From contig NZ_LMFB01000016.1 in NCBI RefSeq assembly GCF_001426685.1, positions 40,697-104,696 on the forward strand: a DNA stretch of 64,000 nt. The letters run 5' to 3'. A program made the position numbers and the translations under genes. Below, in pieces: positions 1 to 64,000 of the stretch. Below the pieces are notes generated by a model that worked only from the letters and a program-made list of their open reading frames with translations, searched no databases and was not told where the DNA came from. Origin of the DNA: Rhizobium sp. Root483D2 (GTDB taxonomy: Bacteria > Pseudomonadota > Alphaproteobacteria > Rhizobiales > Rhizobiaceae). The stretch's first letter is position 1; each line of letters starts with the position of its first letter.

Positions 1-81
1 GGCGGCATCGCCCTGCGCCATCCTTCTGGTGGATCGGCCGATTTGAGGCAACAGAATGCGCCTCATTGATCGTACGAAGCT

Positions 82-348
82 CTAGTCACGCACGACGCCC
101 CTTGCCTTGGCGAGGCGTTCGGCATTCTCGAAAATTTCGTCGAGGCTTTGCTTGCCGGGGCCGCTTGAGCGGGATTCCGTTACGATCTGGCGCAAGTCTT
201 CGATCGTCAATTCCTGGTCGCGGCGGGATCGATCGCGGCGCACGAGATCGCGCACATAGTCGCTTGTGCTCGCATATTCGCCCTTGCTGATCTGGGCTTC
301 GATCCATTCTTTCATAGGGTCGGGCAGTGAAATGGTCATCGTGGCCAT
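82..348 (-). CDS. ParD-like ribbon-helix-helix antitoxin
   Basis: This 88-residue protein starts MATMTISLPDPMKEWIEAQ, the usual N-terminus of type II ParD/CopG antitoxins: a short beta strand followed by two helices forming a ribbon-helix-helix DNA-binding dimer. The C-terminal half is charged and would be the toxin-binding tail. The ATG at 348 has an AAGGAGT ribosome-binding site about 5 bases upstream; a second ATG three codons in is possible. ParD proteins normally repress their own operon and neutralise a ParE ribonuclease-fold toxin encoded just downstream. Downstream here runs off the window after about 80 bases, and the ATG at position 66 begins a peptide I do not recognise as ParE. 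The family call is fairly sure, but the toxin partner is not demonstrated. Confidence 0.8.
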   Translation of the reverse strand: MATMTISLPDPMKEWIEAQISKGEYASTSDYVRDLVRRDRSRRDQELTIEDLRQIVTESRSSGPGKQSLDEIFENAERLAKARGVVRD

Positions 349-575
349 GTGGAAACTCCTTGCGCTGATCCTATCATGAATAAGAATAAATCACAAAAAC
401 GCTTATTGTGATTTTGCGCGATTTGTCTTCCCTGACGTCACCGAGATCGTGTTCTTGTTCACTGCATCGCTGTAGATTTCCACATCAGCTTTGATGCGAT
501 TCAAGATGCTGGCTCACGCCAGCATCTGATGATGCAGCCTTTATCGACCGAGCCCCGCGAGAGCGTTTATCCGCG

Positions 576-1555
576 CTAGCCGCGATGTGCTGTGTCGCCG
601 AAATAGAAAAACTCCCGGTCGTAGTCCTTGATCCCGTCTGCGGTGAGGATCAGGCGGGGCTCTGTGAGTTTTCGTTTTCGTGGCTGTCCATCCACCCAGG
701 CGTCGGCCACCTGCAAGGTTGTCAACGTGGAGGAAATCCCCTTTTGAAGGTAGTGCGTCGGTATGACGACCTTCGGCTTCAAACGCTCGACGATCTCGTC
801 TGCCTGCTTGAAGCTGAGAATATGTTCCGACCCATCGACGGGAAGCGTCGCACATCGACCCGGCCCCAGGCATTCCAGACCTCTTCGGGCGGATTTGCCC
901 TGTTATCGCCCCAGATGAGTGTTCGTATGCCCGCCGTCTCAACCAGATAGGTCACCATGTCGAGATGGCCCGGATTGTTGGGTGGATACGGGTCGGCGCC
1001 GAACTCCTTGACGACTTCGATCCACTTGTACCATCCCGGCTGATCTGTTGAATGCTTATCGGCGATGCCACTGATCTCTGCATCGGCGAACGCAAATTTT
1101 CCAACCACGCGGTCCAGAACGCTGGTGGCATCGACCTTGTCGATCGCGTCGTGGTCGAAATGGGCGTGGGTCGATAAAACCATATCGACGACAATGCGCG
1201 GGAAATCCCGGGGGAACCACAATCCCCAGGCGCCGGAAGGATCATTGCGCCAAGGGTCGAACAACAGAGTGAGCCCCGCCGGGGTGGTCAGCCGGAACGC
1301 CGTGTGCCCGAAATAATCGACAACAAGCTCCTTGTTGCCGGCATTCAGGGCGCCGCCTTGCAGCGCACGGACATGCTCATTGTTTCCAGACTGCTTCCAG
1401 GCGACGCTTCCGCTGACTGGCGCACAGTTGATTTCCTGCGCCTGGGCATAGCCTGTATTGCCGATGGCGACTGCGGACAAACCGCCCGTTGCAGTCAAGG
1501 ACAGAAACCGGCGCCGTGAAGGATCCGGTTCAAAGGTCTTATTGTCGTCACTCAC
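576..1555 (-). pseudogene. Tat-exported metallo-beta-lactamase-fold hydrolase, broken by a -1 frameshift
   Basis: The first frame runs from a GTG at 1555 (GGGAG ribosome-binding site) and encodes a twin-arginine signal (SRRRFLSLTATGG). A UlaG-like metallo-beta-lactamase domain follows with the metal motif THAHFDHD around residue 130. After ...WGRVDV near position 853 the frame becomes nonsense. In the next frame the family sequence resumes directly as ATLPVDGSEHILSF, then a stretch containing KPKVVIPTHY, and ends FGDTAHRG at 576. One missing base at about 850-856 restores a single protein of roughly 325 residues. The signal peptide and both halves look well preserved, so the lesion is recent or is a sequencing error. 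The substrate is unknown; the fold is a di-metal hydrolase acting outside the cytoplasm. Confidence 0.75.
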
Positions 1556-1872
1556 TCAATCGCTCCCACACTGGAATGGCTGTTTACATCGCGGCGAGAT
1601 CGAGCGCTTTCCGCTTCGATCACCGTGTGGTGACGTAGCCTTCCGGAAAAACGGAGACGAGAAATTATCTACTAAATTTATAGAGTAATGCGCAACGCGA
1701 TCTCATAATTTGGGGAGGGGGAAGAGCAGGCGGCGTGGTGGCCGTGTCATGGTGCACCGGCACCGCTATCCGCGCCGATGCCTGGTGGCGCGACCAAGCG
1801 GTCGAGGCGGCTTGATCAAAAAAAGCCGAAAGCCGTTTTACAGGCCTTCGGCTCTCGCTCGCAAAAGCGCGA
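1556..1872. other. Intergenic stretch, no gene seen
   Basis: These 317 bases separate the start of the metallo-hydrolase (reading left) from the end of tmm. I see no credible coding frame. The right end holds the tmm terminator; the left part should carry the metallo-hydrolase promoter, but no clear -35/-10 pair stands out. Confidence 0.5.
1818..1853 (-). terminator. Rho-independent terminator after tmm
   Basis: On the minus strand AGCCGAA pairs with TTCGGCT, with an inner GGCC/GGCT pairing, and a run of seven T follows at 1824-1818. It lies about 20 bases past the tmm stop codon and would end the whole methylamine operon. Confidence 0.75.
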
Positions 1873-3210
1873 TCAGTTTTTCAGATACACTTCCAGCGTA
1901 TCGTCCATCGCTTCCAGCCACGGCGTATGATGCTTGGGTGCCATCGTCCCGGTCATCAGCGATGCATAGGCGTTATCGCGGAAGCCCATGATGTTTTCGC
2001 CCTTGTGGTGTTCCCATTCCATGAAGGTCTTGTTGGTGCCTTCGACGTCGAACTTCGGATAGTCGGTGTCTGCAAGCAGTTCGATGACGTAATCGCCCTG
2101 GAACCAGATCATCTGTTCGGCGTCTTCCAGCGTTTCTTCGCGGGCGCGCCAGGTGTCGAAATGTGCCTTCATCCCTTCCTTGGAGGGCAGCTTGATGCGG
2201 TCCATGATGACGTCGCGGGCAAACCAGGCCTGGGCGTCGAACATGTTGAAGGTGTAGAACTGGTCCTGCATGCCGATATACATCAACTGCGGATTGTCCT
2301 CGTAGACGACGCCCTTGTAGAGACTGTCGGACCAAAGCCGGTTGGCGGTCTTCAGACGCAGGTCGTCGGGCAGGAACGGGAAATGGTGGAGGTAACCGGT
2401 GCACAGGATCAGAGCATCGACCTCCTTGGTCGATCCGTCGGCGAAATGCGCCGTCTTGTTGACAAGCTTCTGCAGGAGCGGCCGTTCCTCGAAGCGTTCC
2501 GGCCATTTGAAGCCCATCGGCTTGGAGCGGTAGCTGGTGGTTACGGATTTCGCGCCGTATTTCCAGCATTGCGAGCCGATATCCTCGGCGGAATAGCTGC
2601 GGCCGACGATCAGCACGTCCTTGTCCTTGAATTCCAGTGCATCGCGGAAATCATGGGCGTGCAGGACGCGGCCGCCGAAGGTTTTCACGCCTTCGAAATA
2701 GGGGACATTCGGTGTCGAGAAATGGCCGGAGGCGACGACGACATAGTCGAACTCCTCGTTATACATCCGGTCCTCGACGCGATTATGTGCCGTCACCGTG
2801 AACTTCTTCGTTGCCTCGTCGAACCGCACCATGCGCACCGGTGTGGAGAAGCGCACCCATTTGCGCACGTCGGCCTTTTCGACGCGGCCCTTGATATAGT
2901 CCCACAGCACCGCGCGGGGCGGATAGGAGCCGATCGGCTTGCCGAAATGCTCCTCGAAGGAATAATCGGCGAATTCCAGGCATTCCTTGGGGCCGTTCGA
3001 CCAGAGATAGCGGTACATGCTGCCATGGACGGGTTCGCCATATTCGTCGAGCCCGGTGCGCCAGGTATAGTTCCAAAGGCCGCCCCAGTCGGCCTGTTTT
3101 TCGAAGCAGACCACTTCGGGGATTTCAGCACCCTTCTGGGCGGCGGACTGGAAGGCTCTCAACTGGGCAAGGCCCGATGGCCCCGCGCCGATCACGGCTA
3201 CTCTGGTCAT
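1873..3210 (-). CDS. tmm: Trimethylamine monooxygenase (flavin-containing monooxygenase)
   Basis: The 445-residue protein is a class B flavin-containing monooxygenase. It has an FAD site VIGAGPSGL (residues 6-14), the FMO signature [11 protein letters not shown] (178-188) and an NADPH site [11 protein letters not shown] (202-212). Length and sequence style match bacterial Tmm, the cytoplasmic enzyme that oxidises trimethylamine to trimethylamine N-oxide with NADPH and O2. It is the last gene of the minus-strand operon, about 190 bases after the DUF3445 gene, with a GC-rich double palindrome between them. The ATG at 3210 is preceded by AAAGGGA. The context of dimethylamine demethylation genes strongly supports an amine substrate over a generic FMO. 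No TMAO demethylase (Tdm) is visible in the window, so the link from TMAO to dimethylamine must come from elsewhere. Confidence 0.9.
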
Positions 3211-3280
3211 GTCTGTCTGTTCCCTTTGTTATGTCATGGTCAGTTTATTCGGTCGTTGCCGAATGTCTTTATGCCGTTTG

Positions 3281-3391
3281 CCCCTCACCCTAGCCCTCTC
3301 CCCGCAGGCGGGGAGAGGGGACGACAGAGGTTGCCGCTTGTCCCTTCTCCCCGTGCACGGGGAGAAGGTGGCCGACAGGCCGGATGAGGGG
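3281..3391. repeat. GC-rich double-hairpin intergenic repeat
   Basis: Two perfect stems, CCCTCTCCCCGC/GCGGGGAGAGGG (3294-3319) and CCTTCTCCCCGTG/CACGGGGAGAAGG (3343-3368), sit inside outer arms CCCCTCA/TGAGGGG. This architecture resembles the mosaic palindromic elements (RIME-like) scattered through rhizobial genomes. It lies between the DUF3445 gene and tmm and could weaken read-through or stabilise the upstream mRNA. Confidence 0.7.
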
Positions 3392-3401
3392 CTTTTTCAG
3401 T

Positions 3402-4442
3402 CTAATCCGGATAGATCCCCGCGCTTGTCGGCGCGCCGTCGTCATATTTCGCCAACCAGTCGATCATGATCGGGCGGTTGCGGGTCAGGCCCTTGTAGTC
3501 GATGATTTCAGGGGGCAGGCTTTTCAGCACGCGCGGCAGGCGGCGGGCCCATTTGGGCACGGTCACCAGTTCGTCGAGGCTGATCAGGTAGCAGCGGATG
3601 ACGAAGAGGATGGCGTTGGAACGCGGCAGGCGCCACAGGCTTTGCAACTCCACGCGCAGGTGCATTTTTTCGCCGACATTCTCCGGCGTTACGGTCAGGC
3701 GGTCGGGACCCCATTTGTGGTAGTTTTCCGGAGAGGTATCGAGCCTCGGATTGACGGTCATGGTCCAGTTGAGGCGCCGGGTCGGCTTGCCCTGCTGCAG
3801 GTTGAGCAGGAATTTCAGCGCCCGGTCGAAGACGCCGATCTGGTGGGCGAGCGGCACCGGGCCGTGCCATTCCATGAAATTCATGCCGATATCGAAATCG
3901 AGCGACCAGTCGGCCTGGGTGGTGACCATGCCGGCATCCATCCACAGATTGTTGTCGCGCTGGTCCACGATGCAGAAATCGCCCTGGGCCTGGCGGGTGA
4001 TATATTCCATCGGCGGATAGGGAAGCGTGGAGGGATCGCCGAAGGTGAAGGTGTCGTCGATACCCAGCGGGCGGTTGATCCAGCGCCAGCGGTCGCCGTC
4101 CTTTGTCAGCGTGAAATGCTCGGGATAATCCTGCGCCTGATGCTCCATCAGGAGTTCCAGCACATCCCATTGCGCCGCCATCATATGCGGCAGGGCCTGG
4201 CAGCGCAGCGGGTCTTCCTTCAGCACCATCGCCCGGTCCTGCATCTCGGCGACATAGTGCTCGTCAACGTCGATGAGGTTTTCAAAAACGCTGTCGGCCT
4301 TGCCGCGGATATGCGGCTCCATGTTGACGGAATACATGTATTCGTCGCGGTCGAAGGGGAAGGGAAAGCGCCTGATATTGGTAAGGCTGTTGCGGAAGGT
4401 GAAGTCGTCGCGGAATGTTTCGTTCCTGAACGTGATGGTCAT
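3402..4442 (-). CDS. Heme-dependent oxidative N-demethylase alpha-type subunit (DUF3445), dimethylamine monooxygenase
   Basis: The 346-residue protein belongs to the DUF3445 family, recognised from the N-terminal RRFPFPFDRDEYMYS block, the RWINRPLG segment and the C-terminal RCYLISLDELVTVPKWARRL region. Characterised members are the heme-binding catalytic subunits of dimethylamine monooxygenase (Dmm/HODM), which oxidise dimethylamine to methylamine plus formaldehyde using a PAS-like heme fold. In this window it is flanked by the reductase, the zinc-ribbon subunit and a GcvT-like protein, the other parts of that complex. The ATG at 4442 has AAGGGGG upstream, with 33 bases separating it from the reductase stop. 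I leave the letter blank because subunit lettering in the dmm literature is easy to confuse. Confidence 0.85.
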   Translation of the reverse strand: MTITFRNETFRDDFTFRNSLTNIRRFPFPFDRDEYMYSVNMEPHIRGKADSVFENLIDVDEHYVAEMQDRAMVLKEDPLRCQALPHMMAAQWDVLELLMEHQAQDYPEHFTLTKDGDRWRWINRPLGIDDTFTFGDPSTLPYPPMEYITRQAQGDFCIVDQRDNNLWMDAGMVTTQADWSLDFDIGMNFMEWHGPVPLAHQIGVFDRALKFLLNLQQGKPTRRLNWTMTVNPRLDTSPENYHKWGPDRLTVTPENVGEKMHLRVELQSLWRLPRSNAILFVIRCYLISLDELVTVPKWARRLPRVLKSLPPEIIDYKGLTRNRPIMIDWLAKYDDGAPTSAGIYPD

Positions 4443-4475
4443 CTGTCCGGTCCCCCTTCTATCTGTAAAAGATTG

Positions 4476-5441
4476 CTAGAGTTGAAGAACGAGTTGCTGG
4501 CCTTTGAACCGCGAGACGCAGATCATGACCTTTCTGCCGGACGCTTTTTCCTCGTCCGACAGGTAGATATCATTGTGTTCCAGCGTTCCGTCGCAGGACG
4601 AGACCGCGGTTTCGCACTGGCCGCAGGCGCCGCCACGGCACATGTAGGGGGCGTCGCAACCATGCGCTTCGGCCGCCTCCAGAATGCTCTGGTGTTCGCC
4701 AACGGTCATGTGGATGTTGGATTTCTCGAGGAAGACCTGGAACGGCAGGCCGGCGGGTGGCGCCAGGAAGCGTTCCGAATGCAGGTTTTCCTTCGGCCAT
4801 CCGGCTTTCAGCGCCGTCATCAGCACGCCGTCGATCATGCCGGCCGGGCCGCAGACATAGAGATGCGTGCCCAGCGGCTGGTTGTCGGTGATGGCGGCCA
4901 CGGGGATATAGCTCTTTTCCTCATCCACATAGACCTTGATGCGGCGCGGGCCGTAGCGGTCGATGAGGTGCTGCCAATAGGCGCCATGCGAGCGCGAGCG
5001 GATGGCGTAGTGCAGTTCGAAGGCGATGTTGTCGCGGCTGAACTGCTCCATCATCGCGATGAACGGGGTGATGCCGATGCCACCGGCAATCAGGATATGC
5101 TTGCGGCCGCGATGATCCGGCGCGAAGAGATTGACCGGCTGGCTGACGGTCAGCTGATCGCCGGGCTTTACCTGTTCATGCATGAAGACCGAGCCGCCGC
5201 GGGAATTGGGCACCCTGAGCACGCTGATTTCATAGGCGCTGTTGTCGTCGGGATTGGACATCAGCGAATAGGGATTGCGGCGTAAAAGGCCATTGTCGTT
5301 CATCGAGACGACGACATGGGCACCGCCGGAAAAGAACGGCATGGGATGGCCGTCCAGCCGCTCGAAGCGGAAGCGTTTGACGAGTTCGGTCACATCAGTG
5401 ACATCGGCGACCCGGACGGGCATGTCTGTGTTGAGGCTCAC
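4476..5441 (-). CDS. Flavin / [2Fe-2S] ferredoxin reductase of the dimethylamine monooxygenase (PDR/VanB family)
   Basis: The 321-residue reductase has three domains in phthalate-dioxygenase-reductase order. First is a flavin-binding barrel with RNPYSLMS (about 55-62), then a nicotinamide domain with GGIGITPF (about 120), and a C-terminal plant-type ferredoxin. The ferredoxin cluster ligands are C-x4-C-x2-C (CRGGACGQC) with the fourth cysteine in MICVS. It passes electrons from NAD(P)H to an oxygenase, here most plausibly the DUF3445 heme subunit encoded next. The start is a GTG whose last bases overlap the TGA of the upstream gene (GTGA), indicating translational coupling. Because neither Rieske oxygenase in this window has its own reductase, this protein could in principle also serve them, but that is speculation. 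Confidence 0.85.
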   Translation of the reverse strand: MSLNTDMPVRVADVTDVTELVKRFRFERLDGHPMPFFSGGAHVVVSMNDNGLLRRNPYSLMSNPDDNSAYEISVLRVPNSRGGSVFMHEQVKPGDQLTVSQPVNLFAPDHRGRKHILIAGGIGITPFIAMMEQFSRDNIAFELHYAIRSRSHGAYWQHLIDRYGPRRIKVYVDEEKSYIPVAAITDNQPLGTHLYVCGPAGMIDGVLMTALKAGWPKENLHSERFLAPPAGLPFQVFLEKSNIHMTVGEHQSILEAAEAHGCDAPYMCRGGACGQCETAVSSCDGTLEHNDIYLSDEEKASGRKVMICVSRFKGQQLVLQL

Positions 5442-6043
5442 GGGAACATCTCCTCAGGGGCAGGCGCCGTACCCGGTTCTTCTGCATCGATGTTGACGCC
5501 CTGGAAGGCGCCGAGACGTCTGGAATAGTGGTCGCGCACCAGGAGCGGCAAGCCGCAATGGCTGCAGGCAAAGGGGCTCGTCGTCACATTGTCGGTGATG
5601 CCCTTGCAGTGCACGCATTGCACCCGGCGCGCCGTCGAGCCGCGATGTTCGGTATGGATCGAGTTGAAATCGATGCCGAATTCCAGCGCCACCTGCATGA
5701 TCTGGCCGATAAAGCCTTCTGTGCCGGCGATGTAGAGCCGCGTTCCCATCCGGGCCTGCTCCAGACAGGCGCGCAGGCGAAACAGCAACGGCTGAAGTGT
5801 CGGCGCCTGCCAGAAGATGTCGGGCGACAAAGCCGAAAGAACCGCGTCATAGGCATTCGGCGCGGCGCCTGCGGCCAGAAAGAGGATTTCCGATTTTGCC
5901 AGGAAATCCTTGCCCTTCAGGTCCACCTGGCCGGTGAGGGCGGCCGCCCCTTCGCCCTCGAGGACGAAGAGGTGGCGCTTTGCGTGGGGATCGATGTCGA
6001 GCCCCTTATATTCCGGCCTACTTTTGATCCCTTGTACGAGCAT
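5438..6043 (-). CDS. DmmA-like subunit with C-terminal zinc ribbon
   Basis: From the ATG at 6043 the protein has 201 residues and starts MLVQGIKSRPEYKGL. An earlier ATG at 6085 lies inside the preceding gene and gives a basic non-conserved leader, so I prefer 6043, which falls 4 bases after that gene's stop. The central part resembles a reductase-like alpha/beta fold (RLYIAGTEGFIGQIMQVALEFG). The C-terminus has a four-cysteine ribbon, CVHCKG...CSHCG, followed by LPLLVRDHYSRRLGAFQGVN. This matches the small accessory subunit annotated as dimethylamine monooxygenase DmmA in related clusters. It overlaps the reductase gene by 4 bases. Its role in the complex is structural or in electron transfer and is not visible from sequence. 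Confidence 0.75.
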   Translation of the reverse strand: MLVQGIKSRPEYKGLDIDPHAKRHLFVLEGEGAAALTGQVDLKGKDFLAKSEILFLAAGAAPNAYDAVLSALSPDIFWQAPTLQPLLFRLRACLEQARMGTRLYIAGTEGFIGQIMQVALEFGIDFNSIHTEHRGSTARRVQCVHCKGITDNVTTSPFACSHCGLPLLVRDHYSRRLGAFQGVNIDAEEPGTAPAPEEMFP

Positions 6044-6047
6044 GCCG

Positions 6048-7181
6048 TCAGCCTTGCGCCGTCCGTTTCGTCTTTTTCGGATCATCGAAGGTGATCGTGT
6101 GGGCGATCGCCGGTGCGTTGACCGTCTTGCCCTTTACCTGGAGCTTGGTGCCCTGGACGGCATAGGGAACCTCGACGCGCATGATCGCCATCGAGCGGTT
6201 GGTGAGCTTGGAATAGGACGGGCAGGTGATGACGCCGACTTTTTTGTCGCCATCCCAGACTTCGTCGCCGAGATCGGCCGGTCCATCGGCCTCGATCAGC
6301 AGGCCGAAGATCTTGAAGCGTTCCTTGCCTTTGAGGCGGGCATGTTCCTCGGCGCCGCGAAAACCGGTCTTGCCGGGGCTGACGGTGAAATCGAGGCCGA
6401 GTTCCCACAGGCTGTCGCCGGGCTGCTCGTTAGCGAACGGATACATCTGCGAATTGTCGTAGGGGTAGAACAGCAGGTAGCTTTCGACCCGCAGCATGTC
6501 GAGAACGCTGAAGCAGACGGGGATGATGCCCATCTCCTTGCCTTCATCGACGATCCGGTCCCAGACCATGCCGGCATCCTGGCCGCGCACGAAGATTTCG
6601 TAGCCGCGTTCGCCGGTATAGCCGGTGCGCGAGATCATCACCGGGGCGCCGAACAGGGTCGTCTGCATATGGTGGAAATATTTGAGGTCGCGGATGCCGG
6701 GCACGTATTTTTCGAGATAATCGACGGCAAGCGGTCCCTGCAGTGACAGGTCATGCAGGTCGTCGTCGAACAGCACGGCACAATTGCGGCCCTGAGCCTG
6801 CTTGACGATTTCCTCGAAACCGGAGCCCGAGCCGTGCACCAGCATCCAGGAATTCGGGCCGGTGCGGTAGACGATGCAATCGTCGGTGAAATGGCCGCGA
6901 TCGTTCAGCATGCAGGCATAGACGGACTTGCCGGGATAGACCTTCGTCATGTCGCGGGTGGTGATATATTCCAGGATGGCAATCGCATGCGGGCCGACCA
7001 GATGCACCTTCTTCAGGCCTGAAACATCCATGATGCCGGCCTTGGTGCGCACGGCGATGTGTTCTTCGGAAATATCCTTGTCATAGGTCCAGGCGGTTCC
7101 CATGCCGCTCCAGTCCTCAAGATTGGACCCCAGTGCCCGATGCCGATCGCCCAAGGCGGAGAAACGCCAGCTAAGTGCCAT
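6048..7181 (-). CDS. GcvT-like tetrahydrofolate-dependent protein of the dimethylamine monooxygenase operon
   Basis: The 377-residue protein carries the aminomethyltransferase (GCV_T) fold with SLQGPLAVDYL (about 160), the SRTGYTGERGYEIF block (about 195-208) and a C-terminal GCV_T barrel. Family members bind tetrahydrofolate; next to an N-demethylase the expected job is capturing formaldehyde as 5,10-methylene-THF. It is the first gene of the operon: the ATG at 7181 has AAGGGAAC seven bases upstream, and the next gene begins 4 bases after its stop. This is not the T-protein of the glycine cleavage system, since no gcvH or gcvP is nearby. The position, coupled to a DmmA-like subunit, makes the assignment to the Dmm complex likely. 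Confidence 0.8.
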   Translation of the reverse strand: MALSWRFSALGDRHRALGSNLEDWSGMGTAWTYDKDISEEHIAVRTKAGIMDVSGLKKVHLVGPHAIAILEYITTRDMTKVYPGKSVYACMLNDRGHFTDDCIVYRTGPNSWMLVHGSGSGFEEIVKQAQGRNCAVLFDDDLHDLSLQGPLAVDYLEKYVPGIRDLKYFHHMQTTLFGAPVMISRTGYTGERGYEIFVRGQDAGMVWDRIVDEGKEMGIIPVCFSVLDMLRVESYLLFYPYDNSQMYPFANEQPGDSLWELGLDFTVSPGKTGFRGAEEHARLKGKERFKIFGLLIEADGPADLGDEVWDGDKKVGVITCPSYSKLTNRSMAIMRVEVPYAVQGTKLQVKGKTVNAPAIAHTITFDDPKKTKRTAQG

Positions 7182-7196
7182 GATTTGTTCCCTTAT

Positions 7197-7218
7197 TTAT
7201 TTCACTCTGTGGAAATAA
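7197..7218. promoter_or_regulatory. Palindrome in the leader of the methylamine operon
   Basis: TTATTTC and GAAATAA face each other across 8 bases, 16 to 37 bases ahead of the first operon ATG. A regulator-binding site is possible, but an AT-rich leader palindrome could also arise by chance. No regulator gene is adjacent. Confidence 0.3.
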
Positions 7219-7406
7219 TTATTCCTGAGTATATTCGCGTTTTCGGGAACGGCAAGCCCGCGATGTGGATTTCTCGCCGGAAAGTGCGGTGTCGCGGATG
7301 GTAAAAGACGTGCCGCTTTTGCTTCTTCAGGAGCTAACAGTTGAAGCATTCAACGCCGGAAAAGCGGACTTTTCAAGTGGCGTAATCTGGGAAGGCGAGC
7401 ACACAC

Positions 7407-7433
7407 GAAAATGCCCGGATCAGGGATCCGGGC
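7407..7433 (-). terminator. Terminator after the DUF982 gene
   Basis: On the minus strand GCCCGGATC pairs with GATCCGGGC around a CCT loop, followed by ATTTT. It lies about 30 bases past the DUF982 stop and would insulate the methylamine operon promoter from upstream transcription. Confidence 0.7.
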
Positions 7434-7462
7434 ACCGGGGACATTATAAGATGAAACGGGAA

Positions 7463-7711
7463 TCAGGCGAGCAGGCCTTCTTCCTTCATGGCGGCGATGA
7501 ACGAGGCCCAGGCTTTCTGCGGGCTGCGGATGCCGTCGAGGGCGTCGAGGCAATGTTGCAGGGCGCGGCGATAGGCAAGACCACGCTTGCCGGTCCAGCG
7601 GCGCAGGAACTCTACGGCGTCCCAGGCGGTCGCGATGATGTTTTCCTGGCTCTGCTGGATGACCACTCTGACGGGGGTTGGAAAGCGTTTGTAACTCAAC
7701 GTCGTCCTCAT
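7463..7711 (-). CDS. DUF982 domain protein
   Basis: The 82-residue protein reads as a complete DUF982 domain: PVRVVIQQSQENIIATAWDA, a WDAVEFLRRW helix, a YRRALQHCLDAL helix and a final FIAAMKEEGLL helix. DUF982 proteins are short, of unknown function, and strongly expanded in Rhizobiaceae, so the gene also helps place the organism. The frame is open further upstream to 7837, but the ATG at 7711 gives the normal family length and I chose it; the ribosome-binding site there (CAAGAAG) is only moderate. It stands alone with its own terminator between two amine operons. Confidence 0.75.
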   Translation of the reverse strand: MRTTLSYKRFPTPVRVVIQQSQENIIATAWDAVEFLRRWTGKRGLAYRRALQHCLDALDGIRSPQKAWASFIAAMKEEGLLA

Positions 7712-7841
7712 GCTGCTTCTTGAAATTGCAGCACTCAAACGTGCGGGATTCAAGAAGGTTCCAACGACGGATTCATTTTGGAATCTGCTTGTGAAAGCAT
7801 GTTCTGAACGATGGCTGAGGCGTCTTCGATGAACCACGGGA

Positions 7842-8078
7842 TCAGCGCATCGCGCGCATCCGCTCGACCCAGTCAGCCCCGATCTGCCATCGCGTCAGCA
7901 CATCCAGCGGGTCCTCCGCATCGAGCCGCGAACAGATGCGATAGACCTCCAGAACCTCGGCACTCATCTCGCCGCGATGATAGAGAAAGGTGGCGGCGGC
8001 GTAGCGGGTGCGGCCGGACCATGCGATGCCCGGCGGAGTTTTGATCAAATCCCAGTTCTGGCGTGTTTCCTCGTCCAT
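7842..8078 (-). CDS. Small conserved-looking protein at the end of the flavoprotein/GcvT operon, unknown function
   Basis: From the ATG at 8078 this encodes 78 residues starting MDEETRQNWDLIKTPPGIAW. It is soluble, mostly helical, rich in Trp, Arg and Glu, with no cysteine pair or membrane segment. It begins 10 bases after the stop of the GcvT-like gene and runs in the same direction, so it is probably the fourth gene of that operon. I do not recognise a family. Its tight linkage to a tetrahydrofolate protein and two flavoproteins suggests an accessory subunit, but this is inference. A longer start (8117) would overlap the preceding gene and is less likely. Confidence 0.6.
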   Translation of the reverse strand: MDEETRQNWDLIKTPPGIAWSGRTRYAAATFLYHRGEMSAEVLEVYRICSRLDAEDPLDVLTRWQIGADWVERMRAMR

Positions 8079-8088
8079 ATCGCAACCG

Positions 8089-9309
8089 TCAGAACTGAGC
8101 GGGCGGGGAAGCGGCACGGCGGTCGAGCTTGATGAAGGGGCGCGGCACGATGCGGGCGCGTTTCATCATCTTTTGATATTGCAGTTCGCGCGACGCGTAG
8201 ATTTCCACCCAGAGATCTTCGGTCAGGCGCGTGCCATAGGGCCGGGTCAGGCTGGCGATGGCGATGTTGCGCTTGGCAAGCGGCGACCAGATTGCGGCAC
8301 TGACGAGGCCAGCCTCATGCTTTTTCCGGTGATAGAGGATGGCACCGTCAGCCGGAATATTGCCTTCAATTTCAAGGCCGACGAGCACATGTTTGAGAGA
8401 TTGATTCCGCCTGGCTTCAAGTATCGCTTGATGTCCATTGAAGGTGACTTTTTGCGCATCGACCAGCCAGTCCAGCCCGATCTCGTCGGGCATGCGGGCG
8501 CGGTCGGCGCGCAGCGCCGTCTCAGCCGTCATGAAATCGGCATTGGCGACGATAAAGCCGGCTTCGATGCGGGCGCGGTTGAGCGCGGCATAGCCGATGG
8601 CGCGGATGCCGTGAAGCTGTCCTGCCGTCCAGAGGCGGTCCCACAGGCTGAGCGCGGCATTGGCGGGGACGAACAGTTCGTAGCCGAGATCGCCGGTAAA
8701 GCCAGTGCGCGAGATGGTGACCGTGCCGCCCTCATGCGGGAAATCGGCGAGCTGGAAGGGTTTCAGCCGTTCGATGCCGTCGAAGCCGGCTTTGGAGAGG
8801 ACCGCGAATGACGTTGGGCCCTGCAGGGCAAGCCCGGCAATCTCAGCCGTTTCTTCCGCGACGGTAACATCAAAGCCGATGGCGCTGTCGAGCAGCCAGG
8901 GCAGGTGGCGCTCCTGGCAGCAGAGGCGGAACGTATCGGGCGCGAGCCGGAACAGGGTGCCATCATCGAGCACATGACCGTGGTCGTCGCACCAGGCGGT
9001 GTAGTGGACGCGGTCGATGCCGAGCTTCGAGACATCGCGCACGGTCAGCCGGTTGAGATAGCGCTCTGCCTCCGGCCCGGCGATACGATATTTCACCATC
9101 GGCGAAATATCGAACAGCGCCGATGTCGAGCGGATGGCGAAATATTCCAGTTCCTCGTCGAAGACCGAATGCGGCGCCTTGTAGCCGGACCAGGTGTACC
9201 AGTCGCTGGTTTCGCTGAGGGCTGCGATGCGCGGATGAAACGGGGTCTCGAAGCGCGGCGTGGCGATATGGCTCTGCAGGGCGCGGCGGGGGTTGATCTC
9301 CAGCATCAT
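8089..9309 (-). CDS. GcvT-like aminomethyltransferase family protein (second copy)
   Basis: The 406-residue protein has the GCV_T architecture: a VFDEELEYFAIRSTSALFDIS opening, ALQGPTSFAVL (about 175), SRTGFTGDLGYELF (about 211-224) and a C-terminal barrel domain. It would bind tetrahydrofolate and accept a C1 unit from an N-demethylation or take part in methyl transfer. It is distinct from the 377-residue GcvT-like protein of the Dmm operon. The start ATG overlaps the TGA of the upstream flavoprotein (ATGA), so the two are translationally coupled. This ties the flavoprotein pair to one-carbon chemistry rather than to carotenoid synthesis. The methyl donor substrate is unknown. Confidence 0.8.
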   Translation of the reverse strand: MMLEINPRRALQSHIATPRFETPFHPRIAALSETSDWYTWSGYKAPHSVFDEELEYFAIRSTSALFDISPMVKYRIAGPEAERYLNRLTVRDVSKLGIDRVHYTAWCDDHGHVLDDGTLFRLAPDTFRLCCQERHLPWLLDSAIGFDVTVAEETAEIAGLALQGPTSFAVLSKAGFDGIERLKPFQLADFPHEGGTVTISRTGFTGDLGYELFVPANAALSLWDRLWTAGQLHGIRAIGYAALNRARIEAGFIVANADFMTAETALRADRARMPDEIGLDWLVDAQKVTFNGHQAILEARRNQSLKHVLVGLEIEGNIPADGAILYHRKKHEAGLVSAAIWSPLAKRNIAIASLTRPYGTRLTEDLWVEIYASRELQYQKMMKRARIVPRPFIKLDRRAASPPAQF

Positions 9310-10901
9310 GATCTCTCCGAAAGAATGTGGCGCGCGGCGAGCAGTCCCGGCAGGCCGGAAATGCCGCCGCCCGGATGCGAACCGGCACTGGCGAGGTAGA
9401 GGCCGGACAGCGGCGTGGTATAGCCGGCCGCCGCATTGACCGGGCGGTTGACCAGCAGCTGATCGGCCTGCAGCTCGCCATGATGCCAGTGGCCGCCGGG
9501 CAGACGATACTGGGTTTCCATATCGGCCGGTGTCATCAGCTGGCGTCCGACGATGCTCTTGCTCAAGCCCGGCGCGTAGCGCTCCAGCGTGTCGAGGATG
9601 ATTTTTTCGAAGGCCGGTTTGCCATTGTCCCAGCCTCCCTTCAGATCATAGGGCGCAAATTCTACCAGGGCGGACAGCGTCGCGCCGCCGGGGGGCGCGA
9701 GTGCGGGATCGGCAAGGCTTGGCAGGGTGATCTCCATCACCGGATCGGGGGAGAATTCACCGTATTTGGCCGGATTGAAGGCATTTTCGACATGGGCGAT
9801 GGAGCGGGCGATGACCAGCCGGCCGCGATGGTCATCCGGCGAAACGCCGGTGAAGGCGGGCTGCCGGTCGAGGGCCAGATCGAGCTTGGCGACATTGCCT
9901 TTCGAGCGGATATTGCCGACGGCGCGGACCAAGCCTGTGCCGAGTTCGGCTGCGTCGCAGAGGTTCAGGAATGTCGCCTGCGGATGGATGGCGCAGACGA
10001 TAACGGGTGCGTTCAGCTGTTCGCCGTTGGCGAGCACGACGCCGGTTGCGGTGCCGCGATTGGCGAGGATGCGCGCGGCATGGGCGCCCGTGCGGATGAC
10101 GGCGCCGGCGGCGGTCGCTGCCTTTTCGAACGCCGGGGCAAGGGTGCTCATGCCGCCCTGCGGCACGCATTGTGCACCCGTCTTGCCGCCGGTTTCGCCG
10201 GTCAGGCGGTAATAGAGGCCGAGAAGCGAGGTCGGTGATCGCGGCCCGAGATGGATGCCGAGCGTGGCGTCGAAGGCAACGAGACCCTTGAGGCGGTCGT
10301 CGGTCAAATATTCGTCGGCGACATCGGCGACATTCATCAGGAGCATGCGCAGGAAGTCGCGGCCTTCCTCGCGGCCTTTGGTAATGAGGCTGAGGCCTGC
10401 GCCGGCGAAGGTTCCGAGGTCGTTCAGCTTGATTCTGCCGATCTCCGGCGGCCGGCGCTTGAGGAAGCGTTTGAGAATGCCCGCCTGGAACATCAGCTTC
10501 TTGCGCATGGCCGCAAAGGCCTTCGCCTCGGCCGGGCTGACGCCGTCGATTGTCTCGCCATAGGCACCACGCAGGACGGCGTGCCTGCCATCCGGCGAGA
10601 GCGCCACGGTCGGCAGGGACGCGCCGGAGGTTTTGGCGGCTTTCAGCTTCAGGAGGTCCTCGACCTCCGGATCGAGCCGGTTGACGATATGGGCGAGGCC
10701 GGCGGAGCGGTAGCCGGGGTGGAATTCAAAGCCGCGCATTGCGCCGCCGGTGCTGTCGGCGGCTTCGAGAACGACGACCCTGCGGCCGTTCTGCGCCAGC
10801 AGCGTGGCTGCCGTCAGGCCGTTATGGCCGCCGCCGATGACGATGGCATCGAAGTCTGCGGCGTTGAAATTCGTGGTCCGGGCGAGATCAGATGACGTCA
10901 T
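9306..10901 (-). CDS. Phytoene-desaturase-like FAD-dependent oxidoreductase (copy B)
   Basis: The 531-residue flavoprotein has an N-terminal dinucleotide-binding motif AIVIGGGHNGLTAATLL (about residue 19-36). The C-terminal FAD signature reads LYLASAGSHPGGGISGLPG, typical of the phytoene dehydrogenase / CrtI-like branch (COG1233). These enzymes oxidise C-C or C-N bonds with bound FAD. There is no carotenoid gene (crtB, crtE) nearby; instead it sits between a homologous flavoprotein and a GcvT-like gene, so amine oxidation is a more plausible role. Its start overlaps the end of the upstream homologue by 14 bases. It shares the overall plan of its neighbour, so the two may form a heterodimer. 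Confidence 0.8.
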   Translation of the reverse strand: MTSSDLARTTNFNAADFDAIVIGGGHNGLTAATLLAQNGRRVVVLEAADSTGGAMRGFEFHPGYRSAGLAHIVNRLDPEVEDLLKLKAAKTSGASLPTVALSPDGRHAVLRGAYGETIDGVSPAEAKAFAAMRKKLMFQAGILKRFLKRRPPEIGRIKLNDLGTFAGAGLSLITKGREEGRDFLRMLLMNVADVADEYLTDDRLKGLVAFDATLGIHLGPRSPTSLLGLYYRLTGETGGKTGAQCVPQGGMSTLAPAFEKAATAAGAVIRTGAHAARILANRGTATGVVLANGEQLNAPVIVCAIHPQATFLNLCDAAELGTGLVRAVGNIRSKGNVAKLDLALDRQPAFTGVSPDDHRGRLVIARSIAHVENAFNPAKYGEFSPDPVMEITLPSLADPALAPPGGATLSALVEFAPYDLKGGWDNGKPAFEKIILDTLERYAPGLSKSIVGRQLMTPADMETQYRLPGGHWHHGELQADQLLVNRPVNAAAGYTTPLSGLYLASAGSHPGGGISGLPGLLAARHILSERS

Positions 10902-12507
10902 GGGCCGGGCTCATTTCTGAAGGTTTCAGTTTCAGGTCACGCAGGATTTCGGCGGCGGCATTGCGGCCGGGCGCGCCCATGACGCCGCCGCCGGGATGGG
11001 TGGAAGAGCCGCAGAGATAGAGGCTAGGCACCGGCGTGCGGTATTGCGCGTAACCGGGCACCGGGCGGTTGAACAGCAACTGGTCGAAGGTCAACTCCCC
11101 TTGGAAGATATTGCCTTCGGTGAGGCCCACCTCCGCCTCGATCTCGCGCGGCGTGCGCACTTCCATATGCAGGATGCGGTCGCGGAAGCCGGGGGAATAA
11201 TCGGCGATCTGGCTGACGACGGTCTCGGCAAAGGCGTCGCGGTCGGCATCGGTCCAGTCGCGGCCTTCCAGTTGCGGCGGGCAATATTGCACGAAACAGC
11301 TCATGAAATGCTTGCCCGGCGGCGCCATGGTCGGATCGAGCGTCGTCGGGATCACCATATCGACGAAGGGATCGGCGGAATAGCGGCCAGCCTTCCAGTC
11401 GTCATAGGCGCGTTCCATCCGCTCCATCGAATCGGTGAAATGCAGATCGCCGCGAATGCAGGAGGAATTCTTCGGCAGCGCCGGAAATTCGGGCAGGCTG
11501 TCGAGTGCGATATTGAGCTTGCCAGACGAGCCGCGCATCTTGAAGTGCTTGACGCGGTGGACGAAGGCTTCGGGCAGGGCATCCTCCTCGACCAGCTTGA
11601 GGAAGGTGCGCTTGACGTCGGCATTGGAGACCACGAGATTGCCGCGCACCTCCTCGCCATCGGCCAGCACGACGCCGGTGGCGCGGCCGCTGCGGGTCAT
11701 GATGCGGGCCACATCGGCGCCGGTGCGGATCGTGCCGCCCGATGCCTTGAAGGAGGAGGCGAGCGCCTGGGTCACCGCGCCCATGCCGCCGCGCGCATAG
11801 CCCCAGGCGCCGACGGAGCCATCGACTTCGCCCATATAGTGATGCAGAAGCACGTAAGCCGTGCCGGGCGACATCGGCCCAAGCGCCGTGCCGATAATGC
11901 CTGACAGCGCCAGATAGGCCTTGATGACATCAGTCTCGAAATATTCGTCGAGGAAGTCCGAGATCGACATGGTCCAGAAGCGCAATGTCTGCGCCATGTC
12001 ATGGGCGGAGAATTCGCCGAATTTTTTGCCGAGATAGAGCAGTTCGGAAATGTCGCGCGGCTTGAAGGAAAACGGGTCCGGTGCGGTGCGCATCAACAGC
12101 GGCTGGATGAAACGGCATTGGCGGGTGACGTCGCGGGCGTAGCGGTCATAGGCTTCGGCATCGCGCTTCGAATAGCGGGCGAATTCGCGGCGATGGCTGT
12201 CATGGTCGCGGTAGGAGGCGATATAGTCGCCGTCGCGGGTAAAGACCGCGCCGCCTTCATAGGCGATGACCTGCAGCCCGTGTTTCGGCAGCTCGAGCTC
12301 GCGCATGATTTCCGGGCGAAACAGCGAGCAGACATAGGAACAGTTGGAGTAGAGGAAGCCGGGGGTCAGTTCGCGGCTGGTGGCCGCACCGCCCACCCAA
12401 TCGTTCTTTTCGAGCACCAGCACATCAAGCCCGGCGCGCTGCAGATAGCAGGCCGCGACCAGGCCGTTATGGCCGCCTCCGATCATCACCACATCGTATT
12501 TCTTCAT
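10888..12507 (-). CDS. Phytoene-desaturase-like FAD-dependent oxidoreductase (copy A)
   Basis: The 539-residue flavoprotein starts MKKYDVVMIGGGHNGLVAA (FAD/NAD Rossmann motif). It has an ARGGMGAVTQAL segment typical of CrtI-like enzymes and ends with LYLCGSSTHPGGGVMGAPG, the C-terminal FAD motif. It is the first gene of a four-gene minus-strand operon with copy B, the GcvT-like gene and a small protein. The ATG at 12507 has a GAGGGAGAC ribosome-binding site. A 16-base palindrome shared with two other promoters of the cluster lies 61 bases upstream (12568-12583), so regulation by the nearby BetI-like TetR protein is likely. No substrate can be read from sequence; the context points to a methylated amine or related compound. 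Confidence 0.8.
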   Translation of the reverse strand: MKKYDVVMIGGGHNGLVAACYLQRAGLDVLVLEKNDWVGGAATSRELTPGFLYSNCSYVCSLFRPEIMRELELPKHGLQVIAYEGGAVFTRDGDYIASYRDHDSHRREFARYSKRDAEAYDRYARDVTRQCRFIQPLLMRTAPDPFSFKPRDISELLYLGKKFGEFSAHDMAQTLRFWTMSISDFLDEYFETDVIKAYLALSGIIGTALGPMSPGTAYVLLHHYMGEVDGSVGAWGYARGGMGAVTQALASSFKASGGTIRTGADVARIMTRSGRATGVVLADGEEVRGNLVVSNADVKRTFLKLVEEDALPEAFVHRVKHFKMRGSSGKLNIALDSLPEFPALPKNSSCIRGDLHFTDSMERMERAYDDWKAGRYSADPFVDMVIPTTLDPTMAPPGKHFMSCFVQYCPPQLEGRDWTDADRDAFAETVVSQIADYSPGFRDRILHMEVRTPREIEAEVGLTEGNIFQGELTFDQLLFNRPVPGYAQYRTPVPSLYLCGSSTHPGGGVMGAPGRNAAAEILRDLKLKPSEMSPAHDVI

Positions 12508-12892
12508 GCCTCTGTCTCCCTCATTGCGAAAAATCTGGCATGAAAAGCAGAATGTTGTCCAGTTATATTGAATGAATATTCAGCAAGTATGTTGCAATCC
12601 TCTGATAATGCGATAGGATTTCGTGTCAAAGGCCATGCGGTGGAAATGACGGGATGATCGAAACCTCAATGCGGGAACCGGGATATGGCCAGGCAGGTGC
12701 ATCGGGCTCCGGTTTGGTGATCGCGCGAGTATCTCCGGCCGGCCAGGCACGCGGTTCCGTGACCGTGAAGACGGCGCGCACGGGCTATCCTGGAACGGGC
12801 ATCCGTAGCTTCAAAGCCAAGCAAAAGGTTCTTGACACCGGGCCGCATTGTCGCGCTCATCTGCCCGGTGAAAAACCGGGCGGGAGCGCATC
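12508..12892. other. Divergent control region between the flavoprotein operon and the TetR gene
   Basis: These 385 bases separate two divergent transcription units. The left part holds the shared palindrome at 12568-12583. A TTGACA at 12832-12837 could be the -35 element for the TetR gene, but no matching -10 is evident. A short open frame here has no family resemblance and I do not call it a gene. Confidence 0.5.
12568..12583. promoter_or_regulatory. Shared 16-bp operator, copy 1
   Basis: TTGAATGAATATTCAG contains TGAAT-N4-ATTCA, with the same half-site spacing as the sites at 18948 and 21756. It lies upstream of the flavoprotein operon and divergent from the TetR gene. It is a likely binding site for the BetI-like repressor encoded at 12893. 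Confidence 0.6.
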
Positions 12893-13594
12893 ATGAGCGT
12901 CGTTCTCAGCCTGAAGGGCAAGAAGGTTATGGTGAGAATGAAGGCAGTGTCTGCGGCGGAAACCGGCGAAAACGACAGGCGTGGCCGCAAGGCTTCGAAG
13001 GAAACACGGCGCCAGCAGCTGGTCGAGGCGACGATCGATTCGCTTGCCAAGCGCGGCTATTCCGAAACGACGCTGGCCGATGTTGCCGATGGCGCGGGCC
13101 TGTCGCGCGGCATCGTCAATTTTCATTTCGAGAGCAAGGAAAAGCTCTTGATTGCCACGCTGCAATTCATGGCCGATGAATATGCGGCGCATTGGGGCGC
13201 GGCACTCGATAAAGCGGGCGAGGCGGCATCCTCGCAACTCTGGGCTTTGGTGGCGGCCGATTTCGACCGCAAGATCTGCACCAAGCGCAAGCTGGCCGCC
13301 TGGTGCGCCTTCTGGGGCGAGGCGAAATCGCGGCCGACCTATCAGGCGCTCTGCGGCGCCCGCGACACCAAGTACCAGGAGCTGTTCGTGGCGCTCTGCG
13401 CGCAGATGAAAGCGGAAAAATCCTACACATATGACGCCGAAACCATCGCGCTGGCGCTCAGCGCCATGATGGAGGGCCTGTGGTTCCGGCTGATGATGGG
13501 CGATGGGCTGACGCGCGAAAAGGCCCATGCGGCGGCAATCGAATATCTGGTCTCGGTCTTTCCGGGCCATATGACCCATCAGGGTCCGAAATAG
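12893..13594 (+). CDS. BetI-like TetR family transcriptional regulator
   Basis: The 233-residue protein has an N-terminal TetR helix-turn-helix: RRQQLVEATIDSLAKRGYSE, then TLADVADGAGLSRGIVNFHF and ESKEKLL, about residues 38-86. A C-terminal ligand domain of the BetI type follows (WCAFWGEAKSRPTYQAL, then ALSAMMEGLWFRLM). BetI proteins repress choline/betaine genes and respond to quaternary amines. The gene is divergent from the flavoprotein operon and leads a plus-strand operon with the binding protein and amine oxidase. ATGs at 12929 and 12938 are alternative starts; the upstream ATG has GGGAG at good spacing. Three copies of a 16-bp palindrome in this cluster are its probable operators. The ligand is unknown. 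Confidence 0.85.
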   Translation: MSVVLSLKGKKVMVRMKAVSAAETGENDRRGRKASKETRRQQLVEATIDSLAKRGYSETTLADVADGAGLSRGIVNFHFESKEKLLIATLQFMADEYAAHWGAALDKAGEAASSQLWALVAADFDRKICTKRKLAAWCAFWGEAKSRPTYQALCGARDTKYQELFVALCAQMKAEKSYTYDAETIALALSAMMEGLWFRLMMGDGLTREKAHAAAIEYLVSVFPGHMTHQGPK

Positions 13595-13625
13595 GGAACA
13601 GCTGAAAACGGAAAAGGAGACCGGC

Positions 13626-14708
13626 ATGCGGATAATGGGAATGGTCAGGGATTTGGGCAGGGCCGCGTTGCTGGCCTCGCTGCTGTCCAGCGCGGCGTTT
13701 TCGGCGCGCGCCGCCGACAATATCACCGTCTTCGACTGGTCCGGCTACGAGGATCCGGCCTTCCACCCGGCCTATACCGCAAAGCACGGCACGGAACCGG
13801 ATTTCAGCTTCTTCGGCGATGAGGAAGAGGCGTTCCAGAAGTTGCGCTCCGGCTTCAAGGCCGACCTTGCTCATCCCTGTTCGCAGAGCGTCAACAAGTG
13901 GCGCGAGGCAGGGCTGCTCGAGCCGCTCGATACGTCCAAGCTGACCGGGTGGGACGATATTCTGCCCGGCATCAAGGCGATGAAGGGCCTGATGACCTCC
14001 GATGACGGCACGGCCTGGTTCCTGCCGTTCGAGTGGGGCAATACGGTTCTGACCTATCGCACCGACACGGTGAAGCCGGAAGAGGTCCAGTCGCTGAAGG
14101 CGTTTGCCGATCCGAAATTCAAGGACCGCGTCTCGATCGGCGATAATGTCGATGATGCCTATGCGCTGGCAAGCCTTGCGATCGGCCTCAAGGACTGGAC
14201 GAAGATGACCGATGCGCAGTTTTCGGAAGCTTCCGCTTTTCTGCGCGAGGTGCACAAGAATGTCCGCCTCTACTGGACCGACAATACCGAAGTCACCCAG
14301 GCGATGGCGAGCGGCGAGGTCGATCTCGCCTGGGCCTGGAACGAGACCGTGACGACGCTGCAAAAAGATGGCGTGCCGGCCGACGTCAAGCGGGATACGA
14401 CGGAAGGGCTGTCCACCTGGGTCTGCGGCTATGTCCGCCTGAAGGGTGCAGAGGGCGACGCGGACAAGCAATATGATTTCCTGAATTCGATCAGCGATCC
14501 GGCCATCAGTACGTACCTCGTCAATGACTGGGGTTACGGGCATGCCAATGCCAAGGGCATGGCTGCGGTTGACCCGGCGATCCTTGTGGCGAAAGGCTAT
14601 GCCGATGTCGATAAGTTCGTCGACAAGACGCTGTTCCAGTCGCCGATGCCGATCGAGCTGCGCCAGAAGATGATTGCCGAATTCGAGAAGATCAAGGCGG
14701 GCTATTGA
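13626..14708 (+). CDS. PotD/PotF-like periplasmic polyamine-type ABC substrate-binding protein
   Basis: The 360-residue exported protein has a signal peptide ending at about residue 29 (AAFSARAADN). The type II binding-protein fold follows, opening NITVFDWSGYEDPAFHPAY, which is characteristic of the spermidine/putrescine family. The segment NTEVTQAMASGEVDLAWAWN matches the PotD ligand-cleft region. It delivers substrate to the PotABC-like importer encoded convergently at 15967-18789. The ATG at 13626 has AAGGAG seven bases upstream and lies 31 bases after the TetR gene, so they are co-transcribed. Binding specificity (polyamine, betaine or another cationic amine) cannot be decided from the sequence. 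Confidence 0.85.
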   Translation: MRIMGMVRDLGRAALLASLLSSAAFSARAADNITVFDWSGYEDPAFHPAYTAKHGTEPDFSFFGDEEEAFQKLRSGFKADLAHPCSQSVNKWREAGLLEPLDTSKLTGWDDILPGIKAMKGLMTSDDGTAWFLPFEWGNTVLTYRTDTVKPEEVQSLKAFADPKFKDRVSIGDNVDDAYALASLAIGLKDWTKMTDAQFSEASAFLREVHKNVRLYWTDNTEVTQAMASGEVDLAWAWNETVTTLQKDGVPADVKRDTTEGLSTWVCGYVRLKGAEGDADKQYDFLNSISDPAISTYLVNDWGYGHANAKGMAAVDPAILVAKGYADVDKFVDKTLFQSPMPIELRQKMIAEFEKIKAGY

Positions 14709-16003
14709 GCGGATATGATGCAGATGTGATTGTCGCCGGGGCCGGTTTTGCCGGCCTTTCGGCGGCCGATGCCCTGGTGTCGGCCGGTCTCGATGTGATC
14801 GTGCTGGAAGCGCGCGACCGGGTTGGCGGGCGAGTGGAAGCCTCGGCTTTTGCCGATGGCGTTGCGATGGATACCGGCGGGCAGTTTATCTGCGACGAGA
14901 TGCCGAATGTCATGGCCTTGACGCGGCGGTTCAACTTGCCTTTGGCGGAGACGCCGCTGGACGGCGCCTTTCTCATTGAGCCGCAACCGTTTGAGGCGGG
15001 GTCGTCCTTTGCGGAATCCGGCCGCATCCGCGCCCGTGCCAACCGGATCGATCCGCGCGATCCCAATATTTCGGGGCTGACGGCGGGGGAATGGCTTGCG
15101 CGCCAGAGCGATCCGCCCGGCGCAAAAGCCAGCTATCAGGCGATGGTCGAGGGCCTCTGGTGCCGCTCGATGAGCGAAATCCCGCTCTGGTATCTGATCG
15201 ACAATGACCGGCGCACGATCAGCAACGGCAACGAGCTGCAATATTTCGCCGAGGGTACGATCCATGCTGCGGCCGAAGCACTGGCGGCAACGCTGGGCAA
15301 GCGCCTGCGGCTTGAGGCGCCGGTGGTTCGCATGGACCGCAGCGAGGGTTCGGTGTCGGTGACAACAGGCGCGGGCGGCGTCTTGACCGCGCGGCAGGTG
15401 ATCATTGCCGTGCCGCCGGTGATGGCTTCGCGCATCGCGCATGTGCCCGATCTCCCCAATGCGCTGAACGGCGCTCTGAGCGCTTGGAAAAGCGGCACGG
15501 TGATCAAGGCGCTGGTCCGCTTTGAGCGGCCGTTCTGGCGTGATCGCGGTCTGAGCGGCATGGTGATGTGGCGCGATACGCTGGGGCTTTTCGCCTGCGA
15601 TGTCAGCAGCCGGCAGGCGTCGGCGCTGGTGATGTTTGCCGGTGGGCCGGTTGCCGTCGAATGGAGCGCGAAGGGACACGCCTTCATCGAGGCGGAAATC
15701 TGCCGCCGGCTGGTGGCGGCGCTGGGTCCGCAGGCCGCTGAGGTGGCGGGGCTGTTGATCCGTGACTGGGTCGGCGATCCCTGGAGCGGCGGTGGCTATA
15801 GCGATGTGATCACGGATCTCCAGGCCTATGATGCCGAAGACATTCTGCGCGCCGGTGCGCCGCCGGTGCATTTTGCCTCGTCGGAGCTATCCCCGTCATT
15901 CCCCGCCTATATCGAGGGCGCCATCGTTGCCGGACGGGAAGCCGCCATGCGGGTGATTGCAGCGCATCAATCGGCCATCGCCACCAGCGCATCCGGATCA
16001 TAG
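14705..16003 (+). CDS. Flavin-containing amine oxidase
   Basis: The 432-residue flavoprotein has the amine-oxidase layout: VIVAGAGFAGLSAAD, then VLEARDRVGGRVEA (FAD and GG motif), a GGQFICDEMPN substrate region, and the C-terminal FAD motif FPAYIEGAIVAGREAA. Such enzymes oxidise primary, secondary or polyamine nitrogens to imines, releasing an aldehyde, ammonia or amine, and H2O2. Translation probably starts at a TTG that overlaps the TGA of the binding-protein gene (TTGA), with AAGGCGGG upstream. Its 3' end overlaps the convergent ABC ATPase gene by 37 bases. Linked to a polyamine-type importer and an aminotransferase, it should oxidise the imported amine or an intermediate. Confidence 0.8.
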   Translation: MSGYDADVIVAGAGFAGLSAADALVSAGLDVIVLEARDRVGGRVEASAFADGVAMDTGGQFICDEMPNVMALTRRFNLPLAETPLDGAFLIEPQPFEAGSSFAESGRIRARANRIDPRDPNISGLTAGEWLARQSDPPGAKASYQAMVEGLWCRSMSEIPLWYLIDNDRRTISNGNELQYFAEGTIHAAAEALAATLGKRLRLEAPVVRMDRSEGSVSVTTGAGGVLTARQVIIAVPPVMASRIAHVPDLPNALNGALSAWKSGTVIKALVRFERPFWRDRGLSGMVMWRDTLGLFACDVSSRQASALVMFAGGPVAVEWSAKGHAFIEAEICRRLVAALGPQAAEVAGLLIRDWVGDPWSGGGYSDVITDLQAYDAEDILRAGAPPVHFASSELSPSFPAYIEGAIVAGREAAMRVIAAHQSAIATSASGS

Positions 16004-17055
16004 GCAAGCCGGATCGGTGCGCCGACCGGAATATCGTCCGCGCCGAAATTATTGGTTTCCGACACGGACAGCGGTTTTTCGAGGCCCGGCACATCGACGA
16101 TCAGGTGGGTGATCTCGCCAAAATAATGCCGGTCGACCACATGGCCGGTCACCTCGCAATCGGCCTTGGCATCGTCCCACAGGACCCGCAGGCGTTCCGG
16201 GCGGATGCCGATGGTGATTTGGCCGTTCTCAGCGGTGAAGCCCTTGGGCTTGGCGATGGTGACATTGCCGAATCGGGTGGTCTCGACGGAGAGATTGAGA
16301 GCGCTTTCGCCGGTGATCTTTGCCCGCATGAAATTCATGCCGCCGAGAAAATCCGCGACCTGCCGGGTGAGGGGACGCTGGTAGATTTCCTTGGGCGTCG
16401 CCACCTGGGCAATCTTGCCGCCGAACATCACGGCGATCCGGTCCGACATGGCGAGCGCCTCGTATTGATCATGGGTGACCAGAACGAAGGTAATGCCGAC
16501 GGCTTTTTGCAAGGTGCGCAGTTCCACCTGCATTTCCTCGCGCAGCTTCTTGTCGAGCGCCGACAGCGGCTCGTCGAGCAGGAGCACCTTAGGCCGCATC
16601 ACCAGCGCCCGTGCAAGCGCGACGCGCTGACGCTGGCCGCCGGATAGTTCATGGGCCTTGCGTTTGCCAAGATGCGAAAGCCGAACCTGTTCCAGTGCGT
16701 TGCCGACACGCTGGCGTTCGTCGCTTGCGTTCAGCTTCAGGCGCTTGAGGCCGTAGCCGACATTGTCCTCGACATTCAGATGCGGGAAGATCGCATAGTT
16801 CTGGAAGACCATGTTGGTCGGCCGCTTGTTGGGCGGCAGGTCGATGGCCGAATGGCCGTCGATGCGGATGTCTCCGGACGTCGGCGTGTCGAAGCCGGCG
16901 ATCGAGCGCAAAAGGGTGGTCTTGCCGCAGCCGGACGGACCAAGCAGCGAGAAGAATTCGCCGGCGGCAATGTCGAGGCTGACATTGTCGAGCGCGCGAT
17001 AGATGCCGTAATAGCGGCTGACGGCATCGATCTCGATCATGGGTGTATCAGCCAT
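15967..17055 (-). CDS. PotA-like ABC transporter ATPase
   Basis: The 362-residue protein has a Walker A GPSGCGKTT (39-47), Q-loop FQNYAIFPHL, signature LSGGQRQRVALARAL, Walker B VLLLDEPLSALD and switch histidine VTHDQ. A C-terminal TOBE/regulatory domain (ITIGIRPERLRV) follows, as in PotA and MalK. It powers the amine importer with the two permeases encoded immediately upstream. The start overlaps the permease gene by 8 bases. The gene end overlaps the convergent amine oxidase by 37 bases, which is unusual and may couple expression of the two arms by antisense transcription. Confidence 0.88.
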   Translation of the reverse strand: MADTPMIEIDAVSRYYGIYRALDNVSLDIAAGEFFSLLGPSGCGKTTLLRSIAGFDTPTSGDIRIDGHSAIDLPPNKRPTNMVFQNYAIFPHLNVEDNVGYGLKRLKLNASDERQRVGNALEQVRLSHLGKRKAHELSGGQRQRVALARALVMRPKVLLLDEPLSALDKKLREEMQVELRTLQKAVGITFVLVTHDQYEALAMSDRIAVMFGGKIAQVATPKEIYQRPLTRQVADFLGGMNFMRAKITGESALNLSVETTRFGNVTIAKPKGFTAENGQITIGIRPERLRVLWDDAKADCEVTGHVVDRHYFGEITHLIVDVPGLEKPLSVSETNNFGADDIPVGAPIRLAYDPDALVAMAD

Positions 17056-17872
17056 GGGCGGCGGCTCCAGCTTTGAGGCGGTTTTCCGCGCGGCGGCGCA
17101 GGATTTCGGCGGTGGCGACCAGGAGGATCGACAGGGCGATCATCAGGCTTCCGAGCGCCAGCACGCTTGGCAGCTTGGCGGCAAAGCGCAGCTGTCCCCA
17201 GATATAGACCGGCAGCGTCGGCTCCGTGCCCGACAGGAAGAAGGCGAGGATGAATTCGTCGAGCGAAATGGTGAAGGAGACGAGCAGGCTGGAGATGATG
17301 GCCGGCGCCACCACCGGCAGCGTCACCCTGCGGAAGGTGCCGATGGCGGTTTCCCCAAGGTCGAGCGAGGCTTCCTCCAGCGAACGGTCGAAGCCATCGA
17401 AGCCGGAAATCAGCACCGACAGCGCATAGGGCAGGCAAAACACCGTCTGGCCGAGAATGACCGTGACCAGTGACAGTTCCAGGCCGAGCTGCAGCACGAT
17501 CATCAGCAGCGATACGGCTACGATGATCTCGGGCAGAAACAGCGGCGCCATCAACAGGCCGGTTGCCGCGCGCTGGCCGCGGAACTTGTAGCGGGTGACG
17601 GCGCGGGCGGCGCAGATGGCAAGGCCGGTGGACAGGAGTGAGACGCAGATGCCGACGATCAAACTGTTGCGCGCGGCGGCCAGCATCGCCGCATTGCCCC
17701 AGAGCGAGGCGTACCATTTGGTGGTGAAGCCGGCGAGCGGGAAGGTGGTGGAGGCTGCATTGTTGAACGAGAAGATCGGCAAAAGCAGGATCGGCAGATA
17801 GAGAAAGACAAGGTAAGCCGACACATAGACCGGCAGCCAGCGGGATTTTCGAATGCCGTGACGGCCGCTCAT
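17048..17872 (-). CDS. PotC-like ABC transporter permease
   Basis: The 274-residue inner-membrane protein has about six hydrophobic segments. The cytoplasmic EAA loop EASLDLGETAIGTFRRVTLP contacts the ATPase. The N-terminus is short and ends in a first transmembrane segment (YVSAYLVFLYLPILLLPIF), as in PotC/YdcV. It pairs with the larger permease upstream, whose stop it overlaps by 4 bases (ATGA), and it overlaps the ATPase start. Its role is one half of the transmembrane pore of the polyamine-type importer. Confidence 0.87.
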   Translation of the reverse strand: MSGRHGIRKSRWLPVYVSAYLVFLYLPILLLPIFSFNNAASTTFPLAGFTTKWYASLWGNAAMLAAARNSLIVGICVSLLSTGLAICAARAVTRYKFRGQRAATGLLMAPLFLPEIIVAVSLLMIVLQLGLELSLVTVILGQTVFCLPYALSVLISGFDGFDRSLEEASLDLGETAIGTFRRVTLPVVAPAIISSLLVSFTISLDEFILAFFLSGTEPTLPVYIWGQLRFAAKLPSVLALGSLMIALSILLVATAEILRRRAENRLKAGAAAHG

Positions 17873-18789
17873 TTGATCCGCCTCACGAATAGCTTCAGCG
17901 CCAGCACCATGCAGCCGGCCATGGCCGAAACGATCACCATCGTGGTGACGGAAAGGGCTGCTCCAAGCGGCCAGTTGGCCCCCTTGCCGAACTGCGCCTG
18001 GATGGCGGTGGCAATCATCACGCCGTCCTTGCCCCCAACCAGCTTGGGCGTGACGTAATCGCCGACGGTCGGGATCATCACGATCAGGAAGGCGGAAATG
18101 ACGCCCGGCAGCGACAGCGGCAGCGTGACGCGCAGAAAGCTCCAGACCTTGTTGTCACCGAGATCATGCGCCGCCTCGATCAGCGACCGGTCGATCTTTT
18201 CCAGGGAGACATAGATCGGCAGGATGGCAAAGGCCGCCCAGCTATGGACGAGCGTGATGATCACGGCGTTGGAATTGTAGAGCAATGTGGTCACCGGCTG
18301 ATCGATCAGTCCGGTGGACATCAAGCCGGTATTCAGCACGCCCTGATAGCCGAGGATGACCTTCCAGGACATGACGCGCAGGAGGTAGCTGGTCCAGCAG
18401 GGCACGGTGATCAGGAACAGCCAGAGGTTCTTGTGAACGCCGCCATGGAAGGAGATGAACCAGGCGACCGGATAGGAAAAAGTGACGGTGATGAGGCTGA
18501 CGGCGAGCGAGATGGTGAGCGAGCGCCAGAGCAGGTCGCGGTAGATCGGTTCTGTCAGGGCGACGCGATAATTCTCAAGCGTGAAGCTGCGGTCGATGGT
18601 CAGGTAATCCTGGGACCAGAAGCTATAGGCGATGACGATGAGGACGGGCAGGAAGAGCAGCGCCAGCGCGTAAAGCAGGGTCGGCGAGATTAGCGTCAGG
18701 CCCTTAGCCTCGTCGCTTGCCGCCCAGCGGCGGCTGCCGGCAAGGGGCGGTTTGCTTTCCACGCCGATTGCGCCCGGCAACGCCACCAT
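17869..18789 (-). CDS. PotB-like ABC transporter permease
   Basis: From the ATG at 18789 this is a 306-residue permease with about six membrane segments and an EAA loop EAAHDLGDNKVWSFLRVTLP. The open frame extends to 18963, but that start is a TTG lying inside the shared palindrome. The extra residues are basic and unlike the family, so an internal start is preferred. The exact choice is uncertain because no strong ribosome-binding site marks 18789. It is the first gene of the three-gene importer operon (PotB-PotC-PotA order), divergent from the aminotransferase gene, with the shared operator between them. Confidence 0.8.
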   Translation of the reverse strand: MVALPGAIGVESKPPLAGSRRWAASDEAKGLTLISPTLLYALALLFLPVLIVIAYSFWSQDYLTIDRSFTLENYRVALTEPIYRDLLWRSLTISLAVSLITVTFSYPVAWFISFHGGVHKNLWLFLITVPCWTSYLLRVMSWKVILGYQGVLNTGLMSTGLIDQPVTTLLYNSNAVIITLVHSWAAFAILPIYVSLEKIDRSLIEAAHDLGDNKVWSFLRVTLPLSLPGVISAFLIVMIPTVGDYVTPKLVGGKDGVMIATAIQAQFGKGANWPLGAALSVTTMVIVSAMAGCMVLALKLFVRRIK

Positions 18790-18947
18790 CAGCGCCACCC
18801 GTGCGGCGCGGTGCCGTGACAACAGTGAAAATGCAGGGATCGTATCATGCCGTCCGTCCCGGGCGGTTTTCCGCCATTCTTTGGTTCCCGCAGAGAGAAT
18901 GAGCGCAAAACGGGATTGAACGCAAGTGTTTTTTCTGCCAATATTGA

Positions 18948-18963
18948 TTGAACGGACATTCAA
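18948..18963. promoter_or_regulatory. Shared 16-bp operator, copy 2
   Basis: TTGAACGGACATTCAA is a near-perfect inverted repeat (TGAAC-N4-ATTCA) in the divergent region between the importer operon and the aminotransferase gene. It matches copies 1 and 3 in length and spacing. A half-site (ATTGAACG) occurs about 30 bases to its left. Confidence 0.65.
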
Positions 18964-19039
18964 AATAGAAGTAATTGATGTTTTATATCAGTTATTTGAT
19001 TGGAAATATTGTCCATAAATTATCTGTGGAGGCGAAAAA

Positions 19040-20452
19040 ATGGCGGCCAAACGTGAAGACGTGATCAGCTCTTTGGAGGCTTCGGACAGCATGGTTGCCC
19101 TGGCCAGAGATCATCTCGTCCAGCCCTGGCCGACGGCGGGCGAGATCGGCGCCGAGGCGCGCGGCGGTATCGTCAGCGGTGACGGTATCTATGTGATCGA
19201 CGGCGAGGGGCGAAAGCTGATCGACGGTCCCGCCGGCATGTGGTGCGTCAATGCCGGGCATCGGCGAAAGGAGCTCGCCGGCGTGCTCTATGATCAGGCC
19301 ATGGACCTCTCCTACAATTCGCCCTGGTACACGATGAACGCGCCGTCGGTGACGCTGTCCGCCCGGCTTGCCGATCATGCGCCGGGCGATCTCAATCATG
19401 TCTTCTACACGACCGGCGGCTCCTCTGCGGTCGAGACCGCACTGCGCTTCATGCAGTTTTCCAACAATGTGAAGGGGCGTCCGGACAAGAAGCTGATCGT
19501 GTCGCGGCAAGGCGGCTATCACGGCTCGACCTATCTGTCGGCCTCGCTGAACGGCCGTCCGCGCGATCACGACTGGATGGACAGCGCCGGCGAGCAGGTG
19601 GTGAAACTCGCCTGTCCCAATCCGTTCCGGCGGCCGGAAGGGATGAGCGAGGCTGCGTTCTGCGATGGGCTCGTCGCGGAATTCCGCGCGGTCATCGAGG
19701 CGCGGGGGGCCGAGCGCATCGGCGCCTTCATTGCCGAGCCGGTGATGGCATCCGGCGGCGTCATCGTGCCGCCGGACGGTTATCTCAGCCGGATGCGGCA
19801 GCTGTGCACCGACAACGACATCCTGTTCATCGCCGACGAGGTGGTGACGGCTTTCGGGCGGCTGGGGCATGTCTTTGCCTCCAGCGATGTCTTCGGCATC
19901 GAGCCTGATATGATCACTTTCGCCAAGGGTGTGACCTCCGGCTACTTTCCGCTTGGCGGGGTGATGATTTCGTCGCGCCTGTTTGAGGAATTGCGCCGCT
20001 CCAACCACCCCGATGCGATGTTTGCCCATGGGCTGACCTATTCCAGCCACCCGATCGGCTGCGCCGTGGCGCTGAAAAATCTCGATATCCTGGAAGAGGG
20101 GCTGCTTGAACATACGCGCGCCATTTCCGGCCATTTCCAGGCGAGCCTGAAGACGCTCGAAGACCTGCCGCTGGTCGGCGAAGTGCGCGGGGCCGGACTG
20201 ATGGCCTGCGTCGAATGCGTCGCCGACCGTGTGCACAACAATCCGCTGACGCTTGATCTGGATGTCGGCAAACGCATCGACAGGCATTGCCAGGACCTCG
20301 GTCTCCTGGTGCGGCCGTTGATCAACATGTGCGTGATGTCACCACCGCTGACGATCACCCTGCCGCAGATCGACGAGATGACCACGATCCTGCGCACCAG
20401 CATCCGCCGGACGATGGATGAACTGGTGCGCGAAGGGTTGTGGCACGGCTGA
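19040..20452 (+). CDS. Class III omega-aminotransferase (PLP-dependent)
   Basis: The 470-residue enzyme has the class III fold. GGSSAVETAL binds PLP phosphate, IADEVVTAFGR carries the cofactor-pairing Asp (266), and the Schiff-base lysine is Lys296 in ITFAKGVTSGYFPLGG. Relatives transfer amino groups from putrescine, beta-alanine, taurine or other omega-amines to pyruvate. A GGAGG ribosome-binding site precedes the ATG. It is transcribed away from the importer operon, with the shared operator 77 bases upstream, and converges on the Rieske oxygenase gene. The expected role is deamination of the imported substrate or of a demethylated product. The exact amine donor cannot be read from sequence. 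Confidence 0.85.
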   Translation: MAAKREDVISSLEASDSMVALARDHLVQPWPTAGEIGAEARGGIVSGDGIYVIDGEGRKLIDGPAGMWCVNAGHRRKELAGVLYDQAMDLSYNSPWYTMNAPSVTLSARLADHAPGDLNHVFYTTGGSSAVETALRFMQFSNNVKGRPDKKLIVSRQGGYHGSTYLSASLNGRPRDHDWMDSAGEQVVKLACPNPFRRPEGMSEAAFCDGLVAEFRAVIEARGAERIGAFIAEPVMASGGVIVPPDGYLSRMRQLCTDNDILFIADEVVTAFGRLGHVFASSDVFGIEPDMITFAKGVTSGYFPLGGVMISSRLFEELRRSNHPDAMFAHGLTYSSHPIGCAVALKNLDILEEGLLEHTRAISGHFQASLKTLEDLPLVGEVRGAGLMACVECVADRVHNNPLTLDLDVGKRIDRHCQDLGLLVRPLINMCVMSPPLTITLPQIDEMTTILRTSIRRTMDELVREGLWHG

Positions 20453-20497
20453 GTTTTGTCTTGGGCATGGCTTCCATTCCCCGCCATGCTCATTTTT

Positions 20498-20526
20498 AAA
20501 GGGCCGGTTTTCCCGGCCCTTTCTTT
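20498..20526. terminator. Bidirectional terminator between aminotransferase and Rieske genes
   Basis: AAAGGGCCGG pairs with CCGGCCCTTT around a TTTTC loop, with TTCTTT on the plus side and a run of A on the other. It can serve both convergent genes. Confidence 0.8.
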
Positions 20527-20534
20527 ATGGCTTG

Positions 20535-21737
20535 TCAGACTGCGGCAAAGCGCAGCCGGCTGTTCATGCCGGCCATTTCCCGCTCGTCCGGGGCGGCGGG
20601 CAGGGTCATGACCGGCAGGATGGCGCGAAGGTGGTCGTGGTGGGTGCGCACGCCATATTCGAGATCGGACAGGTAGAACCCGTTGAAGGCTTTGGAGGTC
20701 ATCGATTCGTTGGACCAGATGGTCAGTTGCACGTCCTCGGCCTGCGTATCGCGGTCGATGCGCTGGGCAAGGTAGCGGGCGGCGCGTTCCCGGCGGCTTT
20801 CGTCGCGATGGCGGTAGACGCCGCCGCGCAGCATGGTTTGGCCTGTGGAAAGCGGAAATTCCTGGTAGAACTGCACGGCTTCCGGTGTCACGGCGATTAC
20901 CGCATTGGCGAAGATGCCGTAGTAGATCCAGGCCTTGCGCAGGTGCTGCGGCAGGTGGGTGGCTTCCGGGGCGATTCTGACATAATTGCGCACGCTCCAG
21001 CGCCGGCCGGCATGCGGATTATAGGTGGCAAAGGAGCGGCAGAGGCCGTTGACGAAGGGTTCGTCATAATAGGTCGAGCCATAGAGGTCCTGCAGCGCCG
21101 GATGGGCCATCGCCACGTGGTAGCCCTCGTTGTCGACATCACGGACGGATTTCCAGTTGACCGGCGAGGTCTGCGTCCAGAGATTGCCGGCGGGAACCAT
21201 GTCCTGCGTCTTGTATTCGCTGAGTTCGGCCGCGAAGGGCTGCATCAGTTCGGCGACGGACGGCTGGGGCCCAGGTGCAAAACGGATGAAGACGAAGCCC
21301 ATCCAGACTTCGAGATCCAGTGCGATCAGCCCGAATTCCTGCTTGTCGAGCGGCGGGAAGGAGCGGGGGCGGGCGGCGCCCCGCAATGTTCCGTCGAGAT
21401 TATAGACCCAGCCGTGGAACGGACAGACCAGCGCATTGCGGCAGGTTCCCTTGTCATCGGCCACGACGCGCGAGCCGCGGTGGCGGCAGATATTGTGGAA
21501 GCCGCGCACGGTGCCATCCTGGTCGCGCAGGATCAGCGCGCGCTCGCCGACGACATCCATCGTGATGTAATTGCCGGGCTCCGGCACATCGGAAACATGG
21601 CAGGCGATCTGCCAGTGCTCGCGGAAGACATGCTGTTTTTCAAGCTCCAGCAGCGCGTCGCTGTGATAGCACCAGCCCGGCAGGCCGCTGCGGTCCCAGT
21701 CGTTGGGAACGTTGATGTTTCGGGTCATTTCGTTCAT
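20535..21737 (-). CDS. Rieske non-heme iron oxygenase, alpha subunit (quaternary-amine type, cluster 1)
   Basis: The 400-residue oxygenase has a Rieske [2Fe-2S] site CRHRG...CPFHGW (C84, H86, C105, H108). The mononuclear iron site reads DNEGYHVAMAHPA (H207, H212, with a carboxylate expected later). Its single-component alpha layout resembles oxygenases acting on stachydrine, glycine betaine or carnitine. The open frame continues to 21767, but that upstream ATG lies inside the shared palindrome. The ATG at 21737 has GGGGAA just ahead and is preferred. No reductase is adjacent; the PDR-type reductase at 4476 is the only obvious candidate in the window. The operator position suggests repression by the BetI-like regulator. 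Confidence 0.85.
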   Translation of the reverse strand: MNEMTRNINVPNDWDRSGLPGWCYHSDALLELEKQHVFREHWQIACHVSDVPEPGNYITMDVVGERALILRDQDGTVRGFHNICRHRGSRVVADDKGTCRNALVCPFHGWVYNLDGTLRGAARPRSFPPLDKQEFGLIALDLEVWMGFVFIRFAPGPQPSVAELMQPFAAELSEYKTQDMVPAGNLWTQTSPVNWKSVRDVDNEGYHVAMAHPALQDLYGSTYYDEPFVNGLCRSFATYNPHAGRRWSVRNYVRIAPEATHLPQHLRKAWIYYGIFANAVIAVTPEAVQFYQEFPLSTGQTMLRGGVYRHRDESRRERAARYLAQRIDRDTQAEDVQLTIWSNESMTSKAFNGFYLSDLEYGVRTHHDHLRAILPVMTLPAAPDEREMAGMNSRLRFAAV

Positions 21738-21755
21738 GAATTTCCCCATATCTTG

Positions 21756-21771
21756 CTGAACGTTCATTCAA
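21756..21771. promoter_or_regulatory. Shared 16-bp operator, copy 3
   Basis: CTGAACGTTCATTCAA (TGAAC-N4-ATTCA) lies 19-34 bases ahead of the preferred Rieske start codon, where it would overlap the transcription start or -10 region. It has the same geometry as copies 1 and 2. Confidence 0.65.
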
Positions 21772-21943
21772 TATAATCACATTTCTCCATAAATAGGAAT
21801 AGGTTGAGGGAGTGGCGACCCTACGAAATTTTTAGGAATTTTCGGATTTTCGCGGAAATTGCGGCCGCCGCCGTCCGGTCCTTCGGCATTTGCCAGGGGG
21901 ACGGGAGTATGTTGCGTCAAAGGAACCGCAGTCGTGTCCGGGC

Positions 21944-22738
21944 CTATCTTTCCAGTTCCGGGTAGACCCGGTCGAGAAAACCCGGCCGAAGTTTTTCGCC
22001 CATCAGGCAATCGGTGGGCGGTTTGATCTGAACGGGAATGGCTGGCAGTCGCGCCTGGCTGACCTCCAGGACCAGCTTCTGGCGGATGGCGACGGCAAAA
22101 TCTTCCGGCTGATGCACCGGCAGCACGAAAGAGCCGGGGCCGCCGATGACGCAATCGGCATAGTAGCGGTCAAGCGAAACCGGCCCGCCGGAGGGGCGGA
22201 TGAGAATGGCAAGGCCGTTGATGATGATGCCGCTTTCAATGGCGGCATCACGGGCAGGGTCGACCGGAGGGCCCAGATTGTTCGGCCCGTCGCCGGAAAT
22301 ATCGACCACCCGGCGCATGGCATCATAGGGGCTTGCCGCCATCAGTTTCGATGCAAAGGTGATGGCATTGGAAATCGAGGTGCCGCGGCGGGTAAAGACC
22401 GGCCGTGAGGCGAGATGTTCGGCAAGACTAGCGGCGTCCTGGGCGTCGTCAATCACTTGCCAGCCGATGACCGAGGTTTCGTTGACGCTGCCCGCCCATT
22501 CGAAATAGCTGATGGCGATGCGGCCATTCAGACCCGCAGTCACCGCGTTGATGAAGTCGGGGTGACGCAGCGCCTCGACATAGCCCATGCGCTGAACCTG
22601 CGCCTCTTCGATATCCATCGAGCCCGACATATCGACCGCGAGCACCAGCGCCACATCGACCGGAACGGCATCTGCCACCGGCGTCGCCACTGGCGTGGCT
22701 GCAATCGTCAGAAACATCGCAAGTGCTGAAAACATCAG
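21944..22738 (-). CDS. Exported DUF1194 / von Willebrand factor A domain protein
   Basis: From the ATG at 22738 the protein has 264 residues. It carries a signal peptide (MFSALAMFLTIAATPVATPV) and a DUF1194 VWA-like domain with the metal site VLAVDMSGSMD and later GTSISNAI and DISGDGPNN. DUF1194 proteins are periplasmic or secreted, of unknown function, and common in Rhizobiales. The frame extends upstream to 22786, but the extra residues break the signal peptide. It is monocistronic and runs opposite to the glucanase gene, from which it is separated by about 150 bases. It has no evident functional tie to the amine genes. Confidence 0.8.
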   Translation of the reverse strand: MMFSALAMFLTIAATPVATPVADAVPVDVALVLAVDMSGSMDIEEAQVQRMGYVEALRHPDFINAVTAGLNGRIAISYFEWAGSVNETSVIGWQVIDDAQDAASLAEHLASRPVFTRRGTSISNAITFASKLMAASPYDAMRRVVDISGDGPNNLGPPVDPARDAAIESGIIINGLAILIRPSGGPVSLDRYYADCVIGGPGSFVLPVHQPEDFAVAIRQKLVLEVSQARLPAIPVQIKPPTDCLMGEKLRPGFLDRVYPELER

Positions 22739-22886
22739 GTCATCCAATCGGCGCTCAGGATCGTATGAAACTAAAATGTAACACAAATCGTTGGTTAGGC
22801 GACCGTCCGGGAAGCCGGCGGCTTCAACAATCAGTGATTTGTACCTGCGGTCACTTTTTCGACCGATCGACTGGAGTTAGCCTGTA

Positions 22887-24176
22887 ATGCTTCTGAAAAA
22901 CGAAACCGACACGGTTATTCTCGACCGTTTGCAGCAAGCGGCGTTCAGCTACTTTCTCGATTTCGTCAATCCGGAAAATGGTTTGATTGCCGACACGTCG
23001 CTCCCTGGCGCGCCTTCGAGCATCGCTGCGACCGGCTTTGCCCTGTCCGCCTATCCCACCGGCGTCGAGAGAGGCTGGATGAGCCGGGAGGAGGCTGCGG
23101 CGATCACGCTGACCACCTTGCGGTTCTTCGCCAAAAGCCCGCAAAGCCGCAGCAAGGATGCCACCGGTTACAAGGGGCTCTATTATCATTTCCTGGACAT
23201 GAAGACCGGGCTTAGAACATGGCGCAGCGAATTGTCCCTGATTGATAGCGCGCTTCTGATCGCCGGCATGATCACGTCAGCTGCGTATTTCAACCGGGAT
23301 GACGAGGTCGAGAAGGAAATCCGCTCTCACGTCGATATGCTCTATGCAAGGGCAAACTGGGCCTGGGCGCTGGACGGCGACGGCGCTCTGTGGCTCGGGT
23401 GGAAACCGCGCAGCGGCTTTCTGCCCTATCATTGGGAATCCTACAGCGAGGCGATCATCCTCTACACGCTGGCGCTCGCTTCGCCCTCCTATCCGATCGG
23501 CAAGGACAGCTACGATGCGTTTGCCGCGAAATTCGACTGGATGACGGTGAAGGGCAAGCCGTTCCTGTATGCCGGTCCCTTGTTCATCCACCTGTTCTCC
23601 CACGCCTGGATCGATTTTCGCGGGATCCGCGATGAGGCCGTGGCGGCCCATGATACGGATTATTTCGAAAATACCCGGCGCGCGATTGCCGTTCAGCGCG
23701 ATTATGCGACGGCCAATCCGGGTGGCTTCACGGGCTATGGTGCCGATACATGGGGGCTGACCTCATGCGATGGCCCGCAGCGTCCGCGCCGCCTGCAGGA
23801 TGGACGGCGCCAGCAATTTGCCGGATATGCCGCGCGCGGCGCGCCGAATGGCCCCGACGACGGCACGCTTGCGCCCTGGGCGCCCCTGGCATGCCTCCCA
23901 TTCGAGCCGCAGGCCGCCATATCAGGCACACGCCATATCCTGTCGAGCTATCCCGATGTCATGGCGGATGGGCGGTTTATCGGCAGTTTCAACCCGAGCG
24001 TTCCGGGCAAGACGGCGGAAGGGTGGCTCAACAATCGCAGCGTCGGCCTTGACCAGGGATTGCTGGTCATGATGATCGAAAACCACCGCACTGGGCTCTA
24101 TTGGTCCATGCTGCGCGAAACGGTTGTGATCCGGCGCGGCCTGCGACGGGCGGGTTTTTCCGGCGGCTGGCTTTGA
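22887..24176 (+). CDS. GH144-like glucanase (glycoamylase-fold, COG5368)
   Basis: The 429-residue protein has the (alpha/alpha)6 barrel of the glycoamylase-like family. Visible blocks are GLIADTSLPGAPSSIAATGFAL, then ELSLIDSALLIAG, then HWESYSEAIILYTLAL, FIHLFSHAWIDFRGIRDE, and ARGAPNGPDDGT. Characterised GH144 enzymes are endo-beta-1,2-glucanases, and the same domain occurs inside cyclic beta-1,2-glucan synthases of rhizobia, so a role in beta-1,2-glucan turnover is plausible. Unusually, I see no signal peptide, so the protein may act in the cytoplasm. The segment between TSCDG and ARGAPNG holds about 15 basic residues that look like an insertion. The gene is followed by a FhuF-like gene after about 50 bases. 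Confidence 0.7.
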   Translation: MLLKNETDTVILDRLQQAAFSYFLDFVNPENGLIADTSLPGAPSSIAATGFALSAYPTGVERGWMSREEAAAITLTTLRFFAKSPQSRSKDATGYKGLYYHFLDMKTGLRTWRSELSLIDSALLIAGMITSAAYFNRDDEVEKEIRSHVDMLYARANWAWALDGDGALWLGWKPRSGFLPYHWESYSEAIILYTLALASPSYPIGKDSYDAFAAKFDWMTVKGKPFLYAGPLFIHLFSHAWIDFRGIRDEAVAAHDTDYFENTRRAIAVQRDYATANPGGFTGYGADTWGLTSCDGPQRPRRLQDGRRQQFAGYAARGAPNGPDDGTLAPWAPLACLPFEPQAAISGTRHILSSYPDVMADGRFIGSFNPSVPGKTAEGWLNNRSVGLDQGLLVMMIENHRTGLYWSMLRETVVIRRGLRRAGFSGGWL

Positions 24177-24228
24177 GATCAGGGATCGGGCTTTTGGGGT
24201 CCTATCATCAGGTTCCATCATGAGGTAA

Positions 24229-25110
24229 ATGGACCGTCAGAACATTTTAGGCGGCCCCTTGGACGACAACCGGGATCATGGCAGGTTTCGAGACGGTGAT
24301 GCAGGGCAGGTGGCGGATGCCATCGCCTGGCAGGCGCAGCATTTTCCGCAGGTCGCCATGTCGCAAGGTTTGCCAGGTGGCGACTTTGTCTCCGTCGATC
24401 GGGCGTGGCGCCGTGACGGCGAGATGATCGAACGCCTGCTCGCCTATCAGAACCGTTTTGCTTCCGGAATGGATGATCGCGTCAGGGGCGGTCATCTCGT
24501 GTCCCTCTACAGCCATCACCTCAGCGTTGCGGTGGCGGCAGTCTATCTGCGCACGGGACTGGTCCCCGGCATGGATCGCCTGGCATTCCGGTTTGAACCT
24601 GCCGTTCCCAACGACTGCGGTTCAGCCAATGCCCCCCAGCCATCCGATGCCTGCTGCTTTCATTTTCGCATCGAAAATTTTGCGCGCGGGCATGATTGGG
24701 CGGCGTTGTTGCATGATGGTTTCGCCGAAAATTTTACGCCCATGATCGATGCGCTGCAGGCCCGCACCGGCCTTTCGCCCGTTGCGCAATGGCGGCTGGT
24801 GGCCGATGGTATTGCGGGGGCGTTTCTGGAGGTCGGTCTGGCCCTGGGTGAGGCGGAGCGGGCGATGGCTGCGGCACTTGCCGTCATCAACGGGGCCGGC
24901 TCGCCGCTGTCTTTTGATGCGATGCGCTATCAGCGGATCAGCGCCGTCTGCAATGGGGTTGCCGTTGAGCGCGTATTCCGCTTGCGAAGCGGCTGCTGTC
25001 TTTATTACCGGACGCAGGGCGGTGATTTTTGCGATGTCTGCGTTCTCCTGGATGACGAGACAAAAAAAAGCCGCCTGCGCGCTCATGTCGAGCGCACCGG
25101 CGGCCTCTGA
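24229..25110 (+). CDS. FhuF-like [2Fe-2S] ferric-siderophore reductase family protein (copy 1)
   Basis: The 293-residue cytoplasmic protein ends with the FhuF cluster motif CC-x10-C-x2-C (C256, C257, C268, C271). Its body resembles IucA/FhuF-type proteins (SLYSHHLSVAVAAVYLRTG). FhuF reduces ferric iron in imported hydroxamate siderophores. This copy is not near the siderophore receptor at 39 kb but convergent with the cobalt transporter genes cbtBA, 44 bases away. A role in metal release in a B12/cobalt context is conceivable but unproven. The ATG at 24229 has GAGG just upstream. Confidence 0.7.
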   Translation: MDRQNILGGPLDDNRDHGRFRDGDAGQVADAIAWQAQHFPQVAMSQGLPGGDFVSVDRAWRRDGEMIERLLAYQNRFASGMDDRVRGGHLVSLYSHHLSVAVAAVYLRTGLVPGMDRLAFRFEPAVPNDCGSANAPQPSDACCFHFRIENFARGHDWAALLHDGFAENFTPMIDALQARTGLSPVAQWRLVADGIAGAFLEVGLALGEAERAMAAALAVINGAGSPLSFDAMRYQRISAVCNGVAVERVFRLRSGCCLYYRTQGGDFCDVCVLLDDETKKSRLRAHVERTGGL

Positions 25111-25115
25111 TCACC

Positions 25116-25150
25116 GTTGCCGCACGGACGAAATCCGCGCGGCAACTTTA
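25116..25150. terminator. Possible terminator between fhuF-like gene and cbtA
   Basis: GTTGCCGC and GCGGCAAC form an 8-bp stem with a 15-base loop in the 44-base convergent gap. There is only a weak T-run (CTTTA) on the plus side. It may serve both genes. Confidence 0.4.
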
Positions 25151-25154
25151 TGGC

Positions 25155-25931
25155 TCAGGCCGATTTCAAAAACCGCTCGTTCAAATAGCCCGAGATGACG
25201 CCGAGCACGAGCCAGAAGGCCAGCGTCGTGGCCAAGGCGGCAACGGCGAATTCGGCGCCAAGCACGGCAGGAACCGGGCTCGACAAATCCGACGGCTGTG
25301 GCGCGCCATAGGCATGCGGCGCAGCGATCAGGACAAGACCGGCGATCTTGGCGACGATCTCGCCACGCAGCACGATGAGATAAAGTCCGGCCACAGACAG
25401 AACGATCGCCGCGAGCCACCAGATTTTCCGGTCCTGCAGATCGGCGGCAGGAAAGCCCGGAAGTTCCGGCGGCAGGCCGACGGCCGGCAGGAGATGCACC
25501 GCAAGCCAGCCGCAAATGCCCCAGATCGCGCCGTTGCGCAGCGTAATCGGCTGGTTGAACACCAGGCTTGCTCCGGCAAGCAGCAGGCCGAAACCGGCAC
25601 CGGCCACCAGATTGGCAAGCAGCGTGCCGGAGAAACGGCTCATGCCGAACATGATGCCGCCCTCTTCCTCGTGCTCGCCCTCATGGGCATAGGCGGGCGT
25701 AACCGGCGAGAGTGCGGACAACATCTCGCCAATGACCGAGGACCGGTTGAGCGAGGACTGTTGCTGCTGCTGACCTTCGGTCGTGGCGGGCGGCTCGGTT
25801 GCGGGTTCCTTGACTTCGAATTCCTCGGCATGAAGGATGAGCGGGACAACCCGCAATTCCTGCGCCGCCGTCATGAAGACGCCCGCGATCAATCCAGCCA
25901 CCAATGCGGCCAGAAGTGTTTTGACAATCAT
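25155..25931 (-). CDS. cbtA: Cobalt transporter subunit CbtA
   Basis: From the ATG at 25931 (GGGGGTATC ribosome-binding site) the protein has 258 residues. It matches CbtA in its first membrane helix MIVKTLLAALVAGLIAGVF with the GVFMTAAQ segment and in about six membrane helices. It also carries the variable hydrophilic loop rich in Glu, Gln and His (HEGEHEEEGG). CbtA and CbtB form a predicted cobalt uptake system regulated by cobalamin riboswitches. cbtB lies 192 bases upstream on the same strand behind such a riboswitch. The longer open frame to 26039 has no membrane character before the chosen start. The gap between cbtB and cbtA contains no other gene that I can see. Confidence 0.85.
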   Translation of the reverse strand: MIVKTLLAALVAGLIAGVFMTAAQELRVVPLILHAEEFEVKEPATEPPATTEGQQQQQSSLNRSSVIGEMLSALSPVTPAYAHEGEHEEEGGIMFGMSRFSGTLLANLVAGAGFGLLLAGASLVFNQPITLRNGAIWGICGWLAVHLLPAVGLPPELPGFPAADLQDRKIWWLAAIVLSVAGLYLIVLRGEIVAKIAGLVLIAAPHAYGAPQPSDLSSPVPAVLGAEFAVAALATTLAFWLVLGVISGYLNERFLKSA

Positions 25932-26123
25932 GTGATACCCCCAAAAATCAAGCGGAGCTGATCGATCTGTCGTGCTCAACGCTTGCTGTGTTTCAATTCC
26001 CCACGGCAAAAACCGCCCGATGCGAAAGCATGGGCGCAATCCAGGGCCGCGCGATGTCCTGTCGGAAATCGGCGATCCCTCTCATCGATCAGGTGTGGAA
26101 AGCGCAAAGCCTTCCACCGCGCA

Positions 26124-26300
26124 TCAATGGCAAGGGAAGCCGTAGGAGTGGCGGACGTCGTGGGCGGTGTCGTGCAGCACTGCGGAATTGGCAAGGCCTG
26201 CACCGAAGACCAGGAAACCACCGATCAACAGGGCAAGAACGGCCGTCGTGATGCGATCGCTGAGAGAAAGTGGAATGCTTGAAACTGTAGTCGTAGCCAT
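26124..26300 (-). CDS. cbtB: Cobalt transporter subunit CbtB
   Basis: This is a 58-residue membrane protein with one hydrophobic helix (ITTAVLALLIGGFLVFGAGL). The histidine-rich C-terminus, HDTAHDVRHSYGFPCH, is the CbtB hallmark and a likely cobalt-binding motif. The ATG at 26300 has a strong GGAGG ribosome-binding site. The cobalamin riboswitch ends about 60 bases upstream, so cobalamin would shut the operon off, most likely by hiding this ribosome-binding site or ending transcription. Confidence 0.9.
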   Translation of the reverse strand: MATTTVSSIPLSLSDRITTAVLALLIGGFLVFGAGLANSAVLHDTAHDVRHSYGFPCH

Positions 26301-26359
26301 GACAACCTCCGTGATGGCGCGTGGAATATATCCCACTCAAATGGGCACCATGCCCTTCA

Positions 26360-26605
26360 TCAACCGGCAGGTTTCCTGGCTCGCGGCGTCAGGCGCTTTC
26401 GCGCCAAGGAGCCTGTCTCACCTTCCCGGGGCAGGGCTTGAAAAACCCGTCGCCCTAGTGGCTTTTACCGGCTGAACAAACCGGCATGACAAACTCTGAC
26501 CGCTCTACAGTCGCGGGGTCGGCCGTGATGAAGGTGCCCAGAATGGGTCCACCCGTCACGTTCCCATTTACTCCCCGAAAGCGCCTCGCCCCCAGGGAAC
26601 CAATT
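26360..26605 (-). promoter_or_regulatory. Cobalamin (B12) riboswitch upstream of cbtBA
   Basis: Reading the minus strand, the conserved landmarks appear in the right order: TAAATGGGAA (about 26570-26561); CCCCGCGACTGTAGAGCGG (26518-26500); the B12-box core GCCACTA (26462-26456); CGGGAAGG (about 26428-26421); and GAGCCAGGAAACCTGCCGG (about 26382-26364). Together they match the adenosylcobalamin aptamer family. A paired GCGCGAAAGCGC-type stem lies between the last two blocks. The downstream genes are cbtB and cbtA, a known target of this riboswitch class, so it should reduce cobalt uptake when cobalamin is plentiful. Confidence 0.92.
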
Positions 26606-26615
26606 GATCCCGCAA

Positions 26616-26644
26616 TGATTATGCCGTCGTATCATGCATGTCAA
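26616..26644 (-). promoter_or_regulatory. Sigma-70 promoter of the riboswitch-cbtBA transcript
   Basis: On the minus strand TTGACA (26644-26639) is followed after exactly 17 bases by TAATCA (26621-26616). Transcription would start near 26609, a few bases before the aptamer begins. Confidence 0.7.
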
Positions 26645-26884
26645 TTCGGCGCTGCGACCTCCAATGACGTATTGCAGCTCTTGATTTTTCCCCGCAATGT
26701 CTAAATTGGATATGTAGTACAACCTGGTATGCGCTCAAGTTGCAACCCGGTTTTTTCAAGAAACACTCAATGGTTGTTTGAATTGAAAGATACTCTTCTT
26801 ATTCACCGGAACAATAGTTCTTTAGCAATCTTGGTGTAGAATGCGGCGGCGCTGACACGCGAAGCATCACCCACAGAGAAGACC

Positions 26885-28651
26885 ATGAAAGCGGCGAGGT
26901 CCGAACAGGAATTTCAGAATATTCTTCGCCGCTTGGGAATTGCGCTCGACGCTTCTCAGATCGGGGTGTGGGAGCACGATACGCAGAAGGACGAAGTCGT
27001 CTGGGATCTGCAAATGCATCGGCTCTACGCAACCGGCAAGACGCAGAAGCGCGTCAAGGCGGCAGTGTGGATGAATGCGATCCATCCCGATGATTTTGTG
27101 CAAGCGCAGGCGGATTTCGATCTGGCGATTGCAACAGGCGACGTTTATTCGTCGGAATACCGGATCATCCTGCCGGATGGCGAAACCCGCCATCTGCGCT
27201 CGCGTGCCTATTGTTTCGAGGAAGACGGCCATATCACCTTCATCGGTGCCGAGTGGGATGTGACGGCGGATGTGTTGCTCAATCGCGAATTGCGGCGGCA
27301 GAAGGCGATTGCCGAAGCGCGCGCCGTTGCGCTGGAAGTGAGCTCCGAGCGGATCCAGCATGCCGCCGAGCACGATTCCCTGACAGGGCTTCCAAACCGC
27401 CGCTTTTTCGACCGGCGGCTGGCGGAGCTTGCCGAGGGGGAGGGCCCGGAGAAGCTGGCGATCCTGCATATTGGTCTCGACCGGTTCAAACAGATCAACG
27501 ACGCGGCCGGTCATGCGGCGGGCGATGATGTCCTGCGGTCGTGTGCGCGGCGTATTGAGGCCGGCGTTCCGAAAAACTCGTTCATCGCCCGCGTCAGCGG
27601 TGATGAATTTGCGGTTCTGATCGCAAACTTCGTCTCCCTGGAAGACCTCAAAGCCCGGGCCGAGCGGCTGACGCAGGGGCTGAAGCAGTCGGTCTGGCAC
27701 AATGACGAGGTCCTGCACACCGGCGGTTCGATCGGCGTCGCCGCAGCCAGCGGACGCAATATTGCGAGCCTTCTGGCGCAGTCCGACATTGCGCTCAACC
27801 GGGCGAAAAAGCTCGGCAGGGGACGCGTCGAGGTCTATTCCGCACAGCTGAAAGCGCAGCTCAACGCCGAGCAGCGCATCGGCCGTCAGTTCTCGCATGG
27901 TCTGGAGAAAGGCGAGTTCGTTCCCTTCTATCAGGCGCAGGTCGATGCACGGACCCGGCGCGTCGTCGGGATGGAAGTTCTGGCGCGCTGGCGCCATCCC
28001 AAGCGTGGATTGATCATGCCGGGGGAATTCATCAAGGTTGCGGCGAGCCTTGGCCGGCTGGACGATCTTGATGCCGCCATCCTGAAGGCGGCGCTTAAGG
28101 ATCGCGAGGCCTGGACGCGCCGGGGCGTGGATGTTCCGCGCATCTCCGTCAATGTGTCGGCCGCCCGCCTCTCGGATCCATTGTTGATTGACGAACTCAA
28201 GCGTCTCGGCGTTCAGCCGGACATGCTGTCCTTCGAATTGCTGGAAACCATTTTTCTCGACGATAGCGAGGATGATGTGTTTGCCAATGTTGCCGGGCTG
28301 AAGGCCATGGGCATCGATATCGAGATCGATGATTTCGGCTCCGGCCACGCGTCGATCATCGGGCTGGTCAAGCTGAAGCCGCGGCGGATGAAGATCGACC
28401 GGCAGCTGGTCTTGCCGATCACCACATCGCGCGAGCAGAAACGGCTGCTGCGCTCGATCATCGATATTGCCAAGGCGCTGAATATCGAAGTGATTGCCGA
28501 AGGGGTGGAGACACAGGAGCACGCCAAGCTGTTGACGCGGCTTGGCTGCGATATCCTGCAGGGCTATGCCATCGCCTATCCGGCCCCGGCCGCCGACATG
28601 CTGGCCCGGCTGACGGAAGATGACCCGCAAGCCCTTGCCGTCCAGCACTGA
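26885..28651 (+). CDS. PAS-GGDEF-EAL cyclic-di-GMP signalling protein
   Basis: The 588-residue soluble protein has a PAS domain (about 15-130), then a GGDEF domain with the active-site sequence SGDEF at 238-242, then an EAL domain starting MEVLARW (E364). The EAL metal and catalytic positions appear present: NVSAARL, ELLET, DDFGSGHAS, a K-I-D-R and EGVET. Phosphodiesterase activity is therefore likely. The GGDEF motif is changed at the first Gly to Ser, a variant sometimes still active, and no RxxD inhibitory site is seen at the usual place. No membrane segment is present, so it senses a cytoplasmic signal through PAS. It is monocistronic and convergent with the LysR gene. Confidence 0.85.
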   Translation: MKAARSEQEFQNILRRLGIALDASQIGVWEHDTQKDEVVWDLQMHRLYATGKTQKRVKAAVWMNAIHPDDFVQAQADFDLAIATGDVYSSEYRIILPDGETRHLRSRAYCFEEDGHITFIGAEWDVTADVLLNRELRRQKAIAEARAVALEVSSERIQHAAEHDSLTGLPNRRFFDRRLAELAEGEGPEKLAILHIGLDRFKQINDAAGHAAGDDVLRSCARRIEAGVPKNSFIARVSGDEFAVLIANFVSLEDLKARAERLTQGLKQSVWHNDEVLHTGGSIGVAAASGRNIASLLAQSDIALNRAKKLGRGRVEVYSAQLKAQLNAEQRIGRQFSHGLEKGEFVPFYQAQVDARTRRVVGMEVLARWRHPKRGLIMPGEFIKVAASLGRLDDLDAAILKAALKDREAWTRRGVDVPRISVNVSAARLSDPLLIDELKRLGVQPDMLSFELLETIFLDDSEDDVFANVAGLKAMGIDIEIDDFGSGHASIIGLVKLKPRRMKIDRQLVLPITTSREQKRLLRSIIDIAKALNIEVIAEGVETQEHAKLLTRLGCDILQGYAIAYPAPAADMLARLTEDDPQALAVQH

Positions 28652-28666
28652 CGGCGTTTCCCGTCC

Positions 28667-29521
28667 TTATTCCTGCTTTGCCAACAGATCCTGCATGACG
28701 GCGATGATGCGCCGGTGCTGGTGGGCGTGGCGCGTGCGGATGCTGGTCGCCGCATAGACCGCCTGCTGGATGAGGGGTGCATCCTCGATCGGAAAGGCGG
28801 TGCCTTCATCCGCAAGCTTCATTGCGGTGGCGCGCGTCACATAGGCTGCGCCGGCAAGCGTTTTCAACAGGCCGGTGATGGCGATATTCTGTCCTGACGC
28901 CAGCGGTGCGGAGGACAGTTGCGGCAGGGCGAGGCGGTGCGCACGGTCGAATGCCGGGGAATAGACGGCCTGGATATAGGTCTCCGGCTGCAATTCGGCG
29001 ACCGTTTTCACTGTTGTGGCGACCAGCGTATAGGTCATGTCGCCGATGCGCTCGTAATGCAGGTCGGGCAGGTAGTGCGGCGTATAGAGGATGGCGAGAT
29101 CGAGATCGCCGGCGGCCAGATCGCGGTTCATCTGGTTGGAATAATCGGCTTCCATATAAATTGAGGTCGTCGGCAGATCAGTGCGGACGGCGGACAGCCA
29201 TTTCCCGGCAAAGGCTTCGGCCAGATCATGCTGGATGCCGAGCCGCATGGAGCGCTCATAGGTTCCGGCATTTTCGACCGCCCGCGTGGCCTCGTGCCAT
29301 TGGTGCTGTAGCGCCTTGGCATGGTCGAGAAACCGCAGGCCGGATGCCGTCGGCGCCGTGCCGCCCTTGTTGCGGGTAAAGAGCTTGCGGTTGAACTGCG
29401 CCTCCAATGCCTTGACGCGGTGGGAGACAGTCGATTGCGTGATGTTCAGCCGCTCGGCCGTGCGGTTGAAACTGCGGGTTTCCATCAGGTCGAGGAAGGT
29501 TTCGATGAGGTCGATCTGCAT
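28667..29521 (-). CDS. LysR family regulator next to the dimethylglycine-dehydrogenase-like operon
   Basis: The chosen ATG (29521) gives 284 residues beginning MQIDLIETFLDLMETRSFNR, the classical LysR helix-turn-helix (AERLNITQSTVSHRVKALE). A periplasmic-binding-protein-like effector domain follows. The frame stays open to 29695, but the extra residues are encoded by the intergenic palindrome and are not family-like. It is divergent from the flavoprotein operon starting at 29790, the usual arrangement for a LysR activator and its target. The effector is probably an amine or amino acid of that pathway, by inference only. Confidence 0.82.
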   Translation of the reverse strand: MQIDLIETFLDLMETRSFNRTAERLNITQSTVSHRVKALEAQFNRKLFTRNKGGTAPTASGLRFLDHAKALQHQWHEATRAVENAGTYERSMRLGIQHDLAEAFAGKWLSAVRTDLPTTSIYMEADYSNQMNRDLAAGDLDLAILYTPHYLPDLHYERIGDMTYTLVATTVKTVAELQPETYIQAVYSPAFDRAHRLALPQLSSAPLASGQNIAITGLLKTLAGAAYVTRATAMKLADEGTAFPIEDAPLIQQAVYAATSIRTRHAHQHRRIIAVMQDLLAKQE

Positions 29522-29548
29522 GGGGTGTCCGGTGCGTTGTGGTTCAAA

Positions 29549-29678
29549 CCCCTCCCCAACCCTCCCCACAAGGGGGAGGGGGTTTGCCGGGTATGCCGTT
29601 CGCCCTTTGAGTGGAGTCACAAAGGGTGAGGTGAAGCACGGTCGCTCCCTCCCCCTTGTGGGGAGGGTTGGGGAGGGG
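29549..29678. repeat. Long inverted repeat (32-base arms) between LysR gene and flavoprotein operon
   Basis: The arm at 29549-29580 (CCCCTCCCCAACCCTCCCCA onward) is the exact reverse complement of 29647-29678. The spacer carries a further imperfect repeat around CCCTTTG/CAAAGGG. It would form a very strong hairpin in either transcript. Its layout is like the GC-rich elements at 3281, 34710 and 46095. Confidence 0.8.
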
Positions 29679-29789
29679 TCTTGTTTCATCTCCAATCTAA
29701 TCGAATTCTTCGATCAATAAAGCGAATTCTGACCGCTTGATGCCGGCCTGCTTCGTTGCGAAAACTTGTCCCAAAACAAGGGAACAGAC

Positions 29790-32237
29790 ATGTCGAATTT
29801 GCCGTCTCATGCACGCGTCGTGATCATCGGGGGAGGTGCTGTCGGCGCGTCCTGTCTCTACCATCTGGCCAAGGCCGGCTGGACCGACTGCGTGCTTCTG
29901 GAAAAGAACGAGCTGACGGCCGGATCGACATGGCATGCGGCGGGCAATGTGCCGACATTCTCCTCGTCCTGGTCGATCATGAACATGCAGCGCTATTCGG
30001 CGTCGCTTTACCGCGAGCTTGGCGATCTCGTCGATTATCCGATGAACTACCATGTCACCGGCTCGATCCGGCTCGGCCATTCGAAGGAACGGCTGCAGGA
30101 ATTCAAGCGCGTCGTCGGCATGGGCCGCTATCAGGGCATGGACCTCGACATTCTGTCGCCCGATCAGATCAAGTCGAAATATCCGTTTTTGGAAACCCAC
30201 GACCTGACCGGCGCGCTCTACGATCCCTATGACGGCGATATCGATCCGGCGCAGCTGACGCAGGCTCTTGCGAAGGGTGCCCGCGATCTCGGTGCCAGGA
30301 TCTTCCGCTTCTGTCCCGCCACCGGCGCCCGCCGGGACAAGGACGAATGGATCATTTCGACGCCGCAGGGCGACATCCGGTGCGATTATGTCGTCAATGC
30401 CGCCGGTTATTATGCCCGCGAGGTCGGCAAATGGTTCGGACGCGATGTGCCGATGATGGTGATGAGCCATCAATATATGCTGTTTGAGGAAATTCCGGAG
30501 CTGGCGGCCTGGTCGAAGGAAGCCGGGCACAAGCTGCCGCTTCTGCGCGATGTCGATAGTTCCTATTACCTGCGCCAGGAAAAGTCCGGGATGAATCTCG
30601 GCCCTTACGAGAAAAACTGCAAGGCGCACTGGATCACGCCCGATGATCCCATGCCGGAGGATTTCTCGTTCCAGCTGTTCCCCGATGATCTCGAGCGGCT
30701 GGAATGGTATCTGAACGACGCCGTCGAGCGCGTGCCCATCCTCGGCACTGCCGGCCTGTCGCGGATGATCAACGGGCCGATCCCCTATGCGCCGGATGGC
30801 AATCCGCTGATCGGGCCGATGCCGGGCGTTCCCAATGCATTCGAGGCCTGCGTCTTCACCTTCGGCATCTGCCAGGCGGGGGGTGCGGGCAAAGTGTTGG
30901 CCGAATGGGTGACCGAGGGGCAGACGGAATGGGACATGTGGTCCTGCGATCCGCGCCGCTTTACCAGCTACACCGATCAGGATTACTGCATCGCCAAGGG
31001 CATGGAAATCTATGGCCATGAATATGCCATGCATTTTCCGAAGCACGCCTGGCCTGCCGGACGCAACAAGAAGCTATCGCCGGTCCACGACCGGATCGCA
31101 GCGCTGGGCGCGCAGTTCAAGCCCTATAATGGCTGGGAGCGCGCCAACTGGTACGCCAAGCCGGGCGACGATCTTTCCGAGGCGGCAACGCAGACGTGGA
31201 ACCGGGCGGGCCCGTGGCAGAAGCGCATCGAGGAGGAATGCCTTGCGGTGCGCGATGCCGCCGGCATTCTCGATCTGCCCGGATTTTCCCGTTTCCGCCT
31301 GAAGGGCGAGGGTGCGCGCGATTGGCTGCTGGGTCTGACCACCGGCAAGGTGCCAAAGCCCGGCCGCATCGGTCTGGCCTATTTTTCCGACGACAAGGGC
31401 CGCATCGTCACCGAGATGTCGGTCATGGCGCTGGAGGAGGATGTCTTCTTCCTGATCACGGCGGCGACCGCGCAATGGCACGATTTCGAGTGGCTGCAAA
31501 AGCATCTGCCGAAGGACGCGGCGTTTACGCTGGATGATGTCACTGAAAGCTTCACCTGCCAGATCCTGTCCGGTCCGAAGTCGCGGGATATTCTGGCTGA
31601 GGTTTCCGGCGCCGATCTTACCAAAGGCTGGCTGACGCATCAGCCGGTCCAGATCGCCGGACTGTGGTGCCAGCTGGTGCGCGTGTCCTTTGCCGGTGAA
31701 CTCGGCTGGGAAATCCACACCAAGATCGAGGATACCGCTACAATCTTCGATGCCGTCTGGGCGGCCGGTCAAAAGCATGGGTTAAAGCCCTTCGGCATGG
31801 AGGCGCTGGACAGTCTGCGTATCGAGAAAGGATACCGCGCGTGGAAGGGCGATCTTTCGACCGACTACACCATTTTGCAGGGTGGCCTTGAGCGCTTCGT
31901 CGATTGGGCAAAGCCCGACTTCAAGGGCAAGGCGGCGCTGGAGCGCGAGAAGCAGCAGGGCGTGACGAAGCGCTTCGTCACGCTGGTGGTGGACGCTGCA
32001 GATTGCGACGCGCCCTACATGTCGACGCTCTGGCATGGCGGAAAAGTGGTCGGCGAAACGACGTCCGGCAACTGGGGTTACCGGATCGGCAAATCGGTGG
32101 CGCTCGGCATGCTGCGTGCCGATCTGGCCGAGCCCGGAACCGAAGTCGAGGTCGAGATTTACGGCGACCGCTTCAATGCGGTGGTGCAAGCGGACGAGCC
32201 GCTGTTTGATCCCAAGAATGAGAGACTGCGCGCATGA
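29790..32237 (+). CDS. Dimethylglycine/sarcosine dehydrogenase-like flavoprotein (copy 1)
   Basis: The 815-residue protein joins an N-terminal FAD-dependent DAO domain to a C-terminal GcvT domain. The DAO part has VVIIGGGAVGASCLYHLAKAG and the covalent-flavin-type motif AGSTWHAAG with His49. The GcvT part has GPKSRDILAEVSGADL, then SFAGELGWEIH, then LDSLRIEKGYRAWKGDL. This is the layout of dimethylglycine and sarcosine dehydrogenases, which oxidise N-methyl groups and hand the C1 unit to tetrahydrofolate. The ATG at 29790 has AAGGGAAC upstream; an earlier ATG at 29766 lacks this. The next gene overlaps by 4 bases and is a paralogue of identical length. Its specific N-methyl substrate is inferred from the nearby Rieske gene. 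Confidence 0.85.
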   Translation: MSNLPSHARVVIIGGGAVGASCLYHLAKAGWTDCVLLEKNELTAGSTWHAAGNVPTFSSSWSIMNMQRYSASLYRELGDLVDYPMNYHVTGSIRLGHSKERLQEFKRVVGMGRYQGMDLDILSPDQIKSKYPFLETHDLTGALYDPYDGDIDPAQLTQALAKGARDLGARIFRFCPATGARRDKDEWIISTPQGDIRCDYVVNAAGYYAREVGKWFGRDVPMMVMSHQYMLFEEIPELAAWSKEAGHKLPLLRDVDSSYYLRQEKSGMNLGPYEKNCKAHWITPDDPMPEDFSFQLFPDDLERLEWYLNDAVERVPILGTAGLSRMINGPIPYAPDGNPLIGPMPGVPNAFEACVFTFGICQAGGAGKVLAEWVTEGQTEWDMWSCDPRRFTSYTDQDYCIAKGMEIYGHEYAMHFPKHAWPAGRNKKLSPVHDRIAALGAQFKPYNGWERANWYAKPGDDLSEAATQTWNRAGPWQKRIEEECLAVRDAAGILDLPGFSRFRLKGEGARDWLLGLTTGKVPKPGRIGLAYFSDDKGRIVTEMSVMALEEDVFFLITAATAQWHDFEWLQKHLPKDAAFTLDDVTESFTCQILSGPKSRDILAEVSGADLTKGWLTHQPVQIAGLWCQLVRVSFAGELGWEIHTKIEDTATIFDAVWAAGQKHGLKPFGMEALDSLRIEKGYRAWKGDLSTDYTILQGGLERFVDWAKPDFKGKAALEREKQQGVTKRFVTLVVDAADCDAPYMSTLWHGGKVVGETTSGNWGYRIGKSVALGMLRADLAEPGTEVEVEIYGDRFNAVVQADEPLFDPKNERLRA

Positions 32238-34681
32238 GCAAGCCCATCCCCAAAAAGGCTCGCGCGGTTATTATCGGCGGCGGCGTCTCCGGCTGTTCGG
32301 TCGCCTATCATCTGGCGAAGCTTGGCTGGACGGACGTGGTGCTGCTGGAGCGCAAACAGCTGACATCGGGCACGACCTGGCATGCGGCCGGCCTGATCGG
32401 GCAGTTGCGCGCCTCGCAGAACATGACGCGTCTCGCCAAATATTCGGCCGATCTCTACACCAGGCTGGAGGCCGAAACCGGCATCGGCACAGGCATGCGC
32501 CAATGCGGTTCGATCACCGTTGCACTCACCGAAGAGCGCAAGCAGGAAATCTACCGGCAGGCCTCGCTTGCCCGCGCCTTCGATGTCGATGTGCGCGAAA
32601 TTTCCCCCGATGAAGTGAAGGCGATGTATCCGCATCTGAACGTTTCGGACGTGGTTGCCGCCGTGCATCTGCCGCTCGACGGACAGTGCGATCCCGCCAA
32701 TATCGCCATGGCGCTTGCCAAGGGTGCCCGCCAGAACGGCGCGACGATCCTGGAAGGCGTCAAGGTCACGGCGGTTCACAAGAAGGACGGCCGGGTGTCC
32801 GGCGTCACCTGCGAGCAAAACGGCGAAACGTTTACGATCGAGACCGAGAACGTCGTCAATGCCGCCGGCATGTGGGGCAGGGAGCTTGCCAACATGTCGG
32901 GGGTCACCGTGCCGCTGCATGCCTGCGAGCATTTCTATATCGTCACCGAGCCGGTCGCCGGGCTGCAGCGTCTGCCGGTGCTGCGCGTGCCGGACGAGTG
33001 CACCTATTACAAGGAGGATGCTGGCAAGATGCTGGTCGGTGCCTTCGAGCTGAAAGCCAAGCCCTGGGGCATGGATGGGATCAGCGAGGATTTCTGCTTC
33101 GACCAGCTGCCGGAGGATTTCGACCATTTCGCGCCGATCCTCGAAAAGGCGGTCGGCCGCATGCCGATGCTGGAAACGGCGGGGATCCACACGTTCTTCA
33201 ACGGCCCGGAAAGCTTTACGCCCGACGACCGCTACTATCTGGGCGAAGCGCCGGAGCTGAAGGGATATTGGGTCGCGGCCGGGTACAATTCGATCGGCAT
33301 CGTCTCCTCCGGCGGCGCCGGCATGGCGCTGGCGCAATGGATGAATGACGGCGAGCCGCCGTTCGATCTCTGGGAAGTGGATATCCGCCGGGCGCAGCCA
33401 TTCCAGAAGAACCGCACCTATCTCAAGGAACGGGTCACCGAAACGCTTGGCCTTCTTTATGCCGACCATTTCCCCTATCGCCAGATGGCGACGGCACGCG
33501 GTGTGCGGCGCACGCCCTTGCATGAACATCTGAAGGCACGCGGTGCCGTGTTCGGCGAAGTGGCGGGCTGGGAGCGGGCCAACTGGTTTGCCAGGGACGG
33601 CCAGGAGCGGGAATATAAATATAGCTGGAAACGGCAGAACTGGTTCGAAAACCAGCGCGATGAACATCTGGCGATCCGTAATGGCGCCGGTTTGATCGAC
33701 ATGACCTCGTTCGGCAAGATCCGTGTGGAGGGCCGCGATGCTTTGGCCTTCCTGCAAAAACTCTGCGCCAACCAGCTGGATGTCGCCGCAAACCGCATCG
33801 TCTATACCCAGATGCTGAATGCCCGGGGCGGCATCGAGAGCGACCTGACGGTCACGCGTCTTTCGGAAACCGCTTTCCTGCTGGTCGTTCCCGGCGCCAC
33901 GCTGCAGCGCGACCTTGCCTGGCTGCGCAAGCACCTGGCCGATGAATTTGCTGTCATTACCGACGTGACTGCAGCGGAATCGGTGCTTTGCGTCATGGGG
34001 CCGAAGGCGCGTGATCTCATGCAAAAAGTCAGCCCCAACGATTTTTCCAATGCCGCGCATCCGTTCGGGTCGGCACGGGAGATCGAGATCGGCATGGGGC
34101 TCGCACGCGCGCACCGCGTCACCTATGTCGGCGAACTTGGCTGGGAGCTTTATGTCTCCACCGATCAGACGGCGCATGTGTTCGAGACGCTCGAAGCGGC
34201 GGGGGTGGATATCGGCCTGAAACTTTGCGGCATCCATACGCTCGACAGTTGCCGCATCGAAAAGGCCTTCCGCCATTTCGGCCATGATATTACCGACGAG
34301 GATCATGTGCTGGAGGCCGGGCTTGGGTTTGCGGTAAAACCGGCAAAGGGCGATTTCATCGGCCGTGACGCGGTGTTGAAAAAGCAGGATGACGGGTTGT
34401 CGCGGCGGCTGGTGCAGTTCCGGCTGACCGATCCGGAGCCGCTTCTGTTCCACAACGAGGCGGTGGCGCGCGACGGCAAAATCGTCGGCACGATCACCTC
34501 AGGCAATTACGGCCACCATCTCGGCGGTGCGATCGGGCTCGGCTACGTGCCGTGCAAGGGCGAGAGCGAGGCGGATGTGCTGGGTTCGGCCTACGAGATC
34601 GAGATTGCCGGAACGCGGGTGAAGGCGGATGTGTCGCTTGCGCCGATGTATGATCCGAAGTCGGAGCGGGTGAGGGTTTGA
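32234..34681 (+). CDS. Dimethylglycine/sarcosine dehydrogenase-like flavoprotein (copy 2)
   Basis: This is a second 815-residue DAO-GcvT fusion: AVIIGGGVSGCSVAYHLAKLG, the flavin motif SGTTWHAAGL with His50, and a GcvT part with MGPKARDLMQKVSP, YVGELGWELYV and LDSCRIEKAFRHFGHDI. It begins at an ATG overlapping the stop of copy 1 (ATGA), so the two are translationally coupled. The pair differs clearly in sequence, so it is not a recent duplication. A division of labour, one acting on dimethylglycine and the other on sarcosine or another methylated amine, would explain two copies. The Rieske oxygenase 246 bases downstream may supply the first demethylation. Confidence 0.85.
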   Translation: MSKPIPKKARAVIIGGGVSGCSVAYHLAKLGWTDVVLLERKQLTSGTTWHAAGLIGQLRASQNMTRLAKYSADLYTRLEAETGIGTGMRQCGSITVALTEERKQEIYRQASLARAFDVDVREISPDEVKAMYPHLNVSDVVAAVHLPLDGQCDPANIAMALAKGARQNGATILEGVKVTAVHKKDGRVSGVTCEQNGETFTIETENVVNAAGMWGRELANMSGVTVPLHACEHFYIVTEPVAGLQRLPVLRVPDECTYYKEDAGKMLVGAFELKAKPWGMDGISEDFCFDQLPEDFDHFAPILEKAVGRMPMLETAGIHTFFNGPESFTPDDRYYLGEAPELKGYWVAAGYNSIGIVSSGGAGMALAQWMNDGEPPFDLWEVDIRRAQPFQKNRTYLKERVTETLGLLYADHFPYRQMATARGVRRTPLHEHLKARGAVFGEVAGWERANWFARDGQEREYKYSWKRQNWFENQRDEHLAIRNGAGLIDMTSFGKIRVEGRDALAFLQKLCANQLDVAANRIVYTQMLNARGGIESDLTVTRLSETAFLLVVPGATLQRDLAWLRKHLADEFAVITDVTAAESVLCVMGPKARDLMQKVSPNDFSNAAHPFGSAREIEIGMGLARAHRVTYVGELGWELYVSTDQTAHVFETLEAAGVDIGLKLCGIHTLDSCRIEKAFRHFGHDITDEDHVLEAGLGFAVKPAKGDFIGRDAVLKKQDDGLSRRLVQFRLTDPEPLLFHNEAVARDGKIVGTITSGNYGHHLGGAIGLGYVPCKGESEADVLGSAYEIEIAGTRVKADVSLAPMYDPKSERVRV

Positions 34682-34709
34682 TGCAGGACATCACAAATTC
34701 CGCCGCAGG

Positions 34710-34895
34710 CACCCCCCTCTGTCACTCCGTGACATCTCCCCCGCAAGGGGGGAGATTGGCCGCAGCCGCTGCGGCTCTCTCCACTTTTCCTCGTTCCACA
34801 CCCGTTCCGTTCGTTTTTGTCGGACAGAGAAACATCCGCGATCGCCCGATCTCCCCCCTTAAGGGGGAGATGTCACGCAGTGACAGAGGGGGGTG
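34710..34895. repeat. Long inverted repeat (33-base arms) upstream of the second Rieske gene
   Basis: The arm at 34710-34742 (CACCCCCCTCTGTCACTCCG onward) is the reverse complement of 34863-34895 with a single mismatch. Inside lie smaller palindromes such as CGCAGCCGCTGCGGC. It separates the dehydrogenase pair from the Rieske gene, so read-through may be reduced. Confidence 0.8.
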
Positions 34896-34927
34896 CGCCA
34901 CGCGCTCTTCAGCCTGGAGGAAGTCCC

Positions 34928-36160
34928 ATGCTCGCACCTGACACCAAGATCACGGCAACCTCACCCGCCGACCGCATCGACCAGCTCGTCGCCGCCCACA
35001 AGCCCGGCCATGGTCTCGCCCGGCCGTTCTACCGCGACGAGGATATCTATGAGCGGGATCTGGAGCGTGTCTTCCGCCGCCATTGGCATTGCGTCGCGCA
35101 TGAGAGCGTCATCCCGAAACCAAACGATTTCGAGGTGTTTCGCATGGCGTCCGAGCAGGTGATCCTGACGCGGCATGCGGATGGGACGGTTCATGCCATC
35201 CTCAATGTCTGCCGCCATCGCGGCGCCGAGGTCTGTACCAAGGACAAGGGCAATGCCCGTGTCTTCGTCTGTCCCTATCATGCCTGGACCTATGGCAATG
35301 ACGGGGCGCTCAAGGCGGCCCGGCTGATGCCGAAGGATTTCAAGCGGGAAGATCATGGACTGAAGAAGCTGCATGTGCGCGTCGTCGAAGGCCTCGTCTT
35401 CATTTCCTTTGCGGAAAATCCGCTGGATTTCACCGAGGTCGAAAACCTGCTGCATGCCACCTGCGGCCAATATGGCTGGGGACAGGCCAAGGTCGCCCAC
35501 CGGCAGAGCTATCCGGTCGATGCCAACTGGAAACTGGCGGTCGAAAATTATGTCGAGTGCTATCATTGCGGCCCGGCGCATCCGGAATATTCGCAGACCC
35601 ATGCACTGGAACAGCCGTTGCACATGATCGAGGCGCTGAATGCGGCGATGGAGGAGCGGACCTGCGCGCTCGGCATCCAGGTCGGTTCCGGCGACCACTG
35701 GCAGACCTCGGAAAACGGCAAGGAAACCATTCATGCCTTCCGCTACGCCCTGTATGACGGCGTCAAGACCGGCAGCCAGGACGGTTCGCCGCTTGCGCCA
35801 TTGATGGGCCGGTTCACCGAATTCGATGGCGGCGTCACCTCCGTCCATCTCGGCGGCACATCATTCCTTGTCTGCTATCCCGACCACGGAATGATCTACC
35901 GCTTCATTCCGAAGGGGCCGGAAGCCTGCGAGATGGAGCTGATCTGGCTGGTCAATGGCGCGGCGGAAGAGGGCATCGATTACGACCTCGAAAAGCTGAA
36001 ATGGCTCTGGACGGTGACCACCGACGAGGACAAGTCGATCATCGAGCATACGTCGCGCGGCGTGCGCTCGCACTATTTCGTGCCCGGCCCCATCGCGCCG
36101 ATGGAGCAGAACGAGCTGCGCTATATCAACTGGTATCTCGACGAGATTAGCCGGGCCTGA
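34928..36160 (+). CDS. Rieske non-heme iron oxygenase, alpha subunit (glycine-betaine-type, cluster 2)
   Basis: The 410-residue oxygenase has Rieske ligands in CRHRG...CPYHAW (C95, H97, C115, H118). Its mononuclear iron site is ENYVECYHCGPAHPEYS (H213, H218). Length, spacing and the ECYHCGPAHPEY block recall GbcA-type oxygenases, which demethylate glycine betaine to dimethylglycine and formaldehyde. The two dimethylglycine-dehydrogenase-like genes just upstream fit this reading. The ATG at 34928 has GGAGGAAG upstream, whereas the longer frame begins inside the intergenic palindrome. No partner reductase (GbcB) is next to it, so electrons must come from a protein encoded elsewhere. Confidence 0.83.
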   Translation: MLAPDTKITATSPADRIDQLVAAHKPGHGLARPFYRDEDIYERDLERVFRRHWHCVAHESVIPKPNDFEVFRMASEQVILTRHADGTVHAILNVCRHRGAEVCTKDKGNARVFVCPYHAWTYGNDGALKAARLMPKDFKREDHGLKKLHVRVVEGLVFISFAENPLDFTEVENLLHATCGQYGWGQAKVAHRQSYPVDANWKLAVENYVECYHCGPAHPEYSQTHALEQPLHMIEALNAAMEERTCALGIQVGSGDHWQTSENGKETIHAFRYALYDGVKTGSQDGSPLAPLMGRFTEFDGGVTSVHLGGTSFLVCYPDHGMIYRFIPKGPEACEMELIWLVNGAAEEGIDYDLEKLKWLWTVTTDEDKSIIEHTSRGVRSHYFVPGPIAPMEQNELRYINWYLDEISRA

Positions 36161-36177
36161 CAAAACGGCGGCGCAGT

Positions 36178-36705
36178 TTACTGCGCTGCCACGCCGCGGA
36201 TATTGGAGATCTGCGTCGTCCATTTCGGCGCTGCGGGTTCGACACCGAAGCGGGCGGGGAAGGTGAAGAAGGTTTCGAACGTCTGCTCCCGCCCGGCGGG
36301 AACGCGGGCAAGGATCAGCGCCGTGTCTTCGCCGACCGTCGTGCAGACGTTGCCGGGGCAATCCTGAAGCGTGACGGTCAGGTTGAAATTGGTGAGATTG
36401 GCAGCGCTCCTGTTGACGATCGTGCCGGTGACCCGGTAGCTCGTATCCGGGCGGTTGCGGGTGAATGTCAGCCCTTCCAAGACGAGCTCTTCCGGTGTGA
36501 TGGCCGGACGGCTCTGGGTAAACGGCGGTGGGTCGGTCTCATTGCTGTCGCCGCTGCCATCTTTCATCCAGACCACGAAGGCCGAAACAAGCCCCAAAGC
36601 GACGAGAATGCTCAGCACCGGTTCGGCAAAACGCCGGAAGCGCGATGAGCGCATGGCGAAATATACGATCAGCAGGCCTGCAATCGCAGGAAATATCCAA
36701 ATCAT
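36178..36705 (-). CDS. Membrane-anchored protein of unknown function
   Basis: From the ATG at 36705 (GGAGGAC ribosome-binding site) it encodes 175 residues. Two N-terminal membrane helices (IWIFPAIAGLLIVYFAM and a second around LSILVALGLVSAFVVWM) are followed by a periplasmic domain of beta character. That domain holds SYRVTGTIVNRSAANLTNFN, and a CPGNVC pair may form a disulfide. The outer domain resembles FxLYD-like beta-sandwich domains, which is a weak call. It is convergent with the Rieske gene (17-base gap) and divergent from the YciF-like gene. No role in amine metabolism is evident. Confidence 0.65.
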   Translation of the reverse strand: MIWIFPAIAGLLIVYFAMRSSRFRRFAEPVLSILVALGLVSAFVVWMKDGSGDSNETDPPPFTQSRPAITPEELVLEGLTFTRNRPDTSYRVTGTIVNRSAANLTNFNLTVTLQDCPGNVCTTVGEDTALILARVPAGREQTFETFFTFPARFGVEPAAPKWTTQISNIRGVAAQ

Positions 36706-36857
36706 CAAAGTCCTCCAGTCCCCTATATAGACAGGGCGTTGACGGGATGGAAGCGCGCCGGGGACGATCCGGCCGAGGTTGCGGAACAAACACATCACCA
36801 ACCCGTTACCTGCTCGTCACCCCCGACATGTTCCAATTGCGGAAAAGGAAGAAACCA

Positions 36858-37358
36858 ATGGCCGAGAAAGCCCTGCAAGACCTGTTCTATGATATGCTCA
36901 AGGACGTCTATTATGCTGAGCGCAAGATCCTGAAAACCTTGCCGAAAATGGCCAAGGGCGCGCAGAGCCCGCAGCTGAAGGCAGCATTCGAAAAGCACCG
37001 CGAAGAAACCGAAGGCCAGATCGAGCGCCTGCAGCAGGTGTTTGAAATCTTCGGCAAGCGCGCAGTCGGCAAGACCTGCCCGGCGATCGACGGCATTGTC
37101 GAGGAAGGCGAGGAGATCCTCGAAGAATTCAAGGGTTCGCCAGCGCTTGATGCCGGCCTTCTGGCTACGGCGCAGGCTGTTGAACACTATGAAATGGCCC
37201 GTTACGGCACACTGAAGACCTGGGCAGGCATGCTTGGCCTGAACGATGCGGTCAAGCTGCTCGACGAGACCCTGCAGCAGGAAGGTGCTACCGACCACGC
37301 GCTGACAGCGCTGGCAGAGGCCTCGGTCAATGCTTCGGCAATGAAAAAAGCCGCCTAA
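36858..37358 (+). CDS. YciF-like ferritin-fold protein (DUF892)
   Basis: The 166-residue protein is a four-helix bundle of the DUF892/YciF family. It shows LQDLFYDMLKDVYYAERKIL, KHREETEGQIERLQQVFE, a GEEILEEFKGSPALDAGLLATAQAVEHYEMARYGTL helix and a final DETLQQEGATDHALTALAE helix. The Glu/His pattern on these helices suggests a di-iron site. Homologues are stress-induced and of uncertain function. The ATG at 36858 has AAGGAAGA upstream; the open frame extends far upstream without family-like sequence. It is monocistronic, ending in a strong hairpin. Confidence 0.85.
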   Translation: MAEKALQDLFYDMLKDVYYAERKILKTLPKMAKGAQSPQLKAAFEKHREETEGQIERLQQVFEIFGKRAVGKTCPAIDGIVEEGEEILEEFKGSPALDAGLLATAQAVEHYEMARYGTLKTWAGMLGLNDAVKLLDETLQQEGATDHALTALAEASVNASAMKKAA

Positions 37359-37378
37359 CACCATTGTTTCATGATCAC

Positions 37379-37407
37379 ATTGGCCGGAGACCATGTCTCC
37401 GGCCAAT
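37379..37407. terminator. Terminator hairpin between the YciF-like and binding-protein genes
   Basis: ATTGGCCGGAGAC pairs with GTCTCCGGCCAAT around a CAT loop, then TTCTATTT on the plus side. It sits in the 50-base gap between convergent genes and can serve both. Confidence 0.7.
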
Positions 37408-37408
37408 T

Positions 37409-38521
37409 CTATTTCAGGCTGATCCAGTAGGAGCCCCGGAATGGAACGGCGGCAAAGCGCGCGTTGATTTCCTTCAAAGACTGATCCGGGTCGATATCGG
37501 CAAAGATGTCCGGCCGCAGCCAGTGGGCAAAGGCTTCCGCTGCCAGAATATTCAGCGGTACGGCATTGAAGAAATTCCAGACGCCGTGCACGCGCCCTTT
37601 CTGGACGCCCGACAGGTTGGCGAGAACCGGATTTTTAACGGCTTCGCCCAACGTCCGGCGGGCCTCGTCTGCGGGAACGCCCGGCCCGATGGAAAAGACG
37701 CTGTAGGTACCGCCCGGCGAGGCGGTGGCAATATAGACCTGCGGATCGGCCTCGATCAGATATTCGCTGCTGACGATGCCGCCCTGGCGCGGCAGGTTCT
37801 TATCCGCAATATTGCGGCTGCCGGTAATGCCGATGAATTCGCCAAGGCCGCCTGTGCCATAGGCAAAGCAGCAGCGGTCTGGATTGGGGAACGCGTCCAT
37901 CAGCACGGTTGGGCCGGGCTGCGGATTGGCGGCGACGCGATCGGTGATGCGCTTGAGGTGTTCCACATAGAAATCGGCAAAGGCGTTTGCCTGTTCTTCC
38001 CGCTCAAAAATCTTGCCGAGCAGGCGCATGTTGTCCGGCGTGTTCTTCAAGGGATCGCTGTTGAAATCGACGACGAAGACCGGAACGCCGGTGCTTTCGA
38101 GATAGTCGATCGCGCGCTTGCCGAGATCAGTATCGGCCTGCCAGTTTGCCATGATGGCCAAATCGGCTTTCAGCGACAGGATGGTTTCGAAGGACAGGCC
38201 GTCGCCGGTGCCATTGCCGATGATCGGCACATCCGCAAGCTTTGGAAACTTCCCGACGAAATCCTTGTAGATCTCCGGGTTGTCGCCCTTGAGGTCTCCC
38301 GACCAGCCGGCCAGCAGGCTGACGGGATCGGGGTGAATAAGCGATAGCGCCACCAGGTTGAAGCCGCTGCCAAGCAGGATGGCCTTCGGCTTTGCCTTGA
38401 TCGTCACCTGCCGGCCGATCGCGTCGGTCAGCGTCAGCGGCCAGCGTTCCTGCGCGTTCGACGCAGAGGTGCAGGCCAGAAACAGACAGAGGGTCAAGAG
38501 AAGAAGGCGTTTCACGATCAT
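37409..38521 (-). CDS. Periplasmic iron-siderophore/cobalamin-type ABC substrate-binding protein
   Basis: From the ATG at 38521 it encodes 370 residues: a signal peptide (MIVKRLLLLTLCLFLACTSASNA), then a type III (BtuF/FepB-like) binding fold. The fold opens RWPLTLTDAIGRQVTIKAKPKAILLGSG and includes DLAIMANWQADTD and a long backbone helix. The start overlaps the FhuF-like gene by 4 bases (ATGA). Together with that reductase and the TonB receptor upstream it forms a siderophore-uptake operon. The permease and ATPase must lie elsewhere, because none follows within the window. The earlier in-frame start at 38713 lies inside the FhuF-like gene and is rejected. Confidence 0.8.
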   Translation of the reverse strand: MIVKRLLLLTLCLFLACTSASNAQERWPLTLTDAIGRQVTIKAKPKAILLGSGFNLVALSLIHPDPVSLLAGWSGDLKGDNPEIYKDFVGKFPKLADVPIIGNGTGDGLSFETILSLKADLAIMANWQADTDLGKRAIDYLESTGVPVFVVDFNSDPLKNTPDNMRLLGKIFEREEQANAFADFYVEHLKRITDRVAANPQPGPTVLMDAFPNPDRCCFAYGTGGLGEFIGITGSRNIADKNLPRQGGIVSSEYLIEADPQVYIATASPGGTYSVFSIGPGVPADEARRTLGEAVKNPVLANLSGVQKGRVHGVWNFFNAVPLNILAAEAFAHWLRPDIFADIDPDQSLKEINARFAAVPFRGSYWISLK

Positions 38522-39282
38522 TGCTTTCTTTGGGCGGGCAGGGCGCAGAGTTCGCCGCAGCTGGGAATACCCGGCAGGAGGTAGCGCAGGCAACAGACCT
38601 TGCGGCGGCAGACGATTTCTTCGCCTTCGACGTCGTGGCGCAGGCAGCCGAGGAAAGGGTTGGCGCTTCCATCCGGCAGATGGCTTTGCGAAAACAGCGC
38701 GCGCGATGCCCAAGCATCGCCATCTGCAGGGCGCTCCCGTTCGGTCGCGTTGAAGGCATAGTCGAGATAGACGGCCGCGTTGTTCCAGGCGAGTTTTGGC
38801 GCGATGCCGCCGAGCGCCTTCAGTTGCGCAACGATTTCCGCGAGATGCTGGCTCACAAGCGGCATGACGAAAGACAGCAAATCGGACTGTCCGCCTTCGC
38901 TCCAGTCGCCCTCGCGGGCCAGGCCGAGGGCGCGGGGCAGCCCGTCCTCGGCAAGAGCGATCGTCATTTCTGCAGGAATAACCGGCAAAACATGATCAGC
39001 CCTTCGCGCAACGATATAGGGGATGGTCAGCATCGAGAAATAATAGAGCGACCACATGGAAGCGACAGCGCGGCGGTCGGTGCCGCCATGGGTGCGCGCG
39101 TAGGTATCAAGAGCTGCGGAAAAACCGCCGGAGCCGAAGAACTCCGAAAGCGGAATGCCGTCTTCCAGTTCCGAAGACAGCATCATCTTTTCGCCGCACC
39201 AGGCATGCTCACCGGCAAACACCGCCTTCAGGCCGGATGGCCGGAAGGCGGTGTTCGTGTCGTGGGTGGTGGAGAGGCTCAA
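38518..39282 (-). CDS. FhuF-like siderophore-iron reductase (copy 2)
   Basis: The 254-residue protein ends in a FhuF-type [2Fe-2S] motif, CCLRYLLPGIPSCGELC (C230, C231, C242, C246). The last spacing is C-x3-C instead of the usual C-x2-C, while the first C-C-x10-C part is standard. The body (EFFGSGGFSAALDTYA, then ASMWSLYYFSML) fits the family, which reduces ferric siderophores in the cytoplasm to release iron. Translation probably begins at a TTG 5 bases after the receptor stop, because the next ATG would remove about 32 residues. It is the middle gene of the receptor-reductase-binding-protein operon. Confidence 0.78.
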   Translation of the reverse strand: MSLSTTHDTNTAFRPSGLKAVFAGEHAWCGEKMMLSSELEDGIPLSEFFGSGGFSAALDTYARTHGGTDRRAVASMWSLYYFSMLTIPYIVARRADHVLPVIPAEMTIALAEDGLPRALGLAREGDWSEGGQSDLLSFVMPLVSQHLAEIVAQLKALGGIAPKLAWNNAAVYLDYAFNATERERPADGDAWASRALFSQSHLPDGSANPFLGCLRHDVEGEEIVCRRKVCCLRYLLPGIPSCGELCALPAQRKQ

Positions 39283-39286
39283 CGGA

Positions 39287-41479
39287 TCACCAGCTGTATT
39301 TCAGCGAGCCGATGACGGCGCGGCCCTGGTCGCGGTAGCAGAAGCCGGCCGAGCACACGGTGTCGCGCTTGTCGAAGACGTTGGTGGCGTTGACCTGCAG
39401 CCGCAGGCCATCGTATTTCTTGTCGATGGCTGCAAAATCATAGTGAGCTGCGGCATCGAAGAGGATGCGGGCGCCGTTCCGCGTCGTGTTCTGGTCGTTG
39501 CCGTAGCTTGAGCCCAAGAACCGGGCGCCGGCGCCAAAACCGAGGCCAGCCACCGGGCCATCCTCCGGCATCGTATAGTCTGCCCAGAGCGATGCCATGT
39601 GACGCGGCACGGAGGAAACGGAATTGCCGACCGTATCGGCGGGGCCCTCGGTAATCTTGATGTCGGTATAGGTATAGGACGCGATCAGCGAGAGACCGTT
39701 GTCGAGGCTGGTATTGGCCTCCAGCTCGAAGCCGCGCGACCGCACCTTGCCACGCTGGACCTGAATGTTTTCCGGGCCTGTCGGCAGATCGACGACCTCG
39801 TAATAGAGGCTGTTCTTCTGGTCGATATTGAAGAGGGCGGCCGTGATCATCGTATTGCTGCTTGGCAGCAGATATTTGATGCCGATCTCTTCCTGCTGGC
39901 TTTCGGTCGGCTTGAACGGCTGGTTTGTTTCCTTGTTGAAGCCGGCATTGGGCGAGAACGCGGTGGAATAGCTGAAATAGGGCGCAAGGCCGAAATCGGT
40001 CTCGTAAGTCAGGCCGATGCGGCCGGAAAAGGCCTTGTCCTTCTGCGCGATCGGGTCCGTCAAACCGGTGGTCAGATCGGTATTGTCCGTGTCGGTCGAA
40101 ACCCAGTCATAGCGGGCGCCGGCGGTCAGCGTCCAAGCGTCATAGCGGATCTGGTCCTGGAGGTAGGTGCCGAGCTGCCATTGGTCCTGGACGACGCGCT
40201 CGCTGAAGGGGATGGGGTCCGTGGGGCGGCCCTGCGTTGGATTGTTGGTGTCGAGCGGCGGAGTAAAGCCGGTACCCGCCAGGGACTTGAACCGCAATTT
40301 CGTATAATCGACGCCTGCGAGCAGGGTGTGATCGAGCACGCCGGTATCGAACTTCGCCTCCATCTGGTTGTCGATGACGATGGAGCTCAGGCGCTCGTCG
40401 AATGTTCCTGCGCTGCTGTCGAGCAAGGTCGGATCGACAGCGTTCGGCGCATAGGCAAAGGCCCAGTCGGCGTCGACGTTGAGCGTCGAGACGCGCAGGT
40501 TCTGCCGGAAGGTGAAGACGTCGTTGAGGCGGTGCTCGAATTCGTAGCCGATGCGGGCCTGTGTCTGGACCGAATCGTTGAAGTCGGGATTGCCGGCGAA
40601 AATGTCGGTGACCTTGCCGGTCGGGTCATTGTAATAGGCTGCCGAGCCGCCGGTCTTGGTGCGGGAATATTCGCCAAGGATGGTGAACTTCGTGTCCTCG
40701 TCCGGCTTCCAGGTAAAGGCGGGCGCGATATAGGCGCGGTCGTCGGGAACGCTGACCTGTTCGGTGTCGGCGCTGCGCAAAAGGCCGGTCATGCGGTAGT
40801 ACAACGGATCGGTCTCGTTGATCGGGCCGGAGAAATCGAACTGGCCCTGGTAACGGTTATTCGTGCCGTATTGCAGCTGAAGCTCGCGCAGCGGTTCTTC
40901 GGTCGGGCGCTTGGTGATCAGGTTGAACAGGCCGCCGGCACCCGATGCACCATAGAGCGCCGAGGAGGGGCCACGCAGGATCGAGACGCCTTCCAGGCCA
41001 TAGGGTTCGTTCTTGAACAGCGATGAACTGGCGCCGGGCTGGCGCAGATTATCGCGGAACATGCCGTTATAGGTCACGTCGAAACCGCGCACCGTGAAGG
41101 AATCAAACCGCGGATCGAAACCGTAGGCGCCGACGCGCGAGCCCGGTGTATAGGCGAGCGTTTCGAGCAGCGTCTGCGGATTGCGGTCCTTCAGCTGCTG
41201 TTCCGTGACCGACGAAATCGATTGCGGTGTCTGCAGGAACGGTGTGTCGACCTTGGCGCCGGTGGCGCTGCTGGTGCCGACATAGCCGTCTGCGGTGATG
41301 ACGCCGCCGCTGCCGCCTGTGACGGTCAGGGTCTCAAGCTCGGTCGCGCCGTCCGTGCCCGTCGTGATTGGCGCTGCGTCCTGGGCAAAAGCCGTCAGCG
41401 ACAGCGCGAGCAGGGAGGTGCCGGCAAGGGCAAGGCGAGTGGTGAACCGGGCGTGGCGAAGCAGAGGCATGTCATGCAC
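39287..41479 (-). CDS. TonB-dependent siderophore receptor (FhuA/FhuE-like)
   Basis: The 730-residue outer-membrane receptor has a signal peptide (to about AFAQDA, residue 34) and a TonB box in LETLTVTGG. The plug domain shows TPQSISSVTEQQLKDRNPQTLLETL and LRGPSSALYGASGAGGLFNLITKRP, and a 22-strand barrel ends in the aromatic residue of GSLKYSW. Members import ferric hydroxamate siderophores such as ferrichrome or ferrioxamine. Either ATG at 41479 or 41470 may start translation. A TGA-N9-TCA palindrome 81 bases upstream suggests iron control by a RirA-type regulator. It heads the operon with the FhuF-like and binding-protein genes. Confidence 0.9.
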   Translation of the reverse strand: MHDMPLLRHARFTTRLALAGTSLLALSLTAFAQDAAPITTGTDGATELETLTVTGGSGGVITADGYVGTSSATGAKVDTPFLQTPQSISSVTEQQLKDRNPQTLLETLAYTPGSRVGAYGFDPRFDSFTVRGFDVTYNGMFRDNLRQPGASSSLFKNEPYGLEGVSILRGPSSALYGASGAGGLFNLITKRPTEEPLRELQLQYGTNNRYQGQFDFSGPINETDPLYYRMTGLLRSADTEQVSVPDDRAYIAPAFTWKPDEDTKFTILGEYSRTKTGGSAAYYNDPTGKVTDIFAGNPDFNDSVQTQARIGYEFEHRLNDVFTFRQNLRVSTLNVDADWAFAYAPNAVDPTLLDSSAGTFDERLSSIVIDNQMEAKFDTGVLDHTLLAGVDYTKLRFKSLAGTGFTPPLDTNNPTQGRPTDPIPFSERVVQDQWQLGTYLQDQIRYDAWTLTAGARYDWVSTDTDNTDLTTGLTDPIAQKDKAFSGRIGLTYETDFGLAPYFSYSTAFSPNAGFNKETNQPFKPTESQQEEIGIKYLLPSSNTMITAALFNIDQKNSLYYEVVDLPTGPENIQVQRGKVRSRGFELEANTSLDNGLSLIASYTYTDIKITEGPADTVGNSVSSVPRHMASLWADYTMPEDGPVAGLGFGAGARFLGSSYGNDQNTTRNGARILFDAAAHYDFAAIDKKYDGLRLQVNATNVFDKRDTVCSAGFCYRDQGRAVIGSLKYSW

Positions 41480-41558
41480 TTTCTGGTAGACTGGCTGGAT
41501 AGGCGGACGATAAGATGACCCGTTCTATCAAGATTACGTGTCCGGAAAAGCGGAATCT

Positions 41559-41575
41559 ATGAGTTAATTACTCAT
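41559..41575. promoter_or_regulatory. Putative iron-responsive operator (TGA-N9-TCA) ahead of the siderophore receptor
   Basis: ATGAGTTAATTACTCAT is a 17-base palindrome that fits the iron-responsive operator pattern TGA-N9-TCA bound by RirA in rhizobia. It lies 81-96 bases before the receptor start codon, a normal promoter position. The match to RirA is inferred; the palindrome itself is seen. Confidence 0.6.
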
Positions 41576-41654
41576 GTTTTAAAATGGTGTGGGATTTGTG
41601 CAACGTTTTTCGGCGGAATATCCAGTTCTTTCCGCTGCTTAGCGCATAAATTGC

Positions 41655-41681
41655 AAAAGGCCGCGTTATGAACGCGGCCTT
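41655..41681 (-). terminator. Terminator after the aldehyde dehydrogenase
   Basis: On the minus strand AAGGCCGCGTT pairs with AACGCGGCCTT around CAT, followed by TTTGC. It lies about 35 bases past the stop of the aldehyde dehydrogenase and ends the polyamine operon. Confidence 0.7.
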
Positions 41682-41714
41682 GTTATTGTTTCTCACCTAT
41701 TCTGCGGAAGGTGC

Positions 41715-43142
41715 CTATCCGTGATTGATCATCACGTGGCGCACGGCGGTGTAGTCCTCCAGGGCGTAGATCGACATATCCTTGCCATAGCCGGACTGCT
41801 TGACGCCGCCATGCGGCATCTCGTTGGTCAGCATGAAATGGGTGTTGATCCAGGTACAGCCATATTGCAGGCGCGACGCCGCTTTCATCGCCTTGGAAAT
41901 ATCCTTGGTCCAGACCGAGGAGGCAAGGCCGTAATCGCTGTCATTGGCCCAGGTAACCGCCTGGTCGTTTTCGGTGAAGCGGGTGACGGAGACGACCGGG
42001 CCGAAGACTTCGCGGCGGACGATCTCGTCTTCCTGGGTGGCGCCGGCAACGACGGTCGGCTGGAAGAAGAAGCCGTCCTTGCTGCCGGGATTGCCGCCGG
42101 TGGTGATCTCGATATGTTTCTGCTCGGTGGCGCGCTCGACGAAGCTTGCCACCCGGTCGCGCTGGCGCTTGGAGATCAGCGGGCCGATTTCGTTTTCGGT
42201 GTCATCAGCCAAATTGTACTTGATGGTCGAGACGGCGGAGGTGAGGTCGGCGACCAGCTTTTCATAGATGCCGTCCTGCGCATAGATGCGGCAGGCAGCG
42301 GTGCAGTCCTGGCCGGCATTGTAATAGCCGAAGGTGCGGATGCCGTTGACGACGGCTTCGAGGTCGGCGTCGTCGTAGACGATGACCGGGGCCTTGCCGC
42401 CGAGTTCCAGATGGGTGCGCTTGACGGTTTTTGCCGCCGCCTGCAGCACCTTCTTGCCGGTGGCGATATCGCCGGTGATGGAGACCATGCCGATCTTCGG
42501 ATGGTTGATCAGCGTGTTGCCGACCGTGTCGCCGCGCCCGAGGACGACGTTGACGACGCCTTCCGGCAGGATATCGGCGAGCAGGCGGGCCATCTTCAAG
42601 GCTGTCAGAGGCGTCTGTTCCGACGGCTTGAAGACGACGGTATTGCCCCCCGCAATAGCCGGTGCCAGCTTCCAGGCCATCATCATCAGCGGATAGTTCC
42701 ATGGCGCGATCGAACCGATAATGCCAACGGGATCGCGGCGGATCATCGAGGTATGGCCGGGCAGATATTCGCCAGCGACCGTCGCATGCAAGTTGCGGAT
42801 CGCGCCGGCAAAAAAGCGCCAGCAATCGACGATGGCCGGCAGTTCGTCATTGCGCACCGCATTGATCGGCTTGCCACAGTTCAAGGCTTCCAGCGCCGCA
42901 AAGGCATCGGCATCCTTCTCGATCGCATCGGCGATTTTCAGGAGATAGCCGGAGCGCTCGCCGGGTGTCGTCATCGACCAGGTGACAAACGCCTTTTCGG
43001 CAGCATCGACGGCGCGCTCGATCTGCGATTGCGAGGCTTCGGCAAGATCGATGATCCGGCCGCCGGTACGCGGATTGAGGATCAGCTCCTCGGCCTCCGT
43101 TCCGGCCTCGAATGTCGATCCGATCAGCAATTGGGTGTCCAT
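41715..43142 (-). CDS. patD: Gamma-aminobutyraldehyde dehydrogenase-like enzyme (PatD/YdcW type)
   Basis: The 475-residue NAD-dependent aldehyde dehydrogenase has the catalytic Cys280 in [11 protein letters not shown], the general-base Glu246 in [10 protein letters not shown], and the cofactor Asn in PWNYPL (residue 149). Sequence style and length match bacterial aminobutyraldehyde dehydrogenases, which oxidise 4-aminobutanal from putrescine breakdown to GABA. It follows a YdcSTUV-like importer on the same strand, the order known from E. coli ydcSTUVW. About 150 bases with a long inverted repeat separate it from the permease gene, so it may have partial independence. Related betaine-aldehyde dehydrogenases cannot be fully excluded. 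Confidence 0.82.
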
Positions 43143-43175
43143 AGGGGGTCTCCACTGGGGTTGAGTAGGGAGTAG

Positions 43176-43286
43176 TAATTAGGGGGTAGGCAGTAGGCAG
43201 TAGGGAATAGTAGGTAGTAGGTCGCAGTCGAAACGGGTGCATCAGGTAGTGCTACTGCCTATTGCCTATTGCCTACCCCCTAATCA
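43176..43286. repeat. Inverted repeat built of short GTAGGCA-type units
   Basis: The left arm around 43176-43206 contains two GTAGGCA units and matches, as reverse complement with a few mismatches, the right arm 43257-43286 (TGCCTATTGCCTATTGCCTA). Internal imperfect TAGTAGG-like units make it locally tandem. Repeats in this family differ from the GC-rich palindromes elsewhere. It lies between the permease and the aldehyde dehydrogenase. Confidence 0.7.
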
Positions 43287-43291
43287 CTCCT

Positions 43292-44110
43292 TCATTTCCC
43301 CCCTCCCGCAATCTGATCCCCGTCGCGTGTCAGGTAATAGGCGGCGAGGATTGGCAGGAAGGTGACGAGCATGACCACCATGGCGACGACGTTGGTGACA
43401 GGTCTTTGGCGCGGGCGGATGAGTTCTTCGAGCATCCAGATCGGTAGCGTCGATTGCTGGCCGCCGGTGAAGGTGGTGACGATGACTTCATCGAAGGAGA
43501 GCGCGAAGGCGAGCATGCCGCCGGCGAGAAGCGCGGTGCCGATATTCGGCAGGATGATATGGCGGAACGTCTGGAAGCCGTCGGCGCCGAGATCCATCGA
43601 CGCCTCGATCAGCGAACCGGACACGCGCCGGAAGCGGGCAACGGCATTGTTGTAGACGACGACGATGCAGAAGGTGGCGTGGCCAAGCACGATCGTCCAG
43701 AACGAGAAGGGAATATCGGCCATCGAGAAGGCAGAGCGCAGCGCAATGCCGGTGATGATGCCGGGAAGGGCGATCGGCAGGATGACCAGCAGCGAAATGG
43801 TCTCGCGGCCGAAGAAGCGGGTCTGGCTGACGGCGGCGGCACAGAGCGTGCCAAGGACAAGCGCAATCGCCGTGGCGATGGTCGCGACCTTGACCGACAG
43901 GGTGAGAGCGGCCCAGACATCCGGCCGGTTCCAGGTGACGGCAAACCATTGTAGCGTCAGGCCGGGCGGCGGAAACTGATAGCTCTTTTCTTCCGTCGTG
44001 AAGGCATAGAGGAAGATCAGCAGGATCGGGATATGCAGGAAGGCAAGGCCGCCGATGGCGGCGATCTTCAAGGGCAGCGGCGCGGAGGTGGAGCGGTCAG
44101 AGCGCATCAA
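43292..44110 (-). CDS. PotC/YdcV-like ABC permease
   Basis: The 272-residue membrane protein has a first helix ([18 protein letters not shown]), about five further segments and the EAA loop [20 protein letters not shown] that docks on the ATPase. It is the smaller permease of the second polyamine-type importer, and its start overlaps the end of the partner permease by 14 bases. The order binding protein, ATPase, permease, permease, aldehyde dehydrogenase is that of the putrescine-related ydcSTUVW operon. Confidence 0.87.
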
Positions 44111-45050
44111 AGGCTCCCATACGTTTGGCCACGAAGAGATAGAGGCCCATGATGACGATCGGCACGACGGTGAAGGCGGCGGCGAGCGGGATATTGCCGG
44201 CGGTGCCCTGCTGCGCGTAGACGGCCTGGCCGATGAACAGCCGCGACGAGCCGACGATCTGCGGGATGATGTAGTCGCCCAGCGTCAGCGAAAAGGTGAA
44301 GATCGAGCCGGCGACGATGCCGGGAAGCGCCAGCGGAAACAAAACGTGGCGGAAGGTCTGCTGCGGCGTGCCTCCCAGATCGGAGGATGCCTCGATCAGG
44401 TTGCCGGGCACGCGCTCAAGTGCTGCCTGGATCGGCAGGATCATGAAGGGCATCCAGACATAGACGAAGACCAGGAAGGTGCCGGTATAGCTGACTGAAA
44501 GCGAATTGCCGCCGATGATGGGAAGCGACAGCCAGCCGTCGAGCAGCCAGAGCAGGTGAAGCTTGGTGAAGGCCCAGGTGAGGATGCCTTCCTTGGCGAG
44601 GATCAGCTTCCAGGCGTAGATCTTGACCAGATAGCTCGACCAGAGCGGCAGCATGATGCCGAGATAAAAGACGGCCTTCCATTTTCCCTTGGCATAGCGG
44701 GCCGCATAATAGGCGATCGGGAAGGCGATCAGCGCCGAGAAGATCGTGACCACGGCCGCCATCGTCACGGTGCGGACGATAATGTCGAAATTGGCGTCCG
44801 ACAGCAGCTGCCTGTAGGTTGCGAACGTGAACTCGTAATTGATCAGGCCGGAGAAATCATCGATCGAGAAAAAGCTCTGCAGCAGAAGGGCAAACAGCGA
44901 GCCGAGATAGATGATGCCGAGCCAGAGTACCGGGGGGCCTAGCAGGATGGCGAGAAGCACCTGCGGGTGCTTCCACAGGAAGTCCGACAGCCGTCCCATC
45001 AGGCCGGGTCTGTTCGGCAAAATGGTTTCGGTTGTGACGAGCGTGCTCAT
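44097..45050 (-). CDS. PotB/YdcU-like ABC permease
   Basis: The 317-residue permease has an N-terminal cytoplasmic stretch, the helix [20 protein letters not shown], about five more membrane helices and the EAA loop [20 protein letters not shown]. It forms the pore with the PotC-like partner and contacts the ATPase encoded just upstream, overlapping that gene's stop by 4 bases (ATGA). Confidence 0.87.
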
Positions 45051-46045
45051 GCGTCCTCCATCAGGTGAAGGTCATTGCGCGAAAAGCCGAGCTGCACATC
45101 GGCGCCGATCTCGGGAACCGGCATGGCGGCGGGGCTGGCGACGATGATCTTTTCGCCGCTGCAATCGACACTGACACGGTTGGTCGCGCCCAAAAAACTG
45201 CGGGCGGTGACGGTGCCGGGCAGGGTCAGCTGTCCGGCAGACGCGGTGCCGATGGCGATGGCTTCCGGGCGCAGGCTGGCGGCCTTGGCCGGTAGACCGA
45301 GCCGCGCGCAGAGCGCGCTGGAGAGCACATTGGAGGAGCCGACGAAATCGGCGACGAAACGGGTCTGCGGCCGCTTGTAGATATCTTCCGGGGTGCCGAG
45401 CTGCTGGATCCGGCCGTCGTTGAAGACGGCGATCCGGTCGGCCATCGAGAGCGCCTCGCCCTGATCATGGGTGACGAAAACGAAGGTGATGCCGAGCGAT
45501 TTCTGCAGGGTTTTCAGCTCCTCCTGCATCTGCTCGCGCAGTTTGAGGTCAAGCGCGCCGAGCGGCTCGTCCAGCAGAAGCACCTTGGGCTTGTTGACCA
45601 GCGCGCGGGCCAGCGCAACACGCTGGCGCTGGCCGCCGGAGAGCTGGCCCGGGCGGCGCTGGCCGAAACCGGGCAGCTTGACCATGGCAAGCGCGTCTTC
45701 GGCTGCCTTCCGGCGTTCCGCCTTGCCGACGCCCTTGACCATCAGGCCATAGGCGACATTGTCGAGAATGGAGAGATGCGGAAAGAGGGCATAGTCCTGG
45801 AACACCGTGTTGACGCTGCGCCGGTAGGGCGGCACGCCTTCGGCGGTCTCACCAAAAATCTCGATATGGCCGCCGGTCGGCTGCTCGAACCCGGCCATCA
45901 GGCGCAGGCAGGTGGTCTTGCCGGAACCGGACGGCCCGAGCATCGCAAAGAACTCGCCGGCCGCGATTTCAAGATCGACCGCATCGACCGCTTTGACGGC
46001 ACCAAAATGGCGCGAGACGTTTTGGAACAGGACGGCGGCGGTCAT
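45047..46045 (-). CDS. PotA/YdcT-like ABC transporter ATPase
   Basis: The 332-residue ATPase has Walker A GPSGSGKTT (37-45), Q-loop FQDYALFPHL, signature LSGGQRQRVALARAL, Walker B VLLLDEPLGALD, switch VTHDQGEA and a C-terminal TOBE-like domain (SLRPEAIAIG). It energises the second polyamine-type importer. It is preceded by a GC-rich intergenic palindrome and the binding-protein gene on the same strand. It is clearly distinct from the PotA-like protein at 15967, so the window carries two separate systems of this type. Confidence 0.88.
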   Translation of the reverse strand: MTAAVLFQNVSRHFGAVKAVDAVDLEIAAGEFFAMLGPSGSGKTTCLRLMAGFEQPTGGHIEIFGETAEGVPPYRRSVNTVFQDYALFPHLSILDNVAYGLMVKGVGKAERRKAAEDALAMVKLPGFGQRRPGQLSGGQRQRVALARALVNKPKVLLLDEPLGALDLKLREQMQEELKTLQKSLGITFVFVTHDQGEALSMADRIAVFNDGRIQQLGTPEDIYKRPQTRFVADFVGSSNVLSSALCARLGLPAKAASLRPEAIAIGTASAGQLTLPGTVTARSFLGATNRVSVDCSGEKIIVASPAAMPVPEIGADVQLGFSRNDLHLMEDA

Positions 46046-46094
46046 GGGGGACTCCGGAAATTGGCGTGTTGCGAACCGGGCATGGCGGTTCAGT

Positions 46095-46212
46095 ACCCTC
46101 CCCTTGAGGGGGAGGGTCGGAGCGTAGCTCCGGGGTGGGGTGATCCCTTGTGGATGCGGTGGGTCACCCCCACCCGCGCATTCGCGCGACCTCCCCCCTC
46201 AAGGGGGGGGTG
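46095..46212. repeat. GC-rich mosaic palindrome between binding-protein and ATPase genes
   Basis: The first half, ACCCTCCCCTTGAGGGGGAG onward, and the second half, ending CTCCCCCCTCAAGGGGGG, each fold on themselves. GTGGGGTGA and TCACCCCCAC pair across the centre. In an operon with one periplasmic binding protein and one ATPase, such hairpins often lower expression of the downstream transporter parts relative to the abundant binding protein. Confidence 0.65.
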
Positions 46213-46215
46213 AAA

Positions 46216-47376
46216 TCAACGTCCGCCGATGACGCCGATATAGTCGGAGACCCAGCGGTGATAGGGGACGCATTCGCTCTCACTGGCGCATTTCGAGGTT
46301 GGGGTCTTCCAGAACTTCACCTTGGCGAAATCGTCATAGCCGTTGGCCTTGCAGCCGCCGTCGGTCAAAAGTTCATTGCCCTTGCAGGCGGCAGCGACTG
46401 ACGGGTTGGCGCCGAACCAGGCGGAGACATCGCCCTGCACCTTCGGTGACAGCGAATGTTCCATCCACATATAGGCGCAGTTCGGATGCGCGCTTTCGGC
46501 ATGCAGCATGGTCGTGTCGGCCCAGCCGGTGACGCCTTCCTCGGGAATGGTCGAGGCGATCGGCAGCTTTTCCGATTGCAGCAGGTTGACCTGGAACGGC
46601 CAGGAGCCCGACGCAACGACGCCTTCGTTCTTGAAATCGTCAATCTGGATCATCGCATCGTGCCAATAGCGGCTGGCAAGCGTGCGCTGGGTGCGCAGCA
46701 CGTCGAGCGCTGCCTTGTACTGGTCTTCGTTGAGTTCGTAGGGGTCCTTGATGGCGAGTTCCTTGTTGTGGAACATCAGGTAGTTGGCAGCGTCGGCCAC
46801 ATGGATCGGCCCGTCATAGGCCTGGACGCGGCCCTTGTTGGACTTGCCGTCCGGCAGGGTCATTTCCTTGAATACCACGTCCCAGCTCTTCGGCGCCTCG
46901 CCCTTGAAGGCTTCGGTATTGTACATCAGCACGTTCGGGCCCCAGACATAGGGCACGCCGTAGTGCACGCCGTTGACGGTGTACCAGGGCGACGACTGCA
47001 TGCGCTCGTCAACGGTCTTGAAGCTCGGGATCAGGTCGGTGTTGATCGGCTGGACGCGCTTGCCGGCCACCAGCCGCAGCGAGGCGTCGCCGGATGCGGT
47101 GACGAGGTCGAAACCGCCTTCGTTCATCAGCGCGACCATTTCATCGGATGTCGCCGCCGTCTTGACGCTGACCTTGCAACCAGTCTGCTTTTCAAAGCCG
47201 GTGACCCAGTCATAGGCCTTGTCGGTCTCGCCGCGCTCGATATAGCCGGCCCAGGCGACGATCGACAGTTCGCCTTCGCCCTTGCCGAGTTCCTTCAGCG
47301 GTTCCTGCGCGAAAGCATGGGTGGCGAAAGCGAGGACAAGGGTGAGCGCGGTGCAGGATTTCAGAATCTGCTTCAT
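46216..47376 (-). CDS. YdcS/PotD-like periplasmic polyamine-type binding protein
   Basis: From the ATG at 47376 (GGGAGACTG ribosome-binding site) it encodes 386 residues: a signal peptide (MKQILKSCTALTLVLAFATHAFA) and a PotD-type fold. The fold opens ELSIVAWAGYIERGETDKAY, with YGVPYVWGPNVLMYNTEAF and WPFQVNLLQSEKLP lining the probable ligand cleft. Six cysteines in the mature part (for example TGCKVSV, KCASESEC, CKANG) suggest disulfides, unusual for this family. It is the first gene of the second polyamine-type importer operon. A LysR gene lies 131 bases upstream on the same strand and may regulate it. Confidence 0.87.
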   Translation of the reverse strand: MKQILKSCTALTLVLAFATHAFAQEPLKELGKGEGELSIVAWAGYIERGETDKAYDWVTGFEKQTGCKVSVKTAATSDEMVALMNEGGFDLVTASGDASLRLVAGKRVQPINTDLIPSFKTVDERMQSSPWYTVNGVHYGVPYVWGPNVLMYNTEAFKGEAPKSWDVVFKEMTLPDGKSNKGRVQAYDGPIHVADAANYLMFHNKELAIKDPYELNEDQYKAALDVLRTQRTLASRYWHDAMIQIDDFKNEGVVASGSWPFQVNLLQSEKLPIASTIPEEGVTGWADTTMLHAESAHPNCAYMWMEHSLSPKVQGDVSAWFGANPSVAAACKGNELLTDGGCKANGYDDFAKVKFWKTPTSKCASESECVPYHRWVSDYIGVIGGR

Positions 47377-47506
47377 CTTCAGTCTCCCGGTTTGGTATCC
47401 GAATTTTTCGGTTGTGTTCCCGGAAGGAAAGGTGCCCCGATTTCGCCGCTTTCGCAAATTCATTAATCAGAATGTCGCTATCGGTTTTTCCGATATCATG
47501 GGATGA

Positions 47507-48418
47507 TCACCGCGAACGGCCGCTGCGAAGGGCCTCTGCGACCCCGATAAAATCCTTGGCCGATTGCGGCAGGCCGGAACCCTTGCGCCAGACCATGCCG
47601 ACCTGGACGACGGGCAGGGCGCCGGAGACGTCGCGGCTTTCAATGCGGTCGCCTTCCAGCGACCAGGGCCGGTAGACCAGATCGGGCAAAAGCGCGATCC
47701 CGGCGCCGGTGGCGACCAGGCTGCGCACCGCTTCCACCGAGCGTGTACGAAAGGCGACATGCGGGCGGGCGCCCAGTGCGGTCAGAAGCTTGCCGGTATT
47801 CTCCTCGATTTCATCCACTGTCAGCATGATCAGCGGTTCCTTGGCGATATCGGCGACAGAGATGATATCGGCGGACACCAGCGGGTGGCCGAGCGGCAGC
47901 CAGAGCCTGTAGGGCGAGGTCTCGATGATCTCCGCCTGCAGCGCCATGCGGTCGCGCAGGTTGGAAATGACCATGACGGCGACATCCAGTTCGCCGCCGA
48001 CGAGAAGATGTTCGAGATAGGAGCCGTTATCCTCGATGGCGCTGACCTCGACGCCGGGGCAGGCGCGGCGGTAGCGGGCGAGCAGATCGGAGAGAACATA
48101 ACCCGCAACCAGCGAGGTAACGCCGAGATTGAGCTTGCCGCCGGTGCGCTCCTCCCGCTCCTGCGAAAACGAGCGGCGGGCATCGGAGACGCCAGCGAGG
48201 ATTTTGGTTGCGTGGCGCAGGAACTGATGGCCGTTATGGGTGATGTGCAGCCCGCGCGGATGGCGTTCGAACAGTTCCACGCCCAGATCGGTTTCCAGCT
48301 CCTTGACCGCTTCGGTGATCGACGATTGCGAAATCGACAGGTTCTGCGCCGCTCGCGTGACCGACCCCTGTTCGGCGACGGCGATGAAATACTGGAGCTG
48401 ACGGAGGGTGAAGGCCAT
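47507..48418 (-). CDS. LysR family regulator upstream of the YdcS-like importer
   Basis: The 303-residue protein has an N-terminal LysR helix-turn-helix (MAFTLRQLQYFIAVAEQGSV, then AAQNLSISQSSITEAVKELE) and an effector domain (LNLGVTSLVAGYVLSDLLARY). It reads in the same direction as the binding-protein gene, with 130 bases between, and could activate the operon while being partly co-transcribed. Effector unknown; putrescine or a derivative would fit the context. Confidence 0.85.
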   Translation of the reverse strand: MAFTLRQLQYFIAVAEQGSVTRAAQNLSISQSSITEAVKELETDLGVELFERHPRGLHITHNGHQFLRHATKILAGVSDARRSFSQEREERTGGKLNLGVTSLVAGYVLSDLLARYRRACPGVEVSAIEDNGSYLEHLLVGGELDVAVMVISNLRDRMALQAEIIETSPYRLWLPLGHPLVSADIISVADIAKEPLIMLTVDEIEENTGKLLTALGARPHVAFRTRSVEAVRSLVATGAGIALLPDLVYRPWSLEGDRIESRDVSGALPVVQVGMVWRKGSGLPQSAKDFIGVAEALRSGRSR

Positions 48419-48468
48419 GGCTGCCAGTCAAACGCAATCTCAACGGGTCACGCAAGGGCCTGACGATA

Positions 48469-49197
48469 TCAATTTATCCAGCCACTTCGATTTGGGTCGT
48501 CGTCGTTGGTAAAAACGAGCGATGCTTTCGCATAGATGTTTTCTTCCGGTACGAAGCCCACATCATATCGGCTGTCCGCACTATTGTCCCTGTTATCTCC
48601 CATCATAAAATAGTGTTTTGGCGGAACCAAGAACTCGTCAGTGTTATCAGATGCTTCGTCATCAGACACTTCCGTGATCGGATACGTTTTTCCGCCCGGA
48701 AGCGTTTCCAAATACTCGATAAGATTTTGGCCGCTATCTCCTAACGCCGGGTTGATGCCGCGTTTTTCCCGGGGTACGATTTCGTCATTAATGTAAAGGC
48801 GTCCTGCCAATAGCCGGATGCGATCCCCTGGTTCACCGATGATGCGTTTGACATAGTCGATCGCCGGATCTGGCGGGTAACGAAAAATGACAACGTCTCC
48901 CCTTTTGGGCTGAACGCCGAAGGTCCGAAACTCCGGCCCTGTATCGAACGGATAGGAAAACCTTTTATATCCGTAGGCGAATTTGTTCGCGAGCAGACGG
49001 TCGCCTTTTTCAAGCGTTGGAAACATAGAGCTCCCAGGTATGGCGAATGGCTGAACAATGAATGTTCTGATCGTTCCTGCGAGAACCACGGGGGTCGCCG
49101 CGATGGTCGCTATTCCAATGACGAAAAGAGGAGGCGTAAGGAGGATGATCAGAAGTACGGTTGCGATGTATCTGATTTTTCTTAACTCTGGATACAT
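48469..49197 (-). CDS. lepB: Signal peptidase I (accessory copy)
   Basis: The 242-residue S26 peptidase has an N-terminal membrane helix (IATVLLIILLTPPLFVIGIA). The catalytic Ser57 lies in FAIPGSSMFPTL, and Lys117 lies in DYVKRIIGEPGD. The conserved MGDNRDNSADSR box comes near residue 200. It cleaves signal peptides at the outer face of the inner membrane. It is not next to the usual partners rnc, era or recO, so it is likely an accessory copy. The gene and the next 60 bases look visibly richer in A and T than their neighbours, and the codon use differs, consistent with acquisition by transfer. It stands alone between the LysR and esterase genes. Confidence 0.88.
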   Translation of the reverse strand: MYPELRKIRYIATVLLIILLTPPLFVIGIATIAATPVVLAGTIRTFIVQPFAIPGSSMFPTLEKGDRLLANKFAYGYKRFSYPFDTGPEFRTFGVQPKRGDVVIFRYPPDPAIDYVKRIIGEPGDRIRLLAGRLYINDEIVPREKRGINPALGDSGQNLIEYLETLPGGKTYPITEVSDDEASDNTDEFLVPPKHYFMMGDNRDNSADSRYDVGFVPEENIYAKASLVFTNDDDPNRSGWIN

Positions 49198-49266
49198 AGG
49201 AAACCTAGTGGGTCAGCTTGCGTCATTTCGCTCCCAAATAACAAACTGTTTTATGGTTGTATAGTG

Positions 49267-50184
49267 ATGGGCACGAACAACCAAATTCCCACCGAACGCG
49301 GTATCCTCGCCTTCCACCACCGTTGCGAGGCCTTCTATCCCGCCGATGCGGTCGATGCGCCGATCGAGCAGCAGCGTGCCTGGTATGATGCGCTCTGCGC
49401 CGAGTTCGATGCGCCATCGCCGGATAAGCTGACGCGGCAGGACGAGACGGTTGGCGGGCGCATTCCGGTGCGCCGGTACCGGCCCGCCGATATCGCCACG
49501 CAAACACGGATTTTCTACATTCATGGCGGCGGTTTTGTCGTTGGATCGCTGGAAAGCCATGATGCGATCTGCGCCGAGATTGCGCATGCGGCAAAGGCCG
49601 AGCTGGTGTCGATCGACTACCGGCTGGCACCGGAGCATGTCTGGCCGGCGGCGTTCGACGATTGTTTTAAGGTGCTGCAATGGCTTCTGGCCGATGGGAG
49701 GCCGCTGGTCGTTGCGGGCGACAGTGCCGGCGGTAACCTGGCTGCGGGCATGGCGCTGAAGGCAAGGGCTGAGGACATCACGGGCATTGCGGGGCAGGTG
49801 CTGATCTATCCGGGGCTGGGCGGCGATCTCGTGTCCGGCTCCTATATTGAGATGGCCGAGGCACTGGGCCTGACGACGGCTGATGTCGCCTATTACCGGG
49901 ACGTGCTGAAGGCGCCTGCGGAAAACGTGTTTGCGCATCCCTTGAAGGCGGGCGATTTTTCCGGCCTGCCGCCTGCCTATATCACATCGGCGCATTTTGA
50001 TCCGCTGCGCGATGATGCCGCTCTCTATGCGCAGCGGCTGATCGCTGCCGGTGTCAGCGTTACCTATCGCGACGAGCCGCAGATGATCCATGCATGGTTG
50101 CGCGCCCGTCACATGAGTGAGGGCGCGCGCGACGGTTTCGTGCGGTTGTGCCGCGCTGTCAGCGATCTCGTCGGAACGCTCTGA
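49267..50184 (+). CDS. HSL-type alpha/beta hydrolase (esterase)
   Basis: The 305-residue hydrolase has the hormone-sensitive-lipase signature HGGG (86-89, oxyanion hole), the nucleophile Ser153 in GDSAGG, the acid in HFDPLRDD and the base in MIHAWLRA. Such enzymes cleave short-chain esters or lactones in the cytoplasm. A GTG at 49264 precedes the ATG by one codon; no strong ribosome-binding site distinguishes them. The gene is convergent with msrA (no gap) and is probably transcribed alone. The substrate is unknown. Confidence 0.82.
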   Translation: MGTNNQIPTERGILAFHHRCEAFYPADAVDAPIEQQRAWYDALCAEFDAPSPDKLTRQDETVGGRIPVRRYRPADIATQTRIFYIHGGGFVVGSLESHDAICAEIAHAAKAELVSIDYRLAPEHVWPAAFDDCFKVLQWLLADGRPLVVAGDSAGGNLAAGMALKARAEDITGIAGQVLIYPGLGGDLVSGSYIEMAEALGLTTADVAYYRDVLKAPAENVFAHPLKAGDFSGLPPAYITSAHFDPLRDDAALYAQRLIAAGVSVTYRDEPQMIHAWLRARHMSEGARDGFVRLCRAVSDLVGTL

Positions 50185-50928
50185 TCAGCTCTTGGCCTTG
50201 AGGACGAGGACCGGCTTGGCACTGAACTCCGTCGGGAAAAGCGCCTTGAGGTTCTCGATCTTCGGCATGTCGTTGTAGACGATATAGGGATAGGTCGGGT
50301 TGAGCGTCAGGAAATCCTGGTGGTATTCCTCGGCAGGGTAGAAGGCGCTCATATCGGACACTTTGGTCACGACGGGCTCGCCGTAGACCTTCGCCTTGTC
50401 GAGCTGGGCGATATAGCTCTGAGCGATCTTCTTCTGCTCGCCGTTGGTCGCAAAAATTTCCGAGCGGTATTGCGTGCCGTGGTCGGGCCCCTGATAGTTC
50501 AGCTGCGTCGGGTTATGTGCTACCGAGAAATAGATCTGCAGCAGCTGGCCATAGGTGACCATCTTCGGATTATACGTGACTTCGACGGCCTCGGCATGGC
50601 CCGTATCGCCGCCGCTGACGGTTTCGTAGATGGCGGTATCCTTGGCGCCGCCGGAATAGCCGGAGACGGCATTCTTGACACCCTTCACATGCTGGAACAC
50701 GCCCTGCACGCCCCAGAAGCAGCCGCCCGCGAACACGGCTTTTTCCGTGTTCGCGGTCGCCGTCTCATCGATCGCCGGAGGCGGAATGACCACGGCTTCT
50801 TCGGCTGCATTGCTGAAGGTCGAGGACATGGCAAACAGGCCGGCGGCAATGGCCGTCACGCCGGCGAGCCCGAAAATGAACGGCCGTCTGGCCGTGTTCG
50901 AAATCCTGTCTTTTTCAAGCTGCGGCAT
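50185..50928 (-). CDS. msrA: Peptide methionine sulfoxide reductase MsrA, membrane-anchored or exported
   Basis: The 247-residue protein has the MsrA active site GGCFWG (catalytic Cys70), then YSGG, then GHAEAVEV and YHQDFL. Uncommonly, the domain is preceded by about 60 residues with a membrane helix (FIFGLAGVTAIAAGLFAM), which places the enzyme in the periplasm. It repairs methionine-S-sulfoxide in exported proteins. I do not see clear resolving cysteines at the C-terminus. An AAGGAGG ribosome-binding site precedes the ATG. It is convergent with the esterase and divergent from the ACT protein gene. Confidence 0.9.
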   Translation of the reverse strand: MPQLEKDRISNTARRPFIFGLAGVTAIAAGLFAMSSTFSNAAEEAVVIPPPAIDETATANTEKAVFAGGCFWGVQGVFQHVKGVKNAVSGYSGGAKDTAIYETVSGGDTGHAEAVEVTYNPKMVTYGQLLQIYFSVAHNPTQLNYQGPDHGTQYRSEIFATNGEQKKIAQSYIAQLDKAKVYGEPVVTKVSDMSAFYPAEEYHQDFLTLNPTYPYIVYNDMPKIENLKALFPTEFSAKPVLVLKAKS

Positions 50929-51124
50929 GGTAATCCTCCTTCGATGCTTTGGTCACAGACATCCGCTGCCGATCGCAGCGATATGCGCCCTTGCTTTATG
51001 AGCAAACTGTGACCAACAGACACGGGCTGGTCAAATCGCAAATGCGTGCGTAACGCCAATGTGACAGGCTTCCCGGCGGGATACACGCGCCTGTGATCCG
51101 GTGGAATTGAAGTGGGAGTTGGGG

Positions 51125-51529
51125 ATGAGCGGTATTACCGATCTTGAAACGCTGTTGCGCGAAATGCGTCCGGATCTGCGGGCGGGCGAATATGTCTATT
51201 GCAGCGTACCGGCGGATGCGCCCGGGTGGCTTTCACTGAAGCCTTTGGGCTTCTTTCGCGAGGATGAAGGGCTGACGCTGATTGTCGAAAAGACGCAAGC
51301 CGACAAAGCCGGGCTCAGCTATGGCCCGGTGATGCGCTGCATCACGCTGACGGTCCATTCCGCGCTTGAGGCCGTCGGGCTGACGGCGGCGGTTGCGGTG
51401 GCGCTGACGCGGCATGGCATCAGCGCCAATGTGGTCGCGGCCTATCACCACGACCACATTTTCGTGCCTGCAGACGATGCGGAACGGGCCTTGGCAGCCC
51501 TGGCAGAGGCTGCCCCCGTTCTCACATGA
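51125..51529 (+). CDS. ACT domain protein
   Basis: The 134-residue protein shows a double ACT-like layout: an N-terminal DUF2241-like part (ETLLREMRPDLRAGEYVYCS) and a C-terminal ACT fold (MRCITLTVHSALEAVGLTAAVAVALTRHGISANVVAAYHHDHIFVP). Such proteins bind amino acids or small ligands and act as regulators; partner unknown. The ATG at 51125 has GGGAGTTGGGG upstream. The last bases overlap the convergent CocE-type gene by 8. Confidence 0.8.
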   Translation: MSGITDLETLLREMRPDLRAGEYVYCSVPADAPGWLSLKPLGFFREDEGLTLIVEKTQADKAGLSYGPVMRCITLTVHSALEAVGLTAAVAVALTRHGISANVVAAYHHDHIFVPADDAERALAALAEAAPVLT

Positions 51530-53543
51530 AGTCGCGTGGCACGCGCGTCTCTTCGAAGGTTTTTTCGAAGATCTGCGTCTCCCCTTCGAAGGCTGTCACC
51601 GACGCCGAGGTCAGCCATTCGGTTGCCGTGCAGGCGATCCGCGAGACAGACACGGTCTTCACCGACCAGTTTTCGCGTTTGGCGATGCAGGTCCAGGTCG
51701 AGATACCCGTCATCGACAGCGGATCGTCCGCAGCGATCGTCCAGGTTTCGTCGCGGATGTCCTGCGTGGCAAGGCCGGTATCGGGATGTTCGGTCAGGCC
51801 GCCATCCTCGTAGATATGGTAGTGCGTCTGGCCTGTCGTCATATCGCGCTCGACCCGGCGGCTGGTGCTGCCGGACGTGTGCTCGATATATTTCGGCAGC
51901 GGATCGGGATTGGCAGGCTCCGGCATGGTAATGCGCTTGTGGTCGCCAAGCTTGGGCAGGGCGAGCCCCAGCGAGGCAAGATCGAGCGTCAGGCCCGGAT
52001 CTGACGGAGCGGGCAGGATCATCGGCCAGTAGGCGGTCGAGAGCGACAGCCGGATGCGATGACCGGCGCCGAAACGGTAGCCGCAGGCGTCGAGCACCAG
52101 TTCGACCCTGGTCTTCTTGCCCTTTTCCATCGGCTTCGGTTCGGCATTGCCGTCGCGATGGGCTAGGTTCAAAACACCGAAGGTCACGCGGGTGGCGCTG
52201 CCATCCGGATGGATATCGACGAGGCGGACGGCAAGATTTGCCCAATCGGCATCGCAGGCGAGTTCAACCGTCAGTACCGGCTGGCCGAGATAATCGACGG
52301 CCTGTGTCAGCGGTGCGGTTTCGAAAGTCAGCGAACCGGCATCGTCGATGCGCTGGTCGCCGGCCATTTCGGCGTCGGGCTTCAGGGTGAACCATTCGCC
52401 GGACGCCGTTCCCGTGTCGAGCGGCGATTTCAGATAGGCGTTATGGTCATGGGCGCCGGCGATCGGCATGCCCTCGTTGAGGCTGCCGAACTGATCGATA
52501 TAGAAGGTCTGCATGTCCGGCTGCGACCACGTCTCCTTTGCCACCCAGAAACCGGGATCGGCATTGCGGCGCAACGCTGGCTTCGGACCGTCGAGGATGA
52601 AGGCGCGCATCTGCGGCAGGGCCTCGGCGCCGGTTTCTTCGCCGCGCAGCCAATGGTTCCACCAGGCAATCGCCTCGCCATGGAAATCGGCGCGCGGTTT
52701 CGGCCAGGCGAAATGCGGATATTTGTGCACCCAGGGGCCGATCAGGGCCTTGACCTTGCCGCCCAGACCTTCGGATGCCTTCATCGGCGTGTTGCGGTAC
52801 CCGTCGGCCCAGCCGGCGATGACCATGGCCGGAACCGGAAAGCCTTCGAAATCCTCGCAGATCGAGCCATGTTCCCAAAAGGCGTCACGGCGCTGGTGCT
52901 CAAGCCATTCCTCCATGAAATAGGGCTCGTTTTCCAGCCGCTCCAGCCACATGTCCTTCCATCTGTCGCCGACCAGCGCCGGATCGGGCGAGCGCGACTG
53001 ATAGGCAAGCATGGTTGCAGCCCAGGAGAGCTGCGCGGACAGATGCGTGCCGTTCTTGTAGTGGATGTCGTCATTGTAGCGATCGACGGTGGAGGCAATC
53101 GAGATCACCGCTTTCAGCGCCGGGGGCTTCAGGGCTGCGACCTGCAGGCAGTTGAAGCCGCCCCAGGAAATGCCCATCATGCCGACATTGCCGTTCGACC
53201 AGGGCTGGGCGGCAATCCAGGCGATCAGCTCGCAACCGTCGCTCAATTCGCGCGGCGTGTACTCGCCATCGATGACGCCGTCGCTTTCGCCGGAACCGCG
53301 GATATCGACACGTACGCCGGCAATGCCGGCGGCCGCAAACACCGGGTAAGTGGATTCGTCGCGGGCGTTGGTGCCGCCGCGCTTGCGATAGGGCAGGTAT
53401 TCGAGAACTGCGGGGACCGGGTTTGCGTCAGCGCCATCCGGCATCCAGATGCGGGCGGAAAGCCGGGTGCCATCGGACAGAGTGATCCACTCGTTCTCGA
53501 TCAGGGTAAAGCTGTGTTTCGACATGCTATCCATTTTCGTCAT
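51522..53543 (-). CDS. CocE/NonD-type serine hydrolase (X-Pro-dipeptidyl-peptidase S15 family)
   Basis: The 673-residue enzyme has an alpha/beta hydrolase domain with the nucleophile Ser126 in MGISWGGFN and the catalytic acid expected near WADGYRNTPM. A His follows in IGPWVHKYPH (about 270). The C-terminal jelly-roll domain (PepX_C) runs from about residue 330. Relatives hydrolyse esters or acyl-peptides. It follows the upstream binding-protein gene by 8 bases (start chosen at ATG 53543) and is clearly co-transcribed with it. The pairing suggests a cytoplasmic hydrolase for the imported compound. The substrate is unknown; a cocaine-esterase-like or peptidase specificity cannot be inferred. 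Confidence 0.8.
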   Translation of the reverse strand: MTKMDSMSKHSFTLIENEWITLSDGTRLSARIWMPDGADANPVPAVLEYLPYRKRGGTNARDESTYPVFAAAGIAGVRVDIRGSGESDGVIDGEYTPRELSDGCELIAWIAAQPWSNGNVGMMGISWGGFNCLQVAALKPPALKAVISIASTVDRYNDDIHYKNGTHLSAQLSWAATMLAYQSRSPDPALVGDRWKDMWLERLENEPYFMEEWLEHQRRDAFWEHGSICEDFEGFPVPAMVIAGWADGYRNTPMKASEGLGGKVKALIGPWVHKYPHFAWPKPRADFHGEAIAWWNHWLRGEETGAEALPQMRAFILDGPKPALRRNADPGFWVAKETWSQPDMQTFYIDQFGSLNEGMPIAGAHDHNAYLKSPLDTGTASGEWFTLKPDAEMAGDQRIDDAGSLTFETAPLTQAVDYLGQPVLTVELACDADWANLAVRLVDIHPDGSATRVTFGVLNLAHRDGNAEPKPMEKGKKTRVELVLDACGYRFGAGHRIRLSLSTAYWPMILPAPSDPGLTLDLASLGLALPKLGDHKRITMPEPANPDPLPKYIEHTSGSTSRRVERDMTTGQTHYHIYEDGGLTEHPDTGLATQDIRDETWTIAADDPLSMTGISTWTCIAKRENWSVKTVSVSRIACTATEWLTSASVTAFEGETQIFEKTFEETRVPRDFM

Positions 53544-53551
53544 TCCGCTTT

Positions 53552-55141
53552 TCAATTGTCGAACCAGACGCGGCTTGCCACATAGCCGTTCGAAAGGTCG
53601 TTGCCGATATCATGGACGAAACCCTTCACCGATGTGGAGGCGGCGTTCACATAATCGTTGAAGACGGGCAGGATCAGGCCGCCTTCGTCCCGGACCGTCA
53701 GCGCCATGGTGTGGTAAAGGTCCTTGCGCTTGGTTTCGTCGAGCTCGGAGCGTGCCTGCAGCAGAAGCTTGTCGAAATCCTCGCGCTTGAAACGGGTATC
53801 GTTCCATTCGGCCGTCGAGAGGTAGGAGGTCGAGTAGCGCGAATCTTGCGTCGGACGGCCGCCCCAGTAGGAGGCGCAGAACGGCTGGACGTTCCAGACA
53901 TTCGTCCAGTAACCGTCTTCCGGCTCGCGCTGGACCTCGATCTGGATACCGGCTTTGCGGGCACTTTCCTGAAACAGCACGGCGGCATCGACGGCGCCGG
54001 CAAAGGCGGCGTCGGAGGTGCGCAGCGGGATCGGGCGGTCGTGGCCGGATTTCTTGTAGTGGAAGGCCGCCTTGTCCGGATCGTAAGCGCGCTGTTCGAT
54101 ACCCTCGGGGGCCAGAGCGTAGTTTTCGTTGACCGGATAGTCGTTGCCGATCTTGCCGTAGCCGCCGAGGATGCGGTCGAGAATGGCCTGGCGGTCGATC
54201 GCGTATTTCAGCGCCAGACGCAGGTCGTTATTGTCGAAGGGCGCGGTGTCGCAATGCATCAGGAAGCTGTAGAAACCCTTGCCTGCGGTCTTGAGGATCT
54301 CGACTTTGGGAGCGCGCTTGAGCATTGGCACGGTTTTCGGATCGATATTGTTGATGAAATGCACCTGGCCGGAGGCGAGTGCCGCGACGCGCGCGGTGTT
54401 GTCGTTCATCACGATGATCTCGACACTATCGACGAAACCACGATCGGAGCGCCAGTCGGCAGCGTTCTTTTCGAATGTGGCGCGCAGGCCGGCTTCATAG
54501 CTGGTCAGCTTGTAGGGGCCGGTGCCGACCGTGGAGGTGGGATCGCTGACGCCGCCGCCCGGCTGGATGATCAGGTGGTAGTCGGTCAAGATCAGCGGCA
54601 GGTCGGCATTGCCCTCGGTCAGCGTCAGGACGAGTTCGCCGCCCTTGTCCTCGATCGTCTTGATCGAGCGCATCAGGCCGAGCGCGCCGGATTTCGAGCC
54701 TTCGTCGGCATGGCGCTTCAGGGTGGCGATGACATCGGCCATGGTCAGCGGGCTGCCATCATGGAAGGTAACGCCGCTGCGCAGCTTGAACGTCCACACC
54801 GACGCATCGGGAGACGGCGTCCAGGATTCGGCAAGGGAGGGAAGTGCAGCCCCCGTCTTCGGATCGGACTCCACCAGCGTATCGCCCCAGAGATGGCCGA
54901 TGGTGAACAGGACGGAGCCGCTATAGGTGGCGGGATCAAGAGAATCGGTGGTGGCGCCGCCCTTGAGGCCAAGCTTGAGGTGGCCGCCGCGTTTGGGCTC
55001 CTCAGCCCGCGCCTTGCCTGCGATCAGCGTGCCGGAGAAACCGGCCGCAAGGCCCAGTGCCACGGTGCCGCCGAGGAAGGTCCGGCGGTTGACCTCGTTG
55101 CTGCCGATCAGGCTGTCGGGCTTCTTGGTGACGTCGCGCAT
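53552..55141 (-). CDS. Dpp/Opp-type (family 5) substrate-binding protein, copy 1
   Basis: The 529-residue protein starts at ATG 55141 (AAGGGAACAGC ribosome-binding site) with a twin-arginine-type signal, NRRTFLGGTVALGLAAG. A SBP_bac_5 domain follows: KRGGHLKLGLKGGATTDSLDP, then LAESWTPSPDASVWTFKLRSGVTFHDG, then YDPDKAAFHYKKSGHD. It is a paralogue, of the same length, of the binding protein at 60100-61689. It is followed by the CocE-type hydrolase, and no permease lies next to it, so it presumably feeds the transporter encoded at 56528-60100. The XRE regulator is divergent from it. Tat export, rather than Sec, is inferred from the RR motif. Confidence 0.85.
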   Translation of the reverse strand: MRDVTKKPDSLIGSNEVNRRTFLGGTVALGLAAGFSGTLIAGKARAEEPKRGGHLKLGLKGGATTDSLDPATYSGSVLFTIGHLWGDTLVESDPKTGAALPSLAESWTPSPDASVWTFKLRSGVTFHDGSPLTMADVIATLKRHADEGSKSGALGLMRSIKTIEDKGGELVLTLTEGNADLPLILTDYHLIIQPGGGVSDPTSTVGTGPYKLTSYEAGLRATFEKNAADWRSDRGFVDSVEIIVMNDNTARVAALASGQVHFINNIDPKTVPMLKRAPKVEILKTAGKGFYSFLMHCDTAPFDNNDLRLALKYAIDRQAILDRILGGYGKIGNDYPVNENYALAPEGIEQRAYDPDKAAFHYKKSGHDRPIPLRTSDAAFAGAVDAAVLFQESARKAGIQIEVQREPEDGYWTNVWNVQPFCASYWGGRPTQDSRYSTSYLSTAEWNDTRFKREDFDKLLLQARSELDETKRKDLYHTMALTVRDEGGLILPVFNDYVNAASTSVKGFVHDIGNDLSNGYVASRVWFDN

Positions 55142-55207
55142 TTGCTGTTCCCTTTGAGGCTGGTTTTCGTCCGGGAGCGTAGCGCGAATAGCGGACTGTA
55201 CAATTTC

Positions 55208-55240
55208 GCGACTTGACGCTGGTTGACGCGACTTTACGCT
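55208..55240. promoter_or_regulatory. Two 13-base direct repeats 20 bases apart in the divergent promoter region
   Basis: GCGACTTGACGCT (55208-55220) and GCGACTTTACGCT (55228-55240) differ at one base and repeat with a 20-base period, about two helical turns. They lie between the binding-protein gene (start 55141) and the XRE gene (start 55268). They are likely operator half-sites for the XRE regulator. Confidence 0.5.
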
Positions 55241-55267
55241 AGGGTGACTTGCTAATGGAGCTGTCCC

Positions 55268-56062
55268 TTGCCCGAGATCGATGCCTTTACCGAAAATCTG
55301 CGCTTTGCCTGCGCCACGCGGCCATCGATTTCGCAGATCTGCCGGGAGATCGGCATCAACCGCCAGCAGTTCAACCGCTATATTTCCGGCGAGGCGCGGC
55401 CATCGGCGCACAATCTTTCCCGCATCGCCGCCTTCTTCGGCGTCGGTTCGCAGGACTTCTTTCTGGCCGCGGCCGCCTTCCAGACACGCATGACGCGCCC
55501 GGATCAGCGCAGGGTCGATGGCGGACTGTTGCTGGAAGGGCTTCCTGGCGATCTGCCGTCGCTTCGAAGGCATCTGGGTTATTATCAGACCTACCATCTT
55601 TCGCCCTCCTGGCCGGGGCTGGTCGTCTGTTCCTGTGCAAGGCTGATGGAAGACAACGGTTCGGTTCAGGTCAAATCGATCGAGCGCATCCGCGACGCGG
55701 CCCATGAGATCCGGCAATATTCGAAATATATCGGGCTGGCGGCCTATCTGCGAAACCGCATCTTCATCACCGAGCGCAGCGTCAGCCGGCAGCCGATGAT
55801 GTCGCAGACCATCCTGGTGCCGTTCGAGGTGCACCAGCGGGTCTATCTGCGCGGGGTGACGATGGGGGTTTCCTGGCGCAAGGAAAACCTGCCTTATGCT
55901 TCGCGTGTCATCTGGCGCTACCTGGGGACCAATCCCGACAAGCGGCAGGTCTTGTCCCGCTGCGGCGTGCTGCCGGAACATTCGCGGCAATTGCCGGCAA
56001 CCGTGCGCGGCTATCTCGAAGCACCGCCGTTCAGCATCCTGTCGGTTCCGGAGAATTTCTAA
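55268..56062 (+). CDS. XRE family transcriptional regulator
   Basis: The 264-residue protein begins with a Cro/C1-type helix-turn-helix (ISQICREIGINRQQFNRYIS, then RPSAHNLSRIAAFFGV). A large C-terminal domain with VPFEVHQRVYLRGVTMGVSWRKENLPYASRVIWRYLG has no family I recognise, probably a sensory domain. Translation begins at a TTG with GGAG eight bases upstream. It is divergent from the Dpp-type binding-protein/hydrolase genes, so it is the likely regulator of these genes. The paired repeats in the gap support this. Confidence 0.8.
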   Translation: MPEIDAFTENLRFACATRPSISQICREIGINRQQFNRYISGEARPSAHNLSRIAAFFGVGSQDFFLAAAAFQTRMTRPDQRRVDGGLLLEGLPGDLPSLRRHLGYYQTYHLSPSWPGLVVCSCARLMEDNGSVQVKSIERIRDAAHEIRQYSKYIGLAAYLRNRIFITERSVSRQPMMSQTILVPFEVHQRVYLRGVTMGVSWRKENLPYASRVIWRYLGTNPDKRQVLSRCGVLPEHSRQLPATVRGYLEAPPFSILSVPENF

Positions 56063-56125
56063 GCCTTCGCATTGGCGTGCGTTTCAGCATAGAGTTTGGG
56101 CGATCGAAGTGGAGAGGAGCTCAGG

Positions 56126-56467
56126 ATGTCGAGGGCCGTTATTGCCGGATGGGTGCTGCTTGGCTTTTCCGCTATGCCGGGTCTTGCCGAAGATGCACCA
56201 GCTTCGCCGCTGGCCGGCTGCGCATTGTCGGGTGCGTCCAGCGTCTTCATCGGCGGTGCGCCGGCTTTGAGATTATCGGACGTAGTCAATTGCCCGGCCG
56301 ATCTCTACGAAGTCGTTCCGGGCATTATGATCGAAGGGCAACCGCTTGTCCGCGTTCGTTCGGGATCATCTGAAAAAGCCGATTGCGCCGCCAAGGGCGA
56401 GATGACGGTGACGGCGAACGGCCAGCCGATGCAGCGGCTCGGCGATGTCAGTTGCACCACGAAATGA
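56126..56467 (+). CDS. Small exported protein with PAAR-like repeats
   Basis: From the ATG at 56126 (AGGAGCTCAGG) the protein has 113 residues. A signal peptide (SRAVIAGWVLLGFSAMPGLA) precedes three related segments, FIGGAPALRLSD, MIEGQPLVRVRSG and ANGQPMQRLGDVSC. Each resembles the beta-hairpin unit of PAAR-domain proteins, and four cysteines may pair. True PAAR proteins cap type VI secretion spikes and lack Sec signals, so this exported, single-gene version is unusual. No VgrG or other T6SS gene is in the window. Function unknown; the likeness is a pattern-level observation. Confidence 0.5.
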   Translation: MSRAVIAGWVLLGFSAMPGLAEDAPASPLAGCALSGASSVFIGGAPALRLSDVVNCPADLYEVVPGIMIEGQPLVRVRSGSSEKADCAAKGEMTVTANGQPMQRLGDVSCTTK

Positions 56468-56484
56468 CCGGCTGATCGCCGTTT

Positions 56485-56520
56485 CTTCCCTTCGCGGATG
56501 CGCGAAGGGAAGGGGGTTTT
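56485..56520 (+). terminator. Terminator after the PAAR-like gene
   Basis: CTTCCCTTCGCG pairs with CGCGAAGGGAAG around GATG, followed by GGGGTTTTCG. It lies about 18 bases past the stop codon and could also help end the convergent ABC operon. Confidence 0.7.
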
Positions 56521-56527
56521 CGTTTCG

Positions 56528-58177
56528 TCAGTTGCCGGCGCTTGCCATCCGGCGGGTGGTCAGGACTTTTTCCAGCCAGCCGATTTCCATCTCCGGAACC
56601 GATTTCAACAACAGGTCGGTATAGTCGTCGAACGGTGGCGAGAGCACTTTCGACTTCGGCCCGAAGCGCACGAGTTTGCCGCGATGCATGACGGCGACGG
56701 AGTCTGCAATCGCCCGGACGATGGCGATGTCATGGGTGATAAAGACATAGGAAACAGCGGTTTCCTCCTGCAGCCTCAGAAGAAGATTCAAGATGCCTTC
56801 AGCCACCAGCGGGTCGAGCGCCGAGGTCGGCTCGTCGCAGAGGATCAGTTCCGGTTTTGCCGCCAGCGCCCTTGCGATCGCCACGCGCTGCTTCTGGCCA
56901 CCCGAAAGTTCGGCCGGATAGCGGTCGAGGAAACGGTCGCCCATTTCGATCTGGTCGAGCAGCTGTTTCACCCGCTCCGTCTTCTTCGCCCCATGTAGGC
57001 CATAGTAGAAGGAGATCGGACGGCCGATGATGTCGCGCACCGTCTGGCGCGGGTTCATCGCGGTGTCGGCCATCTGGTAGATCATCTGCACCCGGCGAAG
57101 CTCTTCCTTGGTGCGGCTTCTCAGCGCCTTTGGAAGCTCCTTGCCATCGAAGGTGATCGTGCCCTCTGAAGGCGGCAGGAGGCCGGTGATGACGCGCGCC
57201 AGCGTCGACTTGCCGGAGCCGCTTTCCCCGACGATCGCCAGCGTCTGGCCCTTGGGCAGATGCATGGAGACGTCGTGCAGCACCTTGAAGCCATTGGCGT
57301 AACCGGCGCTTATATGCTCGATCTTCAAAAGCGTGTTGGTCTGGTCACGGGCCTCCTCGCGCTTGGTCTGGCGGACACTGACGAGCGCGCGGGTATAGTC
57401 CTCGTTGGGGGCCTCGATGATCTGCTTGGTCGTGCCGTATTCGATGGTCTTGCCGTGGCGCAGCACCATGATGTCGTCGGAAATCTGGGCGACGACGGCA
57501 AGGTCATGGGTGATGTAAAGAGCCGCCGTATGCGTCTCCTCGATCGCGTGCTTGATGGCGGCCAGCACATCGATCTGTGTGGTGACGTCAAGTGCCGTGG
57601 TCGGCTCGTCGAAGACAATCAGTTCCGGGTTGGGGCAGAGCGCCATGGCGGTCATGGCGCGTTGCAGCTGGCCGCCGGAGACCTGATGCGGATAGCGGTC
57701 GCCGAAGGTTTCGGGATTGGGCAGGCCGAGCACCTGGAACAGATAAAGCGCCCGCTTTTCCGCTTCCGGCCGGGTCATGATCTTGTGGCGCAGGGCCGCC
57801 TCGATCACCTGTTCGCCAAGCTTGTGGGCCGGATTGAAGGCGGCTGCCGCCGATTGCGCGACATAGCAGACCTTGCAGCCGCGGATGGTGCGCACGCCGT
57901 CGCGGCCAAGCGTCAGGATGTCCTTGCCGTTGAGCAGCACCTGACCGCCGGTAATGGCGGCACCGCCGCGGCCATAGGCGAGCGCAGACAGGCCGATGGT
58001 GGACTTGCCGGCACCGCTTTCGCCGATCAGTCCGAGCACCTTGCCCTTCTCGACATCGAAGGAGACGTTTTCGACCAGGGTCACGGTTTTGGGCGGCTCG
58101 CCCGGCGGATAGCTGGTTGCTTCTATCTTGAGATTCTTGACAGACAGCAGACCATGATTGGGCAAAGATTCAGGCAT
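56528..58177 (-). CDS. Fused Dpp/Opp-type ABC ATPase (DppD-DppF tandem)
   Basis: The 549-residue protein carries two complete ATPase domains. The first has GESGAGKST (about 53-61), VSGGQLQRAMTAMAL and LIVFDEPTTALD. The second has GESGSGKST (about 320), LSGGQKQRVAIARAL and LILCDEPTSALD. In most oligopeptide importers these are two separate proteins, DppD and DppF; fusion is common in Rhizobiales. It powers the DppBC permeases encoded just upstream. It overlaps the DppC gene end by 8 bases. The signature of the first half (VSGGQ) is slightly degenerate, as is common in such asymmetric pairs. Confidence 0.88.
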   Translation of the reverse strand: MPESLPNHGLLSVKNLKIEATSYPPGEPPKTVTLVENVSFDVEKGKVLGLIGESGAGKSTIGLSALAYGRGGAAITGGQVLLNGKDILTLGRDGVRTIRGCKVCYVAQSAAAAFNPAHKLGEQVIEAALRHKIMTRPEAEKRALYLFQVLGLPNPETFGDRYPHQVSGGQLQRAMTAMALCPNPELIVFDEPTTALDVTTQIDVLAAIKHAIEETHTAALYITHDLAVVAQISDDIMVLRHGKTIEYGTTKQIIEAPNEDYTRALVSVRQTKREEARDQTNTLLKIEHISAGYANGFKVLHDVSMHLPKGQTLAIVGESGSGKSTLARVITGLLPPSEGTITFDGKELPKALRSRTKEELRRVQMIYQMADTAMNPRQTVRDIIGRPISFYYGLHGAKKTERVKQLLDQIEMGDRFLDRYPAELSGGQKQRVAIARALAAKPELILCDEPTSALDPLVAEGILNLLLRLQEETAVSYVFITHDIAIVRAIADSVAVMHRGKLVRFGPKSKVLSPPFDDYTDLLLKSVPEMEIGWLEKVLTTRRMASAGN

Positions 58178-58997
58178 CGCCGCGCCCTCCCTTGAGGCTC
58201 GAGGTACGCTTCATCAGCCAGTCGACGACAAGATTGACGCAGATGGCAAGACCGGCGATGGCGCCGCCCGGCACAAGGGCTGCCGAGATGCCGAAGATGA
58301 TGCCGTCCTTGTTGTCCTTGACCATGCCGCCCCAGTCGGCGGCCGGCGGCTGGATGCCGAGGCCGAGGAAGGAGAGGGTGGAGAGAAACAGGATGGAAAA
58401 GGCAAAGCGCAGGCCGAATTCCGCCAGAAGCGGTGAGAGCGTGTTGGGCAGGATTTCCCGGAAGATGATCCAGCGCGTGCCTTCGCCGCGAAGCCGCGCC
58501 GCCTCGACGAATTCCATGACCGCCACATCCAGCGCCACGGCCCGGCCGATGCGGAAGACGCGGGTACTGTCGAGGATGGCCATGACGAGGATCAGGATCC
58601 ACAGCTGCTGCGGCAGCACGGCGAGCACGACCAGCGCAAAGATCAGCGTCGGGATTGCCATCATCAGATCGTTGAAGCGCGAGAATATCTGATCGACGAG
58701 GCCGCCGGTGACGGCTGCCGTGAACGACAGGAGCATGCCGAGCGAAAACGAGATGACGGTGGCCGCAAGGGCGACAAAGATCGTGGTTCGCGCGCCAAAA
58801 ATCAGGCGGGACAAAAGGTCCCGGCCGAGATTGTCGGTGCCGAGCAGGAAGTCGCCGCCCATTGGAAGCCAGATATCGCCGACGACATCGCGTTCGCCGA
58901 ACGGCGCGATCCAGGGCGCGAAGATGGCGCAGAACAGGGCCACGGCAATGCCGATCAGCCCGACCCAGGCGCTGAGGGGAATGGAGCTCAATCTCAT
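58170..58997 (-). CDS. DppC-type ABC permease
   Basis: The 275-residue permease has an N-terminal helix (AWVGLIGIAVALFCAIFAPW), a FLLGTDNLGRDLLSRLIFGART loop typical of DppC/OppC, and the EAA-type loop EAARLRGEGTRWIIFREILP. It pairs with the DppB-type protein upstream, overlapping its gene by 4 bases (ATGA). Confidence 0.88.
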   Translation of the reverse strand: MRLSSIPLSAWVGLIGIAVALFCAIFAPWIAPFGERDVVGDIWLPMGGDFLLGTDNLGRDLLSRLIFGARTTIFVALAATVISFSLGMLLSFTAAVTGGLVDQIFSRFNDLMMAIPTLIFALVVLAVLPQQLWILILVMAILDSTRVFRIGRAVALDVAVMEFVEAARLRGEGTRWIIFREILPNTLSPLLAEFGLRFAFSILFLSTLSFLGLGIQPPAADWGGMVKDNKDGIIFGISAALVPGGAIAGLAICVNLVVDWLMKRTSSLKGGRGDA

Positions 58998-60100
58998 CGT
59001 GGATGCCTCAATCTCGGATTGGCGAGGATGGCGAGAATATCCGCAGCCATGTTGAGGAAAATGTAGAAGGCGGCAAAGATCAGGCCGCAGGCCTGCACCA
59101 CCGGCATATCGCGCACCGTGACCGCATCGACCATGTACTGGCCCATGCCCGGATAGACGAACACCACTTCCACCACGACGACACCGACCACGAGATAGGC
59201 GAGGTTGAGTGCAATGACATTGATGACGGGGGCGACGGCGTTGGGCGCGGCGTGCCTGGCAATGATGCGGAAGGCGCTGAGCCCCTTCAGTTCCGCCGTC
59301 TCGACATAGGCGGATGCCATGACGTTGAGGATGGCGGCGCGGGTCATGCGCATCATATGGGCGAGAACGACCAGCACCAGCGTTGCCACCGGCAGGGCGA
59401 TGGCCGAGAGCCGCTCTCCGAAGGTCATGCCGTCATAGACGGTGGCAGGGAAGGTTGCGACCCCCATCTGCACCGCAAAGAACAGAATGAGCAGATAGCC
59501 GACAAAGAATTCTGGCAACGAGATCGCCGCGAGCGAGATCACGTTGATGATCTTGTCAGGCAGCCGGTTTCGATATTGCACGGCGAGCATGCCAAGCCCG
59601 ACCGCCAGCGGAACCGAGATGATCGCGGCGAAGAAGGCGAGAAACAGCGAGTTGCCAAGCCGGTTGCCGATCTGCTCGCTGACGGAATTGCGGCTTGCCC
59701 AGGATTTCCCGAAATCGCCCTGCAATGCGTTGCCAAGCCAACTGACATAGCGTTCCGTCACCGGACGGTCGAGGCCGAGATCCTTGCGGATGTTTTCCAC
59801 GGCCTGCGGCGTTGCCGACTGACCGAGATAGGTCGTGGCAAAGTCACCGGGCAGCGCTTCGACGCCGCCGAAGATCATCAGCGACACGGCAAAAAGGAGA
59901 CCAACGCTGAGACCCAGCCGCTGGAGGATGAGCGCCGCCAAAGGGCGGCGAAAGGTGAAACGGCGCCAGAACGTGCCGGTGACGGCCCCGGTTGGGGGCG
60001 TCACCATGGTTCCGGAAACGGATGCCTGCTGCGAGAGGCCTTCGCCTCCCGCAGCAGTTCCCGTTGTGTGCGCCGGACCCGTGACCGGTCCGCCCGCCAT
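58994..60100 (-). CDS. DppB-type ABC permease with an extended N-terminus
   Basis: The 368-residue permease shows the DppB pattern LILQRLGLSVGLLFAVSLMIFGGVEALPGD, the EAA-like loop ETAELKGLSAFRIIARHAAP and YPGMGQYMVDAVTVRD near the end. About 50 residues precede the first membrane helix, rich in Gly, Thr and Pro, longer than in usual DppB proteins. The ATG at 60100 overlaps the stop of the binding-protein gene by 1 base (TGATG), so I accept the long start. A downstream ATG at residue 32 could also be used. Confidence 0.85.
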   Translation of the reverse strand: MAGGPVTGPAHTTGTAAGGEGLSQQASVSGTMVTPPTGAVTGTFWRRFTFRRPLAALILQRLGLSVGLLFAVSLMIFGGVEALPGDFATTYLGQSATPQAVENIRKDLGLDRPVTERYVSWLGNALQGDFGKSWASRNSVSEQIGNRLGNSLFLAFFAAIISVPLAVGLGMLAVQYRNRLPDKIINVISLAAISLPEFFVGYLLILFFAVQMGVATFPATVYDGMTFGERLSAIALPVATLVLVVLAHMMRMTRAAILNVMASAYVETAELKGLSAFRIIARHAAPNAVAPVINVIALNLAYLVVGVVVVEVVFVYPGMGQYMVDAVTVRDMPVVQACGLIFAAFYIFLNMAADILAILANPRLRHPR

Positions 60101-61689
60101 CAGGCGTCGAGCCAGACGCGAGTTGCAACGTAGCCGTTCGACATGTCGTTGCCGATATCGTGGACGTAGCCCTTCACCTTCTTGGAGGAGGCATTCACGA
60201 AATCGTTGAACATCGGCAGGATCAGGCCGCCTTCGTCGCGAACCATCATGGCCATGGAGCGGTACATTTCCTTGCGCTTGGCCTCATCCAGTTCCGAGCG
60301 GGCTTCGAGCAGAACCTTGTCGAAGTCGGGACGCAGGAAGCGTGTGTCGTTCCAGTCGGCGCTTGAAAGGTAAGCCGTCGAGTACATCTGGTCCTGGGTC
60401 GGGCGGCCGCCCCAATAAGAGGTCGAGAACGGCTGGACATTCCAGACATTCGACCAATAGCCGTCGCCGGGTTCACGCTTCACCTCGATGCCGATACCGG
60501 CCTTCTTGGCGCTTTCCTGATACAGCACTGCCGCATCGACGGCGCCCGGGAAGGCGACATCCGACGTGCGCAGCAGGACCTGACCGCTATGGCCGGACTT
60601 CTTGTAATGGAAGGCGGCCTTGTCGGGGTCATAGGCGCGCTGCTCGATGCCTTCGGGGAAGAGCGCATAGGTCGAGTTGATCGGGAAGTCGTTGCCGACC
60701 TTGCCGAAGCCGCCCAGCACCTTTTCCAGCATCGCTTCGCGGTCCATCGCATATTTCAAGGCGAGCCGCAGGTCGTTATTGTCGAACGGTGCGGTGTTGC
60801 AATGCATGATGAAGACGTAGTGACCGCGTCCCGACGTCGAGAGAATATCGACGGTCGGCGCCCGCTTCAGGAGATCGACCGTCTTCGGGCTGACGCGGTT
60901 GATATAATGCACCTGGCCGGAGGAGAGGGCGGCGATACGCGCTGTCGCGTCGTTCATCGCAATCATCTCGACGGAATCGACGTAGCCACGATCCTGGCGC
61001 CAGTCGTCCTTGTTGCGCTCGAAGGTGGCGCGCACGCCGGCCTCGAAGCTCGCGACCTTGAAGGGGCCGGTGCCGATCATTGCGTTTGGATCGTCGAGGC
61101 CGCCATTCGGCTGGATGACGAGATGGTAATCGGTGAGGAGCAGCGGCAGGTCGGCATTGCCTTCCGTCAGCACCAGCACCAGCTTGTCGCCGTCAGCCTT
61201 GATTTCCTTGATCGATTTCATGACGCCGAGAGCGCCCGATTCCGATTTCTCGTCGGTATGACGCTGCAGGGTCTTGATGACGTCCTCGACGGTCAGTTCC
61301 TTGCCGTCGTGGAATTTCACGCCCTTGCGGATCGTGAACGTCCAGGTGGACGCATCTGCCGACGGCTCCCAGGATTCGGCGAGTGCTGCAACGGGCTGGC
61401 CGGTCAGCGGATCGGATTCGACGAGCATGTCGCCCCAGTTGCGGCCGACGACGAACATGAACTGCGAGAGCGCCTTGGCCGGATCCTTCGAATCGGTGGC
61501 GGCTGCGCCTTCGAGACCAAGCTTGAGATGGCCGCCGCGCTTGGGCTCCTGCGCCGCAGCGCTTGAGGCAAACAAGGTGCTGGCGCTGGAGAGCGCGACA
61601 CCGGCGGCCACAGTGCGGCCGATGAATTCACGCCGGTTCATCTTGCCCATCATGACCTGATTGGCGAGGTAGTTCTTGTAATCACTCAT
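60100..61689 (-). CDS. Dpp/Opp-type (family 5) substrate-binding protein, copy 2
   Basis: The 529-residue protein starts at ATG 61689 (AAGGAACAGGGG ahead) with a twin-arginine signal NRREFIGRTVAAGVALSSAS. The SBP_bac_5 domain contains KRGGHLKLGLEGAAATDSKDP, LAESWEPSADASTWTFTIRKG and YDPDKAAFHYKKSGHS. It heads the permease-permease-ATPase operon and has the same length as the copy at 53552, with long identical stretches (for example YDPDKAAFHYKKSGH). The duplication may broaden the substrate range of one transporter. The open frame extends to 61743 without a signal-like change. Confidence 0.87.
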   Translation of the reverse strand: MSDYKNYLANQVMMGKMNRREFIGRTVAAGVALSSASTLFASSAAAQEPKRGGHLKLGLEGAAATDSKDPAKALSQFMFVVGRNWGDMLVESDPLTGQPVAALAESWEPSADASTWTFTIRKGVKFHDGKELTVEDVIKTLQRHTDEKSESGALGVMKSIKEIKADGDKLVLVLTEGNADLPLLLTDYHLVIQPNGGLDDPNAMIGTGPFKVASFEAGVRATFERNKDDWRQDRGYVDSVEMIAMNDATARIAALSSGQVHYINRVSPKTVDLLKRAPTVDILSTSGRGHYVFIMHCNTAPFDNNDLRLALKYAMDREAMLEKVLGGFGKVGNDFPINSTYALFPEGIEQRAYDPDKAAFHYKKSGHSGQVLLRTSDVAFPGAVDAAVLYQESAKKAGIGIEVKREPGDGYWSNVWNVQPFSTSYWGGRPTQDQMYSTAYLSSADWNDTRFLRPDFDKVLLEARSELDEAKRKEMYRSMAMMVRDEGGLILPMFNDFVNASSKKVKGYVHDIGNDMSNGYVATRVWLDA

Positions 61690-62001
61690 TCCCCTGTTCC
61701 TTTTTGTTGAATGGCTTTGCGCCGTTTTCTTTATTGTTTTCAATCGTTGCCGATCGTGTGTTCCTAGAATGCATGCCCGAAGGCAGGTAGGCCATCACTT
61801 ATGCGGCGTGGTTTGCCGCGATCGCGCCTTTCGTAAAATGGGTGTTTCTGATGCCGAAAACCCTGTTAAAATTAATGGTATCTCGTGAGAGAGGGTCTGT
61901 ATTCATCTAAAAAATGCTCAGTTTTCATAAGTCTGGCTTATGATGGGAGCCGAATGACGTTGTCTCCCGGCTTTCCCTTGCCTTTGCGTGGTGCCCAGCC
62001 G
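61690..62001. other. Intergenic stretch, no gene seen
   Basis: These 312 bases lie between the copy 2 binding-protein gene and caiD, both on the minus strand. The left part should hold the promoter of the Dpp-type operon. No terminator-like stem after caiD, no convincing promoter pair and no coding frame were recognised. Confidence 0.5.
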
Positions 62002-62793
62002 TTATTTCCCCTTCCAGACCGGGTCGCGCTTTTCCGAAAAGGCCCTTGCGCCCTCCAGCTGGTCGTCGCTCGAATAGAGGATGTCGACCGTCTTGAACTG
62101 GCGCTTGGTGATCTTGTTCATCGTCGTCTGGAAATCCTCGCCCTCGGCCGCGCGCACCACTTCCTTGATGGCAGCATAGACCAGCGGCGGGCCGCTTTCG
62201 AGCAGGCGGGCGAGCTCCCAGGCGCGCTCCATCAATGTATCAGCGGCGATGATCTCGTTGACGAAGCCCCAGCGATGGGCTTCCGCCGCATCCAGCCAGC
62301 GGCCGGTAAAGAGCATGTCCATGGCGATATGATAGGGGATACGCTTGGGCAATTTGATCGAGGCGGCATCGGCGACGGTGCCAGAGCGGATTTCCGGCAG
62401 CGCAAAACTCGCGTGTTCTGCAGCCAGGATCATGTCGGCCGATAGCGCGATTTCCAGCCCGCCGCCGCAGCAGATGCCGTTGATCGCCGCAATCACCGGC
62501 TTGTTGAGATCGCGCAGTTCCTGCAGGCCACCAAAGCCGCCAATGCCATAGTCGCCATCGACAGCGTCGCCGCCGGCCGCAGCCTTCAGATCCCATCCCG
62601 GACAGAAGAATTTTTCACCCGCGCCGGTAATGATGGCGACGCGCAACGTGTCGTCGTCGCGAAAACCGGCAAAGATTTCGCCCATGATGCGGCTGGTCAC
62701 AAGATCGATCGCGTTGGCCTTCGGCCGGTCGATGGTGACTTCGAGAATGCCGCCTTCGCGGCGCGTTCTGATAGGTCCGGTCATAGGCGTCAT
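62002..62793 (-). CDS. caiD: Carnitinyl-CoA dehydratase-like enoyl-CoA hydratase (CaiD)
   Basis: The 263-residue crotonase-fold protein has the oxyanion-hole helix NGICCGGGLEIALSADMILAAEH and the LPEIRSGTVADAAS block. It also has KRIPYHIAMDMLFTGRWLDAAEAHRWGFVNEI, the style of CaiD enzymes. CaiD interconverts carnitinyl-CoA and crotonobetainyl-CoA in carnitine metabolism; generic enoyl-CoA hydratases are the alternative. It overlaps the upstream acyl-CoA synthetase gene by 4 bases (ATGA). That synthetase may make the CoA thioester it acts on. The setting among betaine and methylamine genes supports the carnitine reading. Confidence 0.75.
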   Translation of the reverse strand: MTPMTGPIRTRREGGILEVTIDRPKANAIDLVTSRIMGEIFAGFRDDDTLRVAIITGAGEKFFCPGWDLKAAAGGDAVDGDYGIGGFGGLQELRDLNKPVIAAINGICCGGGLEIALSADMILAAEHASFALPEIRSGTVADAASIKLPKRIPYHIAMDMLFTGRWLDAAEAHRWGFVNEIIAADTLMERAWELARLLESGPPLVYAAIKEVVRAAEGEDFQTTMNKITKRQFKTVDILYSSDDQLEGARAFSEKRDPVWKGK

Positions 62794-64000
62794 TTCCTCC
62801 GACGGATCAGGGCATCGGCCGCAACGGTTCCAGACCCTTGCGGCAAGACCATGATAGGATTGATATCGAGTTCTTCGAGTATTGTAGCGTTTGCTGCGAC
62901 ATAGGATGCGACGGCAGCGACAGAGGCCGTCAACGCGTCAATGTCGCCCTTCGGGCCGCCGCGATAGCCATCAAGCAGTTTCTTGATTTTCAGGCCGGAA
63001 ATCGCCCCGGTAATGGCTTCCGGCGTCGTCGGAAGGGTCAAAATCGCCGAATCCTCGAGCAATTCCACCAGAATACCGCCAGCGCCGATGGTCAGCACCA
63101 GACCGGCTACGGGATCGCGCAGTGCCCCGACGATGATTTCCGCAACGGGTTTTGCAATCATTTTTTCGACGAGATAGCCCGATGCGACGTCTTTCATGGC
63201 GTCTGCCGCATCGAGAACCGCCTGCCGGTCGCCCAGATTGAGCCTGACGGCACCGGCCTCGGTCTTGTGAGCGACGCCGAGGCCCTTGAGAACCACCGGA
63301 AAACCGAGCGTCTCGGCGGCATCGGCGGCGTCCTGCGCAGTCTGCGCTGTCTTGCCCATGGGCACCACGAGGCCGAATTTCGCCAATTCGGCCTTCGCCT
63401 CATTCTCCGTGATGGTCAGGATTTCGCCGTCTTTCACCTGTGCGGACAACAAAGGCGCCGGAATGGGTTTTGCCCAGATGGCGCCGATGCCGGCCGAAAT
63501 CTCGGCCGCCGCCAGCGCCTCGTCGATGCCGGAAAAGGCAACGACACCGGCTGACATCAGCGACAGTGCCGTTTCCTCCGGCATGTTTTCACCGAGGCTT
63601 GCGACGATGCCGGCAACGGCGCCGGTCGCGTTGGCGGATGCGATAACGGCCTCGCAGGTGCTGTTCCAGTCAGTGGCATCGCACCGGTCCTGGCGGGGGA
63701 AGTCGAGAACGATGAGGTTGAGCGCATAATCGCCCTTCATCATCGCGGTAAAGGCCGTCGTCTGCTTTTCCAGATTGCCCCAGACGAAGGTGTGGTAGTC
63801 GAGCGGATTGGCGATGGTGACCATGTCGCCGAGGCTTTCGCGCAAGGGCTGGCGCTGTTCGTCCTTCAGCGCCCGGAACACCGTCTTCCGCTTCACCCCG
63901 GCATCGGCCATCAACGAGGCCTCGCCGCCGGAGCAGCTCATCGAGGAGATGTCATAGTTTTTCAGCGGCGGATGCAGGTGGAGTAGTTTCAGGGTTTCCA
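62790..64000 (-). CDS. NDP-forming acyl-CoA synthetase (5' part outside window)
   Basis: The visible 403 codons are the C-terminal part of an acetyl-CoA-synthetase-like (ADP-forming) protein. The visible part starts mid-domain (ISSMSCSGGEASLMADAG), continues through a CoA-ligase-like domain and ends with an ATP-grasp domain. The ATP-grasp part carries FPVVLKGLGVAHKTEAGAVRL, AEIIVGALRDPVAGLVLTIGAGG and LEELDINPIMV. Full-length members have about 700 residues, so about 300 residues lie to the right. It makes acyl-CoA thioesters from ATP and CoA; beside caiD a carnitine-like or crotonobetaine-like acid is possible. Confidence 0.82.
   Translation of the reverse strand, partial: ETLKLLHLHPPLKNYDISSMSCSGGEASLMADAGVKRKTVFRALKDEQRQPLRESLGDMVTIANPLDYHTFVWGNLEKQTTAFTAMMKGDYALNLIVLDFPRQDRCDATDWNSTCEAVIASANATGAVAGIVASLGENMPEETALSLMSAGVVAFSGIDEALAAAEISAGIGAIWAKPIPAPLLSAQVKDGEILTITENEAKAELAKFGLVVPMGKTAQTAQDAADAAETLGFPVVLKGLGVAHKTEAGAVRLNLGDRQAVLDAADAMKDVASGYLVEKMIAKPVAEIIVGALRDPVAGLVLTIGAGGILVELLEDSAILTLPTTPEAITGAISGLKIKKLLDGYRGGPKGDIDALTASVAAVASYVAANATILEELDINPIMVLPQGSGTVAADALIRRRK

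Follow-up and report, generated by a model that had tools for sequence, protein, structure and literature searches.

Positions 7842-21771 of the Rhizobium sp. Root483D2 DNA analysed here (64,000 nucleotides, hereafter the window) carry a gene cluster whose core is a triad of two CrtI-fold flavoproteins and a GcvT-like protein. Related bacteria hold a co-regulated gene set of this kind, which probably strips methyl groups from a charged amine. We suggest, with a probability of about 45%, that the cluster would allow a quaternary or tertiary N-methylated amine to be taken up and N-demethylated step by step, under the control of a BetI-like repressor.

Gene content and shared operator

Profile searches of the window's open reading frames (ORFs) and a pattern search located at 7842-21771 every element named in the initial annotation, including the shared operator, which lies at three promoters, and comparison with relatives added a methyltransferase remnant that it had missed:

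7842..8078, minus strand: small helical protein, 78 aa, without known family
8089..9309, minus strand: GcvT-like folate-binding protein, triad member, 406 aa (PF01571, 190 bits)
9306..10901, minus strand: CrtI-like flavoprotein 1 (CrtI1), triad member, 531 aa
10888..12507, minus strand: CrtI-like flavoprotein 2 (CrtI2), triad member, 539 aa
12567..12582, plus strand: operator of the crtI2-crtI1-gcvT-small promoter, perfect match, also in relatives
12655..12892, plus strand: remnant left by the deletion of a PMT-like methyltransferase gene, from comparison with a genus mate
12893..13594, plus strand: TetR/BetI-like regulator (TetR_C_6 and TetR_N)
13626..14708, plus strand: PotD-like periplasmic binding protein (family models, pocket comparison)
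14705..16003, plus strand: flavin amine oxidase, accessory (PF01593, 187 bits)
15967..17055, minus strand: PotA-like ATPase (family models)
17048..17872, minus strand: PotC-like permease (family models)
17869..18963, minus strand: PotB-like permease (family models), true start further downstream
18943..18962, plus strand: diverged operator at potB/aminotransferase, two overlapping 2-mismatch matches, site also in relatives
19040..20452, plus strand: class-III aminotransferase, passing the curated PRK07036 family model (NF005447, 690.7 bits, cut-off 618)
20535..21737 (listed ORF 20535-21767), minus strand: Rieske oxygenase with a bridging Glu (PF00848 and PF00355)
21757..21772, minus strand: operator upstream of the Rieske gene, perfect match, also in relatives

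Judging by its closest homologues, the small protein probably starts at residue 14 of the listed ORF (window 8078), other homologues being longer than this start implies, and the start of the Rieske oxygenase is probably residue 11 (about 21737), in line with two annotated homologues. Since the operator extends over the 5' end of the listed potB ORF, that ORF begins upstream of the true start. Family-model searches found no Rieske reductase gene inside the cluster.

The operator serves the crtI2, potB/aminotransferase and Rieske promoters. Allowing at most two mismatches, the pattern ATTGAWTGAAYRTTCA matches four times at three places in the window (two matches overlap), against a mean of 0.16 in shuffled windows, with none of 100 shuffles reaching four; this count is partly circular because the pattern was derived from those same sites, and the independent test lies in the sequences of relatives. 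There, 72 sites with at most two mismatches occur in 594,601 bases (31 stretches from 30 other family genomes), 69 of them between 60 bp inside and 400 bp upstream of a matched crtI2, aminotransferase, potB or Rieske start. The 6.04-Mb genome holds eight further matches, each with two mismatches (two at potB/aminotransferase and six elsewhere), and the reversed pattern, used as a control, gave no match in it. The earlier claim of a shared operator is thus borne out, both by the only two perfect matches in the genome, at crtI2 and Rieske, and by the recurrence of the sites in 30 related genomes. The TetR/BetI-like regulator itself scores below both curated BetI cut-offs (119.5 against 201.3 bits, and 116.8 against 118).

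At E ≤ 0.001 neither Pfam nor NCBIfam yielded a family for the small protein, one of eight homologues matching DUF4880 at E 0.19, and its five-helix AlphaFold model (pLDDT 86.7) had no match in the PDB at E ≤ 0.001. Residues 24-74 (listed numbering) resemble the N-terminal part of a Fuscovulum DMSP_lyase-family protein (43%, E 7e-8), a link to cupins of that family seen in one genome only; the full-length protein, when searched, gave 18 of 289 class genomes and five plasmids (one its own), from which nothing further was learned. A likeness to SdhE, noted by eye, was dropped when later comparisons gave it no support.

Co-inheritance in the family

CrtI2 is present in 31 of 151 family genomes, all 31 of which also hold the Rieske oxygenase and the aminotransferase, and in 28 of them each lies at most 35 kb from CrtI2. 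Among the 30 family loci compared, where missing genes may lie beyond the sequence stretch, the small protein was found in all, a PMT-like methyltransferase in 26 and the amine oxidase, an accessory part of the set, in 21. At the methyltransferase remnant, about 689 bp of the genus mate's sequence is replaced by 128 bp, and the rest of the genome yields only matches of 30-33% identity, the strongest with E about 6e-7; most relatives have the gene as part of the set, and the Root483D2 cluster has lost it by deletion. Two genomes (G010 and G055) keep the Rieske, aminotransferase, TetR, methyltransferase and small-protein genes together without the triad, CrtI2 having no match at E ≤ 1e-150 in either whole genome, while in G087, G089 and G114 the Rieske is present with CrtI2 and the cluster's aminotransferase absent at the cut-offs used. 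Neighbourhood conservation across the family, put forward in the initial annotation as a check, is found: the genes co-occur, as one regulon inherited as a unit.

The flavoprotein-GcvT triad

A cross-phylum scan, in which genes were called crudely as ORFs and 109 of the 155 neighbouring ORFs at deep-phylum loci were scanned, places the triad in 66 of the best 80 loci, spread across many bacterial groups and spanning less than 6.5 kb in 59 of the 66; these 80 are not a random sample, because the best-scoring matches were kept, and most are records derived from metagenomes, which may carry wrong names. Fourteen of them lack the full triad, 11 having less than 3.1 kb of sequence on at least one side, and in L101, L107 and L119 a member is missing despite 10 kb on both sides. 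A Rieske lies nearby in 23 of the 80, the aminotransferase in 20 and any Pot gene in 26, many of the stretches being short. At twelve loci whose CrtI homologues are 38-46% identical, no GcvT-like gene and no second CrtI gene lies within 12 kb, and one locus with a homologue at 57-60% identity has the triad.

The flavoprotein pair is old and stable. In a tree that excluded ORFs outside 440-640 aa or below 120 bits, a single branch with support 1.0 parts CrtI1 from CrtI2 in every one of the 62 loci that carry exactly two such genes; because the tree has no outgroup and its midpoint root does not fall on the branch between them, we infer a single duplication of the pair rather than observe it.

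The nearest solved relative of the GcvT-like protein is TMAO demethylase (172.5 bits). Tyr103, Asp116, Glu211, Arg247 and Glu249 are invariant in 61 of 61 aligned rows, so that both folate-site residues, Asp116 and Glu211, are kept; as expected of a GcvT-type folate-binding domain, Asp116 aligns with T. maritima Asp96, which we take to be the catalytic Asp of GcvT-type aminomethyltransferases. The C-terminal domain PF08669 falls just below its cut-off (24.7 against 25.9).

A megablast search of phages gave no close match for 8089-12507. The available portions of the open-licence literature searched (including PMC7948474, PMC10952381, PMC13390433, PMC3596328, PMC3484140 and PMC7576179) contain no description of the cluster or triad, in agreement with the earlier statement that no described pathway with exactly this set is known. 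Two candidates were set aside: the S. meliloti cluster SMb20278-20285, a possible studied relative, because its regulator is of the LysR type and it includes a carboxymuconolactone decarboxylase (PMC3596328, PMC3484140, in part), and homarine catabolism, for which the accessible part of PMC13390433 names only Mgd as a participant. It is conceivable, if on balance doubtful, that the triad is an undescribed N-demethylase in which a heteromeric CrtI-fold pair from one old duplication would pass the methyl carbons on to a separate GcvT-like protein, and which across many bacterial phyla would work with varying upstream enzymes, frequently Rieske oxygenases, depending on the amine.

Rieske oxygenase and importer

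The bridging residue of the Rieske oxygenase is Glu214 (listed ORF numbering), identical in aligned orthologues. A Glu replacing Asp here is expected of group V (quaternary amine) Rieske oxygenases, described with Stc2 as a member in the accessible part of PMC7948474, and it does not single out the cluster's Rieske, because all four alpha subunits of the genome have it. At CntA position 203, Tyr or Phe in group Va and Asn in Vb, the window Rieske has Asp212, as do its eight closest rows. The Cys-X-X-Cys that some group V members carry beside the iron site is absent, with Gly and Val in the window Rieske; the Cys pair is present in 18 of 35 rows, a comparison made without some Rieske ORFs, such as those of L042, L044 and L045.

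The pocket of the PotD-like protein reads WSGYCQNDWWCY in 26 of 30 matches, whereas the E. coli PotD pocket reads WTEYSYDEWWDY. Of the six aromatic residues, five are retained (Tyr85 is Gln), but the acidic residues characteristic of PotABCD polyamine transporters are not: Glu36, Asp168, Glu171 and Asp257, which hold the substrate amino groups in those transporters, are Gly, Asn, Asp and Cys, in an alignment that may be off by one residue near Asp168, where a shift would retain an Asp. Since most acidic residues of a polyamine binder are lost from the pocket, an ordinary polyamine appears unlikely as the substrate.

Comparison with known systems and proposed pathway

Glycine betaine is demethylated by the GbcAB Rieske and then by dimethylglycine and sarcosine dehydrogenases. 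The cluster resembles this route in having one Rieske for the quaternary step and flavoproteins with a GcvT domain for later methyls, but its two CrtI-fold flavoproteins and its GcvT-like protein are separate, none being the DAO flavin domain fused to GcvT of those dehydrogenases, and its Rieske scores 134 bits against a GbcA cut-off of 670. CntA is the best solved relative of the Rieske (121 bits over residues 30-228) and shares the bridging Glu, but not the Asp in place of Tyr203 or the missing Cys pair. The folate domains of Tdm and DmmD are nearest to the GcvT-like protein, although Tdm is one fused chain acting on TMAO, whereas the presumed oxidising part here is two CrtI-fold proteins. 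The importer belongs to the PotABCD family and retains most aromatic pocket residues, but has its main acidic ones replaced and scores below the Pot family cut-offs. In the stachydrine route the Stc2 step is followed by flavin-dependent demethylation, and StcD is of old-yellow-enzyme type, unlike the CrtI-like proteins of the cluster. Stc2 itself, a group V Rieske (PMC7948474, in part), parallels the cluster's Rieske. A gene of the broad old-yellow-enzyme type adjoins the cluster in some relatives.

In the proposed pathway, the BetI-like repressor would control the uptake and demethylation genes, and the PotABCD-like importer would take up the N-methylated amine. The Rieske oxygenase may then oxidise one N-methyl of the quaternary nitrogen to formaldehyde, after which the two CrtI-fold flavoproteins would oxidise the remaining N-methyls, the GcvT-like protein would transfer those methyls to tetrahydrofolate, and the class-III aminotransferase would deaminate the resulting primary amine. 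Gene content, co-inheritance, the shared operator, the old and stable flavoprotein pair and the intact folate- and iron-site residues are observed; the individual reactions, the sequence in which they run and the nature of the substrate are inferred. Of the scheme first put forward, oxidative demethylation with C1 transfer to folate is supported in that the parts fit it; the amine oxidase is an accessory gene, and the conserved CrtI pair is the more likely agent of amine oxidation.

We favour this pathway because the Rieske and aminotransferase co-occur with CrtI2 under a shared operator, because the triad is conserved and its folate-site residues invariant, because the bridging Glu matches that of the carnitine monooxygenase CntA, and because the window holds a parallel set of fused type at 29766-36160, in which two FAD-GcvT fusions (29766-34681) accompany a GbcA-like Rieske. 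Against it stand the triad-less clusters of G010 and G055, the Rieske of G087, G089 and G114 without its partners, the lack of a nearby Rieske at most scanned triad loci, the departures of the Rieske from CntA together with the missing reductase, and a methyltransferase in 26 of 30 relatives, ill-suited to a purely demethylating route. This last gene could instead mean that the cluster remodels rather than degrades, making a methylated metabolite that the other genes recycle, and the methyltransferase is indeed retained where G010 and G055 keep the cluster genes without the triad; yet Root483D2 has deleted it, and it was not found in four of 30 family loci, with the other cluster genes kept, and the importer and aminotransferase indicate catabolism, which makes remodelling improbable.

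An N-methylated di- or polyamine, with the cluster as a methylated branch of polyamine catabolism, is also unlikely, though less so. The importer is PotABCD-like, the triad in several gammaproteobacterial and other relatives adjoins Pot genes and gamma-glutamylputrescine-synthetase-like, DAO-type oxidase and PuuC-like genes (the last three all below NCBIfam cut-offs), and further right in the window one gene passes the aminobutyraldehyde dehydrogenase model PRK13473 (804.6 bits against a cut-off of 615) and another encodes a YdcS-like binding protein that reaches 621.3 bits, short of its cut-off of 725; the pocket, with Glu36, Asp168 and Asp257 replaced and Glu171 changed to Asp, speaks against it. 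The Rieske might also cleave a C-N bond as CntA does, releasing trimethylamine for the neighbouring tmm, tdm and dmm genes to consume: immediately to the left of the cluster are dmm genes together with genes for trimethylamine monooxygenase (849.7 bits against a cut-off of 675) and TMAO demethylase (1256.9 against 1100), tmm and dmm adjoin the cluster in a genus mate too (L181), and the bridging Glu is in place. There is only a slim chance of this, as it would leave the triad without a role, CntA Tyr203 is Asp here, and the annotation of the cluster stretches of five relatives from other genera names no tmm or dmm. Finally, CrtO and CrtI are the best NCBIfam models for the CrtI-like proteins, and the AlphaFold model of CrtI2 (pLDDT 86.2) has gamma-carotenoid desaturase as its top PDB fold match and CrtI third, as if the two were carotenoid or terpenoid desaturases that lie in the cluster by chance. 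This is very improbable: the CrtO and CrtI models shown score below their cut-offs, NicA2 and monoamine oxidases come shortly after the desaturases among the fold matches, and the pair is linked to the GcvT-like gene across many groups.

If the N-demethylation pathway is correct, a fold known from carotenoid desaturation would have come to serve, as a pair linked to folate, in N-demethylation, and a module of soil and marine bacteria from many phyla would gain a testable function. Bacteria would thereby have an additional route to nitrogen and C1 units from methylated amines.

Gene content and shared operator

The genes named in the initial annotation were all found within 7842-21771, arranged as follows.

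Minus strand: crtI2, crtI1, the gcvT-like gene and the small gene, overlapping or abutting and operon-like
Plus strand: tetR, then the potD-like gene, then the amine oxidase gene
Minus strand: potA, potC and potB
Plus strand: class-III aminotransferase gene
Minus strand: Rieske gene
12655-12892: remnant of a PMT-like methyltransferase gene, seen in the alignment with the genus mate

The aminotransferase scores above the cut-off of the curated PRK07036 model (690.7 bits against 618). The remaining cluster proteins fall below the cut-off of every NCBIfam model matched, among the matches listed, and therefore none of them is assignable to a known specific function.

The proposal that these genes share one operator is borne out by sites at crtI2, potB/aminotransferase and the Rieske gene that recur in relatives. 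The pattern ATTGAWTGAAYRTTCA, derived from the window's own sites and searched with up to two mismatches, matches four times at three places in the window; shuffles average 0.16 matches and none of 100 reaches four. Genome-wide, the pattern matches perfectly just twice, at crtI2 and at the Rieske gene; the eight two-mismatch matches comprise the two at potB/aminotransferase and six elsewhere, and the reversed pattern, used as a control, gives none. The relatives provide an independent test: 31 stretches from 30 other family genomes (594,601 bases) hold 72 sites at the same mismatch tolerance, 69 of them positioned at the start of a crtI2, aminotransferase, potB or Rieske gene. The operator presumably resembles that of E. 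coli BetI, a likeness that suits the scores of the TetR-type regulator, which come near, yet under, the BetI models.

Co-inheritance and modularity in the family

Among 151 family genomes, CrtI2 (E ≤ 1e-150), the Rieske protein (1e-120) and the aminotransferase (1e-200) were present in 31, 36 and 33, respectively. The conservation of neighbourhood by which the candidate system was to be judged is found here, as all 31 CrtI2-positive genomes also carry the Rieske protein and the aminotransferase (Fisher p 2.4e-27 and 3.4e-30, values that are optimistic because the genomes are related). Of the 31, 28 have the Rieske gene no more than 35 kb from crtI2 and three have it on a separate contig; for the aminotransferase gene the counts are 28 inside this distance, two farther away and one on a separate contig. 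Five genomes have the Rieske protein without CrtI2, and two of these have the aminotransferase.

All of 30 family loci compared encode TetR, CrtI2, CrtI1, the GcvT-like protein and the small protein, followed by PotD (28), PotA, PotC and aminotransferase (26 each), PotB (25), and Rieske and amine oxidase (21 each), some stretches stopping short of the Pot, aminotransferase, Rieske and amine oxidase genes. Annotated Shinella and Rhizobium relatives have the set, with the amine oxidase neither listed nor matched in the search. Fuscovulum has the triad of two CrtI-like flavoproteins and the GcvT-like protein, together with Rieske and regulator, and only distant relatives of the aminotransferase and Pot genes. 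Its cluster also encodes a DMSP_lyase-family protein (L039 23210-24061) whose N-terminal part matches the small protein. Near the cluster of Rhizobium sp. SL42, at L041 31682-36194, the annotation gives an inositol dehydrogenase, a MocE-type ferredoxin and a desaturase, which we take to be a rhizopine-type set.

A methyltransferase gene occurs in 26 of the 30 family loci; in the genus mate it sits between crtI2 and tetR. Among solved relatives, the encoded protein best matches phosphoethanolamine N-methyltransferases (126.7 bits). Between flanks that match the genus mate at 86%, some 689 bp of genus-mate sequence correspond to 128 bp in the window, and a search of the genome for an intact copy elsewhere returned weak matches only; this strain has therefore lost the gene. 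That loss, along with two family genomes (G010 and G055) in which the small protein, methyltransferase, TetR, aminotransferase and Rieske genes are grouped but the triad is absent, shows that the cluster is modular.

The triad across phyla

With the CrtI2 alignment as query, one genome per species and the partner genes outside the query, a GcvT-like gene accompanied two or more CrtI-like genes in 66 of the best 80 loci, the triad spanning no more than 6.5 kb in 59 of these 66. Going by record titles, the triad loci include ones from Alpha-, Beta- and Gammaproteobacteria, Acidobacteria, Gemmatimonadetes, Planctomycetota, Anaerolineae, Bacteroidetes-type groups, Rhodothermaeota, Zixibacteriota and actinobacterial groups. 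In the best 80 loci, the stretch read holds a Rieske gene in only 23, an aminotransferase in 20 and any Pot gene in 26, which argues against a fixed partnership of these genes with the triad.

An unrooted tree built from 141 CrtI-like proteins contains a branch (support 1.0) that separates the two members of the pair in every one of the 62 loci having just two such genes, the window included; the pair therefore looks like two old lineages retained together, for which a single duplication would be the simplest account. Twelve control loci with a CrtI2 homologue at 38-46% identity had neither a GcvT-like nor a second CrtI gene within the 12 kb read, and two had a Rieske gene; the one control-scan locus with a homologue of 57-60% identity had the full triad. 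Among 299 sampled genomes of the phylum, CrtI2 matches at 1e-120 in 19 and at ≥60% identity in seven, own genome included. In three loci (L044, L189 and L192) a more distant CrtI2-like gene adjoins a Rieske gene and no GcvT-like gene is present, which may represent an older two-gene form.

Residues and predicted folds

Fold comparison of the CrtI2 prediction (pLDDT 86.2) places a carotenoid desaturase first, followed by nicotine and monoamine oxidases. TMAO demethylase is the nearest solved relative of the GcvT-like protein, in which Tyr103, Asp116, Glu211, Arg247 and Glu249 are invariant in all 61 aligned rows; Asp116 corresponds in the alignment to Asp96 of the T. maritima T-protein.

The bridging residue of the Rieske protein is Glu, just as in the carnitine monooxygenase CntA. 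Across 35 Rieske ORFs from 25 loci this residue is Glu in 33 and Asp in two, and 18 of the ORFs carry the Cys pair known from CntA and Stc2. In the window's own clade, however, this pair is absent and the position of CntA Tyr203 is Asp. Nor is the bridging Glu special to the cluster, because all four Rieske alpha subunits of the genome, two of them inside the window, have it.

The pocket of the PotD-like protein reads WSGYCQNDWWCY in 26 of 30 matches. Compared with the residues that we take to form the E. coli PotD pocket, five of six aromatics are retained and Tyr85 is lost, Glu36, Asp168 and Asp257 are replaced (the alignment at Asp168 being uncertain by one) and Glu171 is Asp. Judged from these substitutions, a single-charge or quaternary ligand would fit better than a linear polyamine.

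Genomic setting and proposed function

The cluster is flanked by the following genes, of which Tdm, tmm, DmmA (for the dmm genes) and the aminobutyraldehyde dehydrogenase pass NCBIfam cut-offs.

37841-40210 of the genome's own contig (G000:C16), just outside the window, left: TMAO demethylase (Tdm)
1873-3210, left of cluster: trimethylamine monooxygenase (tmm)
3402-7181, left of cluster: dmm genes
41715-47463, right of cluster: aminobutyraldehyde dehydrogenase (PRK13473) and YdcS-like binding protein
29766-36160, right of cluster: two DAO-GcvT fusion proteins and a GbcA-like Rieske protein

The last entry is another N-demethylation set, in fused form, and the region as a whole forms an island of genes for methylated amines and polyamines. 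The tmm and dmm genes likewise adjoin the cluster in the genus mate. Some gammaproteobacterial relatives have gamma-glutamylpolyamine-type genes, a CoA ligase and an acyl-CoA dehydrogenase next to the triad. Among 109 scanned ORFs that neighbour it in deeper phyla, nine match amino acid permeases, five Rieske oxygenases and three formyl transferase domains.

The data show that the cluster is a real, conserved regulon with an old three-protein module. Its function would be the folate-linked removal of N-methyl groups from a quaternary or tertiary amine, by analogy with the glycine betaine route and with the fused set in the same window, a reading that is supported, not proven.
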